From: an uncultured Ignavibacteriota bacterium
Lineage (GTDB): Bacteria; Bacteroidota; Ignavibacteria; UBA10030; UBA8401
Reading direction: 5' to 3'
DNA length: 64,000 bases
Assembly: GCA_903884005.1 (NCBI GenBank)
Contig: CAISDA010000033.1
Span: 1 to 64,000, forward strand
Made by a program: the position numbers and the translations under genes
The notes under the pieces: model-generated
Databases searched by the model: none
Told to the model about the DNA's origin: nothing
Seen by the model: the letters and a program-made list of their open reading frames with translations, nothing else
Part shown: positions 1-64,000 of the stretch, in pieces
Layout: each line of letters opens with the position of its first letter
Position numbering within the stretch: the stretch's first letter is position 1

Positions 1-1173
1 AAGTGTCGGCAGAGGCCGCACCGATGCCATGAACGACATCGTATTTCTGTCGGTAGTATACAGCTTCTGGTTCGCGACGTTATCGTTCTGTTTCTGGAAA
101 TTGGTTTGTACCGCAAAATTGCCCGCGAACAGGTTCAGTCCGACCGCACCGATGATGACCTGCCGGTCATTGATCATCGACCCCATACCCAGCGATGTAT
201 AGCCCGGACCGACCAATGTATACCCGCCTTTTACATTGAACGTGCTGGCCGAATATGCCATCTCACTCGACACCGCAAAATCACCGCTTGACGTCGAACG
301 AAGCAGGTAATATTGTCCCAGCTCCTTTGGGATATCACTGTTCTCAAGCGCTTTGCTGTAGAGATCTTTCGTGAACACGCTTATTGCCAGTTCATTCTTT
401 ATCTTCAATGCATGGTTAAAAAGATGAAGCCCCCAGTCAATGCTTCCGATCATGTTTTCCTGCGGCGTTACTCCTGAATAGTTGGTATCCACCCTTGCAC
501 CGGCTGCTGTAGAGACGGTTCCTATGTTCATAAAAATACCGCGAGACAGTGAGTTTTTATCGTCGTACACACGCAGAAAATTCAAGTGAAGATGCGAAGC
601 GCTCTCATCGCCGATACCGAGCTTACCGCCGTAGATCGTCCGCTCATACATCGAGGTGCTTGCCTCTGCACCAACTGCTTCCTGCGTTTTACCCGAAAAT
701 GTTGTGAGCCGTAAAATACCGGGATACAATTCGACGCCGTACCCTTTTATATTGACATCCGTCAGGGTAAACTTCGATAACTGCAGCGAGAAATCACCAT
801 AGTATAACTTGCCCCAGCTCCATTCCGGAGAGAATCCGACCGTGTTCATGCTTTGCCGGGCACTATTGCCTTCGGTCGACAGCAGCAGATCCAGGTTAAA
901 TGTCACTTTATCGTAGAGACTGAGTGTCGGTCGGAAATACAATCTGCCAGATTTTTCGGGACGCTGGCTTGGCCGTCCCGATACGGTATAATACTCGAGT
1001 GAAGAACCGAACTCGCCGGTCACTTTAACATTTTCCGTGAGTGATTTTTTCAGAGAAAAGCCCGTAGACGTATCCGGCTGAGCATCAGCGCCGGCTCCGC
1101 CGGGAACCTGCGCAACACCGGAACCGCACATTACAACGGACAGGAATACTATCGTTAAGAAGATCCTTTTCAT
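1..1173 (-). CDS. Outer-membrane-type protein, C-terminus outside window
   Basis: The reading frame is open from an ATG at 1173 to the window edge (391 codons) without a stop, so the gene is cut. It begins with a typical signal peptide (MKRIFLTIVFLSVVMCGSGVAQ). The mature part is made of alternating polar/hydrophobic stretches with many aromatic residues (for example LYYGDFSLQL, GKLYFRPTLSL), as in outer-membrane beta-barrels. No named family is recognised. A strong Shine-Dalgarno (AAGGAGG) at about 1180-1186 lies inside the last codons of the fibronectin gene upstream, whose stop is only 3 nt before this start, so the two are almost certainly co-translated. A role as membrane partner of the giant surface protein is inference from the operon. 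Confidence 0.8.
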   Translation of the reverse strand, partial: MKRIFLTIVFLSVVMCGSGVAQVPGGAGADAQPDTSTGFSLKKSLTENVKVTGEFGSSLEYYTVSGRPSQRPEKSGRLYFRPTLSLYDKVTFNLDLLLSTEGNSARQSMNTVGFSPEWSWGKLYYGDFSLQLSKFTLTDVNIKGYGVELYPGILRLTTFSGKTQEAVGAEASTSMYERTIYGGKLGIGDESASHLHLNFLRVYDDKNSLSRGIFMNIGTVSTAAGARVDTNYSGVTPQENMIGSIDWGLHLFNHALKIKNELAISVFTKDLYSKALENSDIPKELGQYYLLRSTSSGDFAVSSEMAYSASTFNVKGGYTLVGPGYTSLGMGSMINDRQVIIGAVGLNLFAGNFAVQTNFQKQNDNVANQKLYTTDRNTMSFMASVRPLPTL

Positions 1174-1176
1174 GTG

Positions 1177-3156
1177 TTATTCCTCCTTAACGATAACTTC
1201 AGTATATTCACTCCAGTCTCCTTCTGTGCCGGAGTTGTTAACGGGACGTACTTTATAAAAATACTGAGTTTCTCCGCCTGCATCGGTATACGAAGTTGTT
1301 TTCAGGATATCCTTGTTCAACCGTGTAAAATTTCCGTTCGGCAGTGTCGATCGGTATACATTGTATCCGGCAATATCAGGTTCCTGAACAGCCACCCATG
1401 TCAGCTTCACGCCGTTCATCTTTTGCAGCACTGCTGTAACACGCGGAACCGCTGCCGGCACAAACATGCTTTTCACCATAACCGTATTACTCACAGCCTT
1501 CGCGCTTTTGTTCCCTGAACTGTCAATTGCCTCTGCGCTATATTCATAGGACTGAAGCATTTTTGCAGTGCTGTCTGTGAATGTATACGGGAGCGTGCGG
1601 GCGGCTGCAATAAGTTCTTCCTTGCCGCCGGATAGATTTCTCCGGTATACATTCAGCTTTGCAAGATCAGAGACCATGGTCATGCCCACTCTGATGGCAA
1701 CGGTTTTGTTCGGCTGCAGTTTTGCCGAGACCGGGGTTGGCGCAGACGGCGGTTCATGATCGATATTTTTTATCTGCATCGTATCACTTTGCGCCCCTTC
1801 TATTTCAACAAGATCGGTAGCGCTCACCGCATAATAGTACCGCTTTCCGGGCGCCAGTGCTTTTCCGGCATAACCGCTGTCGACAAATGAGACGGCCGTG
1901 GTTTTTCCAATCCGCGCCAGAACCTCCCTGCTTTCACCGCGGTAGACATTATAATGGTGCACATCCGTAGAGCGCGACGCTTTCCATTCCAGTTTCACGA
2001 GATCGTTCACGAAGGAATGCTTGAGACCGGCAGGCGGCGCAGGCGGAACCGTGTCGATCAATTCTGCCGCTGCCAGACTGCTGTTTTTGCTCAATTTACC
2101 GTTTTCACCGACCGCAGCGACAAAATAGATGTACCGCACGCCGCTCTTTATCAGCGAGTCGGAATAATACGGCCGCTCTGTTTTCAGCAGTGTCTTGTTT
2201 AATTTAATCGAATCGGCTTTGGCAGTTTCTTTCCGGAACACATGATATCCAACGACCGACGGTTCCGTGGCTCTGTCCCAGACCAGTACTATCTTGCGTT
2301 CAAATGCCGTTGCCTTCAATCCGCCGGGAGCCTGTGGAATGTCTTCTGAGATCAGTTTTACTGTCACCGTTTTCGAGGGCTTGCTTTCAACACCAAGCGG
2401 ATCTGCCGCGGTGATGTAATATGCTGCTTCCTTCTTCTCCCCCTTCACTAATTCGGTGAACATTCCCGGCGAAGCGTCGTTGCGGAGAAGTATGTTCGCA
2501 TTTATTTTTACGAACACACCCTTCTCATTTTTTTTGTACACATAATATTTAATGGCAATATTGTTCCGGTCGTCATCCCATTTCGGATACTCCCATTCCA
2601 ACGTGAGCAATGAACCGGACACTTTCGATTTCAGGTTCATGGGCGGCGCAGGCAGAACCGTAACGATCTTCACTGTTTTCAGGAACTCTCCTGCCGGCTT
2701 ATCCTGATTGTCGTAATACACAAATTTGTACTGGTATTCCGCTCCCGCCTTCACGGTGCTGTCTATGAACATGCGCCCGGCGGCCACGGCCGCGCGCGGG
2801 AACATCAGCGTGGTCAGCGACGCATTCAACGAATTACCGTTGATCTTCCTCATCAGCATGTTATCATCCTCCGAGTCGAGGTATTTCATCAGCGCTTCGC
2901 GTTCCCCGCCCAGTATGGCGATCAGCGCATCAACATCGTCGATTTGCTTCAGAGGATTGTTTTTGTTCAACAACGCATACTCCTCCTGGGAACCCGCGGG
3001 CCGCCGGTAGACGAAGACGTACTGGTCAAAGTCCGGAGCGACGGTCAGATAGAGCGCGCTCCTGCGGCCGTCGAACGAATGCAATACGTCATACTGCTGT
3101 CCGAAAGCAAGAGCGGGAGCAACAATAAAAAACAGTATTATCAATTTTTTTACCAT
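1177..3156 (-). CDS. Secreted protein with five fibronectin type III modules
   Basis: 659 residues with a signal peptide (MVKKLIILFFIVAPALAFGQ). After about 170 residues of unassigned sequence there are five consecutive FN3-like modules (roughly 175-265, 275-370, 375-465, 470-560, 570-655). They show the repeated pattern 'L.W....D..GY.VYR' followed by 'Y.Y.V.AVD..G'. FN3 arrays in secreted bacterial proteins are spacers or binding modules; no catalytic domain and no type IX sorting tail are visible. The start ATG overlaps the stop of the giant gene by 7 nt, and the stop is 3 nt from the next gene, so translation is coupled in both directions. The function is probably structural, at the cell surface. 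Confidence 0.88.
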   Translation of the reverse strand: MVKKLIILFFIVAPALAFGQQYDVLHSFDGRRSALYLTVAPDFDQYVFVYRRPAGSQEEYALLNKNNPLKQIDDVDALIAILGGEREALMKYLDSEDDNMLMRKINGNSLNASLTTLMFPRAAVAAGRMFIDSTVKAGAEYQYKFVYYDNQDKPAGEFLKTVKIVTVLPAPPMNLKSKVSGSLLTLEWEYPKWDDDRNNIAIKYYVYKKNEKGVFVKINANILLRNDASPGMFTELVKGEKKEAAYYITAADPLGVESKPSKTVTVKLISEDIPQAPGGLKATAFERKIVLVWDRATEPSVVGYHVFRKETAKADSIKLNKTLLKTERPYYSDSLIKSGVRYIYFVAAVGENGKLSKNSSLAAAELIDTVPPAPPAGLKHSFVNDLVKLEWKASRSTDVHHYNVYRGESREVLARIGKTTAVSFVDSGYAGKALAPGKRYYYAVSATDLVEIEGAQSDTMQIKNIDHEPPSAPTPVSAKLQPNKTVAIRVGMTMVSDLAKLNVYRRNLSGGKEELIAAARTLPYTFTDSTAKMLQSYEYSAEAIDSSGNKSAKAVSNTVMVKSMFVPAAVPRVTAVLQKMNGVKLTWVAVQEPDIAGYNVYRSTLPNGNFTRLNKDILKTTSYTDAGGETQYFYKVRPVNNSGTEGDWSEYTEVIVKEE

Positions 3157-6100
3157 ATGAACTCCTTCATTGCTTCAGGGCTTTCATTGCCGTTATTGTC
3201 TTTGACTTTAACATAGATCCGCCATATTTCATTCTGGCTCTGATATGTTGAACCTGATGCCGTTACCGCTCTCGCAGGCATCATATTCGCAGTCAGGGCG
3301 CCGGTTATTACATTGACCGATGTCGTGGAATTATTTCCGCCTTGCCCGGATGCAAGCGTCATGAAATTTTTGGATGCGCCGCTCAGGGGCGCTTCAGGAC
3401 TTACCCAGTTTCCATTTTTAAACACTTCCGTTCGGACATAATACAATCGTTGTCCCGATACGACCCTCTGCGGCGCAAATGAAACACTCGGCGTAAATTT
3501 TTGAATTCCGCCAATCGTCTGCTTGATAAAATCGACACTCACGTTCTCCATGACCGGCGGTTTTGCCGGCATCGTTAATGGACCGACGACCTTGACTAAA
3601 TTGTTTCCGATAAAATTGCTTGATACAGTCTGGATTCCAATATAAAATTTAGTCCCGGGTGTCAGCCAACTTTCCGTGCCGGTAAAGAAATCCGGTCCAA
3701 GCCTCAGAATTCTGTCTGCAGGAATTTTAGGCAACTCCTTCATTTGCGCTAAATACAACGCTTCAGTCATAATACAATACTGGTATTTTTGAATTCCGGC
3801 AGAATGGTTTCCCATCCTATTAAAAAACAGATTGATGTTTCCATTGGGGAACGATCCCTGATACCCCGGGGGAACACCTTTAAACCAGTAGACATCCGGA
3901 TTATTCGGTTGCCACGCTTCAGGGCTGTTACGATCTAACTCATCTCTGCCGAAAACAAAATAGTCACGCGAGGTTGCAATCGGCGAAATCTGTCCGCCCG
4001 TGTTTTTATATCCAATTTCAAGTTTGAAACTGTCGACAGCAGCATATTCTGGCGGTATGATAGCAATCTTTCCCAATTTCGTGTACGTGCCGGGTGAATA
4101 ATCTAAATTATCTTTTATCCAACCAGTAGAGATCGGAACATCTTCGGGCATACGGTAAATTTTATAATAGTATTCGCTCAAACGATTGATTTCGGACTTA
4201 AATCCAAAGTAGATCTTTCGTGCACTATAGTCAGCTTCCGGCACCGGTAAAGGAAGACCAATAGTGTCGGCACCAATGTCCAACCGTGACGTTCCTATCC
4301 AGGATATTGATGTAGGTGAAGTGTATTTCTTAAAAACGATCGGTGCCGGTGTTGTTGTGTCGACGACGACTTCAATATATCTATTTTTATAAGACGTTAG
4401 CCCGGCACCATTGATGCACCGGAATGCAATGATATAGCGCTCATAATTTGCATAATACGGCAAATCCCAGGATGTATAACGTATATATGAAGAATTATGG
4501 TGAAGTTTAAGGCCCTGAATCACAAATTCCTGCACTGCGCCGACATTGGTCCAGTCCCTGACGACTGCGATGGTATCCTGAAGTCTTCGTAAAAGAATTT
4601 GATACTCATAGGAATTGATCCCCGATTCGGTGTCAAAACCGTTAATTTTAACCTTAATCTGTTCAGTTATTGGCGTGGTATACGATTGTATATATGATAC
4701 ATCCGTAAATCCATTTGGATTACCACTCGATTTGAATTCATCCGTATAAATTGAAACTGTTTTTATCGGTACGAGGTCAGGACACGTTGCCTCTGACATA
4801 TACGGTTTTGAATCGTCAGGAGGAACCGAGGTAGTCACTGGCTGCGGAACTGCAGCATAGTTTTGATCCGTAAATCCGATCCGCGCAAGAAAGGGACCGA
4901 TTTTTTTACTGATCGTGTATCCCGATCCCGACCGGGCCCTGATGTTATATGTAATGTAGCTGGCATCTTCGCCTCCGCGAGCCATAAAATAATCCGGAGT
5001 CCATGACGTTGTTTTTCCGAGTGATTTGAATTCGCCCGGCATATTATTGACGACTTGCTGAACCGAGTATTCAGCGATTCCGTCGGGATGAGTTGCCGCC
5101 CAGTTCACACTGACTTCAGTATACGACTTGTTATTCGTATAACTCGAGGCAGCGGTTGTAAATTGCGGCGCCGTGTTGCTTGCAATCAGATTATCCCGTT
5201 TTGTCTTTAATACGGCAAGCGTTGGAGCAATGGTCTTAAAGTCAACGGTCTTGTCTGTTGCTGCGGCGGCAGGCTTATCTTTCCAATAAATAAACCGCTC
5301 CGTTACCTCAAACAGGTTTTCAGACATTTTTCTTCGTTTTGCATAGACAGCATCGATCATCTTCGTATAGGCAATTTCCATTTCATTGATTTTTCCCATT
5401 TTATTTTCGTATTCAGCTCCAAGGCCGGAGAGCATTGCTATTCTGTTTGCAACCAGATCAGTAAACGCTTTGCTTGGAATAGTTTTATATAAGTTCACCG
5501 CCTGATCGGTATTTTCCCGGCGCTTTGTTGAATCCTGCCATGCCCCCCAAATGCCCTCGAACTGTGCGTAGTCCCAGGGCTGGTCAAAACCGCCGCTGAG
5601 CGTTCGGATGCGGGACCATCGTTTATACAAACGGTCTTTGGTTATTCCGTCATTCTGATATTGGCTGGCGATAGTAGCCTTAAACTGGATCCAGTTATTT
5701 GCTCCATCTGCAAGATAGTCGTTCTGGAAACCCTTGATCGTCACAAAATCGTTAAAATTGTACAAAGCCAGTTTTTTGCAATAGTTATTAACCTTTGCCT
5801 CGAGTCCGACGTACTTGGCAGGCACCTGCAAGTACACACTGTTGGCAGGTTTAAACACCTCGTCAAACTTCGCAATCGACGTTTCAATCTTCTCGATATT
5901 TCGCTTGAGCATGTCATGAAAGCCTTCGGCATTGCTCATAAAACTGCTCACTGCAACAGTATTACTGATCACCGTGGCAGTAGTGAGATTGAACGTCGGA
6001 TCGCCGGCCTGCGGCTCAACATTCCGCGCTGTCGGATAGGTGAACGATGCACTCTCTACCGGGTCGACAACACCGCCGGGCCGAACAGCAGCGGGGACCT

Positions 6101-9100
6101 CGACACTCAGAGTATAGTCTCCAAGTGAATTTGAAATATTCGATACCGACGATTTATAATCGGCTATGGCTGTATTCAGTTCATTCAACAGAGTGGGAAT
6201 CTCGGTGCGATTGGTTTCACGATCTGAATCGAGAATGGTTTTCTGCAGCTTATTCAGGTAATCGTAAATCGGTCCCGACGTGCCGCCGGCTTCAGAAGAA
6301 GTATATTTGCCGATACTGTCTTTTTCGGCCTGGGTAATTTTGTTGTCGGCAGTTAAACTTCTCGCCCTCAGCATTTTTTTCACGAGCTCTTTGCTTGCGG
6401 CATTAATGACCTCGGGAGTGATGCCGAGAGTGGGGATCGGTTTATTGTTCACCATGTCACTTTTTGCGTCAGCAACGGCTTTCAACATATCATTGCTGAT
6501 ATTTTCGGCCTGCGCGATGAGCGACTGCACCGCGTTGTCTTTGCCAAACCCCGCGCGTATGCCGTCGCTTTTTATCCGCATCCAGACATCGCCATCCCAA
6601 CTGATAAACAAGAGCGACACGCGAAGCGATGCCCCGCCCGCCAGTGCGAATTCCGGAGCTCCGATGAGCACGCCTTTTATTTCACCCCGCGCGCTTGCGA
6701 CTCCGCCCAACACCGAGGCATCAAGCGTTAGTCTGAAATACGCGCCCCACGATACATCGGGTTTATACCATGCCTTCAGGTTTACACCGCTATTGACACT
6801 GATGATCCAGACATCGAACCCGTTGTTATAATTGACTGAACAGTAAAAGCCTTTGCTTCCTGCATAAAAATCTCCGTCCCCCTTAAGGATTCCCGACATA
6901 ACGGTAAAGTTTGCAGTTCCGACAACTCCCCAGTTTTTTACACCGTAAAAAAAGAATTGCATCGTTGAATTTGCCTGAATCACATATCTGAGGTTGAGTG
7001 TCGCATTCAGCGTGCCCTCAACATATGTCTGCATAAATCCAACTTCGACACTCAGGAGTCCATACATTTCTTCGGGCCGGTCAAGCAGTTCGACTTTTCC
7101 GTCCAGAATAAGCTTGTTGTTTGCTGCTGTTATCAGCACCGAACCGTCGATGATGCCTGATTTGCCAATTGCCGCCCTGCCGTAAATGAAAATAGAAAAC
7201 ATCGGATTTGCCGTGATAGGCGCGCCGGTGATTTTGGCCCTGATCGCTGCCGTGTACTGATCGGAAAAGCCGCACAGATCGCGTATAGTATTAATATCTC
7301 CATCGGTCGGATTCCAGAAAAAGCCGCCTCCAATTCCAGAGATTTCAACAGGCCCGATCTGCAGATTCAAACCCTCTGCCGCCGCAAGGAATATCCCCGC
7401 CGAAAACTTTCCATTCCACTTGGCAAGTTTTCCTGATGCAACAAAAGTATTGGGTCCGACATTACAGAGTCCGGAAAGAAGAAGCATGTAGTCTGAACCG
7501 GTACCGGTAAGCATTGCAATATTAAGTTTGAATTCAAACTTGTCTTTTTTCTTAAAATTAAGGTTCTGCACGATGAAGTTTACATCACCATCCGAGCCGT
7601 TCAGATTCCTTTTCCTGTACACAAGGAATGAATCGACACCGCCGTCGGCAAATTGCCCCAGTTGCACAGTCCCTCCGAATTTCAGGAAGAAATTCACCGG
7701 CACGGCAAGAGTGACTACTTTACCTTTATCGGGTCCCGTAGTGATTTTTGTGCCGTTCGGATCCGGCACATACACCGTCGAAGGCGACGTGCTCGCACCA
7801 AAGCTCGTGATCTCAACCGTCAGCAGCGGTGCAATCATCACCGAGCCGCCGGTGATGCTTGTCGAGAATTTATTCACCTGATTTGCGGAGGTGACTTCGA
7901 GGCCGCTGAATGTGAGTGAACCGGTGAAGACATTGCCCATGGAAATTTTTACCGAACCGCCCAGATTCAGTTTAAAGCCACCGTTTGCCAGGGAGTCAAA
8001 AGAAATATTCTCGCCGTCAAGATCATACTTCAGATTTTTATATTCAAAATCGCACGGGGTCGATACTTTCAGTTCTTCCACCCAGGAGTTGCTGTTATTG
8101 AGTGCAATTGAAAGTCCCGGCTCTATGGTCCCGCCGGACTTGGTGCCAAAGCGGATGTTTTTCTGTGTCAACACTCCGTCAACATAAAACACTGACACTA
8201 CCTGAATCTCAGAACTGCTGAAGTCCGAATAATCGACGTTCAGGCTGACGTTTTGCACAGCGTACTTGCCGGCCCAGAACGGAGCTTCCTTCGCACCAGT
8301 GCCGCCCAAGCCCGGCGCCACGTCCAACACGGTAAAACGGGCAGTGCCGGTATTCGTGCGGTTAGATCGTGTATCGAAGGTATAGTTCACTTTATTTTGG
8401 TCAGCGGGGGCCGGCAGAAGTATTTGCCCTGAAGCGCGTAATGAATACACGTTTGTCGCCGAAACAAGCGAGAGGCCGGAAAGCCACATCCTGTTATCGA
8501 GTAACGTCACCGGAGCTGTTGCCGGTATCAGGTTGCCCGTGCCTCCAATTGTCATTGCACCGGTGGAAGAAAGAGTAAACCCGTTCATCGCCATGGTCTT
8601 TCCGAGAAACGAGATCGTCCCCGAAAGCGCGGCGGTAAACACATCATTGGCGTATGTAAAGAGTGCCGCCGAGGTTGATCCGCTGTTTTTTAATCTAAAT
8701 TCCGCGGCGAACATGGTGAAGGTTTGCTCGTCCGCCGGTGCTGTGATGTTCAGCGGATCGACGGTGACTCCCGATTTGTTCATGCGAAGATTTTTCACTG
8801 TCGCCGAAAAGCCCGACGCGATATCCGGCGCCGTCAGTCTCCCGTTCAACACCAGCGCGAAATCATTGTCTGTAAACGTCAAACTCGTTGCCGCCATGTT
8901 TTGTATGGACAATGGGGCAAGCGTGAATTTTCCAATCTTCAATCCATCGGTCGTGCCGGAAATACAGTTGAACACAAATTGATTGTTTGAGTAATTGGCG
9001 GTAAAGTGCACCGACGAGGTATCGCTTGTTCCTGACTTGAAAAATTTTGAATTGATGTCGCCGCTGAGTTTGTACGAGGGATTATCGCCCAATGTATATT

Positions 9101-12100
9101 CGGCTGCCTGCAATTTGAATGTCGCCATCGTGCCGACAGTTGCTATTTTTTTGTAGCCTGCCGATGGGGAAAATGTTTCTGAATAACTGCCGTTGTTCAC
9201 AAATCCGCTTAACTTACCGTTGCTGAATGTCATGTTTTTCAGCTCGACCTGAAGTCCGGAAAGCACCTGCGGCAAGGCAGTGAGACCGTCCGCCGAAAAA
9301 GCGTATCCCGTTTGGCCGGATGCATATTGCAGTTTCGTTATTTTCAGAGGTATGCCGCTTGTGCTCAGATCGAGCAAGGGCGCCAGATTGGCGGCCGACT
9401 GCATGCTCACGGTTCCCGATACCACGGCCCACGTTGCAGTGTTGACGACAATATCCAGTGCCGAGAGTGCGAACTCGGGCGCGGCTGCTTTGGTATACTT
9501 CAATCCCGGTACCACGAGCTTCACCGTTTGTCCGTCAATATTTCTGATCCGCAATCCGTTCGACACCTGATCGGTCCTGACATATTTGGTATCGCCGGTC
9601 CGCAACTTCAGGTATGCTGTCGTTGCCGGTCCAAGATTCAAATTCTCGGGCAGGCTGAACTGCGTCATGTTGGTCAGATTCAGTCCGCTGTTGTTGATGA
9701 ATCCCGCCTTTATTGCTCCCTTGTAAAACGAAAGACTGCCGCGTGTGACGGCAAACGTTGCAGCCTGAATTTCGGGATTCTCTTCGAAGGCGAGCCTGAA
9801 GTACGGGTATGATTCGTCGTTGTACCTGAGCGACACGGTTTTTTCGCCGGTCAGCAAAATTTTATCGGTCACAGTCAGATTTGCCGGCATCTTCATGAGA
9901 ACCGACGGTGATTGGCTCAGCGTGAACCCGGTGTCCACCATCGCCCACGTTAAACCGCCGCTCTGCGTATAGACATGAAATGAGAACTCTTTTTGTATCG
10001 TGAAGGAACCGCTGAGATACGACAGATCGGATTTGCTTAACAGATACGTACTGTACGTCACCGCGCTCGTCGTGGAACCGATCTCAACGGTGCCGTTTGC
10101 CGTAAAGCCCAATCCCGATTTATTCAATGTAATAGCGGGGGCGGTGAACTTCAGCACCGGAGCCTGTACCGGCAGCCCGATCGTCGGGGACGATTCAAAC
10201 CTGATGGCTCCGTCTGCAATCGTCTGAGCGACGACGTCAATTTTCACTGCGGAACCAGATCCTGCCGCATTGCCCTTTATCACACCGCGTGTCAATGTGG
10301 CCGCCATATCAGAAAGCAGATACACCGACTGCACACCAGTGCCTGCGTCGAACTGCACACGCTTCCCTGGCTTTGTGCGCAGTTCGGCAACGCCATAGCG
10401 CAGCGTGTCCGCTGACGCTGACGCGCCGTCTGCGATACCGGTGATCAATCCGGTGGAGCCGATCGTGACATTATTCGTGGGCGTTAAAGCGATCCTGCCG
10501 CTGCCCTGCGATGTTTTCAAACTATCGGGCAGCTGCACCCGGCCTTCAACACGCACAGACATCGTCTGTGTGTTATTGGAAGTGCCCAGCAAGGCGCTGA
10601 GCTCGTCAACAATGAATCCGCCGTTATTTGCTCCGAATGGAATTTTTCGTCCGTTGACAAATTCAAGGCTGTCTGATTTTCCGCTCAGCGTTGTACCGCT
10701 GAATCCTGCATTCTGCATGTATAACTTCGCAGTGCGCAGGTCATTATGCAGTCCGGCAGGAAAATCAGGAAACGAAACGGTCAGGTCAAATGAAAAGCCG
10801 AGCGACGATAAATTAGTTGCGGCCGAAAGCATCGTGCTCAGTGTTTTACCGGCAGACCGGAGCGTACGGACTTTAACACCGAATCCGTTTAAGACATACT
10901 GCTGCGATGTGTTTTCAAGATTATTGAGCTGCTGCGCCGGGAACGCAATTCCCTGTTTGTTCAAAATAATATTGGTCAACGGCTGCGGTACGCCGAAAGA
11001 GAATCCCTGAAGATCGAACAACGGTTTTGCATCGAGTTGTATTTCGAACGTCCAGCCCCCCGCAGCCGTATAATTGATCGTGCGGAGACGGAACGCATTC
11101 AGTTCAAGTTTCGCTTTGCCCAAGTCCAGTTTTGACGCGGCACTAAAATTGTCCGCCCCGAATTCCGACACTTCAAGCGAAGACCCGGTCGCACGCAGCA
11201 CTGTTCGCGCTCCCTTGAATGCATTATCCGTCATCTTTAACCGAACGGAGCCGGCAAGAGAAAGCTCGTACTGCGGTATCGATGCGTTCAGGAGCGGAAT
11301 GTTCAACGTGCCCTTGACGGTGTCGATTCCCAGCATGATCTTACCGGCATCATCCCCGCCTTTCAGGCTGATCGATGTACGCGGAGTGATATTGATGTCG
11401 CCGCTCAGCGTTCCGCTTCCGTCAATTTTATATGCGGCGCTCGTAAGGCTCTGCCCGAATAATTTTACCGGACCGTTCAACAACAGTTCATACAGGTTCG
11501 ACGGACTCTTCGCGTATGAAAACGACGAAAACTGTACCGGGATGCCCTTAGCGCTTACATCGAAGGAAGCTGCATTTGCATCGACAGTGCCTGTTATGGT
11601 TCCATCGACAACTGAATAATTATTTTTATCGACCAGCACATTCAGCATTACCGGTATTTTGGGCTCCTGACCTGTGCCGACACCGAGAGCCGGGAAAAGC
11701 ACATCCACCTTCTGCCCGAATTTAGACGTTATCCGGATATTGTTTCCTTCCGAAGCATAGTCGACCAGATACCCGGTCTGGTCTTTTACTTTGATGTATG
11801 CGACTGCGGTATTGGGCATGCCGATTTTTTCAGGCAGCGCCGGAAGCGCCGACTCGGTCACCGTGAAGCCCTGTGGTGTCAGGCTTGCCGTAATAATATT
11901 GTTGATGAGGAAATCATCTCTTCCCGAGAGCATGGCAAACGGAGTACCCCCGCCTTTAAATTGATTGAACGCGGCATCCAGGCGATATGTAATTCCCTTG
12001 TATGTAAGGTATGCCGTATCCGCTCCGCTTGCGACTCCCAGCCCTGCGGCTGAATACTCGGCATTGCCCGGCACATTAACGGTAATGCCGTTTCCACTGG

Positions 12101-15032
12101 GGAACACCGAGGACCTTCCCCCGAATGTATAGGAAGGGGCAGTGTTGCCGGAGGCGAGACTGACTTTGACGGCAAAGCCCTTATCAAAAATTATTTTCCC
12201 CGAACTCAGCTTTGCGTTTGCATAGCCGAATACCGCCTGATCGGCAGTTACCGCAGTGGTGCCGTCGGCTCCGATCTGCGCGTTGTGCCTGCCGTTGATT
12301 GTGATACCTTCTTTAGCGACAGTCAGAGCGTTTGCCGTGAGCTGAAAGATCTGATTTTGCGCGGGAATATTTATCGATACTTTTTCGTTCAGCACTCCGC
12401 TGAATTCATCCCAGGTTCTGGTGACGGCATTATAGGCAAACGTGATATCGGCGTTTTGCTGCGAACCGGTCAGTTCCGAAAGATTAATTTTTCCGCCGCC
12501 GGTCAATTTTATTACTTGACCGGTATTATCCTGCGATAGGTTCACCGTATATTTCGAAACCGTGACAGTGAAGATTCCGTTTTTAAGACTATTGGCGGGA
12601 ACGATATCCGGCACTGTTCCCGTTATTTTGCCTGTGCCGCTCATCGAAAATTCGATTCCCGATGCATTCAGCAGCAGTTCTTTTGTTCCTCCCAACGTTC
12701 CCGCGCTCAGTATAAGATTGCCTTTCACACGCAGGCTGGGTGTGAATTGATACACACCGTTTTGCAGCACACCTGTGATACCTCCCCGCAATTCTGAAAG
12801 GGTGAATCTGCAGTCCGAAGGCAGGGCAATATATTCCGCCTCAGAGGTGCGGACCGGCACATCGACCGTCAATCCGGTCGCATTCAAGACCGCCGACAGC
12901 GGCAGATTCATATCGAACAGCGACTGACTCGAACCAACGGGCAGCTGCGGAAGCCGCAGGTTGACATCCAGCTTCATTGTCTGAGCCGGCGTGCCTCCGT
13001 TCCACACGTACGAACTGCATGTACAGCTGTTGAATAACAGCTGTACGCCGCTTGCCAAAATACTATTGCCCCCCGCTGTTTCGGTCAGCAGCGGCTGGGC
13101 CGTCACTGCCGGAAAGGCAACGCCTTTTTTCGTATATGCGATTCCGTCGAAATTGCCGGTGTATAATCCTAACCCAGGAAATTTGTATGTGATCCCAAGA
13201 ACCGATTTAAAATCCAGCCCTTCTTCCGTATAGAGAACAGAATCGAGTGAAAATGAATTGACGGAAACGGTGAGCGAACTGCCGAATTTGATGGGATTGC
13301 CGGCTATTGCGGTTCCCTCTGTAACAAACGGCGCTATTCCTGTCACGAGCAATCCGCTGGCGGCCTGGTTTGCCGATGAATACTGAAGAGATGCCGTCAA
13401 ACCGGCGGACCCTGCGAACTGTTCGCTAAAGATCCCGGACACTCGCAGAGCAAATTTTGTATTCGAGAGCGCCGCACGTATCGATGCTTCACCGGTGGAA
13501 GGGTTATAGGTGAAAGAACCGTCAGCGCCGGACACCTTCAACGTGTATTTTCCTTTTTCCGCCGGCAGCGCATCAACGTCGATTGCGGATGTTGATTGTA
13601 TGTTTCCCGAAATAATTCCTGCTTCATTAAACGTGAGATTATCGAGGGAATTCAGAATATTGTTTTTAAACGCGGTGACATCCGCGGTCATTTTCACAAC
13701 CGCTCCGGGGTACGTCAGCTTCAGCGACTTAACGTCAACTTTGATCGCGGTGCTGCCAAAACTGTATAGAGGATCGGATGATGAGGCATTGTACTGCAGA
13801 TTTGCGGTCAGCACGCCGCCCGATTTAATGGGGATAATGTCCTGCTGTGAAAGCTGCGTTGCTCTGTTGGGGAAAGTCATGGTGCCGCGCAGGAATAAAT
13901 TTTGATCGGGAGTAAATTCAACGGCCGATGCAGAAAAATATTTGCCGGTCAGCGTCTGCGAAATCGCGCCCGCGGCCAGGGTCGCGACAACACGACCCGA
14001 CACAAAGCGGAACGGGTTATACTTGTTTTTCTGGAAGGTAAGGTTTTCAACATTTGCCGGTATTTCCTGTGTTTGTCCGTCCGATAATTTAAGCTTGAGC
14101 GTGGTCGTTCCGTTCAGGACATAATTATTGTCGCTGCTCGTTAAAGTGAGCGAGGAAAAATCGGTGAACCACCCTGCATTGCGTTCAAGATCAACCGAGG
14201 TGAACGGCATGTGAAAGCCGGGCGATCCGGGACTATTATAGGTGAACGTCCAGAACTCGCTGTTGCCGTCATTGGAGGTTAAGGGATTTCCGTCGTCGCC
14301 CACGACCCGTATCCGCCAGACATACTCCACGCCGTTTTCCAGCGGCAGGGCGCTTAACGGATACACATAGGAATTGCCCGTCGTGATATCAGCCTCATGA
14401 AAGACAGGGTTCACACTCATTGCCTGAGTAATGCTCTGTCCCTGGAACCGTTTCACGATGCGTAAATTGTATTTCGCGGATATAGTCGGCGGAAGGGTGA
14501 CGGGAGTCCAGCTAAAAATGGGGCTTAACCGTTCTTCGGTGATGCTGTTCTGCGGATCGATGAGCGAGGCGACATCCGGATAGACGATATCAAAATTTCC
14601 GTTTGCTTGTGCGAGTACGGTTCCATCATCGGATAGAATAAAGACACTTTCTTCATACTGTCCTTCAGGGAAGCGGTTTGTTCTGAGTATCTGCTGAAGC
14701 GTCGTGTTATCGTATAACGCATCGCCCCACGAAAGAAAGTCGCTGGCAAAAAAGGTCTTGCTGCCCGGTCCGGCTTCAAAAGTCTGCAGAGGACTGGTCA
14801 ACTTCGCCAGCTGCTTGTTACCGCTGTTTTTTAGAATAACTCTTGCTTTATAGTTGGTGCGGGGTGTGCCTGTATAATTCACCGTTAGATACAAAGAGGA
14901 CGAATTATTCTGCCAGACCGAGTAGAAAGACGTCGGGTAGGGTTCTACCACAAGCTGAACATTCCATGGTGAGGTCTGCGCAAAAACATTCGCACAAAAC
15001 AAAATGGTCAAAAGAACCCATGTTCTTTTCAT
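3150..15032 (-). CDS. Giant repetitive secreted surface protein (3,960 residues)
   Basis: A continuous 11.9-kb frame. It starts with a signal peptide (MKRTWVLLTILFCANVFAQ). Residues about 25-270 resemble the N-terminal region of large Bacteroidota surface proteins: an 'LIDPQNS...SPIFSWTP' segment and a 'YNLRIVK...YVWRIRV' domain. Residues about 280-2550 are beta-rich long-period repeats. A recognisable submodule of the type 'N-TAYIKVKD.TGY' recurs near 310, 1075 and 1800, a period of about 730-790 residues. A Gly/aromatic region (about 2570-2830) is followed by a helical, probably coiled-coil stretch (about 2840-3230) and FN3-like domains to the end. No type IX sorting tail or LPXTG-like anchor is visible. 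It is the first gene of a three-gene overlapping operon. Size and architecture suggest an adhesin or surface-layer scaffold (inference). Confidence 0.85.
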   Translation of the reverse strand: MKRTWVLLTILFCANVFAQTSPWNVQLVVEPYPTSFYSVWQNNSSSLYLTVNYTGTPRTNYKARVILKNSGNKQLAKLTSPLQTFEAGPGSKTFFASDFLSWGDALYDNTTLQQILRTNRFPEGQYEESVFILSDDGTVLAQANGNFDIVYPDVASLIDPQNSITEERLSPIFSWTPVTLPPTISAKYNLRIVKRFQGQSITQAMSVNPVFHEADITTGNSYVYPLSALPLENGVEYVWRIRVVGDDGNPLTSNDGNSEFWTFTYNSPGSPGFHMPFTSVDLERNAGWFTDFSSLTLTSSDNNYVLNGTTTLKLKLSDGQTQEIPANVENLTFQKNKYNPFRFVSGRVVATLAAGAISQTLTGKYFSASAVEFTPDQNLFLRGTMTFPNRATQLSQQDIIPIKSGGVLTANLQYNASSSDPLYSFGSTAIKVDVKSLKLTYPGAVVKMTADVTAFKNNILNSLDNLTFNEAGIISGNIQSTSAIDVDALPAEKGKYTLKVSGADGSFTYNPSTGEASIRAALSNTKFALRVSGIFSEQFAGSAGLTASLQYSSANQAASGLLVTGIAPFVTEGTAIAGNPIKFGSSLTVSVNSFSLDSVLYTEEGLDFKSVLGITYKFPGLGLYTGNFDGIAYTKKGVAFPAVTAQPLLTETAGGNSILASGVQLLFNSCTCSSYVWNGGTPAQTMKLDVNLRLPQLPVGSSQSLFDMNLPLSAVLNATGLTVDVPVRTSEAEYIALPSDCRFTLSELRGGITGVLQNGVYQFTPSLRVKGNLILSAGTLGGTKELLLNASGIEFSMSGTGKITGTVPDIVPANSLKNGIFTVTVSKYTVNLSQDNTGQVIKLTGGGKINLSELTGSQQNADITFAYNAVTRTWDEFSGVLNEKVSINIPAQNQIFQLTANALTVAKEGITINGRHNAQIGADGTTAVTADQAVFGYANAKLSSGKIIFDKGFAVKVSLASGNTAPSYTFGGRSSVFPSGNGITVNVPGNAEYSAAGLGVASGADTAYLTYKGITYRLDAAFNQFKGGGTPFAMLSGRDDFLINNIITASLTPQGFTVTESALPALPEKIGMPNTAVAYIKVKDQTGYLVDYASEGNNIRITSKFGQKVDVLFPALGVGTGQEPKIPVMLNVLVDKNNYSVVDGTITGTVDANAASFDVSAKGIPVQFSSFSYAKSPSNLYELLLNGPVKLFGQSLTSAAYKIDGSGTLSGDINITPRTSISLKGGDDAGKIMLGIDTVKGTLNIPLLNASIPQYELSLAGSVRLKMTDNAFKGARTVLRATGSSLEVSEFGADNFSAASKLDLGKAKLELNAFRLRTINYTAAGGWTFEIQLDAKPLFDLQGFSFGVPQPLTNIILNKQGIAFPAQQLNNLENTSQQYVLNGFGVKVRTLRSAGKTLSTMLSAATNLSSLGFSFDLTVSFPDFPAGLHNDLRTAKLYMQNAGFSGTTLSGKSDSLEFVNGRKIPFGANNGGFIVDELSALLGTSNNTQTMSVRVEGRVQLPDSLKTSQGSGRIALTPTNNVTIGSTGLITGIADGASASADTLRYGVAELRTKPGKRVQFDAGTGVQSVYLLSDMAATLTRGVIKGNAAGSGSAVKIDVVAQTIADGAIRFESSPTIGLPVQAPVLKFTAPAITLNKSGLGFTANGTVEIGSTTSAVTYSTYLLSKSDLSYLSGSFTIQKEFSFHVYTQSGGLTWAMVDTGFTLSQSPSVLMKMPANLTVTDKILLTGEKTVSLRYNDESYPYFRLAFEENPEIQAATFAVTRGSLSFYKGAIKAGFINNSGLNLTNMTQFSLPENLNLGPATTAYLKLRTGDTKYVRTDQVSNGLRIRNIDGQTVKLVVPGLKYTKAAAPEFALSALDIVVNTATWAVVSGTVSMQSAANLAPLLDLSTSGIPLKITKLQYASGQTGYAFSADGLTALPQVLSGLQVELKNMTFSNGKLSGFVNNGSYSETFSPSAGYKKIATVGTMATFKLQAAEYTLGDNPSYKLSGDINSKFFKSGTSDTSSVHFTANYSNNQFVFNCISGTTDGLKIGKFTLAPLSIQNMAATSLTFTDNDFALVLNGRLTAPDIASGFSATVKNLRMNKSGVTVDPLNITAPADEQTFTMFAAEFRLKNSGSTSAALFTYANDVFTAALSGTISFLGKTMAMNGFTLSSTGAMTIGGTGNLIPATAPVTLLDNRMWLSGLSLVSATNVYSLRASGQILLPAPADQNKVNYTFDTRSNRTNTGTARFTVLDVAPGLGGTGAKEAPFWAGKYAVQNVSLNVDYSDFSSSEIQVVSVFYVDGVLTQKNIRFGTKSGGTIEPGLSIALNNSNSWVEELKVSTPCDFEYKNLKYDLDGENISFDSLANGGFKLNLGGSVKISMGNVFTGSLTFSGLEVTSANQVNKFSTSITGGSVMIAPLLTVEITSFGASTSPSTVYVPDPNGTKITTGPDKGKVVTLAVPVNFFLKFGGTVQLGQFADGGVDSFLVYRKRNLNGSDGDVNFIVQNLNFKKKDKFEFKLNIAMLTGTGSDYMLLLSGLCNVGPNTFVASGKLAKWNGKFSAGIFLAAAEGLNLQIGPVEISGIGGGFFWNPTDGDINTIRDLCGFSDQYTAAIRAKITGAPITANPMFSIFIYGRAAIGKSGIIDGSVLITAANNKLILDGKVELLDRPEEMYGLLSVEVGFMQTYVEGTLNATLNLRYVIQANSTMQFFFYGVKNWGVVGTANFTVMSGILKGDGDFYAGSKGFYCSVNYNNGFDVWIISVNSGVNLKAWYKPDVSWGAYFRLTLDASVLGGVASARGEIKGVLIGAPEFALAGGASLRVSLLFISWDGDVWMRIKSDGIRAGFGKDNAVQSLIAQAENISNDMLKAVADAKSDMVNNKPIPTLGITPEVINAASKELVKKMLRARSLTADNKITQAEKDSIGKYTSSEAGGTSGPIYDYLNKLQKTILDSDRETNRTEIPTLLNELNTAIADYKSSVSNISNSLGDYTLSVEVPAAVRPGGVVDPVESASFTYPTARNVEPQAGDPTFNLTTATVISNTVAVSSFMSNAEGFHDMLKRNIEKIETSIAKFDEVFKPANSVYLQVPAKYVGLEAKVNNYCKKLALYNFNDFVTIKGFQNDYLADGANNWIQFKATIASQYQNDGITKDRLYKRWSRIRTLSGGFDQPWDYAQFEGIWGAWQDSTKRRENTDQAVNLYKTIPSKAFTDLVANRIAMLSGLGAEYENKMGKINEMEIAYTKMIDAVYAKRRKMSENLFEVTERFIYWKDKPAAAATDKTVDFKTIAPTLAVLKTKRDNLIASNTAPQFTTAASSYTNNKSYTEVSVNWAATHPDGIAEYSVQQVVNNMPGEFKSLGKTTSWTPDYFMARGGEDASYITYNIRARSGSGYTISKKIGPFLARIGFTDQNYAAVPQPVTTSVPPDDSKPYMSEATCPDLVPIKTVSIYTDEFKSSGNPNGFTDVSYIQSYTTPITEQIKVKINGFDTESGINSYEYQILLRRLQDTIAVVRDWTNVGAVQEFVIQGLKLHHNSSYIRYTSWDLPYYANYERYIIAFRCINGAGLTSYKNRYIEVVVDTTTPAPIVFKKYTSPTSISWIGTSRLDIGADTIGLPLPVPEADYSARKIYFGFKSEINRLSEYYYKIYRMPEDVPISTGWIKDNLDYSPGTYTKLGKIAIIPPEYAAVDSFKLEIGYKNTGGQISPIATSRDYFVFGRDELDRNSPEAWQPNNPDVYWFKGVPPGYQGSFPNGNINLFFNRMGNHSAGIQKYQYCIMTEALYLAQMKELPKIPADRILRLGPDFFTGTESWLTPGTKFYIGIQTVSSNFIGNNLVKVVGPLTMPAKPPVMENVSVDFIKQTIGGIQKFTPSVSFAPQRVVSGQRLYYVRTEVFKNGNWVSPEAPLSGASKNFMTLASGQGGNNSTTSVNVITGALTANMMPARAVTASGSTYQSQNEIWRIYVKVKDNNGNESPEAMKEFIW

Positions 15033-15817
15033 AACCGCTCTCTTTTAATTATTATATCGGGAATTTATTTTAAAAATTTATCATACGTATTTTTGAACGC
15101 GTTGATGATCAGGATACATGAGCTGCTTTCATTTATTTCTCTATATAAGATAATTTTGTATGATTTCAACGTAGGGCATAGGATTGCACATAAAGATGAG
15201 TGAGGCAATAGCAGAAACACACGGAGGGGGGAATAATCGTATAAGGTAAAATAGATGCTCTCGGTGCAACATCCAATTCCATGTACATAACCGTCCGTAC
15301 TACCAATAGGAGTGTCCTGGAAAACAAACTATGGGTATATCGATAGTACCAAAACAACGATATTTCCATTGTTACTAAGTAGCGGCTCTCTCTTTCTGCC
15401 TTTCCTGCAGAAAATTAGTGTGCTCGTATTGGGGAGCCGAACCTCATCTATAATTGAATTACCGTATTTTATGACAATTTCGATTCTATATTGACAAATA
15501 ATTTAAATAAATAGTTCCCCGATTTTCCGTATTTTTAAAATAATATGGGTTAAAGCAGCAATAAAATATAAGTTTAACATGCTAAATTTGGCCAACAATA
15601 CAGGCGTTAAATACCGAAATTGTGATAATGATCGAACGGTAAATAGAAATGGAAATTTGCAGAGCGGGAATAGCAATGGAGTGAGCGCGGTCGCATATTG
15701 ACGAATGTGCGAAAAATGGTGCAGGGTACATCATTCCGGACCGATTGACTGAGCGATCCGTAAAAAAAAAGCAACCCTCGAATTATCTCAAGGGCTGCTC
15801 CTGGAAGTTCCGCGTTA
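15033..15817. other. AT-rich intergenic region
   Basis: 785 bases between the start of the giant gene and the end of uxaC. The composition is clearly more AT-rich than the flanking genes. I see no convincing gene, tRNA or rRNA: the short open frames lack ribosome sites and family features. It must hold the promoter of the giant operon (a TATAAT-like hexamer lies near 15050, with no good -35 partner) and the uxaC terminator at its right end. Confidence 0.6.
15762..15799 (-). terminator. Rho-independent terminator of the hexuronate operon
   Basis: On the minus strand a stem of about 9 bp (AGCAGCCCT pairing with AGGGTTGCT, one G-U pair) is followed by nine T residues. It lies 19-56 nt after the uxaC stop and ends the long minus-strand pectin operon. 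Confidence 0.85.
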
Positions 15818-17227
15818 TTATAATGAAAAATACCGTTTAGCATTGTTGTAGCAAATATCCTGCACCATGCCGCCGACGAGGTCCATGTCGTTCGGGATCA
15901 AGCCTTTTTCCATCTCTCCGCCGAGTATGTTGCAGAGAAGCCGCCTGAAATATTCGTGGCGGGGATACGACAGGAAGCTCCGCGAATCTGTGAGCATGCC
16001 CACAAACTGGCTCAGCACTCCATTGTTCGACAACGCTTCGATCTGCTTCGTTATGCCGTCCTTCTGATCGAGAAACCACCACGCCGCGCCGTATTGGATC
16101 TTGCCCGCAACGCTGCCGTCCTGGAAGCTGCCGATCATGGTCGCCATCAATTCGTTGTCGCGCGGATTGAGATTATAGAGGATCGTCTTCGGCAGCCTGT
16201 CGTCTGTATCGAGACGGTCCAGGAATTTTGCAAGAGGACGAGCGACCTCAAAGTCGCCGATCGTGTCGAATCCGGTGTCGGGCCCGAGCACGCGCAGCAT
16301 GCGCGAATTATTGTTGCGCTGCGCGCCAAGGTGCAGCTGGAACACCCACCCTTTTTCGTGGTCCATCACTCCGAGTTCATAGAGCACCGCCGATTTAAAT
16401 TTCAGGATGTCGAGCGGAGCGAGCGCTCCGCCGGCGAGCACCTTCTCGAAAATGCCTGCTATCTCTGCTGCCGTGTAGTCTTCGGCGTAGGCCGTTTCCA
16501 GCCCGTGATCGGACAGCCGGCATCCGTGATCGTGAAAATACTGATGGCGCCGACGCAGCGCATCCATAAACGACGCGTAATGTGTGATGTCGACATCCGC
16601 AGCCGCGGCAAGCTGTTTCATCCATGCAAGAAATACCGGGCCGTTTTCGACAGCCATAGACTTGTCGGGACGGAACGCCGGTTTCATTGTCGTCGCACCG
16701 TTCGTCGCATGGGCGTATTGTTCGTGATATTCCAGCGAATCGATCGGGTCGTCGGTCGTACAGACAGCTTCGACGTGCATTTGTTTCATCAGTCCCTGCG
16801 TGGTGAACTCGGGACGGGAAAATTGTTCGGACGTCTCTTCCCAAATGCCTTTCGCGGTCGCCGGACTCAGAAGACGATCCGCAATGCCGAACGGACGTTT
16901 CAATTCCAGATGCGTCCAATGATAGAGCGGATTGCGAAGCGTTTTGGGGACCGTGCCCGCCCATGCTTCAAATTTTTCCCAGTCGGTCGAATCACCGGTG
17001 ATGAGGCGTTCGTGCACGCCGCACGCCCTCATCGCGCGCCATTTGTAATGGTCGCCGTAGAGCCATGCCTGGGTGATGTTTTCGAACTGCTTGTTCTCCG
17101 CTACCTCTTTCGGCGAAAGATGGCAGTGATAATCGATGATGGGCAGCGGCTCCGCGTACGTATGGTACAGGGTCGATGCTGTTTTCGAATCGAGCAAAAA
17201 ATCTTCGGTGATGAATGTGGTTTTCAT
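15818..17227 (-). CDS. uxaC: Glucuronate/galacturonate isomerase
   Basis: 469 residues, the normal length of UxaC. It interconverts D-galacturonate and D-tagaturonate (and D-glucuronate and D-fructuronate), the first cytoplasmic step of hexuronate breakdown. The amidohydrolase-type metal motif 'IDYHCHL' (His34, His36) and the 'HWTHLELKRPFGI' region match the family. It is the last gene of the operon, 31 nt after uxaB and just before a strong terminator. ATG start. Confidence 0.96.
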   Translation of the reverse strand: MKTTFITEDFLLDSKTASTLYHTYAEPLPIIDYHCHLSPKEVAENKQFENITQAWLYGDHYKWRAMRACGVHERLITGDSTDWEKFEAWAGTVPKTLRNPLYHWTHLELKRPFGIADRLLSPATAKGIWEETSEQFSRPEFTTQGLMKQMHVEAVCTTDDPIDSLEYHEQYAHATNGATTMKPAFRPDKSMAVENGPVFLAWMKQLAAAADVDITHYASFMDALRRRHQYFHDHGCRLSDHGLETAYAEDYTAAEIAGIFEKVLAGGALAPLDILKFKSAVLYELGVMDHEKGWVFQLHLGAQRNNNSRMLRVLGPDTGFDTIGDFEVARPLAKFLDRLDTDDRLPKTILYNLNPRDNELMATMIGSFQDGSVAGKIQYGAAWWFLDQKDGITKQIEALSNNGVLSQFVGMLTDSRSFLSYPRHEYFRRLLCNILGGEMEKGLIPNDMDLVGGMVQDICYNNAKRYFSL

Positions 17228-17258
17228 TTCATGTGCTTTCTATGCGTGCCGTCACGGC

Positions 17259-18767
17259 TTACGCGGTCACTGCCTGTATGGCGGCGACCATGCCGTGTTC
17301 GAGAATGGTTATGAGATGTCCAGTGATAGCGTCCGTCAAGCCCGGCACGTCGTTCAGGTCCCGGTCCCAGAATGCCGTGTTGCCCAGAACCTTTCCGGCG
17401 AGTGCTCCCGCGTTCGAGGCATACAAGACATCCTGCGATGCAAAAAATTCGATGACCTCGTCGTCGTCCTTGATCGTGTAGACTGCGCGGTTGCGCACGC
17501 CGATGAATGCGCCGTGCGAATCGCGCGCGCCGTCGTAATATTTGATGAGTGCGGCCAGGGAGAATGTCATCGCGACCGGCAGCGTGCCTGTCCGGCGGAA
17601 CGATTCGAGCAGAGACGGCAGCACGCGTACTTTGAATTTCGATACCGAGTTCAGCGTGATGCTCGAGAGATAATGTTTGATGAACGGATTCTTGAACCGC
17701 TCGATGATCGCCTCGGCGAATTCGCGTTTCTGCTGCAGGGGGAAATCGAGCGCGGGAAGAATTTCATCGAACAGTCCCTTCTTGAAGAACCTCCCGATCA
17801 GCGGGTCATCCACGGTCTCTCTGACCGTTTGCTTGCCTGCAAGGAATGCCGGAATGGTGAAGAGCGTATGGGAGCCGTTGAGTATCCGCACCTTCAGCAA
17901 TCGGTAGGGCTTGAGGTCGTTCGTCCAAATCACATTGAGCCCGGCCTCCGTGAACGGAAGTTCCTTCCTCACGGTCGAATCGCCCTGGATGACCCAGAGA
18001 GCGAACGGTTCGGTGGCCACTACGATCTTGTCCTCGTAGCCGAGCCGGGCGAGTACTGCGCCGATCTCATCTTTCGGATACCCCGGCACGATCCGGTCCA
18101 CCAGCGTATTGCAAAAATGATTGCTCAGGTTGATCCACGCGGCGAACGCCGGTTCGCATAGCCAGTCCGCTGCGTGCTTCAGCACGGCCGACTTCAGTTG
18201 GTCCCCGTTCTTCGTGATCAATTCGCAGGGAATGATGATCATCCCCTTCTCGTCCGCGCCCTGGAATACGGTGAACCGCTCGTAGAGAAACGCGGCGACC
18301 TTCGCGGGGAAGGACGCGGGACATTCGCCTTCCGGCTTTGGCGAGGGCACATAGGAAATGCCCGATTCGGTCGTGTTCGAGATCATGAACCGCATGTCGG
18401 GATTGTGCGCGCATTCGAGGTACGCCTGCCAATCTGTGTAGGGATTGATCCCTCTGCTGACGCTGGTGATGATGTCCGTGCGTTCGATTTTTTTGTCGTT
18501 CGAGATGCCGCGCTGCAGAAGCGTATAGAGACCGTCCTGCTCGTTGATCTCGTTCACCATGCCGTCGCGCAACGGCTGCACCAGCACGATCTTGCCTTTG
18601 AACAATCCGAGCCGTGAGATCTCATTGAATTGCCAGTCCACGAAGGCGCGCAAAAAATTTCCTTCGCCGAATTGTATAACCCGTTCGGGCGCATCCTCCA
18701 ACGCCCCGACGGTGATGCCTTCAAGCGAGGGACTTTCAGCATGCAAATATTTTTTATTCAGGAGCAT
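17259..18767 (-). CDS. uxaB: Tagaturonate reductase (altronate oxidoreductase)
   Basis: 502 residues of the mannitol dehydrogenase/UxaB family. It reduces D-tagaturonate to D-altronate with NADH. The N-terminal 'VIQFGEGNFLRAF' dinucleotide-binding segment (about 30-42) and the later 'RILNGSHTLFTIPAFLAG' substrate region fit UxaB better than fructuronate reductase UxuB. It lies between uxaA (47 nt upstream) and uxaC (31 nt downstream), which supports the galacturonate branch. Confidence 0.93.
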   Translation of the reverse strand: MLLNKKYLHAESPSLEGITVGALEDAPERVIQFGEGNFLRAFVDWQFNEISRLGLFKGKIVLVQPLRDGMVNEINEQDGLYTLLQRGISNDKKIERTDIITSVSRGINPYTDWQAYLECAHNPDMRFMISNTTESGISYVPSPKPEGECPASFPAKVAAFLYERFTVFQGADEKGMIIIPCELITKNGDQLKSAVLKHAADWLCEPAFAAWINLSNHFCNTLVDRIVPGYPKDEIGAVLARLGYEDKIVVATEPFALWVIQGDSTVRKELPFTEAGLNVIWTNDLKPYRLLKVRILNGSHTLFTIPAFLAGKQTVRETVDDPLIGRFFKKGLFDEILPALDFPLQQKREFAEAIIERFKNPFIKHYLSSITLNSVSKFKVRVLPSLLESFRRTGTLPVAMTFSLAALIKYYDGARDSHGAFIGVRNRAVYTIKDDDEVIEFFASQDVLYASNAGALAGKVLGNTAFWDRDLNDVPGLTDAITGHLITILEHGMVAAIQAVTA

Positions 18768-18814
18768 TGATGTCAGTTTTCCATGTTTATGAGTAAGTCA
18801 AGGTCGTGTCCCGG

Positions 18815-20314
18815 TCAAAGGGTCACGCCTTCTTTCCATAGTGCAATTTCTTTGTAGCCGTTGATCTCGTTCTTTGTTTTCACGCGGCCCGAGGCGATCT
18901 CGATGATGAGCGTGAGCAGCTCGCCGCTCAGCATGTCCATCGTAACGCTGCCGTCGACGAGCACGCCTGCATCAAAATCGATCCAGTTCCGTTTGTTTGA
19001 CATCAGCGCCGAGTTCGTCGAAATTTTCAGCGTGGGCACCGGGAAGCCGAGCGGCGTGCCGCGCCCGGTGGTGAAGAGGATCATGGTTGCGCCGCTGGCT
19101 GTCATTGCGGTAGCCGAGACTCCGTCGTTGCCGGGAGCATTCAATAGCGCCATGCCGCGCTCGTGTATGGGCTCGCCGTATGACAGCACCTGATGAACAG
19201 GCGCGCCGCCGCCTTTTTGTATCGCGCCGAGGGATTTTTCTTCCAGCGTTGTGATGCCGCCTGCTTTGTTGCCGGGCGATGGATTTTCGTAGACCGGCTG
19301 GTTGTGCGCGGTGAAATACCCCTTGAACCGGTTGATGAGAAGGATGATCTCGTGATACACCTGTTCGCTGACGGCGCGGTTCATGAGCTGCTGCTCGGCG
19401 CCGAACATCTCGGGAACTTCCGTCAACATCACGCGGCCGCCGGTGCGGGTGAGGATGTCCGTGATCCTTCCCACCAGCGGGTTGGCGGTGATGCCGGAGA
19501 ATCCGTCCGATCCTCCGCACTTCATCCCTAGTGTGAGTTCGGCGATCGCCACTTCCGTGCGTGTGTCGTCCTTCATCAGCTCGAAGAGCTCGCCGATCCG
19601 CGCGACGCCTTCTTCGATCTCGTCGGCCACGTCCTGCGCATTGAACGAACGGATACGCATGCTGCCGCCCATGCCGGAGAGCGCGAGCATCTGTGCCATC
19701 TGATTGTTTTCGCATCCGAGGCCGAGCACCAGCACTCCTCCCGCGTTCGGATTGCGCATGAGTCCCGCCAATGCCTTCTGCGTCATTTCAAGATCGTCGC
19801 CCAACTGGCTGCATCCGAACGGATGGGAGAACGCGAAGACGCCGTCGAAATTATCCCGGCGATAGAGTTCGTTCGCCCGCTTCGCAATGCGCTCCGCAGA
19901 TGTATTGACACAGCCCACCGTGTTGATGATCCATATCTCATTGCGCGTCCCGACACGGCCGTCGCTGCGTCTGTATCCTGCGAATGCAGGAATGTTCACC
20001 GGCGGCTCCGCTTCGTGTGCCGCAACGGGCGCGTAGCTGTACTCGATGACGTCGCTGAGATTGGTCTTCATGTTGTGCGAATGCACCCAGGCACCCTGGC
20101 CGATCGCTTCACAGGCATGTCCGATGACATGCCCGTACTTCACGATGTTCTCGCCGCGCTGAATCGAGCGCACGGCGATCTTATGCCCCTTCGGCACACC
20201 GTCTTGCAGGGTCACCGAAGCTCCGTCCACGGTAATGCATGCATGCTTTGCCAGCGCCTCCAACGCGACGACGACCGTGTCGGCAGGATGGATCCGTATC
20301 GATTCGAGTGCCAT
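18815..20314 (-). CDS. uxaA: Altronate dehydratase
   Basis: 499 residues. It dehydrates D-altronate to 2-keto-3-deoxygluconate. The N-terminal SAF-type domain (about 1-100, with 'GHVIGHACEAI') is joined to the large catalytic part carrying 'SHPFGCSQLGDD' (163-174) and 'CGGSDGFSG' (266-274), the conserved cysteine motifs of the UxaA/GarD family. The gene starts 2 nt after the kduI stop, so the two are tightly coupled. No KDG kinase or KDPG aldolase follows in this window; the product must be handled elsewhere. Confidence 0.95.
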   Translation of the reverse strand: MALESIRIHPADTVVVALEALAKHACITVDGASVTLQDGVPKGHKIAVRSIQRGENIVKYGHVIGHACEAIGQGAWVHSHNMKTNLSDVIEYSYAPVAAHEAEPPVNIPAFAGYRRSDGRVGTRNEIWIINTVGCVNTSAERIAKRANELYRRDNFDGVFAFSHPFGCSQLGDDLEMTQKALAGLMRNPNAGGVLVLGLGCENNQMAQMLALSGMGGSMRIRSFNAQDVADEIEEGVARIGELFELMKDDTRTEVAIAELTLGMKCGGSDGFSGITANPLVGRITDILTRTGGRVMLTEVPEMFGAEQQLMNRAVSEQVYHEIILLINRFKGYFTAHNQPVYENPSPGNKAGGITTLEEKSLGAIQKGGGAPVHQVLSYGEPIHERGMALLNAPGNDGVSATAMTASGATMILFTTGRGTPLGFPVPTLKISTNSALMSNKRNWIDFDAGVLVDGSVTMDMLSGELLTLIIEIASGRVKTKNEINGYKEIALWKEGVTL

Positions 20315-20316
20315 GA

Positions 20317-21150
20317 CTACGCCAATCCCGTCATGTGCACGCCGTCCATATCGTCGAACACCTGGTTCTCGCCGCCCATCGCCCAGATGAACGAATAATT
20401 CTGCGTGGCGACGCCCGAGTGTATGGACCAGCTCGGCGACAGCACCGCCTGGCGATTGCGCAGCACGATGTGCCGCGTCTCCGACGGTTCACCCATCAAA
20501 TGAAAGACCACCGCATTGTCTGGCAGGTTGAAATACATGTACACTTCGCTTCTGCGCTGGTGCGTATGGACGGGCATCGTGTTCCACACGCTGCCGGCCT
20601 CGAGCGTCGTCAGGCCCATCACCAGCTGGCAGCTCTTCACGCCGCCGGGCAGGATGTATTTGTTGATGGTGCGCTTGTTGGCGTCGTTCGTGCTGCCGAG
20701 CGCCACATGCTGCGCATCCGCTTCTTTGATGAGCGTCGTCGGATACACTGTGTGCGCCGGATAACTGACAAAATAAAACGCAGCCGGTTCATCCGCTGCA
20801 GCACTGTGGAAGACAACGAGCTTCGATTCCCTGCCGATATACAGCGCATCGTTTTTTCCGAGCGCGAAGGAGACTCCGTCCACGACGATCGTTCCCGCCC
20901 CGCCGATATTGATCACACCCACCTCGCGGCGTTCGGTGAAATACTCGGCGGCCATTTCTTTCTTGCTGCTCAAGAGCGTGAGCGGCCCCTTCACCGGCAC
21001 CGCGGATCCGGTAATGGACCGGTCGATGTCCGAATAGACCATCGGAACCGCGTCGGGTTCAAACAGCGTTGTCATTAAAAACAGCGAGCGCAGTTCCTGC
21101 GTCGTTTTTGTTTTGAGCGACTGGGGGTCTGTTGAAAATCGTACGTCCAT
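20317..21150 (-). CDS. kduI: 5-keto-4-deoxyuronate (DKI) isomerase
   Basis: 277 residues from the ATG at 21150, chosen because it gives the family length and has an AAAGAGAA ribosome site; the frame is open further upstream. The cupin isomerase converts 5-keto-4-deoxyuronate, made from unsaturated galacturonate, to 3-deoxy-D-glycero-2,5-hexodiulosonate. The zinc ligands 'HTHQRRSE' (His195, His197, Glu202) match E. coli KduI spacing. Its presence shows that lyase products as well as plain galacturonate are used. The partner dehydrogenase KduD is not in the window. Confidence 0.95.
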   Translation of the reverse strand: MDVRFSTDPQSLKTKTTQELRSLFLMTTLFEPDAVPMVYSDIDRSITGSAVPVKGPLTLLSSKKEMAAEYFTERREVGVINIGGAGTIVVDGVSFALGKNDALYIGRESKLVVFHSAAADEPAAFYFVSYPAHTVYPTTLIKEADAQHVALGSTNDANKRTINKYILPGGVKSCQLVMGLTTLEAGSVWNTMPVHTHQRRSEVYMYFNLPDNAVVFHLMGEPSETRHIVLRNRQAVLSPSWSIHSGVATQNYSFIWAMGGENQVFDDMDGVHMTGLA

Positions 21151-21271
21151 GATGTGTTCTCTTTGTAAATGAATGTTCGTTATTTCCGTGTGCGGCATCC
21201 GGTCCGCCGCCGTATCATTGACAGTGCGTACCCGATGCCACACACGAGGAGTAATGTGTGACGAGCGTGGT

Positions 21272-22591
21272 TTATAACACGACCTTTTTCATTTGCGGCG
21301 CGAGCAGATTGAAGATCGCCCAGGCGGTGATGTACGCCAGACCGCAGATCATGAACATGATATAATAGCCGGTATAGATGTCGCCGAGCGCCTTATAATG
21401 ATCCAGCAGCACTCCGGCCAGTCGCGCGATGAGAATACCGCCCACGGCGCCGGCCATGCCGCCAATGCCGATGATCGATGCCACGGCCTTTTTGGGGAAC
21501 ATGTCCGATGCGGTCGTGAAGATATTCGCCGACCATGCCTGATGAGCCGAAGCGGCAATGCCGATGATCAACACCGCATACCAGGGACTGATCTTGCCGA
21601 GCGTCGTGGCAAAGACCACAGGCAGCACGAACAAGGCAAAGATCAGCATCGCCGTTCGCCGCGCCTTATACACGGGCCATCCCAATTTCATGAAATACCC
21701 GGACAGCCAGCCGCCGCCGATGCTTCCGAATGTCGTCATGGTGTACACCACGGCGATCGGCACGGCAACATCCGTCTTGGTCATATGATACTCCTTGTTC
21801 AGGAACGACGGCAGCCAGAAGAGATAGAACCACCATATCGGATCGGTCATGAACTTGCCGAGGACGAATGCCCATGTCTGTCGGAATGTCAACAGTTTGA
21901 ACCAGCTGACCTTGTCTTCCTTTGTCAATTCTGCGGCCGCCATCTCGTCGGCATCGCTGTGTATGTAATCGTATTCCTCTTTCGATAATTTCTTATGCCT
22001 GGACGGCGATTCATAGAATATGAACCAGAACGCAAGCCACAATAAACCAATGATGCCGGTGATGATGAACGCCCATTGCCATCCCATGGTCAGCGCAATG
22101 AGCGGCACGGTCAACGGCGCAATGATCGCGCCGACGTTAGAGCCCGAATTGAAAAGCCCGGCCGCCAGTGCGCGTTCTTTTTTGGGAAACCATTCCGCCA
22201 CGGTTTTGATCGCCGCGGGAAAATTGCCCGACTCGCTGATGCCCAATACGCTGCGGGCGACCATGAACCCGAACGTGCTTCCCGCCAGGGCGTGGCCGAT
22301 CGCCGCAAAACTCCACACCGTCAGCGACACGGCATAGCCGATCTTCGTACCGATCTTGTCGATGAACCAGCCCACGCCGAGCATGCCAAGCGCATAGGAA
22401 AGCTGAAAGACAATAACGATGTTCGAATAATCTGTTTCCGTCCACTTGAAGAGCGGTTCGAGATAATCATCCTTCAGTAAACTGATGACCTGGCGATCCA
22501 AATAATTGATCGTCGTCGCAAAGAAGACAAGCGACAGGATGATCCATCGATACCCCCCGGCAGGTTTTTGTAGTGGTGCTGCTTGCGGCAT
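21272..22591 (-). CDS. exuT: Hexuronate transporter, MFS
   Basis: 439 residues with about 12 membrane segments, of the anion:cation symporter branch of the MFS that includes ExuT. N-terminal features are 'TINYLDRQVISLL' and 'SESGNFPAAIKTVAEWFP', typical of hexuronate/galactonate transporters. It would carry galacturonate or glucuronate across the inner membrane by proton symport. AAAGGA ribosome site before the ATG. It lies between the pectin methylesterase and kduI genes, in line with uptake of the monosaccharides released in the periplasm. Confidence 0.9.
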   Translation of the reverse strand: MPQAAPLQKPAGGYRWIILSLVFFATTINYLDRQVISLLKDDYLEPLFKWTETDYSNIVIVFQLSYALGMLGVGWFIDKIGTKIGYAVSLTVWSFAAIGHALAGSTFGFMVARSVLGISESGNFPAAIKTVAEWFPKKERALAAGLFNSGSNVGAIIAPLTVPLIALTMGWQWAFIITGIIGLLWLAFWFIFYESPSRHKKLSKEEYDYIHSDADEMAAAELTKEDKVSWFKLLTFRQTWAFVLGKFMTDPIWWFYLFWLPSFLNKEYHMTKTDVAVPIAVVYTMTTFGSIGGGWLSGYFMKLGWPVYKARRTAMLIFALFVLPVVFATTLGKISPWYAVLIIGIAASAHQAWSANIFTTASDMFPKKAVASIIGIGGMAGAVGGILIARLAGVLLDHYKALGDIYTGYYIMFMICGLAYITAWAIFNLLAPQMKKVVL

Positions 22592-22670
22592 TGGCGCGTT
22601 CCTTTATGTCAATGGATGAGTTGGTGTGGTGTAACTGATACAATGTGAACTGCTCGAGCTATGACGTGTT

Positions 22671-23762
22671 TCATTTCGGGCCTAACGGAAACGGCATTCT
22701 ATGTTTCTTCACCTGCCAAATTCCCGACGGCACAACCAGCGGAATTGCCGCTTCGGGATCCCACGCACCGGCGAATGTCCATTTGGCATCGATCATCGAT
22801 TCGCTCGGGGAACCTTCCGCCTCGGTCAGGTTATCTCTGAACCACGCGAAATCTGCGCTGTCGCGATGGCAGTCGAAATAATAATACCGCGGCCCCCACA
22901 AGTAGGGAGAGGGCGAACTCGCGGGCCGGTAGATTGGCTTGTCTGCCATGTTCGCGGAAAACGTACAATCGAGCAGATAGAATTGCCCGTCACGGTGGTT
23001 CCGGCCAAGCGGGAATCCGGGAACGCCGTCGAAGCGGGAATTGCGTATCACAAATTTTTGATCCTTGTTCGTGCTGCCGTCGTGCCAGATGCTCGCAGAA
23101 CGATTGTGCCCGTAAAACCGGCTGTCCGTAATGTAGCACCATCCGCGCGGACAGACAAAATCGACTCCGCCCTCAAAGCAACAATCCGCATGGTAATACA
23201 TGCCGTTTTGGCGATTCCACAGACTGACGGTGTCGCCTCCGTCGGCGATCACGTTGCAGCCGAGGATCATCACGCGTGTTCCGCCGCCGCGTATGGCGAA
23301 TTGATGCTCTTCGGTCTGGTGCAGCGAACCGTAATTATTGTGTATCGTCATGTTCACAATGGTGAGATCCGTCACGGCGGAATCGATATTGACGACTCCG
23401 GCCCCCCAGTCGTTTCCGAACCGGCGCTCGTTCCAATTCTTTCTCAACTCGGCATAGACGATCCTCGTACTGTCCCTGTCCTCGCCGGCCAGCGTGATGA
23501 AGCTCGTCGTGATGTAGAGCTTTTCGTGGTAGACGCCTTTTTTAATGATGATCGTCACCGTGTGTGCATTGTGATGCGGCACGGAATTGATCGCCTCCTG
23601 GATGGTCGTGAAATCGCCGCTTCCGTCCTGTGCTACGACGATCTTCGTATATTCCGAGGCGGCCGCCGGCTGCAGACACGCGGCCATGGCCCCCAGCGCG
23701 ATCACCGCTGTGCCCGAGGCGTACAGGAAAAGCAGTGCTGCAATTCTATTGTGTGTTCTCAT
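22671..23762 (-). CDS. Secreted pectin methylesterase (CE8)
   Basis: 363 residues from the ATG at 23762; one TTG codon earlier is in frame but unlikely. It has a signal peptide ending near 'QPAAASEYTKIVVAQDGSGDF'. The parallel beta-helix family signature 'VVAQDGSGDFTTIQEAI' is followed by 'GDTVSLWNRQNGMYYHADC' and 'GGVDFVCPRGWCYI', which hold the catalytic aspartates; the variant CPRG replaces the plant-type IFG, as in some Bacteroidota enzymes. It removes methyl esters from pectin. Stop of lacI and start of this gene overlap by one base (TGATG), so translation is coupled to the regulator. Confidence 0.93.
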   Translation of the reverse strand: MRTHNRIAALLFLYASGTAVIALGAMAACLQPAAASEYTKIVVAQDGSGDFTTIQEAINSVPHHNAHTVTIIIKKGVYHEKLYITTSFITLAGEDRDSTRIVYAELRKNWNERRFGNDWGAGVVNIDSAVTDLTIVNMTIHNNYGSLHQTEEHQFAIRGGGTRVMILGCNVIADGGDTVSLWNRQNGMYYHADCCFEGGVDFVCPRGWCYITDSRFYGHNRSASIWHDGSTNKDQKFVIRNSRFDGVPGFPLGRNHRDGQFYLLDCTFSANMADKPIYRPASSPSPYLWGPRYYYFDCHRDSADFAWFRDNLTEAEGSPSESMIDAKWTFAGAWDPEAAIPLVVPSGIWQVKKHRMPFPLGPK

Positions 23763-24862
23763 CAATCCAGAGAGTCAATGCCCGTACTCGCCGCTTCGAG
23801 ACTCGCGGCCGGCTGATAGTAGATTTTTTTCGGCACCGCCACTTTCCGAATGCATGTGTCGGCAAGTTTCAGTGTCGTGCCCAGCACGACGTGCCGCGGC
23901 GTATATTCTTCAGCCGACTGCAAGCTCGCAAGCGTTACTTCCATTGCCACCTTGCCTAATTCGGACACCGGCTGTTCGACGCAACTGATACGCGTGGACA
24001 GGAAGCGGTTCGCAATCCCGCTGCCAAAACACATGATGTCGATGTCATCGGGGATCCGTATGCCGAGTTCTTCGGCGGCGCGATAGACTCCGAGCGCCAT
24101 CGGGAATGTGGCGCAGAAAACGAATTCAGGCATTTCGTCCGATTCGCAGAGTTTCAGAAAATCGCGGTAGCCGTCTTCTTCGCCGAATCCGCTGTAGATC
24201 ATCCATTCGGGACGTATCGGGATGCCATGCTTTGCAAGCGCGTCGGTGAATCCCAGCGTGCGCTGGCGGCCGATGTTCACATGCTCGTATCCTCCAAGCA
24301 GCGCGAGCGTGGTGTACCCCACATTGATGGCGTGCTCTACCGCCTTGAATGTACCGCCCCGGTCGTCGTTGGACACCGTGTTGAAACCCGGTTCGTCGAC
24401 GATGCGGTCGACGAACGTCAGCGGCACTCCCATCTCCTGCACCTTGTGGAAGATCGCGAGGTCGGTCGTCTGCTGCGTGATGGACATGATGAGCGCATCG
24501 ACACGCATCGAGAGGAGCGACTTGATGTGGTAGAGTTCCCGCTTCGCGTCCTCCTGTGAAACGGTGAGGATGATCTCGTAGTTGTTCTCGAATGCAACAT
24601 CATAGATCGTCTCGATCATTGTCGAGAAGAAATAGTGCGCGATCTTCGGCACAACGACGCCGATCGTATTCGAATGCTTCGACGATAAATTGCGGGCCAT
24701 GTAATTGGGGAAATACCCCAGGTCTTTCGCGATCTTTTTCACCTTCTTCGCGGTTTCGCGCGAGATGTCCGGATGGCCGCGCAACGCTTTCGACACCGTC
24801 ACTTTGGAGACACCGAGTTTGCCCGCAATATCGGAGAGCGTTACTTGTTGGGTCTTCTTCAT
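23762..24862 (-). CDS. LacI-family regulator of the pectin operon
   Basis: 366 residues. The N-terminal helix-turn-helix (about 8-28, 'TLSDIAGKLGVSKVTVSKAL') and hinge 'LGYFPNYMARNL' are followed by a periplasmic-binding-type effector domain (about 62-345). ATG with AAAGGA site. It lies in the middle of the operon it probably controls and would therefore be autoregulated. An AATCGATT palindrome with central CG lies at about 24883-24890, within the 37-nt gap before the gene. The operon promoter at 29352-29380 carries LacI-type boxes. The effector is likely a uronate or KDG-like intermediate (inference from context). Confidence 0.93.
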   Translation of the reverse strand: MKKTQQVTLSDIAGKLGVSKVTVSKALRGHPDISRETAKKVKKIAKDLGYFPNYMARNLSSKHSNTIGVVVPKIAHYFFSTMIETIYDVAFENNYEIILTVSQEDAKRELYHIKSLLSMRVDALIMSITQQTTDLAIFHKVQEMGVPLTFVDRIVDEPGFNTVSNDDRGGTFKAVEHAINVGYTTLALLGGYEHVNIGRQRTLGFTDALAKHGIPIRPEWMIYSGFGEEDGYRDFLKLCESDEMPEFVFCATFPMALGVYRAAEELGIRIPDDIDIMCFGSGIANRFLSTRISCVEQPVSELGKVAMEVTLASLQSAEEYTPRHVVLGTTLKLADTCIRKVAVPKKIYYQPAASLEAASTGIDSLD

Positions 24863-24899
24863 ACTCTATGTCCTTTGATGCAATCGATTACGCCGGCAG

Positions 24900-26414
24900 T
24901 CATCGCCGCGTTTCGCGAGCATGGTCGAGCAGCCATGAAAACAAATTGCGAGCGGCTTTAATATTTTCAAAGTCCACCGGCAATCGTCGATTGTCGATAT
25001 ATTCATTATAGAGCCAGGGATCTCCTACTGCGAACACTGTCCCCTTGCCAACCTTGGCAATGGCCATCAGCACGACGCCGTTTTCTGTGAGCAGCGCTTC
25101 GGCAGGCTGCGTGACAGTGATGGATGAGACTTCCTTCGTGTAAATTTTCTTCACGCCGTCGAAGATGGGATGCGCCGGAAACACGTCGCTCTTGCCCATG
25201 TCAAATTTTGTGCCCTCAACCTTGTGGTAACTGTCCTCGTTGAAGTGCATGCCGAATTTTTCGGCGAGCAGATTGAAATGCTCGATCTCCGCGTTCCCTT
25301 TATCGTTTTCGAAGATTGCCAGCACGCCGCCGGCGTTCACCCACGAGGCGATCGCTTCTGCCGACGCGGCATCCATGTAATGCGGCGTCGGAGATTCAGC
25401 CGGCGTATCGGGATCGACAATGACGTAGACGCCGAACGGCTGCAGGTCCTCCCGTGTCGGAGCCTTGCATAACGTATCGCAGTCCGCGCCCATGCGGTCG
25501 ATCAACGTGCCAAGCACTGAAAATCCGGAATTTGCGGTATCCTGCCACACATAATGAAACCCAAACGTCTTCGCGCCGACGGTCTTCGTTTCCGCATTAA
25601 AATAATTGTCCAGCCCGACAACCTTATGCAGGCCGTTCACGTGCACATCGGCGGGATCCTTTAAGAGCGCAGACAGCGGGAGCGACGTTTCCTTCACTCC
25701 CTCCACGACCAGTTTCGCCATTTCGATGGCGCCGAATTTTGTGAAGTGCGTGTTGTCGCCGTTGCCGTCGGGAAGCGCCTTATAGACGCCCTTTGGCACA
25801 CCGGCGAGAAAATAGCGTTTGGATCCTTCTTCTCCGGCCTGCGTGAAGACCTTCAGGCTTTTCGCGTGCAGGTCAATGAGGGCCGTTTTCTCTTCGCGCG
25901 CCACTTCGCGCACGACTGCCGGATAGTCTCCGTGCTGGTCGACGAATGCGCCCTTCGCATCGTACTTGCGGCGATTCACCGGTGTCAGCAGCACGGGGAT
26001 CGCCCCTTTGGCTTTCGCCTCGCGCACGAAGCGGATCAGATTCTGCTTATACGTCGTATGCGGCGCGGCGAACCGGAGCGAGTCGCTCTCTTTCGCATCG
26101 TTGTGCCCGAACTGGATGAAGACATAATCGCCCGGCTGCAGCTTCCCGACGACCGCCTGCCACAATCCCTGGTCGATGAAACTCTTTGTGCTTCGTCCGT
26201 TCATTGCCTCGTTCTCTATCACAACGCCGGGTTTGAAAAAGATCGGAAACATTTGTCCCCAGCCGACCTCGGGATTGCTGATGATCGGTTTATCGGCCAT
26301 GGTGGAATCGCCGATGAGGAAAATTCGCGTCTCGTTCCGGGACACGGCGCCGAGCATGACGAGTGCGGCGCAGCACAAGATGAGTAAACGGCCGAGCAGT
26401 GTGTGTGTTCGCAT
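24900..26414 (-). CDS. Rhamnogalacturonan acetylesterase with extra C-terminal domain
   Basis: 504 residues from the ATG at 26414, which gives a signal peptide (MRTHTLLGRLLILCCAALVM); an in-frame TTG lies further upstream. SGNH-hydrolase blocks are clear: 'GDSTMAD' (catalytic Ser37), 'QFGHNDAKE' and 'NTHFTKFGA' (catalytic His). These match CE12 rhamnogalacturonan acetylesterases, which take acetyl groups from the pectin backbone. From about residue 255 a second domain of about 250 residues resembles the glutamine-amidotransferase-like DUF4350 fold ('GVYVIVDPDTP...GGVLAIFEND...GKGTVFAVGDPWLYNEYID'). Such domains occur beside GH88/GH105 enzymes. It starts 4 nt after the GH105 stop. Periplasmic or secreted. 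Confidence 0.92.
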   Translation of the reverse strand: MRTHTLLGRLLILCCAALVMLGAVSRNETRIFLIGDSTMADKPIISNPEVGWGQMFPIFFKPGVVIENEAMNGRSTKSFIDQGLWQAVVGKLQPGDYVFIQFGHNDAKESDSLRFAAPHTTYKQNLIRFVREAKAKGAIPVLLTPVNRRKYDAKGAFVDQHGDYPAVVREVAREEKTALIDLHAKSLKVFTQAGEEGSKRYFLAGVPKGVYKALPDGNGDNTHFTKFGAIEMAKLVVEGVKETSLPLSALLKDPADVHVNGLHKVVGLDNYFNAETKTVGAKTFGFHYVWQDTANSGFSVLGTLIDRMGADCDTLCKAPTREDLQPFGVYVIVDPDTPAESPTPHYMDAASAEAIASWVNAGGVLAIFENDKGNAEIEHFNLLAEKFGMHFNEDSYHKVEGTKFDMGKSDVFPAHPIFDGVKKIYTKEVSSITVTQPAEALLTENGVVLMAIAKVGKGTVFAVGDPWLYNEYIDNRRLPVDFENIKAARNLFSWLLDHARETRR

Positions 26415-26418
26415 GATA

Positions 26419-27678
26419 TTAGTTGTGTGAGGTGTATTCGAGTTCAATTGCCGCAAGAAGAAACGGACCGTATCCTTTAAAATCGTTCGTCCGCTGCGGT
26501 TCGCCGACGTAGTATTCGTAGCTGCCGTCTCTGTACGGCGTCCCGCCGAGGCCTGCTACGCTGCAGACATGATGCAGATTGATCGTGCCGTCGGCATCGG
26601 TGGTGACAAACGTTTTGAGCATTCCGTCGAACGACTGCCGTGCAAGAGTTTTATACCGCGCGTCGAGCCATCCCCGGTGTGCTCCCCTGGCATACGCGTA
26701 GGTGACCATGGCCGAAACGGATGCCTCGAGATAATTGCCCCGACGCCGCGGCTGGTCGACTACCTGGCACCACAGTCCGGTGTCCGCGTCGCGATACTTC
26801 TCCAGAGCAGATGCAAGGTGAACAAAGGCAGACACGAGCTGTTTGTGCTGAGGATGCGACACAGGGAAATATTCCAGCACGTCGGCAAGCCCCATCATGT
26901 ACCATCCCATCGCACGGCCCCAAAAATTCGGCGAGCAGCCGGTCTCGGGGTTCGCCCATTTCTGCTGCCTGCGTTCATCCCACCCATGGTAGAACAACCC
27001 CGTTGCGGAATCCCTCATGTGCTGTGCGGCCAGCAGAAACTGACGGGCAATGTCGTCGTAGGCCTTCGGTTGGTTGAACGCCGACGCGTACTGCGCATAG
27101 AACGGTTCGGCCATATAGAGGCCGTCGAGCCACATTTGATGCGGATAGATGCTCTTATGCCAGAAACCGCCGTCGCTCGTGCGCGGCTGCCCGGCAAGCT
27201 GTTGAAAGAGCGTGTCGATGGCGATGCGGTATCTCCGGTCCTTCGTCGCCTCGAGCAGATAGAAGAGCGGCCGTCCGGGAGCGATATGGTCTAGCTGGTG
27301 TTCGCTCATTTTATAGGTCGCGATGGATCCGTTCTCCCGCACATACTGATCCGAACAGTTCTTCACGTAGGCGAAATATTTTTTATCGTGCGTCGCACGC
27401 CACATGCGATGGAACGCCTCGAGCATGAGCCCCTGTTCGTAATTCCATTTCCCGGGCTTGCCCTCGGCTGAATACGTCACAGAGTCGGGATGGAGCCGAA
27501 GAAAATTATCGGCAATGCGCACGGCCCATCCTGCGGCGGCGGGCTTCGACGGCTTCACTGCTGCGAACACGCCGGCGCCGAAGACAAGCAGCGTCATCAC
27601 CAACAGCGCAACGGTACCGGTGCGGTGTGCGTGGTGCATTTGTATAGCCGGGTCCTTATGGTGTAGAGATGACTGCAT
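26419..27678 (-). CDS. Unsaturated rhamnogalacturonyl hydrolase (GH105)
   Basis: 419 residues. It releases unsaturated galacturonate from the ends of lyase products. Conserved (alpha/alpha)6-barrel elements are 'GKWNYEQGLMLEAFHRMW', 'HQMWLDGLYMAEPF' (catalytic Asp) and 'FWGRAMGWYMMGLADVLEYFP'. A signal peptide follows the second methionine (MHHAHRTGTVALLVMTLLVF); that ATG at 27639, with AAGGA upstream, gives a more usual signal peptide than the ATG at 27678 and may be the true start. Downstream RGAE begins 4 nt after the stop. The product feeds KduI. Confidence 0.92.
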   Translation of the reverse strand: MQSSLHHKDPAIQMHHAHRTGTVALLVMTLLVFGAGVFAAVKPSKPAAAGWAVRIADNFLRLHPDSVTYSAEGKPGKWNYEQGLMLEAFHRMWRATHDKKYFAYVKNCSDQYVRENGSIATYKMSEHQLDHIAPGRPLFYLLEATKDRRYRIAIDTLFQQLAGQPRTSDGGFWHKSIYPHQMWLDGLYMAEPFYAQYASAFNQPKAYDDIARQFLLAAQHMRDSATGLFYHGWDERRQQKWANPETGCSPNFWGRAMGWYMMGLADVLEYFPVSHPQHKQLVSAFVHLASALEKYRDADTGLWCQVVDQPRRRGNYLEASVSAMVTYAYARGAHRGWLDARYKTLARQSFDGMLKTFVTTDADGTINLHHVCSVAGLGGTPYRDGSYEYYVGEPQRTNDFKGYGPFLLAAIELEYTSHN

Positions 27679-27721
27679 GTGGCGTTCCCGTTCGGATCAA
27701 TTGCTCATATGTAACTCACAG

Positions 27722-27775
27722 AAACTCGCACCGCTTCGCGGTGCAGGCGAGATACCATCTCGCCCTACACTGCGT
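27722..27775 (-). repeat. Dispersed hairpin repeat, copy A
   Basis: In the 228-nt gap between the polygalacturonase and GH105 genes. On the minus strand a TGTAGGGCGAGATG block folds with ATCTCGCC, and a second hairpin GCACCGC-GAA-GCGGTGC follows. Related copies with the same order of parts lie at 43552-43620 and 51711-51775. Similarity between copies A and B extends about 25 nt further upstream (a CATTGA-GCA-TGTAG frame). Not a simple terminator, since no T-run follows. Confidence 0.75.
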
Positions 27776-27906
27776 CAATGGAACGGCAGCGAGTTCCTTC
27801 GAGAAAAAATTTCATCGTGGGCAAACAGACTGCGCTCCAAAGTGTCCATCGGCCTGCTTGCAGTACCGCGAGCGTGTGATCCCCCGTCGCCTGACCGGGG
27901 GAAGTG

Positions 27907-29304
27907 CTATTGCGAAATTTCTTTTCCGTTGATGAGCACGTTTGTCATGTGAACGCCGGACACGTGGTCCATCACGTTCGGCTTCTCGATGTTGGTGAAC
28001 GTGCAGTTCGTCAGGTTTAGATTGGTAACGGGCGCCCGCTCGTACGCATGAATGAGTATCGCGTACTCTCCCTTGGCGCACGTTACACTGTCGATGAAGA
28101 TGTTGCGGAGCATCGGCGTGAACGCGCCGGCATCTCCTTCATCATACTGGAAATCCACGATGATGGCCGCCTCGGCAACCTGTCCGATGCGTATGGCGCG
28201 CGCGTAAAAATTCTCAAGCAGACCTCCGCGGACTGAATTCGTTTTGAACCGGAGCGCACGGTCCAGCCTCGGACTGTCCATCTCGCAATGATCGACGAAC
28301 ACAGTGTTCACGCCGCCGGAGACTTCGCTGCCGATCACCACGCCGCCGTGGCCGTCGAGCATCCTGCACTTGGTGATGACCACATTCTTCGTCGGCACAT
28401 TCACGCGCCGTCCGTCGTTGTTGCGTCCGGATTTGATCGCGATGCAGTCGTCGCCGGTGTTGAACGATGTCGATGCAATGAGCACGTCTTCGCACGATTC
28501 CGGATCGCATCCGTCGTTGTTCGGGCCGAGCCCGGACACCGTCACATTGCTCACCGTCACGTTTTTCGACAGCACGGGATGAATGAACCACATGGGAGAA
28601 TTTTTCAGCGTAACGCCGTCGATGAGCACATTCGTGCATTTATACGGCTGGATAAAATTCGGCCTGAGGTAATGGCCCGTTCCGAAGACGCGGTCCTGCA
28701 CGGGCGTGCCATTGGCGCTAAACTCATTGAGCGCATTCTTATCGTCTTTTTGCGAGACGTCGCCTTTTTTCCATCCGTATTCTTTTTTTCCGCACCAGTT
28801 CCACCAATGCTCATTCGCTCCCTGCCCGTCCAACACACCCTCGCCCGTAACGGCGATGTTCGTTTGGCCGTAGGCATAGATGAGCGCGGAATAGTTCATG
28901 CACTCGACGCCTTCCCACCGTGTCGACACGACGGGAAGATAACGCTGCGGATCGGTGGAAAATCGGATCGTCGCTCCTTTGGCAACGTGCAGATTCACAT
29001 TCGACCGCAAATGGATCGCGCCCGTAAGATAGATACCATCGGTCACGGTGACTCGTCCCCCGCCAGCATCCGAACACGCACTGATCGCGCGGGCGAACGC
29101 CTCGGTGCAGTCAGAGACGCCATCGTTTTTTGCCCCATACCGGAGCACCGGGAAATCTTGTGCGGGAAAAACGGGAGGAATGATCCGCTTCATTATAATG
29201 GGACGCTGTTTCCATCCGTCAACACCAGAATCCGCACCGGATTGTGCATACACTGCAACGATCGTTGAGAAAAAAACAATTGCGGCCTTGAGAAGATAGT
29301 TCAT
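27907..29304 (-). CDS. Polygalacturonase (GH28)
   Basis: 465 residues with signal peptide (MNYLLKAAIVFFSTIVAVYA). All GH28 active-site motifs are present: 'NND' (262-264), 'GDD' (284-286), 'GHGG' (318-321) and 'RFK' (352-354, usual form RIK). The 'YGAKNDGVSDCTEAF' N-terminal beta-helix start is also typical. It hydrolyses the homogalacturonan backbone to galacturonate, probably exo-acting in the periplasm. It is the first gene of the pectin operon, 47 nt downstream of a canonical promoter with operator-like boxes. Confidence 0.95.
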   Translation of the reverse strand: MNYLLKAAIVFFSTIVAVYAQSGADSGVDGWKQRPIIMKRIIPPVFPAQDFPVLRYGAKNDGVSDCTEAFARAISACSDAGGGRVTVTDGIYLTGAIHLRSNVNLHVAKGATIRFSTDPQRYLPVVSTRWEGVECMNYSALIYAYGQTNIAVTGEGVLDGQGANEHWWNWCGKKEYGWKKGDVSQKDDKNALNEFSANGTPVQDRVFGTGHYLRPNFIQPYKCTNVLIDGVTLKNSPMWFIHPVLSKNVTVSNVTVSGLGPNNDGCDPESCEDVLIASTSFNTGDDCIAIKSGRNNDGRRVNVPTKNVVITKCRMLDGHGGVVIGSEVSGGVNTVFVDHCEMDSPRLDRALRFKTNSVRGGLLENFYARAIRIGQVAEAAIIVDFQYDEGDAGAFTPMLRNIFIDSVTCAKGEYAILIHAYERAPVTNLNLTNCTFTNIEKPNVMDHVSGVHMTNVLINGKEISQ

Positions 29305-29326
29305 AGTGATTCCCGAATGTGTTACT

Positions 29327-29348
29327 TTATCGGTTCCTTTACCGATAA
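29327..29348 (-). promoter_or_regulatory. LacI-type operator of the pectin operon
   Basis: Perfect 8-bp inverted repeat TTATCGGT-N6-ACCGATAA, also readable as two 12-bp boxes (TTTATCGGTTCC, TTTACCGATAAC). It sits 4 nt downstream of the -10 element of the pectin operon and 23-44 nt before the polygalacturonase ATG, where a bound repressor would block transcription. The 19-bp block GTTCCTTTACCGATAACTT (29333-29351) recurs exactly at 37286-37304 before the TonB receptor. The assignment to the LacI protein of this operon is inference. Confidence 0.75.
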
Positions 29349-29351
29349 CTT

Positions 29352-29380
29352 AATGTATCAACAATACCAAATAATGTCAA
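29352..29380 (-). promoter_or_regulatory. Sigma70-type promoter of the pectin operon
   Basis: On the minus strand TTGACA (29375-29380), a 17-bp spacer and TACATT (29352-29357). It drives the gene series from the polygalacturonase to uxaC. The rest of the 369-nt gap 29305-29673 holds nothing else I can support apart from the leader of the divergent deaminase gene. Confidence 0.75.
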
Positions 29381-29673
29381 GTGATTTTTCACGTTTTACC
29401 CAGTCAGGCCGAATGCTTTTGCAGTGCTTCGGTAGTGCGCACGGCGGCCGGCCAGTGCTCCTCCGGCAAGCGCCGAGTACACTTCGTGTTCGAGTGATCA
29501 ATGTTCCGTTTCAGCATTCTAACGTTGTTGGAATTCTTGCGAGGCTTTCTTACATTTAGTATCCCGTGTGTTCAGGAAAAAAAATATTCCCGATCGGTGT
29601 GTTCCGAGGGAACACAGACACGACACTTCCATCCAGCAGGGATCGATTATCGACAGAAAGGAATGCAGCGCCC

Positions 29674-30165
29674 ATGGTATCGACACGGATCGATTGGCAC
29701 GAGTATTTCATGAACATTGCGGATCAGGTGGCAACGCGAAGCACGTGCGACAGGAAGCATGTGGGAGCGGTCATTGTCCGCGACAGGACGATCCTTTCCA
29801 CCGGTTACAACGGCAGCGTCAGGGGCGGTGTGCACTGCGATGACGCGGGACACGACATGGAGAACGGACACTGTGTGCGCACGGTCCATGCCGAAGCCAA
29901 CGCCGTGGCTCAGGCGGCGAAGAATGGCGTACGCATCGACGTGTCGGAAATTTATGTGACGGCGTCGCCGTGCCTCACGTGCTTTAAACTGCTTGCCAAC
30001 AGCGGCGTCCGCGTGGTCTATTATAAAGAATTTTACAGGGATGAACGCATCAGCCAGTACGCTCGGGAATCGGGAATCGAATTGGTCTTTATGGGGAAAC
30101 AGACGTCCGTGATACCGGGAGCGGACGATGTACCGGAACGGGAGCCCACACCTCGGGCAATTTAA
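29674..30165 (+). CDS. dCMP deaminase-like zinc deaminase
   Basis: 163 residues from the ATG at 29674 (AAAGGA 11 nt upstream); the frame is open upstream, but the family N-terminus 'RIDWHEYFMNIADQVATRSTC' begins here. Zinc site: 'HAE' (72-74, His ligand and catalytic Glu) and 'SPCLTC' (Cys100, Cys103). 'GYNGSVRGGVHC' is the dCMP deaminase/ComEB-type substrate loop. It likely deaminates dCMP to dUMP for dTMP synthesis. It stands alone on the plus strand, divergent from the pectin operon, and is followed by a terminator shared with the convergent gene. Confidence 0.9.
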   Translation: MVSTRIDWHEYFMNIADQVATRSTCDRKHVGAVIVRDRTILSTGYNGSVRGGVHCDDAGHDMENGHCVRTVHAEANAVAQAAKNGVRIDVSEIYVTASPCLTCFKLLANSGVRVVYYKEFYRDERISQYARESGIELVFMGKQTSVIPGADDVPEREPTPRAI

Positions 30166-30200
30166 AAAACAACGCCCCGGTACCGTCAGGTATCGGGGCG
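30164..30200 (-). terminator. Terminator between convergent genes
   Basis: Stem of 12 bp (CGCCCCGGTACC with GGTATCGGGGCG, one G-U pair, 4-nt loop). On the minus strand it is followed by a T-run (complement of 30164-30169), ending the 602-residue gene. The GC-rich stem may also stop the deaminase transcript from the other side. Confidence 0.85.
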
Positions 30201-30227
30201 CATGGCCAACACATACGCAGGCTCCTG

Positions 30228-32036
30228 TTACACAGGGGTCGGCGTGATGATGTTCATCAGTTCCTCTTCCAATGCGAGCAATTCGCGCCGCATCGTTTCC
30301 CGATAGGCCTCGGTCTCCTGAACGAGTTTGGGAATGAGCGCCTTGTAGTACGCGATCCCTTCCAGCATGTTCGCTCTAAAGAGAGTGAAGTACTTCTGTT
30401 CCTTCACGGTGAATGCTTCGATCTGCTTCGCGATCTCATTCCTGAGATAATCGACATACAGCTGCAGTTCATTGATGAACATGTTCGGACGGTTCGGATA
30501 CGCGATCAAGTTGATCCTGCCGTAAATGTGTCCGACCATCTCTTCCAATGATGCGATTTTTGAGAAGTACGCAAGATTCGGTCCGGGACATACGGCAACG
30601 GCGATCGGCTTTTCTTCCTCGTCCATGTCGCTGTTGATCAATCCCGATGCCGCAAGATCCTCGCAGAGGCAGGCTTTTTCGTAGACCTTCGATATTTTTT
30701 TCCGGATGACCTCCGGGGAAAAATCCTGGCTTTCCAATTGTTTGATCTTCAGCGCCTGATACTTTCGCGACGCGGTGCAGATCGGCGCCTCGGTAAACTC
30801 CGTATTCGACACCAGAAATTTTTTGGTGCACGGACTGCCCGGACGATCGTTCTCGATCCGTTTCGTGATGAGCAATTCGCTCGAACTGCCTCTCACGTTG
30901 TTGAACGGAATTCCGAGCGGCGATGCATCGCTTAAATAATAATCTTCTTTCTGCGCGTCGGCAAGCATCCGGCGTGTGGCTTCCTCAACGTTCGTCGCTT
31001 CGGGCACCAGCAGGAAGGGCGAGCCCCATCCAGTGCCGTCGACGCCGTGATACTCGCGGAGAAACTCGTCCTCTGCCGCGGTTCCAATGCCCCCCTGTAC
31101 CGTGACCCATACCGGAAGCGCCTGCGCAGGCACGGCAACTCCTTTGGCGCGAAGCGCCGCCGTATAGAGGTCGAACAATTCCACCGTCAATTCATCGCGC
31201 TTATTTTTAAATTCCTCGAGGATCGGCCCCAACAGCATGCCGTCTGTGGCAAAGGCATGGCCGCCGCAATTCAAGCCCGATTCGATCCGGTATTCGGAGA
31301 TCCAGATGCCCTTTTTCGCAAGGATCTTTCCCTGTATGAACGCGGAACGGAAATCACTCACCTTCAGGATCACCTGTTTTTTCAGTGTGCCGTTTGCATC
31401 GGGAAGAAATTCCGGACACTGCCCCATGTACGTGAACAACCGGGAATTCAGTCCGGCTGAGAGCACGACCGACGACTGCAGTTCGCTCTTGACAAACCCG
31501 CGCAGCGCGGCCACCGCATCGGTAAAGTCGGCTGAGAGCGCCACGCCTCCCACACCCACATTGACCTTATCCAGCTTCGTCATAATATTGACGTCGATCG
31601 ACCCGGCGACGATCCCGGCGCGCAATTCTTCCTGCATCGCAGCCTGCGCTTCCGCATCGGTCGTATTCGTCATTCGCTGATAGAGAGCCTTCAACGGAGA
31701 GCGGTCGGCTAGCATTTCGAAGTATTTAACGATCTCTCCGCGGCTTTCAAATGCCGATGCACGCAATTCTTCGAGCTGCTTGTGCACGGCACGGTGCACC
31801 AGGTTCAGATACTCCGTGATCCTGCGGGCCCTGTAATCCTCTTCTTTCGGAGAGATGGGCGTATATTCCTCGCCATAAACCGAGGCATAATGCTTGCGCA
31901 TATGCTCGATGAGAATGTCGTCAACAATGGAAATAACGGAAGAGATGCCGAAGCGGCCGACGCGAAGCGGTGTATCGATCGAAAACGCCAATCCCAGCAC
32001 AGGGATGTGAAACGAATGAACAGGTGAATCTTGCAT
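30228..32036 (-). CDS. Conserved 602-residue protein, possible nitronate-monooxygenase-like barrel
   Basis: I do not recognise a characterised family with certainty. The middle part has glycine motifs that recall FMN-dependent TIM barrels of the nitronate monooxygenase type: 'LNCGGHAFATDG' (about 266-277), 'VTVQGGIGTAAEDEFL' and 'VDGTGWGSPFLLVPEATNV'. A cysteine-containing C-terminal half follows ('RPGSPCTKKFL', 'EAPICTASRKYQ', 'KACLCEDLA', 'AVCPGPNLAYF'), then a helical, coiled-coil-like tail. No signal peptide or membrane segment, so cytoplasmic. ATG start. Long, Cys-spaced and clearly under selection; an FMN- or metal-dependent oxidoreductase role is only a suggestion. Confidence 0.8.
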   Translation of the reverse strand: MQDSPVHSFHIPVLGLAFSIDTPLRVGRFGISSVISIVDDILIEHMRKHYASVYGEEYTPISPKEEDYRARRITEYLNLVHRAVHKQLEELRASAFESRGEIVKYFEMLADRSPLKALYQRMTNTTDAEAQAAMQEELRAGIVAGSIDVNIMTKLDKVNVGVGGVALSADFTDAVAALRGFVKSELQSSVVLSAGLNSRLFTYMGQCPEFLPDANGTLKKQVILKVSDFRSAFIQGKILAKKGIWISEYRIESGLNCGGHAFATDGMLLGPILEEFKNKRDELTVELFDLYTAALRAKGVAVPAQALPVWVTVQGGIGTAAEDEFLREYHGVDGTGWGSPFLLVPEATNVEEATRRMLADAQKEDYYLSDASPLGIPFNNVRGSSSELLITKRIENDRPGSPCTKKFLVSNTEFTEAPICTASRKYQALKIKQLESQDFSPEVIRKKISKVYEKACLCEDLAASGLINSDMDEEEKPIAVAVCPGPNLAYFSKIASLEEMVGHIYGRINLIAYPNRPNMFINELQLYVDYLRNEIAKQIEAFTVKEQKYFTLFRANMLEGIAYYKALIPKLVQETEAYRETMRRELLALEEELMNIITPTPV

Positions 32037-32154
32037 ATAAATCCTTCTTTCAGTTCCTTTGCCACTCCCTGCTCCGCAATGTCCTCATCAAAATAGGAAG
32101 TGTAGTATTATTATAATTTCGCATTTTTTTCTCTTATATCAAAATCGGTAGACA

Positions 32155-32198
32155 CAAAAAAAATGGCGGGATGGGGGATTCACTCCCCCACCCCGCCT
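32155..32198 (-). terminator. Terminator of the receptor/pectate-lyase operon
   Basis: GC-rich stem of about 14 bp (GGCGGGATGGGGGA with TCCCCCACCCCGCC, one A-C mismatch, 4-nt loop), followed on the minus strand by eight T residues. It is placed 29 nt after the stop of the beta-helix gene. The remaining gap to 32037 is leader and promoter space for the 602-residue gene. Confidence 0.88.
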
Positions 32199-32226
32199 GA
32201 CACGCACCATTGTTGCCGAGGAGAAC

Positions 32227-33933
32227 TTATTTAGACAGCATCATTTTTTTCACGTTGCTGTACTCGCCCGCTCTCAGACGGTAGACATACATGCCCGATG
32301 CAAACCGCGATGCATCGAATGTGGCTGTATAATGTCCCGCATTCTTCTGTTCATTGACAAGCGTTGCGACGGCCTGTCCCAGCACGTTGTACACCGTGAG
32401 CGTCACAACAGACGCCTTCGGAAGATCATAGGCAATGATCGTCGCAGGGTTGAACGGATTGGGATAATTCTGCTCAAGCGAATATGCTTCGGGCGCCGTA
32501 ACGGCCGATGCAACACTCGTCACGGCCGCACCCCAGCGCGGATCTCCCGCTACTTTTCCATCCGTCGTGACCAACGAAGCGATCGTGGCTGCGGATCCCG
32601 AGATCTTGCAGCTCAGTGTATCAAAATAGAACTCTGCCGACTTGCGGTTGTAATCGTACGTCCAGTGTCCGGGCGATGCTTTGGTGAAATTCGGGTCGTT
32701 CGCGTTCTTTTCTTTCCCGTCTCCGCCATCGACTCTCGGCCTGTAGATCCACCGGATCAATTGCGTCATGAGTGCAGGAGTTTTGGCCAATTTGATGCTG
32801 ACCTTCTTGAACTCATTGACAGTATCTTTTCCCAATACGCCCAGCCGCGTGTTCATTCCCCACGTCAATGCCGGGCCTGCATTTTGGTAATACGGCCCCT
32901 TCGGAGCCGCCATCGACAGCATCACTTGTCCTGAATCGGACACGGCATAATAATTGTTCGAGATGTCCCACTTTGCGGTCAGGTTCGGATTCGTCAACAC
33001 CCATGCCATTCTCGGCCTGCCGTTCACCGGATCCATTTCGCCCGGATCGCCGAACTCAACCTGACGGATCATTGCCGTATCGGCTCCAAGCGCGAAATGG
33101 TCCACAAGCACGTTGTTCTTGATCTGAAGAATGCCCGTGCCTGTCGAATCGACCCGGCCAAGGGATAAGAATCCGTGGTAGGATAGTGAATTGACGATCG
33201 TGTTATGATTGAAAATAAAATTGCGGATCGGGCCTTTGGTCGCCTGATAGTGACGGATCACACGATCCTGGAGATTCACGAACGTGCAATTTTGAATATC
33301 ACATGTGTCCACATCCTGGTCGCGCAAATCGATGCCCTTGCCTGCGCCGAAATTCGATGTTCCTTCAAAGCCCATATCGGCAATGATCGTGTTCGTGATG
33401 CGCACTGTCACAGGCTTTCCGTCTGTTCGCACGGCCTGGCCGTTGACCGACTTCAGGATACAGCTGTCGATGAAGATGCTGCCGCCGTTGCCTGAGGAGT
33501 TCAGCGTAATGATCGCCCCCTGCAACCGATCGAGGCATGAATCGAGCGGTTCATAGTATCCGGAGATGATAATATGCTTCAGGCTGATGGATCCGCCTGC
33601 GAGGCTGGCAAAGTTGCCGGCGGGATTGCCTGTCGTTCCGGGATACAGATACACTGTGGGATCCCATTTCCCTGCACCGTACTCCGCGCGGAATTTCAAC
33701 ACTTTGTTCGTCAGTGCGAGTGTCGTATTGAGCAGGTAAATGCCATTGCGTTTGAGCACGTACACGCGTGTACCATTTTTAAATTCAACGCTCGCAGTAT
33801 CGGCAAAGACCTGTGCATTGAGATACTGGTTTCCCGATGCAGAATAATCGGGGAGCACGAGATCTTGCCCGAACGACAGGAGCGGAACAGCAAACACGAG
33901 CACGAGCAACAATCTGTAGTATTTTTGTTTCAT
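32227..33933 (-). CDS. Pectate-lyase-like beta-helix protein with type IX sorting tail
   Basis: 568 residues with signal peptide (MKQKYYRLLLVLVFAVPLLSFGQ). The body is a right-handed beta-helix with repeated turns such as 'IFNHNTIVNS', 'ILQIKNNVLVD' and 'DISNNYYAV', as in the DUF4957/DUF5123 pectate-lyase-like secreted proteins of Bacteroidota. The last ~80 residues form a Por/type IX secretion C-terminal domain: 'LEQNYPNPFNPATIIAYDL', then 'VYNVLGQAVATLV' and 'ASGMYVYRLRAG'. It is thus exported across the outer membrane and probably surface-bound. It follows the TonB receptor by 61 nt in one operon, so a role in attacking pectin outside the cell is likely; catalytic residues cannot be named. 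Confidence 0.88.
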   Translation of the reverse strand: MKQKYYRLLLVLVFAVPLLSFGQDLVLPDYSASGNQYLNAQVFADTASVEFKNGTRVYVLKRNGIYLLNTTLALTNKVLKFRAEYGAGKWDPTVYLYPGTTGNPAGNFASLAGGSISLKHIIISGYYEPLDSCLDRLQGAIITLNSSGNGGSIFIDSCILKSVNGQAVRTDGKPVTVRITNTIIADMGFEGTSNFGAGKGIDLRDQDVDTCDIQNCTFVNLQDRVIRHYQATKGPIRNFIFNHNTIVNSLSYHGFLSLGRVDSTGTGILQIKNNVLVDHFALGADTAMIRQVEFGDPGEMDPVNGRPRMAWVLTNPNLTAKWDISNNYYAVSDSGQVMLSMAAPKGPYYQNAGPALTWGMNTRLGVLGKDTVNEFKKVSIKLAKTPALMTQLIRWIYRPRVDGGDGKEKNANDPNFTKASPGHWTYDYNRKSAEFYFDTLSCKISGSAATIASLVTTDGKVAGDPRWGAAVTSVASAVTAPEAYSLEQNYPNPFNPATIIAYDLPKASVVTLTVYNVLGQAVATLVNEQKNAGHYTATFDASRFASGMYVYRLRAGEYSNVKKMMLSK

Positions 33934-33994
33934 ACAATACTCCGATGAGTTTTGTGAACTGTGGATATGAATTAGTAAACTGTGACGGTATCAC

Positions 33995-36900
33995 TTACAA
34001 CGAAATGCGCACGCCAACATCCGCAGTCAACCCGTATAACTCCGCCGTTCGCGGGATCACCCAGGTGGAACTGTTGTTTTTCAATGAGGTGGTTTCCTCC
34101 CTATTCGTGAGATTATTAATATTGAGCATTACCGCTATTTCATCGCTGAGTTTCTGTTTTAACGCAAGATCCCATTTTGAGAACGTGTTGACGACGATAT
34201 CGGCCTGTCCATCCTGCGAATACTGCTGCACGTATTCATCCTGGTAGAACACGGATAAACGCACGGAGAAGCCTCCGATATCATAGCCGAGCGCCGCATT
34301 GCCGTACAGCTTGGGCTGGCCTTCGGACTCTCTTTTATATTCCACGGGAACATGAAAATTTGTCACCGTGAGATGCGGATTGCCGCGAAGATCGTACGTG
34401 GTATCCGAATGCGACACGGTCTGGCTTCCGATGATGTATGTTTCAGAGCGCGTCAACGACACGTTGTATGACAGCGTGAAATTGCTCAGGTAGCCGGGCA
34501 GGAAGCCGAAGTTCAACTGATGTTCGAATTCAAAGCCCCACGCGTACGATGTGCGGAGTGAATTGTAGGGCATCGTCAGGTTGTGAAGCGAGCGCTGGTG
34601 AATGATCGATGCGAACGGCGCCGTGGTCTGCCACGTCATGCCCTGCGTCGCGAACAGTGAATCCACCTGGTCGACGCTCACGCCGCTCATCTGGTGATAG
34701 AGGTTGTCGATGACTTTATAAAAACCGGATATCGAAATCAACCCGATCGTGTTATCATGGATGAGCGTGTTGAGTTCGTAGTTCCAGGCGCGCGTATCCT
34801 TGATGTACGGGTTGCCGAGCGTGAACGTTGTGCCGCCGTTTCCGGAGATATAAAAATTTGCCAGACGCATATTATAATCCGGCCTGGCCAGGGCTTTGTA
34901 CGCTGCAGCACGCACCGTCAAATAGTCTGTTGGCCGCAGCGTCAACTGCAGATTGGGAAGCCAGATTGTTTCCGAGTACGTCGTGTTGGCTGTTTTGATG
35001 GTGTCCGCGATCTGTCGGATCACGATGGTCGAGACCCCGCCGTTTGTATAGTGCGATGTGTAGTCGTTCGATTCGCTCTCAACACGAAGCCCGGTAATGA
35101 GCGTCGCTGCCTGGCCTATGTTGAGCGTATTCATCAGATAACCCGCGCCCACATGCTCAGCCACCGCGTATTCGTTGAGGGCAGCTTGAGCGCTCGGTCC
35201 GTACTCGATCTCGCCGTTTGTAATCGAATTTTTGGTCAGGTCATACCAAAGCTTCATTGCGTCAACATTGATCAGCGGTGTCATCTTGTAGATGCCCAGC
35301 AGGTCGCGTGACGCCGCCGGATAGTCGATAAAATCGGAGAGTGCGGGACCCGACGACTTGCGGTGGAGATAATAATCCAGGAAGCGGGTCGTCTTCAGGC
35401 GCGCAACATCCACACCGACATCCGAGAATCCGTGAAGAATGTTGTTGTCATCCAATTCCTGCTGGTTCATATAGCGTGTCTTTTCCCTGTACTTTCCGCC
35501 CATCTTCACCGTGCCGGAGAAGAGGTCCGAGAGAGTATAGGTCCGCGCTATGTTGGCAACGGCCGTCCTGTCCCTGTCGTAGTTCGTCTGCGAATAGAAA
35601 ACGGACGTGGAGCATGCTGCGGCGGAAAAGTCGTTCAATGCAAAGGGAATAATATTTGTTTCCGGATGGTCGCGGCCGGACGGCACGCCGCCGATGACAA
35701 CACCCGGGCTCTCCGTAAACTTCATGGCAAAGTCGTAGGGATTGTCCGTCCTTGATTGTGCAAAGGAGGCGGTCCAATCGATGTCAAACCCGGCGAAAAA
35801 ATTGTGTCCCTGCACCGAGGTATTGACCGTGCTGATATCCGTTTGCGTGGTGCGGTAATTATAATCCATCGATCCGTTGCTGCCGGAGATGCCGACATAG
35901 GACCGGTTAAACAGCGTGTAATCTCTTCCCGTGCTGCTGTAGAGTCCGGATACCTTTACCGAGCCGCTGTCCGGCGTTTTAATGTCAACAATGGCCTGTC
36001 CCCCTTGCCGCGTGCGCACTTCATCCGTGAAGTCGACGGTGAAGGGCCCCATCCTGTAATCGATATTGGTCGGCGAGTTGGAGTTTTGGCTGTCTTTGTA
36101 ATATTGGTAGGCGTAGGTGATATCCTCTTTGCTGCGTATCTTTCGTTCGAGATTTCCCTGAAGCTGCACTCCGACGATGTCGTTAAAGAACCGTTCCGTA
36201 TACCGCGCGGACAGATCATATTGTTTCGCCGACGCCATCAATTTATTATAATCGCCTTTGAGGTCGAGGGTCAGCGTCCGCTCCGGCGGCGCGTTGCGCG
36301 TGACGAGATTCACCGTGCCGGCGATCGCGTCCGCATCCTGGTCGGATGTGAGCGACTTATAGAGTTCAATGCCTGCGAGTGATCCCTGGGAAATCGCGCT
36401 TAAATCAACGTCGCGCGTGTTCGGATCGGTCGCCGGGATCTTAACGCCATCGACGGTGATGTTGGCGAATTTCGAGCTCAAGCCGCGCAGCACTATTTTG
36501 GTCGCCTCGCCGCCAGATCGGATCAACGACACGCCGGGAAGACGGCCGATGGCTTCAGCCGCATTCGCATCGGACAGTTCTTTGATCTTTTCTTCGGACA
36601 CGACATTGACGATCGTCTTCGCCGTCAACTGCTGATTGATCGCCGCCATCTGGCCGCGTGCCTGGGCGGTAATGATCACCACCTCACCCTGCAGCACATC
36701 TCCCATAAGCTCGGCGTCCAGTTTCGTCGTCTTGTCGTTCACGATCGACACTGTTTTTTCCTTCGTCACATATCCCAGGTACGAGATTCGCACCGTGTAG
36801 GTGCCCTGGGGGATCCTGACAATTTTAAATTTTCCTTCGATGTCCGTGATGCCTCCCAGAGAGGTTCCCTTGAGGAAGACGTTCACACCGATGAGCGGGT

Positions 36901-37012
36901 CGTGCTGCAGCGAGTCGCTGACAGACCCTTGAAGCGATCCCTGCGCGTGCAGTGCGGATGAGATGAGAAGGAAGGAAAGCACGAGCCTTGGAGCGATGGT
37001 AGAAATTTTCAT
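33995..37012 (-). CDS. TonB-dependent outer-membrane receptor
   Basis: 1,005 residues from the ATG at 37012, chosen for its GGAG site and signal peptide (MKISTIAPRLVLSFLLISSALHAQ). An open frame continues upstream through the 12-bp repeats but is not protein-like. Domains: CarboxypepD_reg-like beta-sandwich (about 25-110, 'GSVSDSLQHDPLIGVNVFL'), plug domain (about 130-240, 'LPGVSLIRSGGEATKIVLRG', 'ITVDGVKIPATD', 'DAIAGTVNLVTRNAP') and a 22-strand barrel to the end ('TADVGVRISL'). It imports oligosaccharides with TonB energy. No SusD partner is encoded beside it, so it resembles the receptor class of Proteobacteria (CUT-locus type). Its promoter shares an operator block with the pectin operon, which makes pectin oligomers the likely substrate. 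Confidence 0.93.
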   Translation of the reverse strand: MKISTIAPRLVLSFLLISSALHAQGSLQGSVSDSLQHDPLIGVNVFLKGTSLGGITDIEGKFKIVRIPQGTYTVRISYLGYVTKEKTVSIVNDKTTKLDAELMGDVLQGEVVIITAQARGQMAAINQQLTAKTIVNVVSEEKIKELSDANAAEAIGRLPGVSLIRSGGEATKIVLRGLSSKFANITVDGVKIPATDPNTRDVDLSAISQGSLAGIELYKSLTSDQDADAIAGTVNLVTRNAPPERTLTLDLKGDYNKLMASAKQYDLSARYTERFFNDIVGVQLQGNLERKIRSKEDITYAYQYYKDSQNSNSPTNIDYRMGPFTVDFTDEVRTRQGGQAIVDIKTPDSGSVKVSGLYSSTGRDYTLFNRSYVGISGSNGSMDYNYRTTQTDISTVNTSVQGHNFFAGFDIDWTASFAQSRTDNPYDFAMKFTESPGVVIGGVPSGRDHPETNIIPFALNDFSAAACSTSVFYSQTNYDRDRTAVANIARTYTLSDLFSGTVKMGGKYREKTRYMNQQELDDNNILHGFSDVGVDVARLKTTRFLDYYLHRKSSGPALSDFIDYPAASRDLLGIYKMTPLINVDAMKLWYDLTKNSITNGEIEYGPSAQAALNEYAVAEHVGAGYLMNTLNIGQAATLITGLRVESESNDYTSHYTNGGVSTIVIRQIADTIKTANTTYSETIWLPNLQLTLRPTDYLTVRAAAYKALARPDYNMRLANFYISGNGGTTFTLGNPYIKDTRAWNYELNTLIHDNTIGLISISGFYKVIDNLYHQMSGVSVDQVDSLFATQGMTWQTTAPFASIIHQRSLHNLTMPYNSLRTSYAWGFEFEHQLNFGFLPGYLSNFTLSYNVSLTRSETYIIGSQTVSHSDTTYDLRGNPHLTVTNFHVPVEYKRESEGQPKLYGNAALGYDIGGFSVRLSVFYQDEYVQQYSQDGQADIVVNTFSKWDLALKQKLSDEIAVMLNINNLTNREETTSLKNNSSTWVIPRTAELYGLTADVGVRISL

Positions 37013-37118
37013 ACTGAAACTCCGTGAATGGTGTGACTGATTGGTTCGTCGCGTCAATATAGTGAAAAAATAAAGTAGTGTACAATCCCCTGTGTGAGCG
37101 GAGCTCACAATGCGCTCA

Positions 37119-37238
37119 TGCATCCACTCATGCATCCGTTCATGCGTCTGTTCATGCGTCTGTTCATGCATCTGTTCATGCATCTGTTCATGCATCTGTT
37201 CATGCATCTGTTCATGCATTCGTTCAAGCATTCGTTCA
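37119..37238. repeat. Ten-copy 12-bp tandem repeat in the receptor leader
   Basis: Ten head-to-tail units of 12 bp. Four consecutive units are identical (TGCATCTGTTCA, 37167-37214); the outer ones differ by one to four bases. The array lies between the operator/promoter (37286-37341) and the receptor ATG (37012), so it is transcribed as part of a leader of about 280 nt. As its unit is a multiple of three, all frames stay open, which creates spurious Met-His-Glu-Gln peptides. A copy-number change would alter leader length without touching the gene. Confidence 0.9.
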
Positions 37239-37280
37239 AGCCTGCCCGGCCGCCTCGGTCATACGTGCGCAATTCAGCAT

Positions 37281-37313
37281 GGATCGTTCCTTTACCGATA
37301 ACTTTAACGATAA
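37281..37313 (-). promoter_or_regulatory. Operator-like boxes before the TonB receptor
   Basis: Two adjacent 12-bp boxes TTTACCGATAAC and TTTAACGATAAA (37291-37314) preceded by a degenerate GGATCGTTCC. The block GTTCCTTTACCGATAACTT (37286-37304) is identical to that at 29333-29351. The boxes touch the -10 element, the same layout as in the pectin operon, so one regulator probably controls both. Confidence 0.72.
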
Positions 37314-37341
37314 AGATATATAAAACAAACGAATATGTCAA
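37313..37341 (-). promoter_or_regulatory. Promoter of the receptor operon
   Basis: On the minus strand TTGACA (37336-37341), a 17-bp spacer and TATCTT (37313-37318). The 458-nt gap 37013-37470 holds, in minus order, the cytochrome terminator, this promoter, the operator boxes and the 12-bp repeat array. I see no gene in it. Confidence 0.68.
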
Positions 37342-37391
37342 GGGCTATTTTACACGGTGAAATGGGGGGCCGGGCACGCCCTGACGCATTT

Positions 37392-37434
37392 AAAACACGA
37401 ACTGTCTTACATGAATCGCCATGTAAGACAGTTC
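37392..37434 (-). terminator. Hairpin terminator after the seven-haem cytochrome
   Basis: Perfect 15-bp stem (GAACTGTCTTACATG and its complement) with a 6-nt loop at 37399-37434. On the minus strand it is followed by GTGTTTTAAA. It lies 36 nt after the cytochrome stop. Confidence 0.78.
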
Positions 37435-37470
37435 TCATCATCCTTCTTCCCGCTCCTCAGCCGGATGCCG

Positions 37471-38976
37471 TCACGGATTCAATCCGGTATGGCATGTCGT
37501 GCAGACAGATTCCTTCCACGCATCCCCTATATCCACCGGGTGCTGAAACTCCATCGGCTTATCAAGCGGATTCATCGCCATCGACGCCGGCGTGCCTTGC
37601 GCATAGATGGTGTGGCATAAATTGCAGTCCTTCGAGATCACCTTCCCGTCACTCGATTTGTGATTGCCGTCGTGGCACCGGAAGCATCCGTTAAATTCCA
37701 TGTGTCCCAAATTGCTCGGATACGCGCTCCACTTCACCTTCATCTCGGGGAAAATATTTTTCCCGTACGCTTCCCCGATCTGGACGCCGGCGGTCGAAAT
37801 GAGGGAACGATTTTTTTCATACACCTGAGGGTACGTGGTACGGTAAAACTCGTCGACGCCGTTGCGTATCCCCGCCAGCGCGCTGTCCGTTGTGCCGTAC
37901 TCTTTGGCAACCATATCCGTCGCCAGTTTTTTTATGAACGGAAGGCCGCTCGGGATCTGTCCGGCTGCCATGGCCTGATCAAGAAAAAATTGCGGAGGCA
38001 TATAATTGTGCGACGGACGGTTGTGGCAATCCATACAGTCCATCGTCCGCGTTGCGATCGAATCGAACTGTTTCTTCTCAATGGGATTCTGTACGTCCTC
38101 GAACACCGTGACCGCGCCCGTGGTCCGGTTGATGTGCCTGACCCACCCGATCGTTTGACGCTGCACGTCGGTCGCCTTGTATTCGATCGCGACATCCGGA
38201 TTGATGTGCCAATGGATGCCTTCCTTCAGTCCGGACGCGCTGTGCGACGGTCCGATCTTCACAGCCATGTTCACCTGCCACGGCGTATTCTGTTCGTCCG
38301 CCAGGAAATATTTTTTCACGACCAGTTTTTGCCCGTAGAACTTGGTCGGCCAATGGCAGCGCTCGCATGTTTCGCGCGCGGGACGCAGGTTTTGAACGGG
38401 AGTCGGGATCGGGGTCGGAAACTTATGGAACGTGACAGAATACACCTGGTAGAGGCCTGACAATTTCGAGCGCATGTACCAATCGGCTCCCTCGCCCACA
38501 TGGCATTCAACGCAGCGAACCTTCGCATGCGACGAGTGCTGGTAGGCGGTATATTCGGGCCGCATCACCGAATGGCAGATCGTTCCGCAAAATTCCACGG
38601 ACTCCGTGAAGTTGAACGCTTCGTAACTGCCGATCGCCGAAAGAAGCAGAAAGATCGTTGTGCCGGTGGAGAAAATAATGAACGCGTTTCTGTGCGTCTC
38701 TTTGTTCAAATCGACCACCGGCCAATCGAGTTCATCGTGCGGGGTCTTCCTGTCGCGCCGCGTCTTGAGAAACATGCCGATCGGGATGAGCACCAATCCG
38801 GCAACGAGAAAGGCGGGAAGTACAATATAGATGATCAACCCGAGATAGGAACTGCCCTGATGAATGAAGACCGACGCGACGAACAAAAAGATGATCATAA
38901 AGAGCGTGATCACCGCCAGCGTTGCGCCAACAACGGTCGTCCAGTTATATACCGAAATCGGTAGTTTACGTTTCAT
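37471..38976 (-). CDS. Seven-haem NapC/NirT-type membrane cytochrome c (ImcH-like)
   Basis: 501 residues. Three membrane segments near the N-terminus (about 12-38, 45-70, 98-118) are followed by a periplasmic domain with seven haem-binding sites: an unusual CX3CH (CGTICH, 130-135, with the NapC-type 'HSVMRPEY' after it) and six CXXCH (CVECH, CERCH, CMDCH, CFRCH, CNLCH, CTTCH). NapC/NrfH-type proteins oxidise membrane quinol and pass electrons to periplasmic carriers. The three-segment, seven-haem layout is that of ImcH of Geobacter, a quinol oxidase for extracellular electron transfer. No nitrite or nitrate reductase partner is adjacent. Single-gene unit with its own promoter and terminator. 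The ImcH link rests on architecture, not on alignment. Confidence 0.9.
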   Translation of the reverse strand: MKRKLPISVYNWTTVVGATLAVITLFMIIFLFVASVFIHQGSSYLGLIIYIVLPAFLVAGLVLIPIGMFLKTRRDRKTPHDELDWPVVDLNKETHRNAFIIFSTGTTIFLLLSAIGSYEAFNFTESVEFCGTICHSVMRPEYTAYQHSSHAKVRCVECHVGEGADWYMRSKLSGLYQVYSVTFHKFPTPIPTPVQNLRPARETCERCHWPTKFYGQKLVVKKYFLADEQNTPWQVNMAVKIGPSHSASGLKEGIHWHINPDVAIEYKATDVQRQTIGWVRHINRTTGAVTVFEDVQNPIEKKQFDSIATRTMDCMDCHNRPSHNYMPPQFFLDQAMAAGQIPSGLPFIKKLATDMVAKEYGTTDSALAGIRNGVDEFYRTTYPQVYEKNRSLISTAGVQIGEAYGKNIFPEMKVKWSAYPSNLGHMEFNGCFRCHDGNHKSSDGKVISKDCNLCHTIYAQGTPASMAMNPLDKPMEFQHPVDIGDAWKESVCTTCHTGLNP

Positions 38977-39091
38977 GCTTCAACCTCGAATGAATAGGTG
39001 TTCTATATTTTTGTGAATTCCCGTTTTAGGCTGGGATGCGAAAAAAAGGAGAACCTGCTTGCGAACAGGGTGATGGATCGATGACTGACAA

Positions 39092-39104
39092 TTATCGACG
39101 ATAA
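39092..39104 (-). promoter_or_regulatory. Palindromic operator-like site before the cytochrome
   Basis: Perfect inverted repeat TTATCG-A-CGATAA, placed immediately downstream of the cytochrome -10 element. The half-site TTATCG and its position match the operator-like boxes of the pectin promoters. Whether the same LacI protein binds here is open. Confidence 0.5.
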
Positions 39105-39132
39105 GAATACCATTCCTGCCGCTCAATGTCAA
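39104..39132 (-). promoter_or_regulatory. Promoter of the seven-haem cytochrome
   Basis: On the minus strand TTGACA (39127-39132), a 17-bp spacer and TATTCT (39104-39109). The transcript would carry a leader of roughly 120 nt before the ATG at 38976. The rest of the gap up to 39248 shows nothing certain. Confidence 0.68.
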
Positions 39133-39248
39133 GGGCGCGCCTGTAAAAAAAAGCGCCTGTAAAAAAAGTGTGCGCATCGCTCCTTGACAATACCGGCATA
39201 CTTTCGCACTTTGAAGGGCAATTTCCCCACAACCATACCGGAGCGGCC

Positions 39249-40940
39249 ATGAAAATATTTTTACACCTCTACATCATCGGTGTTTCCTTCATTATCTTTA
39301 CCTCCGGCTGCGCCGGTTCGAAGCCCGCTGCCGTGAATGCTGCGGATACTGCGAAAACTGTAACTGCGGTGAAGGCTGTGACGGCTGCAGATACTGTGAA
39401 TGCGATAAAGGCTGTGAAGACGGCGAGTGCCCAGACTGCTGCGAGCGCCGCAACTGCTGCTCGTGCCGCGAGTGCCACGGATACCGTAGCGCCCCGGGCG
39501 GATCGCGAATTCCGCGCAGCCTGGGTTGCCACAGTCGACAATATCGATTGGCCCAGTAAGCCCGGCCTTTCGACGAAAAACCAGCAAACGGAAGTCCTCG
39601 CCATTCTCGACACGGCTGCCCGGCTTCATTTGAATGCCATCATCCTGCAGGTTCGTCCACATTGCGACGCGTTGTATCCCAGTACGCTTGAACCCTGGTC
39701 ATACTACCTGACCGGCACGCAGGGAAAGGCGCCCGCCCCATACTACGATCCGCTCGCGTTCTGGATCGAAGAGGCGCACAACCGCGGACTTGAACTGCAT
39801 GTCTGGTTCAATCCGTACCGCGCCCATATGCCGAAAGGAGGAGAGATCACCGCAACATCCATCGTCCGCACACGTCCCTCTCTGGTAAAGAAGCTGCCGG
39901 ACGGCATGTACTGGCTCGATCCCGGCTTGCAGGAGACGCAGGATCACTCATTCAATGTCGTGATGGATGTTGTCAACCGCTACGATGTGGACGGCGTGCA
40001 CTTCGACGATTATTTTTATCCGTACGGCGACGGCAGCTTCCCCGACGACGACAGCTGGGGTGCATACACGCGCCAAGGCGGCACGCTCGAGCGGAACGAT
40101 TGGCGGCGGGCTAATGTGAACACGTTTGTGGAGCGCATCTACAAAGGGATCAAGGCGAGAAAACCGTGTGTAGCATTCGGCATCAGTCCGTTCGGCATCT
40201 GGCGGCCGTCCTACCCGGCGTCGATCGCAGGGTTCGATCAATACAACGGCCTCTTTGCCGATGCCCGGCTCTGGTTGAACAAGGGCTGGATCGATTATTG
40301 GTCCCCTCAATTATATTGGCCCGTCAACCAGATACCGCAAAGTTTTCCCGTGCTTCTGGGCTGGTGGTCGCGCGAGAACACGCAGGGGCGGAATTTATGG
40401 CCGGGTATGATCATCGCAAAAGCGGCGAACGAAAAGGGAGCGGATGAGATCGTCAATCAAATCATGATCGAGCGGGGATTTGTTCCCGATGCACCCGGCC
40501 ACATCCACTTCAGCATGAAAACATTCCTGAAGGACAGCAGCGCGCTCAACGCGGCACTCATTAACGGTCCGTATAAACGTCAGGCGATCGTGCCGCCCTT
40601 CCCGTGGCTCGATCATGAACCTCCCCAGCCGCCGGTGATCCGCACACACATCGCCGACGACGCCCTGCGCATCTCATGGTCGCACCCGAATGCGCCCGAT
40701 GTGTTCCGCTGGGTCGTGTATTACCAATACAAGGATTCGTGGTCGTATTCGATCCTGAACAGGAATGACAGCTCGCTTGCCATTCCCCTCTCGCACACGG
40801 TGAAGGAACCGCAGCGGGGACGGGGCGCACAGAAAGCAAAGGAAACGATCGAGCGCCTCACGCGCGCCGCGGTCACGGCAGTGGACCGGATGGGAAATGA
40901 AAGCGCGCCGGCACAAACAGTCCCCGGCGCGCTGCAATGA
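39249..40940 (+). CDS. GHL10-type glycoside hydrolase-like lipoprotein
   Basis: 563 residues from the ATG at 39249 (GGAG site 6 nt upstream; the upstream in-frame codons lack protein character). The N-terminus has a lipoprotein signal ending in 'FTSGC', so an envelope lipoprotein is likely. Residues about 25-80 are an Ala/Thr/Val/Lys-rich low-complexity linker encoded by degenerate DNA repeats. Then comes the GHL10 (DUF187) TIM barrel: 'EFRAAWVATVDNIDWPSKPG', 'LNAIILQVRPHCDALYPS', 'LELHVWFNPYRAH', 'DVDGVHFDDYFYPYG' (acidic active-site candidates) and 'IDYWSPQLYWPV'. A short FN3-like domain ends the protein. Substrate unknown; cell-envelope or exported glycan processing is the family guess. 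Not in an operon. Confidence 0.92.
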   Translation: MKIFLHLYIIGVSFIIFTSGCAGSKPAAVNAADTAKTVTAVKAVTAADTVNAIKAVKTASAQTAASAATAARAASATDTVAPRADREFRAAWVATVDNIDWPSKPGLSTKNQQTEVLAILDTAARLHLNAIILQVRPHCDALYPSTLEPWSYYLTGTQGKAPAPYYDPLAFWIEEAHNRGLELHVWFNPYRAHMPKGGEITATSIVRTRPSLVKKLPDGMYWLDPGLQETQDHSFNVVMDVVNRYDVDGVHFDDYFYPYGDGSFPDDDSWGAYTRQGGTLERNDWRRANVNTFVERIYKGIKARKPCVAFGISPFGIWRPSYPASIAGFDQYNGLFADARLWLNKGWIDYWSPQLYWPVNQIPQSFPVLLGWWSRENTQGRNLWPGMIIAKAANEKGADEIVNQIMIERGFVPDAPGHIHFSMKTFLKDSSALNAALINGPYKRQAIVPPFPWLDHEPPQPPVIRTHIADDALRISWSHPNAPDVFRWVVYYQYKDSWSYSILNRNDSSLAIPLSHTVKEPQRGRGAQKAKETIERLTRAAVTAVDRMGNESAPAQTVPGALQ

Positions 40941-41018
40941 CTTCCGCGATCGGCGGGCATTACGCGAAGTACACAGGTAACGCCCCTGTAACTCGTGGAT
41001 ACTTGTAGCGTGCATGAA

Positions 41019-41115
41019 CCGGCGTTCACCACGCCGGATGAAAATTGCGATTTTACGCTAATTTGGGCACGTGTAATTCTATTTTCATAACTGGGCGAGC
41101 TGACAGCTCGCCCAG
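41019..41115. terminator. Two hairpins between convergent genes
   Basis: CCGGCGT-TCACC-ACGCCGG (41019-41037, 7-bp stem) and CTGGGCGAGCT-GAC-AGCTCGCCCAG (41091-41115, perfect 11-bp stem). They lie between the plus-strand GHL10 gene and the minus-strand metB gene, so they probably stop both transcripts. Neither has a strong T-run, so they may instead be relatives of the genome's small palindromic repeats. Confidence 0.5.
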
Positions 41116-41154
41116 CGAACCAACAACAGCGAGCGCTCAAAAAGCCTATATCCG

Positions 41155-42306
41155 TTATTGTGTCGCCGCGCTGCGTAGCGCCGCATCAAGATCGGCGATG
41201 AGATCGTCGGCGTCTTCAATGCCGACCGACAGACGTATGACACGGTCGTTCAGTCCCACCTTCTCGCGCAGCGCCGGATCCATCGAGGCATGGCTCATGG
41301 ATGCGGGATGTTCGATGAGCGATTCGATGCCGCCGAGCGATTCAGCCAGCGCGAAGAGCGTCGTGGACCGGAGCACGGTATTGACCGCCTCGCGCCCGCC
41401 CTTGAGTTCGAACGAGACCATGCCGCCGAATCCCTTCTGCTGCTTCAGCGCCAGCGCATGGTCGGGATGCGCCGCGAGTCCGGGATAAAACACCCGCGCA
41501 ACGAGCGGATGCACCGCGAGATACTCGGCGACCTTTCGTGCGTTGTGCTCATGCTCTTTCATGCGGGGAATGAGCGTTTTAATGCCGCGCAGCGTGAGCC
41601 AGCAATCGAACGGCGCCGCCGTGATTCCCAGCGCGTTCGACAAATATTTGACCTTTTCCGCAAGCTCCGGCGTCCGCGACACGACCGCCCCCCCGACCAC
41701 ATCGCTGTGCCCGTTGAGGTATTTTGTCGTCGAATGCACGATCAGGTCCGCGCCGAAATCGAACGGCCGCTGGTTCACCGGCGAGAGAAATGTATTGTCG
41801 ACAATGGACAGCGCCCCGTGTTCATGGGCAATATCCGAAAGCGCCTGTATGTCCACCACGTTCAGAAGCGGATTGCTCGGCGTCTCGATCCATAATGCCC
41901 GGGTCGCAGGCGTCACACACGCGCGCACGGCGGCAAGGTCGCGCATATTTACATGCGACACGCGGAGCCCGAAATGCTCCGCATACGTGCGAAGCAGCCG
42001 CTCGGTTCCGCCGTAGCAGTCGTCCGTGCAGACGATATGGTCCCCCGTTTTGAACAGCGTCAGCGTCGTCGTCACGGCGCCCATCCCCGTCGCAACAACC
42101 GATGCATCGGCGCCTCCCTCGAGCGCGGCGATGCTTTCTTCGAGCGCGCGGCGCGTCGGATTGCCCGAGCGCGTATAATCGTACCCCTTCGTCGTGCCGA
42201 TATCTTCGAAGCGGAATGTGGACGTCTGATAAATGGGCGTGATGACGCTGTTGTATGCCGAATCCTTGTTGACACCGGTGTGGACCGCGATCGTGGATAA
42301 CTTCAT
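41155..42306 (-). CDS. metB: Cystathionine gamma-synthase/lyase family enzyme
   Basis: 383 residues from the ATG at 42306; the frame is open upstream into the terminator and was not used. PLP-dependent Cys/Met metabolism enzyme. Features: 'YDYTRSGNPTRRALEE', 'ATGMGAVTTTLTLFKTGDHI', 'DNTFLSPVNQRPFDFGADLI' and 'HSTTKYLNGHSDVVGG', with the PLP-binding lysine. The sequence fits cystathionine gamma-synthase (MetB), but lyase or homocysteine-forming variants cannot be excluded. It is cut off from the sugar genes upstream by a strong terminator ending 31 nt before its ATG. Confidence 0.9.
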   Translation of the reverse strand: MKLSTIAVHTGVNKDSAYNSVITPIYQTSTFRFEDIGTTKGYDYTRSGNPTRRALEESIAALEGGADASVVATGMGAVTTTLTLFKTGDHIVCTDDCYGGTERLLRTYAEHFGLRVSHVNMRDLAAVRACVTPATRALWIETPSNPLLNVVDIQALSDIAHEHGALSIVDNTFLSPVNQRPFDFGADLIVHSTTKYLNGHSDVVGGAVVSRTPELAEKVKYLSNALGITAAPFDCWLTLRGIKTLIPRMKEHEHNARKVAEYLAVHPLVARVFYPGLAAHPDHALALKQQKGFGGMVSFELKGGREAVNTVLRSTTLFALAESLGGIESLIEHPASMSHASMDPALREKVGLNDRVIRLSVGIEDADDLIADLDAALRSAATQ

Positions 42307-42337
42307 ATGCTTCTCTTTTCTCTTCACAACAAAATTT

Positions 42338-42373
42338 AAAAAAGCCGGATGCACAAACATTCATGCATCCGGC
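42338..42373 (-). terminator. Rho-independent terminator between fba and metB
   Basis: Perfect 10-bp stem (GCCGGATGCA with TGCATCCGGC, 10-nt loop), followed on the minus strand by six T residues. It lies 24 nt after the aldolase stop. It leaves only 31 nt before the metB start, too short for a separate promoter, so it may act as an attenuator for metB. Confidence 0.88.
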
Positions 42374-42397
42374 CGCTTAGAGCTGTTCGCTTCGTGC

Positions 42398-43399
42398 TTA
42401 CGCCTTGCCGGCGCTGCCAAGCACGTTCACGATCTTGTACTTGTACAATTCCTTCAACTGATCGCGCGCCGGGCCGAGGTACTTGCGCGGATCGAATTCC
42501 GCCGGACTGTCCATGAGCACTTTGCGGATCGCCGCGGTCATCGCAAGGCGTCCGTCCGAATCGATGTTGATCTTGCACACGGCCGATGCCGCAGCCCGCC
42601 TGAGTTGTTCTTCGGGAATGCCCACGGCGTCGTTCAATTTGCCGCCGTTGCTATTGATGAGCTTCACGAGTTCCGGCGGCACGCTCGACGCGCCGTGGAG
42701 CACGATCGGGAACCCGGGAATCCTGCGTTCGCATTCTTCGAGTATATCGAACCGCAGCGGAGGCGGAATGAGCACGCCGTCAGCATTGCGCGTGCACTGG
42801 TCCGGTGTGAACTTGTTCGCGCCATGCGACGTGCCGATAGAGATGGCCAGCGAATCCACTCCGGTTTTTTTCACAAAATCTTCGACTTCTTCCGGTTTCG
42901 TGTAATGACTCACCGCACTCGATACATCATCTTCGATGCCGGCCAGCACTCCGAGCTCGCCTTCCACCGTCACGCCATGCGCATGCGCGTACTCGACGAC
43001 CTGCTTGGTGAGCTCGACGTTCTTGTCGTACGGATGATGCGAACCGTCGATCATGACGGACGAGAATCCGCTCTCGACGCACGATGTGCAGAGTTCCAAC
43101 GTATCGCCGTGATCGAGATGGAGCACAATGGGTACTTCGAATCCAAGGTCTTTCGCATACTCAACCGCGCCCTTCGCCAAATGTTTCAAGAGCGTCTGGT
43201 TCGCATACTTGCGCGCACCGCTCGAAACCTGAAGGATCACCGGCGATTTTGTCTCGACGCACGCGCCGATGATCGCCTGCAATTGTTCCAGGTTGTTGAA
43301 GTTAAACGCAGGGATCGCATAACCGCCTTTCACAGCCTTCTGGAAAAGCTCCTTCGAATTCACCAATCCTAATTCTTTGTACGAAGTCATAGTATTCAT
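42398..43399 (-). CDS. fba: Fructose-bisphosphate aldolase, class II
   Basis: 333 residues. Zinc aldolase of glycolysis and gluconeogenesis (fructose 1,6-bisphosphate to dihydroxyacetone phosphate and glyceraldehyde 3-phosphate). Motifs: 'AIPAFNFNNLEQLQAI', 'LHLDHGDTLE', 'MIDGSHHPYDKNVELTK', 'VEGELGVLAG' and 'VLHGASSVPPELV', covering the zinc and phosphate sites. The ATG at 43390 is an alternative start. It lies 225 nt after galM with repeat copy B between them, and ends in a clear terminator. Confidence 0.96.
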   Translation of the reverse strand: MNTMTSYKELGLVNSKELFQKAVKGGYAIPAFNFNNLEQLQAIIGACVETKSPVILQVSSGARKYANQTLLKHLAKGAVEYAKDLGFEVPIVLHLDHGDTLELCTSCVESGFSSVMIDGSHHPYDKNVELTKQVVEYAHAHGVTVEGELGVLAGIEDDVSSAVSHYTKPEEVEDFVKKTGVDSLAISIGTSHGANKFTPDQCTRNADGVLIPPPLRFDILEECERRIPGFPIVLHGASSVPPELVKLINSNGGKLNDAVGIPEEQLRRAAASAVCKINIDSDGRLAMTAAIRKVLMDSPAEFDPRKYLGPARDQLKELYKYKIVNVLGSAGKA

Positions 43400-43551
43400 T
43401 CAAATTGTGATGGAATATTGGTCGTGCCTATACTGAAAAGATAGAAAATAGGACGTATAAACACAAGTTTTAAAGAACCATTCCGCGCAGCGGCGCGATC
43501 GACGCAAGGGATCTAATCAACAATGGCAACTCAGCTGAAACATCATTGAGG

Positions 43552-43620
43552 CACTGTAGGGCGGGATGTTATCTCACACGCACCGCGAAGCGGTGCGTGT
43601 GACAAGGGAGCGACTCGCAT
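43552..43620 (+). repeat. Dispersed hairpin repeat, copy B
   Basis: TGTAGGGCGGGATGTTATCTC followed by a long stem CACACGCACCGC-GAA-GCGGTGCGTGTG and a GGGAGCGA tail. Same order of parts as the copies at 27722-27775 and 51711-51775. It lies in the galM-fba gap just after the galM stop, where it could shape or stabilise the mRNA 3' end. Confidence 0.78.
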
Positions 43621-43624
43621 TGAA

Positions 43625-44791
43625 TTATTTTTCAGTCGAAAATGCATACACCGTTGTCGTCGCATAGGTGTGATTCGGCAGCAGCACTGTCGCCGGGAAT
43701 TTTTCCTGGTTCGGCGAATCGGGAAAATGCTGCGTCTCCAAACAGAATCCATAGTGCTGCTTATAGGGCCTGCCGGAATACCCGAGCAAGGCCCCGTCCA
43801 AAAAATTCCCTGAATAGAACTGCAGGCCCGGTTCCGTCGTTGAGACTTCCATGACGCGGCCGGTTGCGGGCTCCACTACTTTTGCCACTTTCGCTACTGT
43901 GCCTTTTTTCACCTTCAGCACAAAATTATGATCGTATCCGCCCTGGACAGCGTCGATGCGCGCGCCGATCGCCGTGGGTGTGCGAAAATCGAACGCTGTT
44001 CCCGTCACATCGTGTATTTCGCCTGTCGGCATCAGATCGTCCGTGACGGGTGTATAGTTGTCTGCCTTGATCGTGAGCAGATGACCGAGCACGTCGCCTG
44101 TGCCTTCGCCGGCCAGATTGAAATAACTGTGATGCGTCAGATTGATAACCGTTTTGGTATCGGTCGTTGCTTCGTAACTGATTGTCAACTCATTGGCGGC
44201 CGTGAGCGCGTAGACGACGGTGACATGCAGATTTCCAGGATACCCTTCTTCACCGTCTTTGCTCAGATACTGCAATTGGAGAGCCGCGCCGTGTTTGGTT
44301 GCGATGATCGCGGGCGTCCACACGACCTTGTCAAATCCGACAATGCCGCCGTGAAGATGATTCTTTCCGTTGTTTTTCGCCAGCGTGAATTTTTTGCCGT
44401 CGAGTGAAAATTCCCCGTTGGCGATCCTGTTGCCGTATCGGCCGATGAGCGCGCCAAAATACGGACACCCCTGCATATAGGCTGGATTGGTGTAGCCTTC
44501 CAGGCTGCGGAACCCGAGCACGACATTGTCAACGGCTCCGTTCTTATCAGGAACTCGCAGCGACGTGAGAATGCCGCCATAGTTCGTGATCGTCGCGGTC
44601 ATGCCGCTGCCGTTGGAGAGCGTGAATAACAATATGTCCGCGCCGCCGGCTTTGCCGAAGGCTTCTTTTGTAATTTCGGTTTTTTTCATGGCATGTGTGG
44701 TATTGGTGGAAAACGCGGTTTCGTGAAGAAGGAACAATAATCCGATGATCAGTGAGACCATCGCTGTTGACAAAGACAATGTGCGTTTCAT
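43625..44791 (-). CDS. galM: Secreted aldose 1-epimerase (mutarotase)
   Basis: 388 residues from the ATG at 44791, which gives a signal peptide (MKRTLSLSTAMVSLIIGLLF); in-frame codons further upstream look non-coding. It converts alpha- and beta-anomers of galactose and other aldoses. Family motifs: 'YGGILTSLRVPDK', 'YFGALIGRYGNRIANG', 'KNHLHGGIVGFDKVVW', 'NLTHHSYFNLAGEG' (catalytic His) and 'GLQFYSGNFLDG' (catalytic Glu lies further on). The export signal means it acts in the periplasm, as in other Bacteroidota sugar loci. Part of the minus-strand sugar series. Confidence 0.94.
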   Translation of the reverse strand: MKRTLSLSTAMVSLIIGLLFLLHETAFSTNTTHAMKKTEITKEAFGKAGGADILLFTLSNGSGMTATITNYGGILTSLRVPDKNGAVDNVVLGFRSLEGYTNPAYMQGCPYFGALIGRYGNRIANGEFSLDGKKFTLAKNNGKNHLHGGIVGFDKVVWTPAIIATKHGAALQLQYLSKDGEEGYPGNLHVTVVYALTAANELTISYEATTDTKTVINLTHHSYFNLAGEGTGDVLGHLLTIKADNYTPVTDDLMPTGEIHDVTGTAFDFRTPTAIGARIDAVQGGYDHNFVLKVKKGTVAKVAKVVEPATGRVMEVSTTEPGLQFYSGNFLDGALLGYSGRPYKQHYGFCLETQHFPDSPNQEKFPATVLLPNHTYATTTVYAFSTEK

Positions 44792-44796
44792 TTCAG

Positions 44797-44851
44797 CCGC
44801 CCGTGAGTGTGTGTGAATGTATCGCGCCGTCGCCGCCCGTGAGTGCGTGTG
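44797..44851. repeat. Short direct repeat in the galM leader
   Basis: A 20-nt segment beginning GCCGCCCGTGAGTG occurs at 44797-44816 and 44832-44851 with one mismatch, 35 nt apart, directly before the galM ATG. It may be a slippage duplication or part of the leader. Confidence 0.6.
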
Positions 44852-44941
44852 TCTGCAGCATGCATGATCGCAACAGCGCCGCAATGGTCATCACAGTCTG
44901 CCTCTGTCGTGATGCGCACAGGGAGTGCGTTGTGAATTAAT

Positions 44942-45631
44942 TTATTTCTGGCCGTAATATGCTTCAGGCCCGTGCTTCCGGAAATAATGTTTTTGAATAA
45001 AATAGTCGGGCAGTTCCTTCGCCTCAGGTCGCAGCTGCAACGTCAAGTATGCCATCTGCGCAACACGCTCCATGATCATGCCTGTTCTTACGGAATCGCG
45101 TGCATCCTTCCCCCAGCAAAATGGCGCATGCCCTGCAACAAGCACTCCGGGTATCGACATCGGATCGACCCCCGTGAACCGCTCGGCGATTATTTTTCCC
45201 GTGTTCTTTTCGTACTCGCCCGCGACCTCTTCTTCCGTCAGGAATCGCGTGACCGGTATTGCGCCGTGGAAACCGTCAGCGTGCGTCGTTCCATAGCACG
45301 GGATCTCGCAGCAGGCTTGCGCGAACACTGTCGAGTACAAACTATGCGTGTGCGTGATGCCCCCGATCCCGGGAAATGCCGCATACAGCGCACAATGCGT
45401 CGGAGTGTCTGAAGAAGGCCGCAGTGTGCCTTCGACGACGCGCCCGTCCATGTCCACAAGAACAATGTCGTTCACTGTCAGCGAGCCGTACTCGACGCCG
45501 CTCGGTTTTATCGCTACAATGCCTTCCGATCGGCTGATCCCGCTCACATTGCCCCATGTGAGCGTGACGAGTCCGTATTTCACAATATCCATGTTGGCAT
45601 GGAGCACTTCGTTTTTTAAATCTTCCAGCAT
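44942..45631 (-). CDS. araD: L-ribulose-5-phosphate 4-epimerase
   Basis: 229 residues, the usual AraD length. Class II aldolase/epimerase fold with 'GNVSGIS', 'KPSGVEYGSL', 'SSDTPTH' (Asp75) and the zinc site 'THTHS' (His94, His96) plus 'AGHAPFCWG'. It makes D-xylulose 5-phosphate from L-ribulose 5-phosphate, the last step of L-arabinose entry into the pentose phosphate pathway. AGGAG ribosome site. It follows araB by 73 nt; no L-arabinose isomerase is in the window. Confidence 0.95.
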   Translation of the reverse strand: MLEDLKNEVLHANMDIVKYGLVTLTWGNVSGISRSEGIVAIKPSGVEYGSLTVNDIVLVDMDGRVVEGTLRPSSDTPTHCALYAAFPGIGGITHTHSLYSTVFAQACCEIPCYGTTHADGFHGAIPVTRFLTEEEVAGEYEKNTGKIIAERFTGVDPMSIPGVLVAGHAPFCWGKDARDSVRTGMIMERVAQMAYLTLQLRPEAKELPDYFIQKHYFRKHGPEAYYGQK

Positions 45632-45704
45632 TGCTCACCGCTCCTAAGTTCGCCGTTTCGCGCGATGTGCGGCATCGCACACTGCGCTGTGTGTATGATG
45701 ACGC

Positions 45705-47411
45705 TTACGTGTGAATGCCGCTGCGCACATCATCCCGTATCGCCAACAGCTCTTTCATGATGTTCTGCATCGAACCGGACCACGACCGTATGCCGAACCC
45801 GTCGTGCAGCTGCATGTACAGGCGGTAGAGATGTTCGTAGGTCCGGCGATGTTCCTCTCTCGGTTCAAACACTGCAGCGGTTCCGGTCATGAACTCAAGC
45901 GCCTCGCTCACCGTCGCGAACCCGCCCGCATCGGCCCCGGCTGCGGCAGCCGCCGCGATCGCCGCGCCAAGCGCCGGTGTCTGTTCGCTGCGCGAGAGCT
46001 TCATCGGACGGCCGGTGATGTCCGCATAGATTTGCATCAGGAGCGGATTCCGGGAAGCAAGCCCTCCGCATGCGACAACCTCGTGGATCTTCACTCCGTA
46101 CTCTTCGATCCGGTCGATGATCGCCAGCGCCCCGAATGCGGTCGCTTCAATGAGCGCGCGATAGACCTCGTGAGGCGTCGTGGATAATGTCTGGCCCACA
46201 AGCACTCCGGTCAGACGCGCATCGACAAGAATGGTCCGGTTCCCGTTGTTCCAATCGAGGGACAGTAATCCGCTTTCTCCAGGCAGCACGCGGCCTGCGG
46301 CGATCCCGAGATTTTTAAATTTTTCGTCCTGCGTCGCGCCATACGACTCGGGCACATACTGATTCACGAACCAGAGAAAGATGTCGCCCACAGCGCTCTG
46401 CCCCGCCTCGATCCCGTAATATCCGTTCATGACCGAATTGTCGACGATCCCGCAGACTCCCGTGATGTCCGCCAGCGGTTCGGTGTCGGGAGCGATCATA
46501 ATATCGCATGTGCTCGTGCCCATGATCTTCACGAGTACGCCGGGTTTGATCCCCGCGCCGACTGCGCCGAGGTGAGCGTCGAATGCGCCGACTGCGACCG
46601 CAACCGTGTCACGCAGACCGAGCCTGCGCGCCCATTCGGCAGAAAGAAATCCCGCCCGTGTGTCCGCAGGATATGCCGCGTCATAGAGACGACTGCGCAG
46701 CTCACCCAGGCCGGGCGACACCATCTCGAGAAATTCCGTGTCCGGAAGTCCGCCCCAGGCGGCACTGTACATCGCCTTGTGACCCGCGGCGCAGACGCTG
46801 CGCTTCATCGCTTCCGGCTGCGTCTGTCCCGTCAGGACCGCCGGGATCCAGTCGCAGATCTCGACAAAACTTGCCGCAGCGGCATATACCACGGGAGCGG
46901 TTTTTTTACAGTGAAGGATCTTGCTCCAGAACCATTCGGATGAATACGTGCCGCCGATCTTCGACATAAACTGCGGACGATGCTGCATGCCGAGTTCCGT
47001 GATGCGAGCTGCTTCGGCGTGCGATGTATGGTCCTTCCAGAGCCATACCATCGCCGCGGGATTGTCAGCAAACGCAGGGTCAAAACAGAGCGGCGTGCCG
47101 CGGGCATCCACCGGCATCGGACTGCTGCCGGTGGTATCCACGCCGATGCCGATCACCTGTGCGCGATCGAACTGCGCATCGGCGGCTTCGGCTTTCTTCA
47201 GCGCTTCAGTGATGGTGACCTCGATCCCGGTCACGTAGTCTGCCGGGTTCTGTCGGGCGAGCATCGGATCCGCCGCATCGGTAATGACACCGCTGTTTCC
47301 CGAAGGGTACACAAAGACATGGCTCGCAATTTCTCTGCCGTCGGCGAGATCAACGATCAATGACCGGCAGGAATTTGTCCCGAAATCAAGTCCAATGGCA
47401 TAGGTGCTCAT
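45705..47411 (-). CDS. araB: Ribulokinase (FGGY)
   Basis: 568 residues from the ATG at 47411. FGGY-type sugar kinase with 'GLDFGTNSCRSLIVD' at the N-terminus, 'VIGIGVDTTGSSPMPVD', 'MVWLWKDHTS' and 'KIMGTSTCDIMI', which match the AraB subgroup (about 560 residues, longer than xylulokinase). It phosphorylates L-ribulose. The start lies 1 nt after the stop of the small membrane protein gene, so translation is coupled to the transporter pair. Confidence 0.93.
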   Translation of the reverse strand: MSTYAIGLDFGTNSCRSLIVDLADGREIASHVFVYPSGNSGVITDAADPMLARQNPADYVTGIEVTITEALKKAEAADAQFDRAQVIGIGVDTTGSSPMPVDARGTPLCFDPAFADNPAAMVWLWKDHTSHAEAARITELGMQHRPQFMSKIGGTYSSEWFWSKILHCKKTAPVVYAAAASFVEICDWIPAVLTGQTQPEAMKRSVCAAGHKAMYSAAWGGLPDTEFLEMVSPGLGELRSRLYDAAYPADTRAGFLSAEWARRLGLRDTVAVAVGAFDAHLGAVGAGIKPGVLVKIMGTSTCDIMIAPDTEPLADITGVCGIVDNSVMNGYYGIEAGQSAVGDIFLWFVNQYVPESYGATQDEKFKNLGIAAGRVLPGESGLLSLDWNNGNRTILVDARLTGVLVGQTLSTTPHEVYRALIEATAFGALAIIDRIEEYGVKIHEVVACGGLASRNPLLMQIYADITGRPMKLSRSEQTPALGAAIAAAAAAGADAGGFATVSEALEFMTGTAAVFEPREEHRRTYEHLYRLYMQLHDGFGIRSWSGSMQNIMKELLAIRDDVRSGIHT

Positions 47412-47412
47412 A

Positions 47413-47646
47413 TTACGCAGCTTCTGTTTTTTTCTTCCATGGATTGAATGCGATCGTATACACAGCACCGATCACGATGAGGAATGCGCCCCACCAGATT
47501 CCCGCGCGCAATTCATGAAGCACCGTCACGGTGCCGGACCACGGCGCGATATAATCGACGACATTCGCGGCGAAAATAATGATGCCGAACAACGACAACA
47601 GACAGCCGATGATAAACCAGATCGAAATGATTTTTGATTCGTCCAT
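47413..47646 (-). CDS. Small two-span membrane protein linked to the symporter
   Basis: 77 residues with two hydrophobic segments (about 6-30 and 48-67, 'IGCLLSLFGIIIFAANVVDY' and 'GIWWGAFLIVIGAVYTI') and a basic tail (KKKTEAA). No known family is recognised. It lies 9 nt after the sodium/solute symporter and 1 nt before araB, in one run, which suggests a small accessory subunit of the transporter. Codon and spacing pattern fit a real gene. Confidence 0.82.
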   Translation of the reverse strand: MDESKIISIWFIIGCLLSLFGIIIFAANVVDYIAPWSGTVTVLHELRAGIWWGAFLIVIGAVYTIAFNPWKKKTEAA

Positions 47647-47655
47647 GATGAGCTC

Positions 47656-49386
47656 CTACCAGAATATAATATTGAGTGCTATGAAGACAGCGAACACGAT
47701 CGATGCGAAGAACACCGGACGCTGATAGAATTTTAAGTGACCCTCGGACGGCAGTACGGTGCAACTGCGCACAAGCCCGTTCAATTCGTTTTCGGGCCGC
47801 GCCTTCGTCATCAGGCTGACGATGACCGTGACGCCGACGCAGATCATCCACGACCACAAGGCTCTGTACATATTCTCGGCCATGTCTTTTGCATACGGGG
47901 ACAACGCAATGATTTTCAGCGCGCTCGGGTCCATCTTCACCCATGCCCACATGCCGATCGACGACACCGTTCCGGCAAGCAGTCCGTAGAAGCCGCCCGC
48001 TTTCGTCGCCCGTTTCCACAACATGCCAAGGATGACCGTGCCGAAGAGGGGCGCCACAAAGAAGCTGAAGAGCGCCTGCACGTAATCCATGATGCTTGCG
48101 AACTGCTGCACGAGATACGCAGTGCCGATCGAAACGAACACTCCGATGATCGTCGTCCAGCGGCCGATCTTCACGAAATGCGCGTCGGTGCCGTCTGTGC
48201 TTGCTAATTTTTTGTGCAGCGGCCGATAAATATCGTATGTCCACACGGTGGCGAACGCGCTGACGTTGCCGGCCATGCCGGACATGAATCCGGCGATCAA
48301 TGCCGTGATGCCGAGTCCCAGCAGACCGGGACCCAAATACCGCGCCATCATCAGCGGGAGCACCTCGTTGTAGCTGTGTCCGCCGGTGGCGATGGCCTGC
48401 GTCTCGCCCACAAGTCCCGGTATAACCGCGAGTCCGAGCAGTCCCGGTAAAATGACAATGATGGGCACGAACATCTTAAAGCTCGCTCCGATGATCGGCG
48501 CCATTTTCGCGGCCCGAAGATCTTTCGCCGTGAGCACACGCTGCACCACAAGGAAGTCCGTGGTCCAGTACGCGAACGAGATGCAGAACCCGAGTCCGAA
48601 AACAATGCCGGTCCAGTGAATGCCCATCGGATTATCCTGGAATGAACCGAGCGTGCTCCAGAGGTGCGTATAGTCGCCCTTCGGAAAATTCTGGTGAATG
48701 CGGTCGACCATGTTCGTCCAGCCGCCGGCTTCGATGATGCCGAGGATCGGTATGAGCAGGGCGCCCAGCCAGATGAGCATGAACTGCAGCACTTCATTCA
48801 GGATCGCCGAAAGCAGTCCGCCGAGCACCACATAGAGCATGACGGTGATGGACGAGACCCAGATGCTGAAATGAATGTCCCACCCGAGCACGACCTTCAT
48901 CACAATCGCCATTGAGTACATGTTGATGCCGCTCATGAGCACGGTCATGAAACCGAACGACACGGCGGACACAAAGCTGGCTCCATCGCCGAAACGCAAT
49001 TTCAAATACCCCGGCACGGAATGCGTCTTGCTGATATAATAGAACGGCATCATGATCAGCCCGAGGAACAGCATTGCCGGTATTGCGCCGATCCAATACC
49101 AATGCGTCGCGAGTATGCCGTACTGATACGACGCGGCCGCCCAGCCCATGAGCTCCAGGGAACCCAGATTCGCGGCGACGAACGAGAGTCCGGCGATCCA
49201 CATGGTCATCGAGCGGCCTGCCATGAAAAAATCTTCACCGGTCTTGGTGAACTTCATCAGATAAAATCCGATCCCCAGCACAAAAATAAAATAGAGCACG
49301 ACGATCGCGCTGTCGACCCAGCCCAACGAAATAATTTTCGATCCGTCAAACAGCAGAGCTATAATGGGAGTAATGAGACCGGGCAT
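47656..49386 (-). CDS. Sodium:solute (sugar) symporter, SSS family
   Basis: 576 residues, about 14 membrane segments. SSS-family features: 'FFMAGRSMTMWIAGLSFVAANLG' near the first segments, 'PGYLKLRFG' and 'GITALIAGFMSGMAGNVSAFATVWTYDIYRP', as in SGLT-type sugar transporters. Ribosome site AAAGGA. Beside araB and araD it most likely imports L-arabinose or a related pectin side-chain sugar with Na+; the substrate is inferred from position only. Confidence 0.92.
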   Translation of the reverse strand: MPGLITPIIALLFDGSKIISLGWVDSAIVVLYFIFVLGIGFYLMKFTKTGEDFFMAGRSMTMWIAGLSFVAANLGSLELMGWAAASYQYGILATHWYWIGAIPAMLFLGLIMMPFYYISKTHSVPGYLKLRFGDGASFVSAVSFGFMTVLMSGINMYSMAIVMKVVLGWDIHFSIWVSSITVMLYVVLGGLLSAILNEVLQFMLIWLGALLIPILGIIEAGGWTNMVDRIHQNFPKGDYTHLWSTLGSFQDNPMGIHWTGIVFGLGFCISFAYWTTDFLVVQRVLTAKDLRAAKMAPIIGASFKMFVPIIVILPGLLGLAVIPGLVGETQAIATGGHSYNEVLPLMMARYLGPGLLGLGITALIAGFMSGMAGNVSAFATVWTYDIYRPLHKKLASTDGTDAHFVKIGRWTTIIGVFVSIGTAYLVQQFASIMDYVQALFSFFVAPLFGTVILGMLWKRATKAGGFYGLLAGTVSSIGMWAWVKMDPSALKIIALSPYAKDMAENMYRALWSWMICVGVTVIVSLMTKARPENELNGLVRSCTVLPSEGHLKFYQRPVFFASIVFAVFIALNIIFW

Positions 49387-49464
49387 TGTTCATCCTTTAG
49401 TGAGTGGAAATGAATGGCGGCGTGAAGCATGTGCGCGCTTCATGCGTCTTTGTGTTTTCAAGCA

Positions 49465-50265
49465 TCATGGTATGAATTTTTTCCACACATCCGCCTTGAG
49501 CTGAGGATTGGGCACATACGACAATGCGTCCGGGTCCTGTTCGAAGATCGTATAGATCGCATGCCCCTTGCGTATTCCAAGCGCATCGTACTCTTCAGGT
49601 TTTTTTATCGTCAGTTCGGAACGATGATACATCGGATTTGGCGCCCATGTGATATTCCCGGTGTCATTAACGAGGGGGAACCATGCCAATCCCTTTCGTG
49701 CCCGGACATGCTCATACTCGAATCCATACTGCCGATCGCACCACGCCCCGAATGTGAGCGGTTCGTTCACATCGGCGCTGATCGTCGCGTGCGCCCAATC
49801 GGGCGGCACGACCACCACATCTCCCGGAGCGGCTTCGACGGCGAAGCATCGGCCCGGATCCGGTTCCGCACGCTCCTGCATCAGAATGACCGCCTTACCG
49901 CTCCAGATCTCGTAGATCTCCGGAGGCGACATCGTGTTTCCGCGCACCTTTGTGTGGCAATGCCCCTGACTGCGGACCGGTTCGTCTCCAAGCCTGCCTG
50001 CGGCATACGTCACCGCGCCATAGAGCAGGTTTCGTTCCACCAGCAGCGCCCTGTGTTCGACCTTGCCTATATCCATGACGATCGCATACACGGGATCTGG
50101 GCCTGTGCACAGCGGATCCCGCAGGCTCTTCCTGATCGCATCGAGCGTGCGATACTCTGCCTCGGGACCGAAGGCTCCTCGACCGTACACGAAGCCCATC
50201 GGATGCGTCATGGGGATGATTGGAAAACCCGGATCGAATGTCATACGATTGAGAGAAAGCAGCAT
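49465..50265 (-). CDS. Cupin-type glucose-6-phosphate isomerase-like protein
   Basis: 266 residues. The cupin metal site 'GHCHTKVRG' with 'PEIYEIWSGKAVILMQ' is the signature of the archaeal-type cupin phosphoglucose isomerases. It has an N-terminal extension with a 'GFVYGRGAFGPE' element. It would interconvert glucose 6-phosphate and fructose 6-phosphate or a related hexose phosphate. It lies between the MFS porter and the symporter gene. A second, shorter cupin of the same type occurs at 54550-55119. Confidence 0.85.
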   Translation of the reverse strand: MLLSLNRMTFDPGFPIIPMTHPMGFVYGRGAFGPEAEYRTLDAIRKSLRDPLCTGPDPVYAIVMDIGKVEHRALLVERNLLYGAVTYAAGRLGDEPVRSQGHCHTKVRGNTMSPPEIYEIWSGKAVILMQERAEPDPGRCFAVEAAPGDVVVVPPDWAHATISADVNEPLTFGAWCDRQYGFEYEHVRARKGLAWFPLVNDTGNITWAPNPMYHRSELTIKKPEEYDALGIRKGHAIYTIFEQDPDALSYVPNPQLKADVWKKFIP

Positions 50266-50317
50266 TGCGGGGCGAAACGTTTTTCCGCCCCGGCGTGCAG
50301 TGGTGTGCGCGCCGTCA

Positions 50318-51658
50318 TCAGTTCTTCTTTATTAATATTTTTTCCAGCTCTTCCAGGCTTCGCCCTTTTGTTTCAGGCACCTTTATGAGGATGAATACCA
50401 GATACACCACGCACATGACGCCGAAGAAGAGAAATGCCGCTCCTCCACCCAGCACATTCAACAGATACGGAAACACCAGAGACACGAGGAAACACACGCC
50501 CCACAGTATCATGATCGCAACGCTCATTGCCTCGCTGCGCAGTCTGTTGGGAAAAATCTCGGAAATGAATACCCACGTCACCGGCCCCAACGACGCTGCG
50601 AACGACGCGATATAGAGGAGGATGCAGCCAAGAACGAGGGAGCCCTCGAATTTTTCAAAATGAAAAGCGGCTGCAAGCACGAATAACGATAACGCCATTC
50701 CGATCGTGCCGGCGATGAGCAGCGGCTTTCGTCCGATCCTGTCTATCCACCGGATCGCGACCACGGTAAATAAAAAATTGATGCCTCCCACCGCAACGGT
50801 CTGCATGAGGGCCGAGTCCATGCCGATGCCCGTCTTCGCAAAGATCATCGGCGTATAATACATGATCGCATTGATACCCGTGATCTGCTGAAAGACCGCG
50901 ACGCCGATCCCGATCCACAGGATGGGAGCGACGTTGGCCGAGAAGACATCTTTGTATGATCCCTTCTTTTCATTGGCCAGCGACTCTTCAATCGTTCTCA
51001 TCTCTGCAGTTGCAATCACCGTTCCATTAATTCGCTGCAAAATGGCGAACGCTTCAGCCTTCCGCCGTTTCTGAATGAGCCATCGCGGGCTTTCAGGCAC
51101 GAACAGCAACGCCGCGAAAAAGAGCAGGGCGGGCGCGCCCATTACAGACAGCATCCATCGCCAGTTGTTTGGTCCGGTCGAGACGAGCAAATAATTTGAA
51201 AAGAATGCGGCGAGGATGCCGATGACGATCGCCAGTTGGTTGAGCGAGACGAGGCTTCCCCGCTTCGCCGCAGGAGAGATCTCCGCAATGTACATGGGCG
51301 ACAGCATGCTGGCCGTGCCGACCGCCAATCCGCCGATAAACCTGAAGGCAATGAAGCCTGCGAGATGTTCGGAGAGCGCCGAACCAACTGACGACACAAA
51401 AAACAACGCGGCTGCAGCAAGAAGGGTGTTCCTTCTTCCGAGCAGGTCTGCCGGTTTGCCCGAGGCGAGCACGCCCCCGATACACCCGATGAGCAGACTG
51501 CTCACCGCCCATCCCAGCGCGATGTCGTCCAGCTGAAAATACGAGCGGATGAACGGGACCGTTCCGGAGATCACAGCGGTATCAAATCCGAAGAGCAGGC
51601 CGCCGAGCGCCGCCACCGCCGTTACGAGCATGAGAAAATTCGAGTCTTGTTTTTCCAT
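50318..51658 (-). CDS. MFS sugar porter (XylE/AraE/GalP type)
   Basis: 446 residues, 12 membrane segments. Sugar-porter motifs: 'GFDTAVISGTVPFI' at the first helix, 'GRRNTLL', 'RFIGGLAVG', 'VPESPRWLI', 'QQITGINAIMYYTPMIF' and 'KVPETKGRSLEELE'. Proton-driven uptake of a monosaccharide such as xylose, arabinose, galactose or glucose. It is 52 nt upstream of the cupin isomerase gene, which hints at hexose use. Confidence 0.94.
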   Translation of the reverse strand: MEKQDSNFLMLVTAVAALGGLLFGFDTAVISGTVPFIRSYFQLDDIALGWAVSSLLIGCIGGVLASGKPADLLGRRNTLLAAAALFFVSSVGSALSEHLAGFIAFRFIGGLAVGTASMLSPMYIAEISPAAKRGSLVSLNQLAIVIGILAAFFSNYLLVSTGPNNWRWMLSVMGAPALLFFAALLFVPESPRWLIQKRRKAEAFAILQRINGTVIATAEMRTIEESLANEKKGSYKDVFSANVAPILWIGIGVAVFQQITGINAIMYYTPMIFAKTGIGMDSALMQTVAVGGINFLFTVVAIRWIDRIGRKPLLIAGTIGMALSLFVLAAAFHFEKFEGSLVLGCILLYIASFAASLGPVTWVFISEIFPNRLRSEAMSVAIMILWGVCFLVSLVFPYLLNVLGGGAAFLFFGVMCVVYLVFILIKVPETKGRSLEELEKILIKKN

Positions 51659-51710
51659 CGTTGGGTCTCGTGTAAAAAAATGGACACCCCACTTAGAGGA
51701 TGTGTTGTTA

Positions 51711-51775
51711 TGTAGGGCGAGATGTTATCTCGCCCCGCGCCGGAGGCGCGTGCGTTACTCGGGAGCGTTACGCTC
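51711..51775 (+). repeat. Dispersed hairpin repeat, copy C
   Basis: TGTAGGGCGAGATG-TT-ATCTCGCCC hairpin, then CGCGCC-GGA-GGCGCG and GAGCG-TTA-CGCTC. Related to the copies at 27722-27775 and 43552-43620. The last hairpin lies across the stop codon of the ManA-type gene (51768-51770), so the element supplies the final residues of that protein. Confidence 0.75.
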
Positions 51776-53519
51776 TCGTTCGCACATAGGCTTTTATTGT
51801 GACGCACTCTTCGAATTCGCGTACAGGCGCGATCGAATACTCCCCGATGCACGCCGGCACAATGAAGGTCTCGGCATAGTGCACAACGAACGGCTTGAAC
51901 GCGTGCGCGGGACTTTCAACGACTGCTTCCTTCCCGTCGACAAGGCAGAGCACATTCACTCCACCGTTGGTCGCGTGGTGCACCTTTTTCGTAAACCGGT
52001 GCCGACGCGTTTCAATGAACTCGCGCTCATGCAGACCGGTCCGTTCTTCCACCCATCCGTCTCCCTGGCCGATTGTTTCAACGCGGCCGATGAGATTCTT
52101 CGCCGTCCACGCCGCCGTCCGCTCCCATTGTATCACATTCCTGCCGTGCTCAATATTGATCGGGCGCGGCCTGCCGTCGAGTCCCAGGCGCCCCCAATCC
52201 CACAGTTTGAATGTGAAAATATACGGCGTGGCGCTGATCTCGAGCACCATGCTGTCTTTGCCCGAACAATGGACCGTTCCGCCGGGAATGAGAAAATGAT
52301 CGTGTTTTTTGGCGGGCCAGGTCTGCACAAATTTTTGCGCATCAAATTCTTGGCCGCCCGATTGCGCCGATTCCAGCTCGCGCATCATCGCGCCGGGTTG
52401 TATGCCGTCCCTCAGCCCGAGATAGACAACGGCCCCCTCCTTCGCATCCATGATGTAATAGCTTTCGTCCTGTGTGTACGGTATGCCGAATTTTTCACGA
52501 ATGTATTCCGTGATGGGATGCACTTGCAGGCTCAGGTTTCCGCCGCCCATCGTGTCCAGAAAATCGAATCGGATCGGAAATTCATCGCCGAAGCGCGCAT
52601 GGACCTCATCGCCCAGCAACTGCTGAGGCGAGAAAAAGACAAGGTCGATCGCGGGCAGTTCCACCACTGTCCCGCCGATGTTCAGGCACAGGCTGTTTTC
52701 CTCGGGAACACAATTGAAGCACCATGCGTAATTGGAAACCGACGGATCGAGCCCGCACACCTCCTTCATCCATTGTCCGCCCCACGGCCCCGGATCGAAA
52801 AATGGCACAACGGAAAACGGCTGCGTCAGCGCCTGGTGCAATCCCTCGCGCACCGCCGCGCCGTCGACAAGTTTGGGCACACGCGAGTCGTTCGTGTCCA
52901 GCACGAAATCCCATCGATGCATGAGGGACTTTTTATTTCTGTCGCACACCCGCCAATCGACGAAGTAGCCCTGCTTCACGAGCAGCATCCAATCCTGAAC
53001 ATCCTTATTTTCACATCCTATATTCGAGACTTCGCGGCGGCGCATGCGCTGCTGTATTTCCCATCGCGCCATATCGGCGTAGACGAGCAGATCGAATCCG
53101 GAAGAGATCCGTGCGGCACCGGTGCCTGTGATGAGGACGGTTCCCCGGCCGGCAGCCTCTATTGCCTGCCGCGCTGCCGCGAGCTTCTTCGGGTCGAAGT
53201 ATGCATCGATCTCCAGACGTGTCAGATATCCGAAGAGACGGTCGTCCGTCACATCCGCATGCACCATCTCGCGGATCGCAGCGGGATCCTTATACAGACT
53301 TCCGGCAGTGATCAGGAGATCCGGATGCAGACCGGCAGCGAGACGTTCGGTGACGTCGTCTTCGTCGATGCCCTGATAGTATTCGACGACGATTATTTTT
53401 TTCCGCGCCGGGATCGTCTGCAGCGCTTCATCGAGCCGCAGAATAATTCGGTCCCAGCCGACCGACACCGTCGCGCTTGTCTCTACGGTAATGCAGGGAT
53501 TTTTTTGAAATGCGGCCAT
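51768..53519 (-). CDS. Class I mannose-6-phosphate isomerase with extra N-terminal domain
   Basis: 583 residues, nearly twice the normal ManA length. Residues about 235-583 are a ManA-type cupin ('PFFDPGPWGGQWM', zinc motif 'NLSLQVHP', 'HDHFLIPGGTVHCSGKDSMVLEIS'). Residues about 1-230 form a separate domain that recalls P-loop nucleoside/uridine kinases ('KKIIVVEYYQGIDEDDV', 'HPDLLITAGSLYKDP', 'GTVLITGTGAARIS') but lacks a standard Walker A GxxxxGKS, so it is probably not an active kinase. Fructose 6-phosphate/mannose 6-phosphate interconversion is the likely reaction. The C-terminus runs into repeat copy C. It follows the ROK kinase by 84 nt. Confidence 0.85.
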   Translation of the reverse strand: MAAFQKNPCITVETSATVSVGWDRIILRLDEALQTIPARKKIIVVEYYQGIDEDDVTERLAAGLHPDLLITAGSLYKDPAAIREMVHADVTDDRLFGYLTRLEIDAYFDPKKLAAARQAIEAAGRGTVLITGTGAARISSGFDLLVYADMARWEIQQRMRRREVSNIGCENKDVQDWMLLVKQGYFVDWRVCDRNKKSLMHRWDFVLDTNDSRVPKLVDGAAVREGLHQALTQPFSVVPFFDPGPWGGQWMKEVCGLDPSVSNYAWCFNCVPEENSLCLNIGGTVVELPAIDLVFFSPQQLLGDEVHARFGDEFPIRFDFLDTMGGGNLSLQVHPITEYIREKFGIPYTQDESYYIMDAKEGAVVYLGLRDGIQPGAMMRELESAQSGGQEFDAQKFVQTWPAKKHDHFLIPGGTVHCSGKDSMVLEISATPYIFTFKLWDWGRLGLDGRPRPINIEHGRNVIQWERTAAWTAKNLIGRVETIGQGDGWVEERTGLHEREFIETRRHRFTKKVHHATNGGVNVLCLVDGKEAVVESPAHAFKPFVVHYAETFIVPACIGEYSIAPVREFEECVTIKAYVRTRA

Positions 53520-53603
53520 AGACCATCACAGATGTGTAGTGTACTTGCGCCCGGCCCCCTGTCATTCGCGGTGCATTCAGCAAAGCAGAGAACGTTGTGT
53601 TCG

Positions 53604-54548
53604 TTATAAATTCAGATTCTCACGGAGCAGATCGGCTATCCCAAGCAGCGCCGCGTTGTCGGTATCGCGAGCCACGGCGATTTTGACTTTCCCCCATGGC
53701 GTCCATGCGAGACTGTCGACGTATTTGCGCAAAAACGGAAGGATGACATCGGCGCTTCTCATGATGCCTCCGCCGACGATCACCAGTTCCGGATCGTACG
53801 CATGGATCAGATTCACAACGCAGCTCCCCCATGCAAGCAGACTGTTATGGACTAATTTTCCCGACAGCACGTCATTTTTTTTCGCAGCGGCAAAGAGTTT
53901 TTCATAATCGATGGATCCCGTTTTCGAGAGCATGCTCATTTGAAACTCGGAATCGTTCATCGCCTTCTGCGGCAGGCTCCACGACGACGCTTCAGTTTCA
54001 ACACAGCCGATGTTGCCGCAATTGCAGAGCTGGCCGACGAAGTTGATGGTGAAATGCCCGCCCAGACATCCTGCCTGGTAATGCTTGCCGTGCAGCAATT
54101 TTCCCTCGATGATCGCCGCGCCGCCGACCCCCGTCCCTAATGTCACCATCACAATATTGTCGCAGCCGATGCCAGCTCCGAAGCGCCATTCTCCCACGAG
54201 CGCCGAGCGCGCATCGTTTTCAAGGTAGATGGGCAGGTCGAATTTTTCACGCGCCCATGCCGTGAAATCGAATCCGATCGAATCGAAATATTTTTGATTC
54301 ACGGAGAGGACCGTCTTTTGCCGCGGATCGACGATGCCCGGGACCGAAATTCCAATACCGACAATATCGTTAAGCGGAATACGATACGACCGAAGAAGCT
54401 CGTAGATGGCATCCTGGATCGACGGCAGCCGCGCCCGCAATCCATTGCTTGAAAATGCGTCGATCATGGAACTCGCCACGATCGCACTTCCTTCGATGAC
54501 TCCGATTTTAATGCGCGTACCGCCGAGATCCAGTGCGATGGTCTTCAT
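53604..54548 (-). CDS. ROK-family sugar kinase
   Basis: 314 residues from the ATG at 54548. N-terminal ATP-binding 'ALDLGGTRIKIGVI', 'GIGISVPGIVD', 'YLENDARSALVGEW' (catalytic Asp) and 'GTGVGGAAIIEGKLLHG', then the ROK zinc motif 'CNCGNIGCVE'. There is no DNA-binding domain, so it is a kinase (glucokinase- or fructokinase-like), not a repressor. It starts 1 nt after the stop of the upstream cupin gene and is followed by the ManA-type gene, which fits a hexose phosphorylation/isomerisation set. Confidence 0.94.
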   Translation of the reverse strand: MKTIALDLGGTRIKIGVIEGSAIVASSMIDAFSSNGLRARLPSIQDAIYELLRSYRIPLNDIVGIGISVPGIVDPRQKTVLSVNQKYFDSIGFDFTAWAREKFDLPIYLENDARSALVGEWRFGAGIGCDNIVMVTLGTGVGGAAIIEGKLLHGKHYQAGCLGGHFTINFVGQLCNCGNIGCVETEASSWSLPQKAMNDSEFQMSMLSKTGSIDYEKLFAAAKKNDVLSGKLVHNSLLAWGSCVVNLIHAYDPELVIVGGGIMRSADVILPFLRKYVDSLAWTPWGKVKIAVARDTDNAALLGIADLLRENLNL

Positions 54549-54549
54549 G

Positions 54550-55119
54550 TCACTCCGGAATGAGTGTGGGAGAATCCGCAACATCCAGTAATCGTGCAGA
54601 GAATCCGTGCTGTGAAATTTCGTCGTAGTTGTGGCCGGCGTCCGACGGCCAGCTGGCGCCGATGATCAGCGCCGCCGCGCCTGTGTTGGCGATGCGATGC
54701 GCGACCCCTCCGCGTATATAATGCAGGCTCCCGGGAAACATCCGCTCGGCCCACGACTCCCGCTCCCTGTTCATCAGTATGAGCATCCCCTCGCCTTGCA
54801 CTCCCCAATAATATTCCGCACGGTCTTCGAGTGCATGAAAATGTCCGCGAGTCATAAAGTATTCTCCGCCGACTTTCCCCGGCTGTACGATCGTCGTACC
54901 GAAATACAAACCTCCGGACGTTCCTTCCGGTACAGGAAGATGCGCCTGTACATTATAGACGAGCTGCTCGGGATCCATCTGTTCGAACGCCCCGATGTCC
55001 TTAAAAACACCGGTGAGGTGTTTCATCCTCTTCTCGCTTTCAGCGATATCGCTTCCCCGCAAGCACCAATTCAATGGATCTATCACGGTCGAAGGAGGCA
55101 GTATTTGTAAATGCTTCAT
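54550..55119 (-). CDS. Cupin phosphoglucose isomerase-like protein, short form
   Basis: 189 residues, the size of archaeal cupin phosphoglucose isomerases. Motifs 'GTTIVQPGKVGGEYFMTRGHFHALEDRAEYYWGVQGEGMLILM' correspond to the 'T-GHxH...E-Y-GxG-G-LL' pattern with the metal-binding His and Glu residues. Likely glucose 6-phosphate isomerase. First gene of the minus-strand run, overlapping in function with the longer cupin at 49465-50265. ATG start. Confidence 0.87.
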   Translation of the reverse strand: MKHLQILPPSTVIDPLNWCLRGSDIAESEKRMKHLTGVFKDIGAFEQMDPEQLVYNVQAHLPVPEGTSGGLYFGTTIVQPGKVGGEYFMTRGHFHALEDRAEYYWGVQGEGMLILMNRERESWAERMFPGSLHYIRGGVAHRIANTGAAALIIGASWPSDAGHNYDEISQHGFSARLLDVADSPTLIPE

Positions 55120-55484
55120 GGATCAATCCTCTGTATCTGCTCATAATATTAATAATAGTGTTATAATGCAACACCAATAGAGTACATACCTCACGGCATG
55201 ATGGCGAAAAATTTCCGGGATTGTGAGACTGTAATTCCTAATTTTAAGAATCATATTCAAGTCCGCGAAAAAGAATGTCCGGGAATCATGTACCAGGCAT
55301 TGACAGACCACCGTATTCGTCCGTTTTGAAGGGGATCCGCCGCCGCCCTCTGTGAAATGCACTCGTTTCAATTATGGTACATTATTTGCATTAATTATCA
55401 CGGACAAAACAGTATCATTGTTACACAACCGGCACTCACACTCTTCCACCGCCGCAGCGACGGTCAGTTTCGGAGATGTCGTCA
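55120..55484. other. Divergent intergenic region
   Basis: About 365 bases between the divergent cupin and cytochrome genes, AT-rich near 55140-55260. It should hold the promoter of the minus-strand sugar run (a TATAAC-like -10 near 55160 with no good -35) and upstream control sites of the cytochrome. I see no gene, tRNA or clear palindrome. Confidence 0.5.
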
Positions 55485-55513
55485 TTGACTTTGCATATGT
55501 ATTTATCTACCAT
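55485..55513 (+). promoter_or_regulatory. Promoter of the 19-haem cytochrome
   Basis: TTGACT (55485-55490), a 17-bp spacer and TACCAT (55508-55513). Transcription would begin near 55520, which supports the ATG at 55557 rather than an earlier one. Confidence 0.6.
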
Positions 55514-55556
55514 TGAACACATTCGCAGGATGTTCCTGATAAAAATCTTCCCTTCT

Positions 55557-58343
55557 ATGAAAAAACAATTGAATCGGTTTGCATCGTTGGCCTTTGGCCT
55601 TCTTCTGGTCTGTTCATCTGCGAAGATGATCGCACAGGAAAAAGAGGAATGTCTTGCATGCCACAGCGATAAATCGCTCACCGGCGAACGGCACAAAGAG
55701 AAAGGGTCTCTCTTTGTGGATGAAAAAAAGTTTTCCAAATCAATTCACAAGGACCTCAGTTGCATTCTCTGCCACACAGACCTGGAAGGAAAAGAATTTC
55801 CGCATGCCGTTCCGGTAGCTCCGGTCAAATGCGGAACCTGCCATGAGAAGCCGGCTGATTTATACGCCAAGGGACTTCACGGCCGGAAGGCGGCCAAAGG
55901 CGACCCGCTGGCTCCCCGCTGTTACGATTGTCACGGCAAGCACGACATTCTCGCGGTGAAAGATCCCAACTCTCCGGTGATCCCGATACGGATTCCCTAC
56001 CTCTGCGGCAAGTGCCACCAGGAGGGAACTGCCGTGATGCGCCAGAGAAATATTCCGCAGGACCACATTCTCGAGAACTATACCGAGAGCATCCATGGCG
56101 ACGGCTTATTGAAGAAAGGTCTCTCCGTGGCGGCGACGTGCGCTTCATGCCACGGGGCGCATCTCATTCTTCCGCACACCGATCCCCAATCGTCGATCAA
56201 TAAAAACAATGTCGCCAAGACCTGCTCCCAGTGCCACTCATCGATCGAGACGGTGCACCGGAAGATCATCAAAGGCGAACTCTGGGAAAAACAGGCGCAC
56301 GTACTTCCCGCATGCGTCGACTGCCATCAGCCGCACAAGGCGCGCCGTGTGTTCTATGACCAGGGCATGGCGAATCAGGATTGCCTGAATTGCCATCAAC
56401 GGAAGGACATCAAAGCGTCGGTCGGCGGCCGTTCATTATTTGTCGATGTCGCTGTCTATGCGGGATCGAAACACGGTCCAAAGGTCGCATGCAGCCAGTG
56501 CCACAGCGAGGTCAAATCGAATCTCACCCGGCCGTGTTCAGCCATCACGAAAAAAGTCGACTGCGCGCAATGCCACAAGGAAGTCGGAGACCAGTATGCG
56601 ATGAGCACGCACGGCAAGCTCTTCGCAAAGAACGACCTGAACGCGCCGACGTGCAAGGAATGCCACGGCACGCATGGCGTCAAGGGAAAACTGGATCCAG
56701 CGTCGCCGTCGTTCCCAACAAACATACCGAAGCTCTGCGCCCGCTGTCACGCCGAGAACCAAAAGGCCGCCGTGCGCTACCAGGGCGAGCAGCATGATAT
56801 CGTCACGCATTACACCGAAAGCATTCACGGCAAGGGACTCGCCAAAAGCGGATTGACTGTGACCGCAACATGCACCTCGTGCCATTCGGCGCATCGCGAA
56901 CTTCCCAAATCGGATTCGCTCTCGACAGTGAATCCGAAAAATCTCCCCGCGACCTGCGGCGCCTGCCATCACGGCATGCAGGAACAGTTTGAAAAGAGCA
57001 TCCACTCGAGGCTGGTTTCGAAATCAGATAAACCCCTGCCCGTGTGCAGCGACTGTCATACGGCTCACACGATCAACCGTACGGATGCCGAAGGCTTCAA
57101 GCTCGGCATCTCCATCACGTGCGGAAAATGTCACGCCGAAGTCACGAAGAGTTATTTCGACACGTATCACGGCAAGGTGTACCAGCTGGGATACACCAAA
57201 ACGGCGAAGTGCTACGATTGCCACGGCTCGCACGACATCCTGCCGATCGCCGATCCGAAATCGCATCTGAGCCGCGCCAATGTCGTACAGACGTGCCAGA
57301 AATGTCACCCCGACGCCAATCGGCGCTTTGCGGGATACCTCACGCATGCGACTCATCATGATCCGAACAAATATCCGATCCTCTTCTGGGTCTTCTGGGG
57401 AATGACCGGATTGGTGATCGTGACATTTTTCTTCAGCGGGCTCCACACGTTGCTGTGGCTGCCGCGCGCCTGGCAGATGCGAAAGATCCACCAGACAATG
57501 GAAAAGGAACACGCAAACGAACGGCAGTATCAGCGGTTCTCCCGGCTCAACCGCACGTTGCATGTTGCCATGATCGTGAGCTTCCTATCCCTGGCGCTCA
57601 CGGGCATGACGCTGAAATTTTCATACACCGGCTGGGCGGCGATCGTGTCGCGGGTCTTCGGCGGGTTTGTCGTCGCCGGATATGTCCACCGCATCGCCGC
57701 ATCGATCCTGATCATGATTTTCATCACGCATGTCGTGGATCTCTTCCGCCGCAAGAAATCGGAATTCGGCTCGTGGAAAAACATGCTCTTCGGAGCGAAC
57801 ACGCTGCTGCCGACGAAAAAGGACCTTGACGATGCCATCGGCTCCATTAAATGGTTCATTGGCAAGGGCCCGCGGCCGCAATACGGGCGCTGGACGTATT
57901 GGGAAAAATTCGATTACTTCGCCGTGTTCTGGGGCATCTTCGTTATCGGTTCCACAGGCATGATGCTCTGGTTCCCGGAATTCGCAACGCTCCTGTTCCC
58001 GGGCTGGGTCATCAACGTTGCAACGATCATTCACAGCGACGAAGCGCTCCTTGCCGCAGGATTCATCTTTACGATCCACTTTTTCAACACGCATCTGCGG
58101 CCTGAAAAATTCCCGATGGATACCGTGGTCTTCACCGGCCGCATGTCCGTCGAAGAATTGAAGCGCGATAAACCCGCGGAATATGCGGCGATGGCCGCAA
58201 GCGGAGAACTCGAAAAAAATCTCGTCGAGCCCTATCAGCCGATCGTCATCCGCGTCATCAAAGTGTTCGGATTCATCGCGGTCGGCATCGGGTTCTCGAT
58301 CGTTATCTGGATCGTCTTCGCGATGCTCTTCAGTTATCAATGA
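55557..58343 (+). CDS. 19-haem cytochrome c fused to membrane cytochrome b (CbcL-like)
   Basis: 928 residues from the ATG at 55557, which begins a signal peptide (MKKQLNRFASLAFGLLLVCS); earlier ATGs are in frame but lie around the promoter. The periplasmic part (to about 590) contains 19 CXXCH haem motifs, from CLACH to CQKCH, with distal His pairs such as 'YTESIHG', 'STHGKLF' and 'TYHGKVY', and signs of an internal duplication. It is followed by a membrane domain (about 620-928) with about five segments and histidines ('NRTLHVAMI', 'GYVHRIAAS', 'FITHVVDLF', 'TIIHSDEALLAAGFIFTIHFFNTHLRPEKFPMD') as in b-type cytochrome subunits. Such a fusion is known from CbcL of Geobacter, which takes electrons from menaquinol. 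Single-gene unit with promoter and terminator. Confidence 0.92.
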   Translation: MKKQLNRFASLAFGLLLVCSSAKMIAQEKEECLACHSDKSLTGERHKEKGSLFVDEKKFSKSIHKDLSCILCHTDLEGKEFPHAVPVAPVKCGTCHEKPADLYAKGLHGRKAAKGDPLAPRCYDCHGKHDILAVKDPNSPVIPIRIPYLCGKCHQEGTAVMRQRNIPQDHILENYTESIHGDGLLKKGLSVAATCASCHGAHLILPHTDPQSSINKNNVAKTCSQCHSSIETVHRKIIKGELWEKQAHVLPACVDCHQPHKARRVFYDQGMANQDCLNCHQRKDIKASVGGRSLFVDVAVYAGSKHGPKVACSQCHSEVKSNLTRPCSAITKKVDCAQCHKEVGDQYAMSTHGKLFAKNDLNAPTCKECHGTHGVKGKLDPASPSFPTNIPKLCARCHAENQKAAVRYQGEQHDIVTHYTESIHGKGLAKSGLTVTATCTSCHSAHRELPKSDSLSTVNPKNLPATCGACHHGMQEQFEKSIHSRLVSKSDKPLPVCSDCHTAHTINRTDAEGFKLGISITCGKCHAEVTKSYFDTYHGKVYQLGYTKTAKCYDCHGSHDILPIADPKSHLSRANVVQTCQKCHPDANRRFAGYLTHATHHDPNKYPILFWVFWGMTGLVIVTFFFSGLHTLLWLPRAWQMRKIHQTMEKEHANERQYQRFSRLNRTLHVAMIVSFLSLALTGMTLKFSYTGWAAIVSRVFGGFVVAGYVHRIAASILIMIFITHVVDLFRRKKSEFGSWKNMLFGANTLLPTKKDLDDAIGSIKWFIGKGPRPQYGRWTYWEKFDYFAVFWGIFVIGSTGMMLWFPEFATLLFPGWVINVATIIHSDEALLAAGFIFTIHFFNTHLRPEKFPMDTVVFTGRMSVEELKRDKPAEYAAMAASGELEKNLVEPYQPIVIRVIKVFGFIAVGIGFSIVIWIVFAMLFSYQ

Positions 58344-58369
58344 CCGCTGTGATCGGTCACACGAGTGTA

Positions 58370-58405
58370 AACGACAAGAGCCCTCTTACGAGGGCTCTTG
58401 TCGTT
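58370..58405 (+). terminator. Strong hairpin after the cytochrome gene
   Basis: Perfect 16-bp stem (AACGACAAGAGCCCTC and its complement) with a 4-nt loop, 27 nt after the stop. The T-run is weak (ATGTGATAACC follows), but the stem strength and position fit a terminator, perhaps in both directions for the convergent gene at 58541. Confidence 0.8.
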
Positions 58406-58540
58406 ATGTGATAACCATCATTTTCTTCGCCTCAACACGCGGGCCCGCTCGAAACCGGCAGCGGTACTCGGAGCCGCAGCACCGGACGCCCGACGCACAG
58501 GCACACTGGCGCACATCGGGTATGCCATCTGCACGACACC

Positions 58541-60448
58541 CTAAAATCCGATTCCAATGCTCATTCCAGCGGTGTACGATGAATAGTCATTGTACTCATC
58601 GTTCGATTGATTGCGCAGCACTGAAACCATCGCTGAAATATCCATCGTTACCCCTTTTCCCATCTCAAAATATTTTGAGATGCAGCACTCCGCAGCAGAC
58701 GCCAGATCTTTTCTGCTCGGCGCCGTTTCTTCGTCCCGAAGGTTGAAGGCAGGGAGCTTCATTAGTTTATTTTTTATTTCCGCTGTTCCGCTCAGCGAAA
58801 AGCCTGCGGGCATGTCGTACGCAACGGTGATCCTGCCTTCGGGTCCATGATAAGCAAACGACTCATTGTAGATATCTTCCGAAAGAAATGTTGTGTTGAG
58901 ATACTTGCCGAGAAATCGGGGCTCGGAATGGACGTCATAGCGATATTGGATTCTGCCTTCATAAAAAAACGATGCAGTTCTTTTCGAATTGAATAATGCC
59001 ACTGTGAGCTGATATGATCCCGGTGACTGCGGCGTCAGGGATATCTGCGTGTGCTGAGTACCGCCCGCTTTGCCGTTCCCGGTCACGGTTCCACCCGGAG
59101 TAACGGCGAAGATGGCCGTGTCGTAGACGGTGACAGTATAATATTTCATGCCTGCGGAGACGCTGATCCCGTTATGAAATCCATTCTCGGTCGCATGCGC
59201 CGCTGAGAACTGAAACACATCGGTCGCATTCGACAGTTCGTTGATCAACGTATAACTGCGATACCCCAGCGTATTCTGAAGATCATACATGAGGAATGAT
59301 GCGCCGGAATGATGCCGATACGCTGTGATGAGGTCCGCCCCGGTGTTGTTGTAATCGCTATAATAATCCTTGTCCCACCGCGCAGAGAGGTTCAAGGCAA
59401 ACGTCAGATCGGTGCTGGTCTCCCGTCGAAGCTCTTCCGATTCACTCCATTGTTCCGGCGATGCGTCGTTGGCATTGTGATACGCTATTCTGTATTGAGT
59501 GGACAGAGTGTGTTCGTAATAATTTCTTTGCTGCAATGCGTTGAAGACCGTCAATGTCCCCATATACAGCACGTCCAGCGAAGAGCTCGCATAATTCCGC
59601 TCGAACTTCGCCTGTGTGAACAATTGCTTCACCTGGTCCGCGGGCCGTGCATAATAGCATAGCGGATTCCTGTCGAATCCATGCGAGATCGCATTGTAGA
59701 ATGAATACTGGGAAGAAAAATATCTCAGCGAATCAGCGCGTCGTTCCGAAAGACTATCGGCCAGCTCCGACCGCAAGTCGGCCAATCGGTCATTGTCCGC
59801 AGATTGATTCTCCATCAACAGTGAGTACACCGACTCAAGAGAGTCCCGCACGATGTAGTAGGTATCATTCATGTTGTCCAGTAGCGCGTGATATGCGGCA
59901 GAGCACGAGTCTTTCACGACCCAGCATACACTGTCTGCCGTTTCTCTCAGCGATTCCTCCATGTCTTCATACTCGTGCAGCTCCCCCTTTCTGCTGCCAG
60001 CCAACGCGGCTCTTTTTTTTTCCAGCCGTCCGAGGTGCACGCGTATCAATGCCGAAGACGTACGTTTCAGCATGTGGTCATCCGCTCGTATCAGTCCCAG
60101 CAGGCGTGCGCACGATTCCCGCAGCGTGTTACGCCTGGCCAGATCGAGCGAATCGGGTTGGTGTGCGCATAGGGAATCCGCATACGTTCCAACGCCGCGG
60201 CAAAGACGGTCGTGGTTCGCTATGAGCTGAGAAGAGAGTGAATCTGCAAACGTGCCAAGGGCCACGGTTGTCGAGACAATAATACCGCGAAGCCCGCGGT
60301 CGCGCTCGCCGGCACTCGAGGCCGCGGCATGCGTGATTGTCTTGCCGCGCTCTTTCATTCCCTGGGCGTGCGCATGGGAATGCACCGCGGTCAAGAGGAC
60401 GAGCACGAGCACCGGCAGTATATTGTTCGGTCCTGGATGACTTTTCAT
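58541..60448 (-). CDS. Coiled-coil plus outer-membrane-type protein of the polysaccharide locus
   Basis: 635 residues from the ATG at 60448, which gives a signal peptide (MKSHPGPNNILPVLVLVLLTAVHSHAHAQ). Residues about 70-260 are charged and helical, probably a coiled coil. From about 270 the sequence is rich in Tyr, Ser and alternating beta pattern and ends in 'AGMSIGIGF', with the terminal Phe typical of outer-membrane barrels. No family is recognised. It begins 8 nt after the glycosyltransferase stop and is the last gene of that run, so it is a candidate outer-membrane port or anchor for the glycan. Inference from context and composition. Confidence 0.82.
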   Translation of the reverse strand: MKSHPGPNNILPVLVLVLLTAVHSHAHAQGMKERGKTITHAAASSAGERDRGLRGIIVSTTVALGTFADSLSSQLIANHDRLCRGVGTYADSLCAHQPDSLDLARRNTLRESCARLLGLIRADDHMLKRTSSALIRVHLGRLEKKRAALAGSRKGELHEYEDMEESLRETADSVCWVVKDSCSAAYHALLDNMNDTYYIVRDSLESVYSLLMENQSADNDRLADLRSELADSLSERRADSLRYFSSQYSFYNAISHGFDRNPLCYYARPADQVKQLFTQAKFERNYASSSLDVLYMGTLTVFNALQQRNYYEHTLSTQYRIAYHNANDASPEQWSESEELRRETSTDLTFALNLSARWDKDYYSDYNNTGADLITAYRHHSGASFLMYDLQNTLGYRSYTLINELSNATDVFQFSAAHATENGFHNGISVSAGMKYYTVTVYDTAIFAVTPGGTVTGNGKAGGTQHTQISLTPQSPGSYQLTVALFNSKRTASFFYEGRIQYRYDVHSEPRFLGKYLNTTFLSEDIYNESFAYHGPEGRITVAYDMPAGFSLSGTAEIKNKLMKLPAFNLRDEETAPSRKDLASAAECCISKYFEMGKGVTMDISAMVSVLRNQSNDEYNDYSSYTAGMSIGIGF

Positions 60449-60456
60449 GGGAGCAT

Positions 60457-61740
60457 TCAGACTTTTTTGCCGCCGGTTTTCGTATGCGTATCGAACCGTA
60501 TGGTTTTTGCCCAGACTCGCTTCTCTTTCTTGACATACTCCGAATATGCGGCTTTCAGCACAATATAGATCCACAATTGGCAGTACGAAAAATACATCAT
60601 AATGATAAGGCCGATTTTGCCGAGACTGTCTTCTTCATCGAAGGAAATGGCGAGCAGGATCTCGGCGATGAACAGCACAAACGCCATGCCCCACACGAAC
60701 GTATACGGGCCGGGAAGCGAAATGCTGACGAGGCCGGCGGCGCTGACAAAGAAGAGCAGGTCCGAGATGATGATCGCGGCAAAAAACACATAATACAGAG
60801 CAAGCGTGTAGAGGATGTCCAATGCAAGCCGGCGGTTTTTAAATTTCGGCAGCGCCTTAAAATATTTGCCGATAACGTAGTTGTTGCCTCTCACCCAGCG
60901 CATCCGCTGCTTGATCCATACGTTCCATTCCTCCGGCTCCTGCTCGTATGTGATGGCGTAGGGAATAAATTTGATCTTATACCCTTCCTGATAGATCCGT
61001 ATGCTCAATTCAGAATCTTCGGTCAGCGCCTCTTCATCCCAGCCATGAAGCGCGTTGATGAGCGAAGCCCACATGACAAAGTTGGTGCCTGGCAGCGTGG
61101 CGACATTGTGCATCTGCCATCGTCCCGCCTGGAGCATCGATTGAAAGCTGAGCGTCTCGATATTGATGAATCGCGTAAGCCAGTTGGTGTTTTTATTGAC
61201 GGTCCTGAATTTGCCAAGCACGGCGCCAAGTTCCTTATGGTCGAGCAGCTGAGCCACCAAATACCGCAATGAACTTTTGTCCGGCGTATTGTCCGCATCA
61301 TAGATGGCGATGATCTCTCCGGTGGCGGCCTTCACTCCGAGGTTCAACGTCCGGGATTTCCCTTTCCCCCCTTCGCCTTCCGGAATGTCGTACAGTTGCA
61401 CGCGCGGATGAACCACTGCGTAATCGAGAATGATCTGTCTGGTTGCGTCTGAAGAACCATCGTTGATAACGAGGATCTGAAGCTTGTCCTTCGGATACTC
61501 CAGCTCCAGCATCGATTCGATCGTCGCCCCGATCACCTTCGCCTCGTTGTGAGCCGGAATCAATATTGAGCACGTCGGGTACTCGTACGTCCTCTCATCG
61601 ACCAGCTGCTTTTCCTTCATCGACTGAATAAAATTAACATACCCGTACACTGTGAGTATGAACTGATACGCGATCATGAACCATATCAGTATGACGGCTA
61701 GAACGAAGATGACGCTGGAAACGGTTTCTAATAATGGCAT
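60457..61740 (-). CDS. Processive family 2 glycosyltransferase (polysaccharide synthase)
   Basis: 427 residues. N-terminal membrane segment (about 8-38), a GT2 domain with 'CSILIPAHNEAKVI', 'INDGSSD' (Asp94), the UDP-sugar DxD 'YDAD' (148-150), 'TED' (240-242, catalytic Asp) and 'QRMRW' (278-282), then about four membrane segments. This is the set of processive inner-membrane synthases such as PgaC/IcaA (poly-N-acetylglucosamine), cellulose or hyaluronan synthases. It would build and translocate an exopolysaccharide. No PilZ domain is seen. It lies between the coiled-coil protein and the TIM-barrel protein. Confidence 0.93.
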   Translation of the reverse strand: MPLLETVSSVIFVLAVILIWFMIAYQFILTVYGYVNFIQSMKEKQLVDERTYEYPTCSILIPAHNEAKVIGATIESMLELEYPKDKLQILVINDGSSDATRQIILDYAVVHPRVQLYDIPEGEGGKGKSRTLNLGVKAATGEIIAIYDADNTPDKSSLRYLVAQLLDHKELGAVLGKFRTVNKNTNWLTRFINIETLSFQSMLQAGRWQMHNVATLPGTNFVMWASLINALHGWDEEALTEDSELSIRIYQEGYKIKFIPYAITYEQEPEEWNVWIKQRMRWVRGNNYVIGKYFKALPKFKNRRLALDILYTLALYYVFFAAIIISDLLFFVSAAGLVSISLPGPYTFVWGMAFVLFIAEILLAISFDEEDSLGKIGLIIMMYFSYCQLWIYIVLKAAYSEYVKKEKRVWAKTIRFDTHTKTGGKKV

Positions 61741-61759
61741 AATGGATGCTCTAATTCTT

Positions 61760-64000
61760 TTAGACGGAATATTTTCGTTTGACTATTTTGAGAACGATAA
61801 ACATGATCACCAGCATTCCTACCGCCACACTTCCAAATATTGCAATACCCGTCGACGACCACAGCGCCGTGATATTCATCCCGTAGACAAATGCATCGCC
61901 CGTCATGATGACCACGGTATGGCTCCCGGAAGGCAGGAACACGGAGTAACAGTCGTTGCCTTTCATAACGGTGAACGCGTAGGCGCTGCCGTCTACGGTC
62001 ACAGAGGTGGGCTCCCGATCCATCGATATGAGCGCCCTGATGCCGGCTTCATACGCTATCGTTATCGATTTCATTTCATAGGCAACCGATCGCACGTTGC
62101 CGGTAAACGACAGTATTCGCGCCTGCAGCTTATACGTTGAAAACGAGGCCACCGAATTATCTGAAATCAATGCCTCGTGTACGCCTGCGGGAATGGTAAA
62201 CATATTTTGCCGGAACGGAGCGACAAGGATTCCATCGACGCTGATCGCCTTGACCGACTTCGGCAATTTAATGGAAAATGAATACGGGGAATCGAACTCG
62301 TATCCATTGGCCACATACGAATATTTCACACCCGACGACGACGCATAGGGGAAATACGCCAGATCCTGCGCATTCACACTCGACTCGGCATAAATTGTGA
62401 ACCGGGGAACACCGGCCGATGCCGCCTGGACGAGATGATAACTTTCCGTTCCCGTTTGTATCAGCGTTGGGAAAGGAGTGATCGCATTTTCCTTCCGGAA
62501 ACTGAGTATGTTCAGATCCAACATCAACCGCGAATCCCCTCCCATCAGCGCGGAATACCGATTGCCCATGGCCGCATACCGCAGCGGGTTTGTGGACCAG
62601 AGATGCTCCGGATCTTCGATCTGCAGCGTAAAATCATATTTCTTTTGAAGCGATAAGATGCTGTTCATATCGACGCCCAAATAGTCGCGCAGCTCCGGCG
62701 ATTCGAGCTCGTCCATCGCCGTGACGATGATTTCGAATCCGGGTTTTTTACTCGCGATGCGGGAAATAGCGGACAACAACGCGTCGTACACTTCACTCAA
62801 TTTTTCAACCCGGTAGTCGACAATGCTCTTCTTGACAAAAGGATTGCTGCGCCAATAAAACGGTGACGACGGAGTGAAAATATCATTCAATACAATTCCG
62901 TATTTTTTCAATACCTCGGCCCGCGCCGAAGGATGCATGGGCGTGAAGAGATTCGGCTCTTCGAGCCCTTTGCCCGCGTCAAAATACAGTTCGGCAAGAT
63001 CGACTCCGTCCCAATCGAACTGCGTCAAGAGCGTCTCGAATTCTTTGGTCACGGCATCCACACATGCCGGACTGGTGAGCGCGATCGGAAATCGAAACGA
63101 TGGCTGGACATCCTCGTTTAAATAATTTTTTTCGCGCCAGGCGGGATGCTCGTTCCAAAATTTTTGGCTCACCTGGGGCGGCTCAAGCCATGCATAGACC
63201 AGGATTCCATTCGCATGCGCGAGCGTGATCAACCGTTCATAATCGTAATTATATTTAGGGTATTGATGCCAGCCCGCCACATGGATGATCCGTATCCCCT
63301 GCGCCACCCATTGCTTGACAAGATTTTCCACGCTGAAATTTTTCCGAAATCCCGGGTCAAAAAACATTTCCAGATTGTCTCTTCGTACGATCGGCCTGAG
63401 GGCGAGATACTTCGCAACATGGTCCACCAGATAAGGATATAAACTGTATCCGTTTTGAGTGTACGGATCGAAACGGGAATTAATATAAATCAATTTACCG
63501 CTCCCGACTTCCTTCCCGATCATCATGGGCATCCGCGTTATTTCATCTTCGCAGAGAATTTCATCGTTATCATCCAGATCGATTTTATTGACCAATTCAC
63601 TATACCGCCAGACGATCGATTCTTCCGGATACGATTTATCCCGAATTCTGCTCACCTTCAAATCGTTCTTCGTGAACCGAATATTGAATTTTTCCGCCAA
63701 CTGGCTCTTGCCATCCAGAACAAGGTTTCCCCCTTGTTGAACAAATTCCGCTATCTGGCTCTGATCGTGTTCCGACAGTGAATCGGTCACCGTATGCGGA
63801 ACGACAACAAGATTGTAGTTGCTCAGATCGATCTCCTGGCCGAGGAAAAGCGTGTCCACATTGATATTCACGCTTTTGAAAATGGAACCCAGCGACGCTT
63901 CATCGTTAAACGCCCCCCCTTTCGCAAAATGATTCCACAGTATCACAACTCGAGCTTCCTTCCAATTTTCATTCGATGGAGCCAGGTTGTGATAATACGT
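61760..64000 (-). CDS. Membrane-anchored TIM-barrel protein of the polysaccharide locus, N-terminus outside window
   Basis: The frame stays open through 64000 (codons before the GTG at 63946 continue without a stop: ...NENWKEARVVILWNHF), so at least 746 residues are visible and the start is beyond the edge. N-terminal part: a Rossmann/amidotransferase-like fold ('LVVVPHTVTDSLSEHDQSQI', 'FVQQGGNLVLDGKS'). Middle (about 225-560): a glycoside-hydrolase-like TIM barrel with 'IRIIHVAGWHQYPKYNYDY', 'GILVYAWLEPPQV' and 'FDWDGVDLAELYFDAG' (acidic candidates). C-terminal beta domain and a final membrane segment (about 'GIAIFGSVAVGMLVIMFIV') with basic tail. It resembles the combination of deacetylase/hydrolase proteins (PgaB-like) with a synthase, but is not PgaB. 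Stop 20 nt before the GT2 start. Confidence 0.88.
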   Translation of the reverse strand, partial: TYYHNLAPSNENWKEARVVILWNHFAKGGAFNDEASLGSIFKSVNINVDTLFLGQEIDLSNYNLVVVPHTVTDSLSEHDQSQIAEFVQQGGNLVLDGKSQLAEKFNIRFTKNDLKVSRIRDKSYPEESIVWRYSELVNKIDLDDNDEILCEDEITRMPMMIGKEVGSGKLIYINSRFDPYTQNGYSLYPYLVDHVAKYLALRPIVRRDNLEMFFDPGFRKNFSVENLVKQWVAQGIRIIHVAGWHQYPKYNYDYERLITLAHANGILVYAWLEPPQVSQKFWNEHPAWREKNYLNEDVQPSFRFPIALTSPACVDAVTKEFETLLTQFDWDGVDLAELYFDAGKGLEEPNLFTPMHPSARAEVLKKYGIVLNDIFTPSSPFYWRSNPFVKKSIVDYRVEKLSEVYDALLSAISRIASKKPGFEIIVTAMDELESPELRDYLGVDMNSILSLQKKYDFTLQIEDPEHLWSTNPLRYAAMGNRYSALMGGDSRLMLDLNILSFRKENAITPFPTLIQTGTESYHLVQAASAGVPRFTIYAESSVNAQDLAYFPYASSSGVKYSYVANGYEFDSPYSFSIKLPKSVKAISVDGILVAPFRQNMFTIPAGVHEALISDNSVASFSTYKLQARILSFTGNVRSVAYEMKSITIAYEAGIRALISMDREPTSVTVDGSAYAFTVMKGNDCYSVFLPSGSHTVVIMTGDAFVYGMNITALWSSTGIAIFGSVAVGMLVIMFIVLKIVKRKYSV

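Follow-up and report, generated by a model that had tools for sequence, protein, structure and literature searches.

The window, a 64,000-nucleotide stretch of DNA from an uncultured Ignavibacteriota bacterium, carries on its minus strand two runs of genes connected with pectin, here called operons A and B (Table 1). Operon A runs from a GH28 polygalacturonase-like gene to uxaC, 3′ of which lies a terminator-like hairpin, the longest among 15 listed, in a set whose number equals the shuffle mean (14.9). Operon B opens with a SusC-like receptor gene whose open frame extends to 37231 and whose start is likely the ATG at 37012; a 12-bp minisatellite lies in the stretch upstream of this ATG (37012-37231). 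The second protein of operon B, named a pectate lyase in the initial annotation, matches no enzyme family in Pfam but only a secretion tail (Por_Secre_tail).

The LacI gene that the initial annotation placed inside the first operon is well founded. Its product matches PF00356 at 50 bits (cut-off 27) and PF13377 at 83.5 bits (cut-off 26.5), has the N-terminal LacI helix-turn-helix (HTH) and C-terminal periplasmic-binding-protein-like domains of the family, and aligns with chains of CcpA and PurR over about 305-320 residues. The HTH stretch VTVSKALRGH is invariant in all eight aligned orthologues, and the genome holds only three LacI-HTH matches, this one included. The arrangement is that of a local regulon, with lacI within operon A, a predicted operator at promoter A, and orthologues in like neighbourhoods.

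Table 1. Features of operons A and B, with positions in the window
Feature	Position	Strand	Remarks
Promoter A, -35 element TTGACA	29375..29380	-	polygalacturonase-uxaC operon
Promoter A, -10 element TACATT	29352..29357	-	17-bp spacer; TG precedes
Operator A (predicted)	29326..29349	-	pair of LacI-type boxes, 12 bp from CG centre to CG centre
GH28 polygalacturonase-like	27907..29304	-	first gene of operon A; Pfam Glyco_hydro_28
GH88/GH105-type uronyl hydrolase	26419..27678	-	Pfam Glyco_hydro_88
GDSL esterase-like, probably pectin-deacylating	24900..26456	-	Pfam Lipase_GDSL_2
LacI-family regulator, presumed binder	23762..24862	-	Pfam LacI HTH and Peripla_BP_3; orthologues in pectin neighbourhoods
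Pectinesterase-like	22671..23765	-	Pfam Pectinesterase
MFS transporter, probably for hexuronate	21272..22591	-	Pfam MFS_1
KduI-like isomerase	20317..21243	-	Pfam KduI
UxaA altronate dehydratase	18815..20314	-	Pfam GD_AH_C
UxaB tagaturonate reductase	17259..18767	-	Pfam Mannitol_dh; named by family and context
UxaC uronate isomerase	15818..17227	-	Pfam UxaC
Terminator-like hairpin and T-run	15767..15802	-	3′ of uxaC; 16 pairs
Promoter B, -35 element TTGACA	37336..37341	-	TonB receptor operon
Promoter B, -10 element TATCTT	37313..37318	-	17-bp spacer; first box overlaps by two bases
Operator B (predicted)	37291..37314	-	two LacI-type boxes
SusC-like TonB-dependent receptor	33995..37012	-	operon B; Pfam Plug, TonB_dep_Rec_b-barrel, CarbopepD_reg_2; probable start
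Secreted protein	32227..33933	-	second gene of operon B; Pfam Por_Secre_tail

Paired boxes at both promoters

The two promoters have the same build, as had been proposed: TTGACA-17-TAnnTT (29352-29380 and 37313-37341, minus strand), with TTAnCGnTAA-type boxes right after the -10. Promoter A has the top promoter-like score in 15000-29500, where one other match also reaches 10/12 and the scan overall is at chance (12 found, 10.8 expected). The claimed 19-bp block GTTCCTTTACCGATAACTT is exactly identical at 29333-29351 and 37286-37304, and it alone among the 15 repeated same-strand 19-mers of the window lies outside a tandem repeat at ~37050-37280. Read on the minus strand, operator A consists of GTTATCGGTAAA (29349-29338) and GGAACCGATAAA (29337-29326), and operator B of TTTATCGTTAAA (37314-37303) and, again, GTTATCGGTAAA (37302-37291). 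Adjacent 12-bp boxes, the form in which these elements were initially described, are present at both promoters, but that description missed that the boxes form overlapping operators, spaced at a constant 12 bp. In 100 dinucleotide shuffles of the window, the doublet pattern gave a mean of 0.0 matches and the promoter-plus-box pattern 0.01, against two of each in the actual sequence.

Across the whole genome (4.53 Mb), the doublet occurs without mismatch at A and B only; up to three mismatches add two entries, as many as the backward control gives, one being site B again in an overlapping register, the other a match at C78:19751 that was set aside, lying inside a reading frame. The promoter-plus-box pattern yields four nested matches, all at A and B (backward control, 0). 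Looser or shorter patterns reach further: the consensus doublet of relatives, with up to three mismatches, falls at five places (A, B, twice on contig C34, and C51; backward control, 4), a 15-bp extended box at seven (A, B, twice on C34, C40, and two within long reading frames; control, 1), and the 11-bp single box TTTAYCGRTAA gives nine entries, one palindromic place being counted twice, against one in the control, those beyond A and B having been inspected as sequence, without annotation. The tandem box is limited to the promoters of operons A and B and of one further receptor operon, on C34, which encodes a second TonB receptor, a PorV-like protein, and proteins of 791 and 513 aa that match nothing in Pfam. 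Upstream of a C40 operon for the KDG pathway (cupin, KduD-like, kdgA, PfkB-kinase), which contains the sole KDPG aldolase gene of the genome, one single box was found and no doublet. A single box by itself is too weak a unit for defining a regulon, and such matches were used only together with context.

The spacing emerges from a scan blind to it. In 34 independent LacI loci (43 minus nine from training genomes), 25 pairs of boxes stand 12 bp apart, against two in the reversed control, while every other spacing between 8 and 24 bp yields 0-6 pairs (three at 13 bp). No doublet was found in 17 of the 34 loci when two boxes were required, or in 12 with a doublet matrix at 12 bits, many of these loci being on short contigs; the matrix and the motif column counts included one misregistered row (L036, score -8.2). 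At all 15 family sites CG is present in both boxes, the first having been anchored on CG and the second taken 12 bases on. The symmetry of a single box spans ~10-14 bp, beyond which the neighbouring box takes over.

Co-occurrence with the LacI protein and alternative readings

In relatives, doublets precede the same kinds of genes and occur together with this LacI. The genes next downstream encode GH28 and GH88/105 enzymes, TonB receptors, a Pel9A-like beta helix, UxaA, UxaE and KDPG aldolase, with UxaC preceded by a weak doublet, and in seven loci (G008, L090, L112, L113, L114, L115, L117) a doublet lies at most ~240 bases upstream of lacI itself. Within the family, all ten genomes whose LacI match reaches 48% identity or more contain the promoter-plus-box pattern, as do two of the 12 others (Fisher p 1e-4; 3/10 and 4/12 in the backward control). 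These counts rest on 26 listed matches, followed up as doublets except for seven (G002 C187, G005 C14:162641, G006 C56 and C63, G008 C14, G014 C370, G016 C223).

A strict consensus doublet, designed after the sites of relatives had been seen, occurs in 27 of the 391 genomes of the class, which are not independent (10 of the 27 belong to one genus, g59); it does not match A or B, and in G000 matches C34 only. A LacI match at E 1e-80, a cut-off that also admits more distant LacI proteins (34-40% identical), is present in 107 of the 391 genomes, that is, in 24 of the 27 with the doublet versus 83 of the 364 others (p 5e-12), whereas the backward control hits six genomes, one of them with LacI. 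Because the origin of the pattern makes matches within the family partly circular, we report the count outside it: 16 of 18 genomes have the LacI match (p 1e-8). By hand count, 21 of 37 strict-doublet places share a contig with a LacI match. The strict doublet is absent from 83 of the 107 genomes holding a LacI match, and a class-wide doublet search allowing one mismatch hits 176 of the 391, with a backward control often as high, judged by eye, and no separation of LacI genomes.

The boxes might instead be the operator of another regulator, a LacI paralogue or a member of another family, acting near pectin genes, while the LacI of the operon has other targets. This we consider improbable, even though LacI is a predicted binder of the boxes, the genome encodes two further LacI proteins, and three genomes with a strict doublet, G154 (99% complete) and the incomplete G014 and G364, show no LacI match at 1e-80. 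Doublets co-occur with the orthologue group of this very protein and lie shortly upstream of its gene in the seven loci named above, the CG at their centre is a usual feature of LacI operators (PMC4052901), and the sole doublet-like pair in the 19-20 kb surrounding each of the two other LacI genes lies within a reading frame.

Two further readings were dismissed on grounds of spacing. A role of the block as a core-promoter or sigma-factor element is highly unlikely: the block does adjoin or overlap the -10, and 13 of 22 independent doublet clusters have their first CG 29 or 30 bases past the -35 hexamer, but at the 15 family sites this distance is 25 (eight), 30 (two), 23, 26, 39, 41 and 41, ordinary -35 and -10 elements exist in addition, and the element is palindromic and repeated. 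Action in RNA after transcription, as a leader element or CsrA-type AAAGGA site, is more doubtful still; the identical 19 bp contain AAAGGAAC, which would fall close to the 5′ end of each leader, yet at eight of the 15 family sites the motif starts within the -10 region and so ahead of a start point, and 13 of the 15 have AAAGT instead of AAAGG. Equally implausible is that the two promoters share the block by copying alone, with no regulation implied: despite the 19 identical bases, and a single operator in G012 ahead of one gene run uniting both operons, which makes a split with a copied promoter plausible, A and B have different spacers and different flanks, the same doublet stands at other promoters in relatives, and same-genus G001, whose copies of A (L035) and B (L069, contig C304) are outside the 15 training rows, retains both boxes at both promoters, operator A being identical, although the flanks have changed.

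A predicted pectin regulon and its known counterparts

It is thus highly probable, as judged from sequence, that A and B are operators of the LacI protein encoded at 23762-24862, which would act locally to repress the use of pectin and galacturonate; the initial proposal of a shared LacI operator linking two pectin operons is supported to this extent, and would extend to at least a third operon, that on C34. The operator would comprise two overlapping boxes (family consensus AAGTTAnCGnTAAAGTAAACGATnA) with CG centres 12 bp apart; as they lie on the -10 and the transcription start, bound repressor would block RNA polymerase until released by an inducer from the pathway, with galacturonate, tagaturonate, KDG and unsaturated uronate as candidates, and because lacI sits in operon A, the repressor would govern its own supply. 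Operons A and B and the C34 operon would make up the regulon in this genome, the C40 operon perhaps joining by its one box, which predicts a role in pectin uptake for the uncharacterised 791-aa, 513-aa and PorV-like proteins. The pectin pathway, beginning with the surface receptor and ending in the breakdown of sugar acids, appears to be switched on via one LacI-type repressor, whereby surface-to-cytoplasm control of pectin use would be assigned to a single LacI protein in an Ignavibacteria-related group. Among the papers listed on pectin, LacI and regulons in Ignavibacteria or Melioribacter, and on overlapping LacI operators, none describes such a regulon in its title or the opening lines of its abstract.

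In enterobacteria, KdgR and ExuR exemplify single regulators covering pectin enzymes together with catabolism; they belong to the IclR and GntR families, respectively. The system described here is similar in that one regulator would serve both, but differs in that it is a LacI protein. Closer parallels are the local LacI-family sugar regulons (Ravcheev et al., 2014; PMC4052901), which likewise pair a LacI protein with its own sugar targets, including sugar-acid pathways, have central-CG operators, some in overlapping sites, and show autoregulation for 72% of the regulators studied; Chlorobi and Ignavibacter are terms absent from the main text of that work. The motifs in that work are mostly single palindromes, 16-22 nt long, unlike the 10-12-bp core recurring at 12 bp here. 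Overlapping LacI sites peak in that survey at 13 bp, in place of which we find 12 bp, and are known from Escherichia coli gntKU but rare and structurally unexplained, its authors considering sites ~13 bp apart likely functional and hard to reconcile with known structures (PMC4052901). The gntKU promoter, target of GntR, has ATGTTACCGATAACAGTTACCCGTAACAT, two overlapping TTAC-type boxes that have TTACCGATAAC in common with the window block, but at a spacing of 13 bp rather than 12 and ahead of gluconate genes; GntR and the window LacI share 27% identity, and neither the close relation nor the 13-bp spacing of a GntR orthologue is found.

The overlapping 12-base layout is rare and is common to relatives. 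The group offers a naturally occurring set of predicted overlapping LacI operators, spaced at 12 bp, that makes the structural question raised in PMC4052901 directly testable. It is conceivable, and we suggest it tentatively, that in this LacI group an overlapping 12-bp array rather than a single palindrome is the operator, with dimers, either two or three of them or a rearranged pair, binding cooperatively, a half-site common to the boxes, and array length tuning repression at each promoter, a binding mode not among the LacI-DNA complexes discussed in the text of PMC4052901. Further counterparts are UxaR (galacturonate), KdgR (KDG) and UxuR (glucuronate) of Bacteroides, also LacI-family regulators of uronate catabolism and from the same phylum (PMC4052901, PMC3878776); BT0824 and BT0487 represent the UxaR/KdgR group. 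According to the same sources, B. thetaiotaomicron places its surface machinery for pectin under hybrid two-component systems, and LacI regulators control mainly cytoplasmic steps, whereas here receptor, secreted enzymes and catabolism would all come under one type of operator.

Promoters, putative operators and gene content of the two pectin operons

Directly after promoter A, in front of the GH28-to-uxaC pectin/galacturonate run (operon A), and directly after promoter B, in front of the TonB receptor run (operon B), lie two central-CG boxes of the TTAnCGnTAA type, 12 bp apart centre to centre (the doublet), which, as the initial annotation proposed, would place both operons under the LacI-family regulator encoded within operon A (hereafter LacI). 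A 19-bp block at 29333-29351 recurs unchanged at 37286-37304 of the window and, among 15 same-strand 19-mers repeated there, is the only one outside a minisatellite adjoining promoter B. The doublet occurs twice in the window versus a mean of 0.0 in 100 dinucleotide shuffles, and the anchored pattern (promoter plus box) twice versus a mean of 0.01. The A and B doublets are probably operators of LacI, which would act as a local pectin/galacturonate repressor, control its own gene and allow co-induction of the operons.

By Pfam, operon A runs GH28, GH88/105, GDSL esterase, LacI, pectinesterase, MFS, KduI, UxaA, UxaB, UxaC, and the first two genes of operon B encode a SusC-like TonB receptor and a secreted protein with a Por tail. 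GH28 and GH88/105 are separate genes in the window, with a 228-base gap; in G001, of the same genus, they form one continuous reading frame (L035, 4243-6852). Downstream of uxaC lies a 3960-aa open reading frame (3150-15032, minus strand). At operator B, AAAGGA is followed 7 bases on by the ATG of a 14-codon frame (37236-37280, minus strand), possibly a leader peptide, and much of the ~280-base stretch from this operator to the likely TonB receptor start at 37012 is filled by the 12-bp minisatellite (ATGCATGAACAG and variants, about 37110-37230, minus strand), which shares the receptor's reading frame and would, if translated, give MHEQ repeats.

Coordinates of the features discussed (window positions unless a locus is named)
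Feature	Position	Strand	Remark
Terminator-like hairpin, 16 pairs, 3' of uxaC	15802-15767	-	hairpin count in region equals shuffle mean
Promoter A, TTGACA-17-TACATT	29352-29380	-	sequence reading
Deaminase-like gene between operons A and B	29566-30165	+	
602-aa protein, next frame after Por-tail gene	30228-32036	-	no Pfam match; possibly part of operon B
Promoter B, TTGACA-17-TATCTT	37313-37341	-	sequence reading
Third presumed regulon operon: TonB receptor, 791-aa protein, PorV-like protein, 513-aa protein	L164 (own genome, contig C34), 6237-14249		
C40 genes: alginate-lyase-like, MFS, cupin, KduD-like dehydrogenase, KDPG aldolase, PfkB kinase	L166, 565-8994		

Confinement of the doublet and further presumed members

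Across the whole 4.53-Mb genome (89 contigs, the window being the start of C33), the doublet without mismatches and the anchored pattern (control 0) each occur only at A and B. The relatives' consensus doublet, allowing up to 3 mismatches, has five matches (one each at A, B and C51, and two side by side on C34) versus four in the backward control, a list that taken alone is little proof; a 15-bp extended box has seven (one each at A, B and C40, two on C34, and two within long reading frames; control 1).

The C34 doublet pair sits after TTGACT-17-TATTAT, and the 791-aa and 513-aa proteins of the operon behind it have no Pfam match. The same four genes lie downstream of a doublet in G001 (73-85% identity), and all four in G006 and three of the four in a G005 stretch come after a GH28 gene that is itself preceded by a doublet; because block and doublet are conserved together in these relatives, the C34 operon is likely a regulon member. 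On C40 a single box lies between the MFS gene and the cupin gene, the latter KdgF-like by context; the short-chain dehydrogenase is KduD-like, and the KDPG aldolase, the only one in the genome, has a C-terminal extension. This operon is a candidate fourth member. The genome's other two LacI-family genes (C83, C78; L044, L045) are each followed by a TonB-receptor-sized gene (986 and 992 aa), which suggests control of further polysaccharide loci by LacI-family regulators.

Conservation and co-occurrence with LacI in relatives

LacI orthologues in the family have similar gene neighbourhoods, and a scan of genome contigs gave 43 LacI loci, labelled Bacteroidetes/Bacteroidota, Ignavibacteria, Ignavibacteriales, Ignavibacteriaceae or Melioribacter, and one only "bacterium". 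Fifteen family sites yield the consensus AAGTTAnCGnTAAAGTAAACGATnA, with one row misregistered in its column counts. G001 has an unaltered copy of the A block between flanks that have changed, and its orthologue of promoter B retains both boxes. G012 carries on one strand, behind a single TTGACA-operator promoter, the run receptor, Por-tail protein, GH28, GH88/105, GDSL, LacI, pectinesterase, UxaC, UxaA, UxaB, MFS, so that operons A and B look like products of a split in one ancestral run, with the operator retained on both. The deaminase-like gene and the 602-aa gene, which stand between the operons in both the window and G001 and had no blastp match in the other family stretches scanned, lie as if inserted at the split.

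Elsewhere the gene next downstream of a doublet is lacI itself (G008, L090, L112, L113, L114, L115, L117) or encodes GH28, GH88/105, a TonB receptor, a Pel9A-like beta helix or UxaA (L091, L092, L095); UxaC follows a weak doublet in L104, UxaE and a DUF4861 protein follow doublets in L116, and KDPG aldolase follows one in L090. The next gene has the Por tail as its sole Pfam match in L079 and L100 and no Pfam match in L088 (at 776) and L091 (at 7520).

Within the family, the anchored pattern is present in all 10 genomes with LacI (at least 48% identity) versus 2 of 12 others (control 3/10 and 4/12). Across the class, the strict doublet, a consensus drawn from relatives' sites, occurs in 27 of 391 genomes, 10 of them of one genus (g59), and 24 of the 27 have a LacI match at 1e-80, versus one of six control genomes; outside the window's family the proportion is 16 of 18. 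G154, G014 and G364 have the strict doublet without such a match, 83 LacI genomes of the class lack it, and a search of the class allowing one mismatch did not discriminate. The strict pattern fits neither A nor B, which slightly lowers our confidence in the LacI-operator reading.

Spacing of the boxes and comparison with known systems

For an independent test we used 34 loci fetched by LacI alone, none of them used in training. The doublet matrix gave 33 matches above 16 bits versus 4 reversed, and 26 versus 2 above 18 bits (overlapping array matches counted separately), with 12 of the 34 loci lacking any match above 12 bits. With a symmetrised single-box matrix, and hence no spacing information, there were 25 pairs at 12 bp versus 2 reversed, similarly at other thresholds; all other spacings between 8 and 24 bp gave 0-6 (reversed 0-7). 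The 12-bp pairs form 22 clusters in 17 loci, six with at least three boxes when weak outer boxes are counted. From the -35 hexamer to the first CG there are 29 or 30 bases in 13 of the 22 clusters; of the 15 family sites, eight have 25 bases here and two have 30, the others having 23, 26, 39, 41 and 41. Boxes overlapping the -10 and start at variable distance would fit binding by a repressor.

Most LacI operators are described as even palindromes around a central CG, and sites spaced by about 13 bp are reported before 110 operons, the tested example being Escherichia coli GntR at gntKU; the authors could not reconcile dimers so spaced with known structures and proposed a special binding mode (PMC4052901). 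The E. coli gntKU sequence does contain the box TTACCGATAAC, with a spacing of 13 bp rather than the 12 bp of the window group, and GntR is only 27% identical to the window LacI. Bacteroides, in the sections of PMC3878776 seen, has LacI regulators of uronate catabolism and hybrid two-component systems over the pectin surface machinery (PMC3878776). The literature searched yielded no LacI regulon of this sort for the present lineage. Compared with the Bacteroides LacI regulons, as far as those sections describe them, the window LacI regulon would be wider in scope; we regard it as a LacI regulon of known kind, and its operator array, in which the boxes share bases, as varying a rare layout of overlapping sites.
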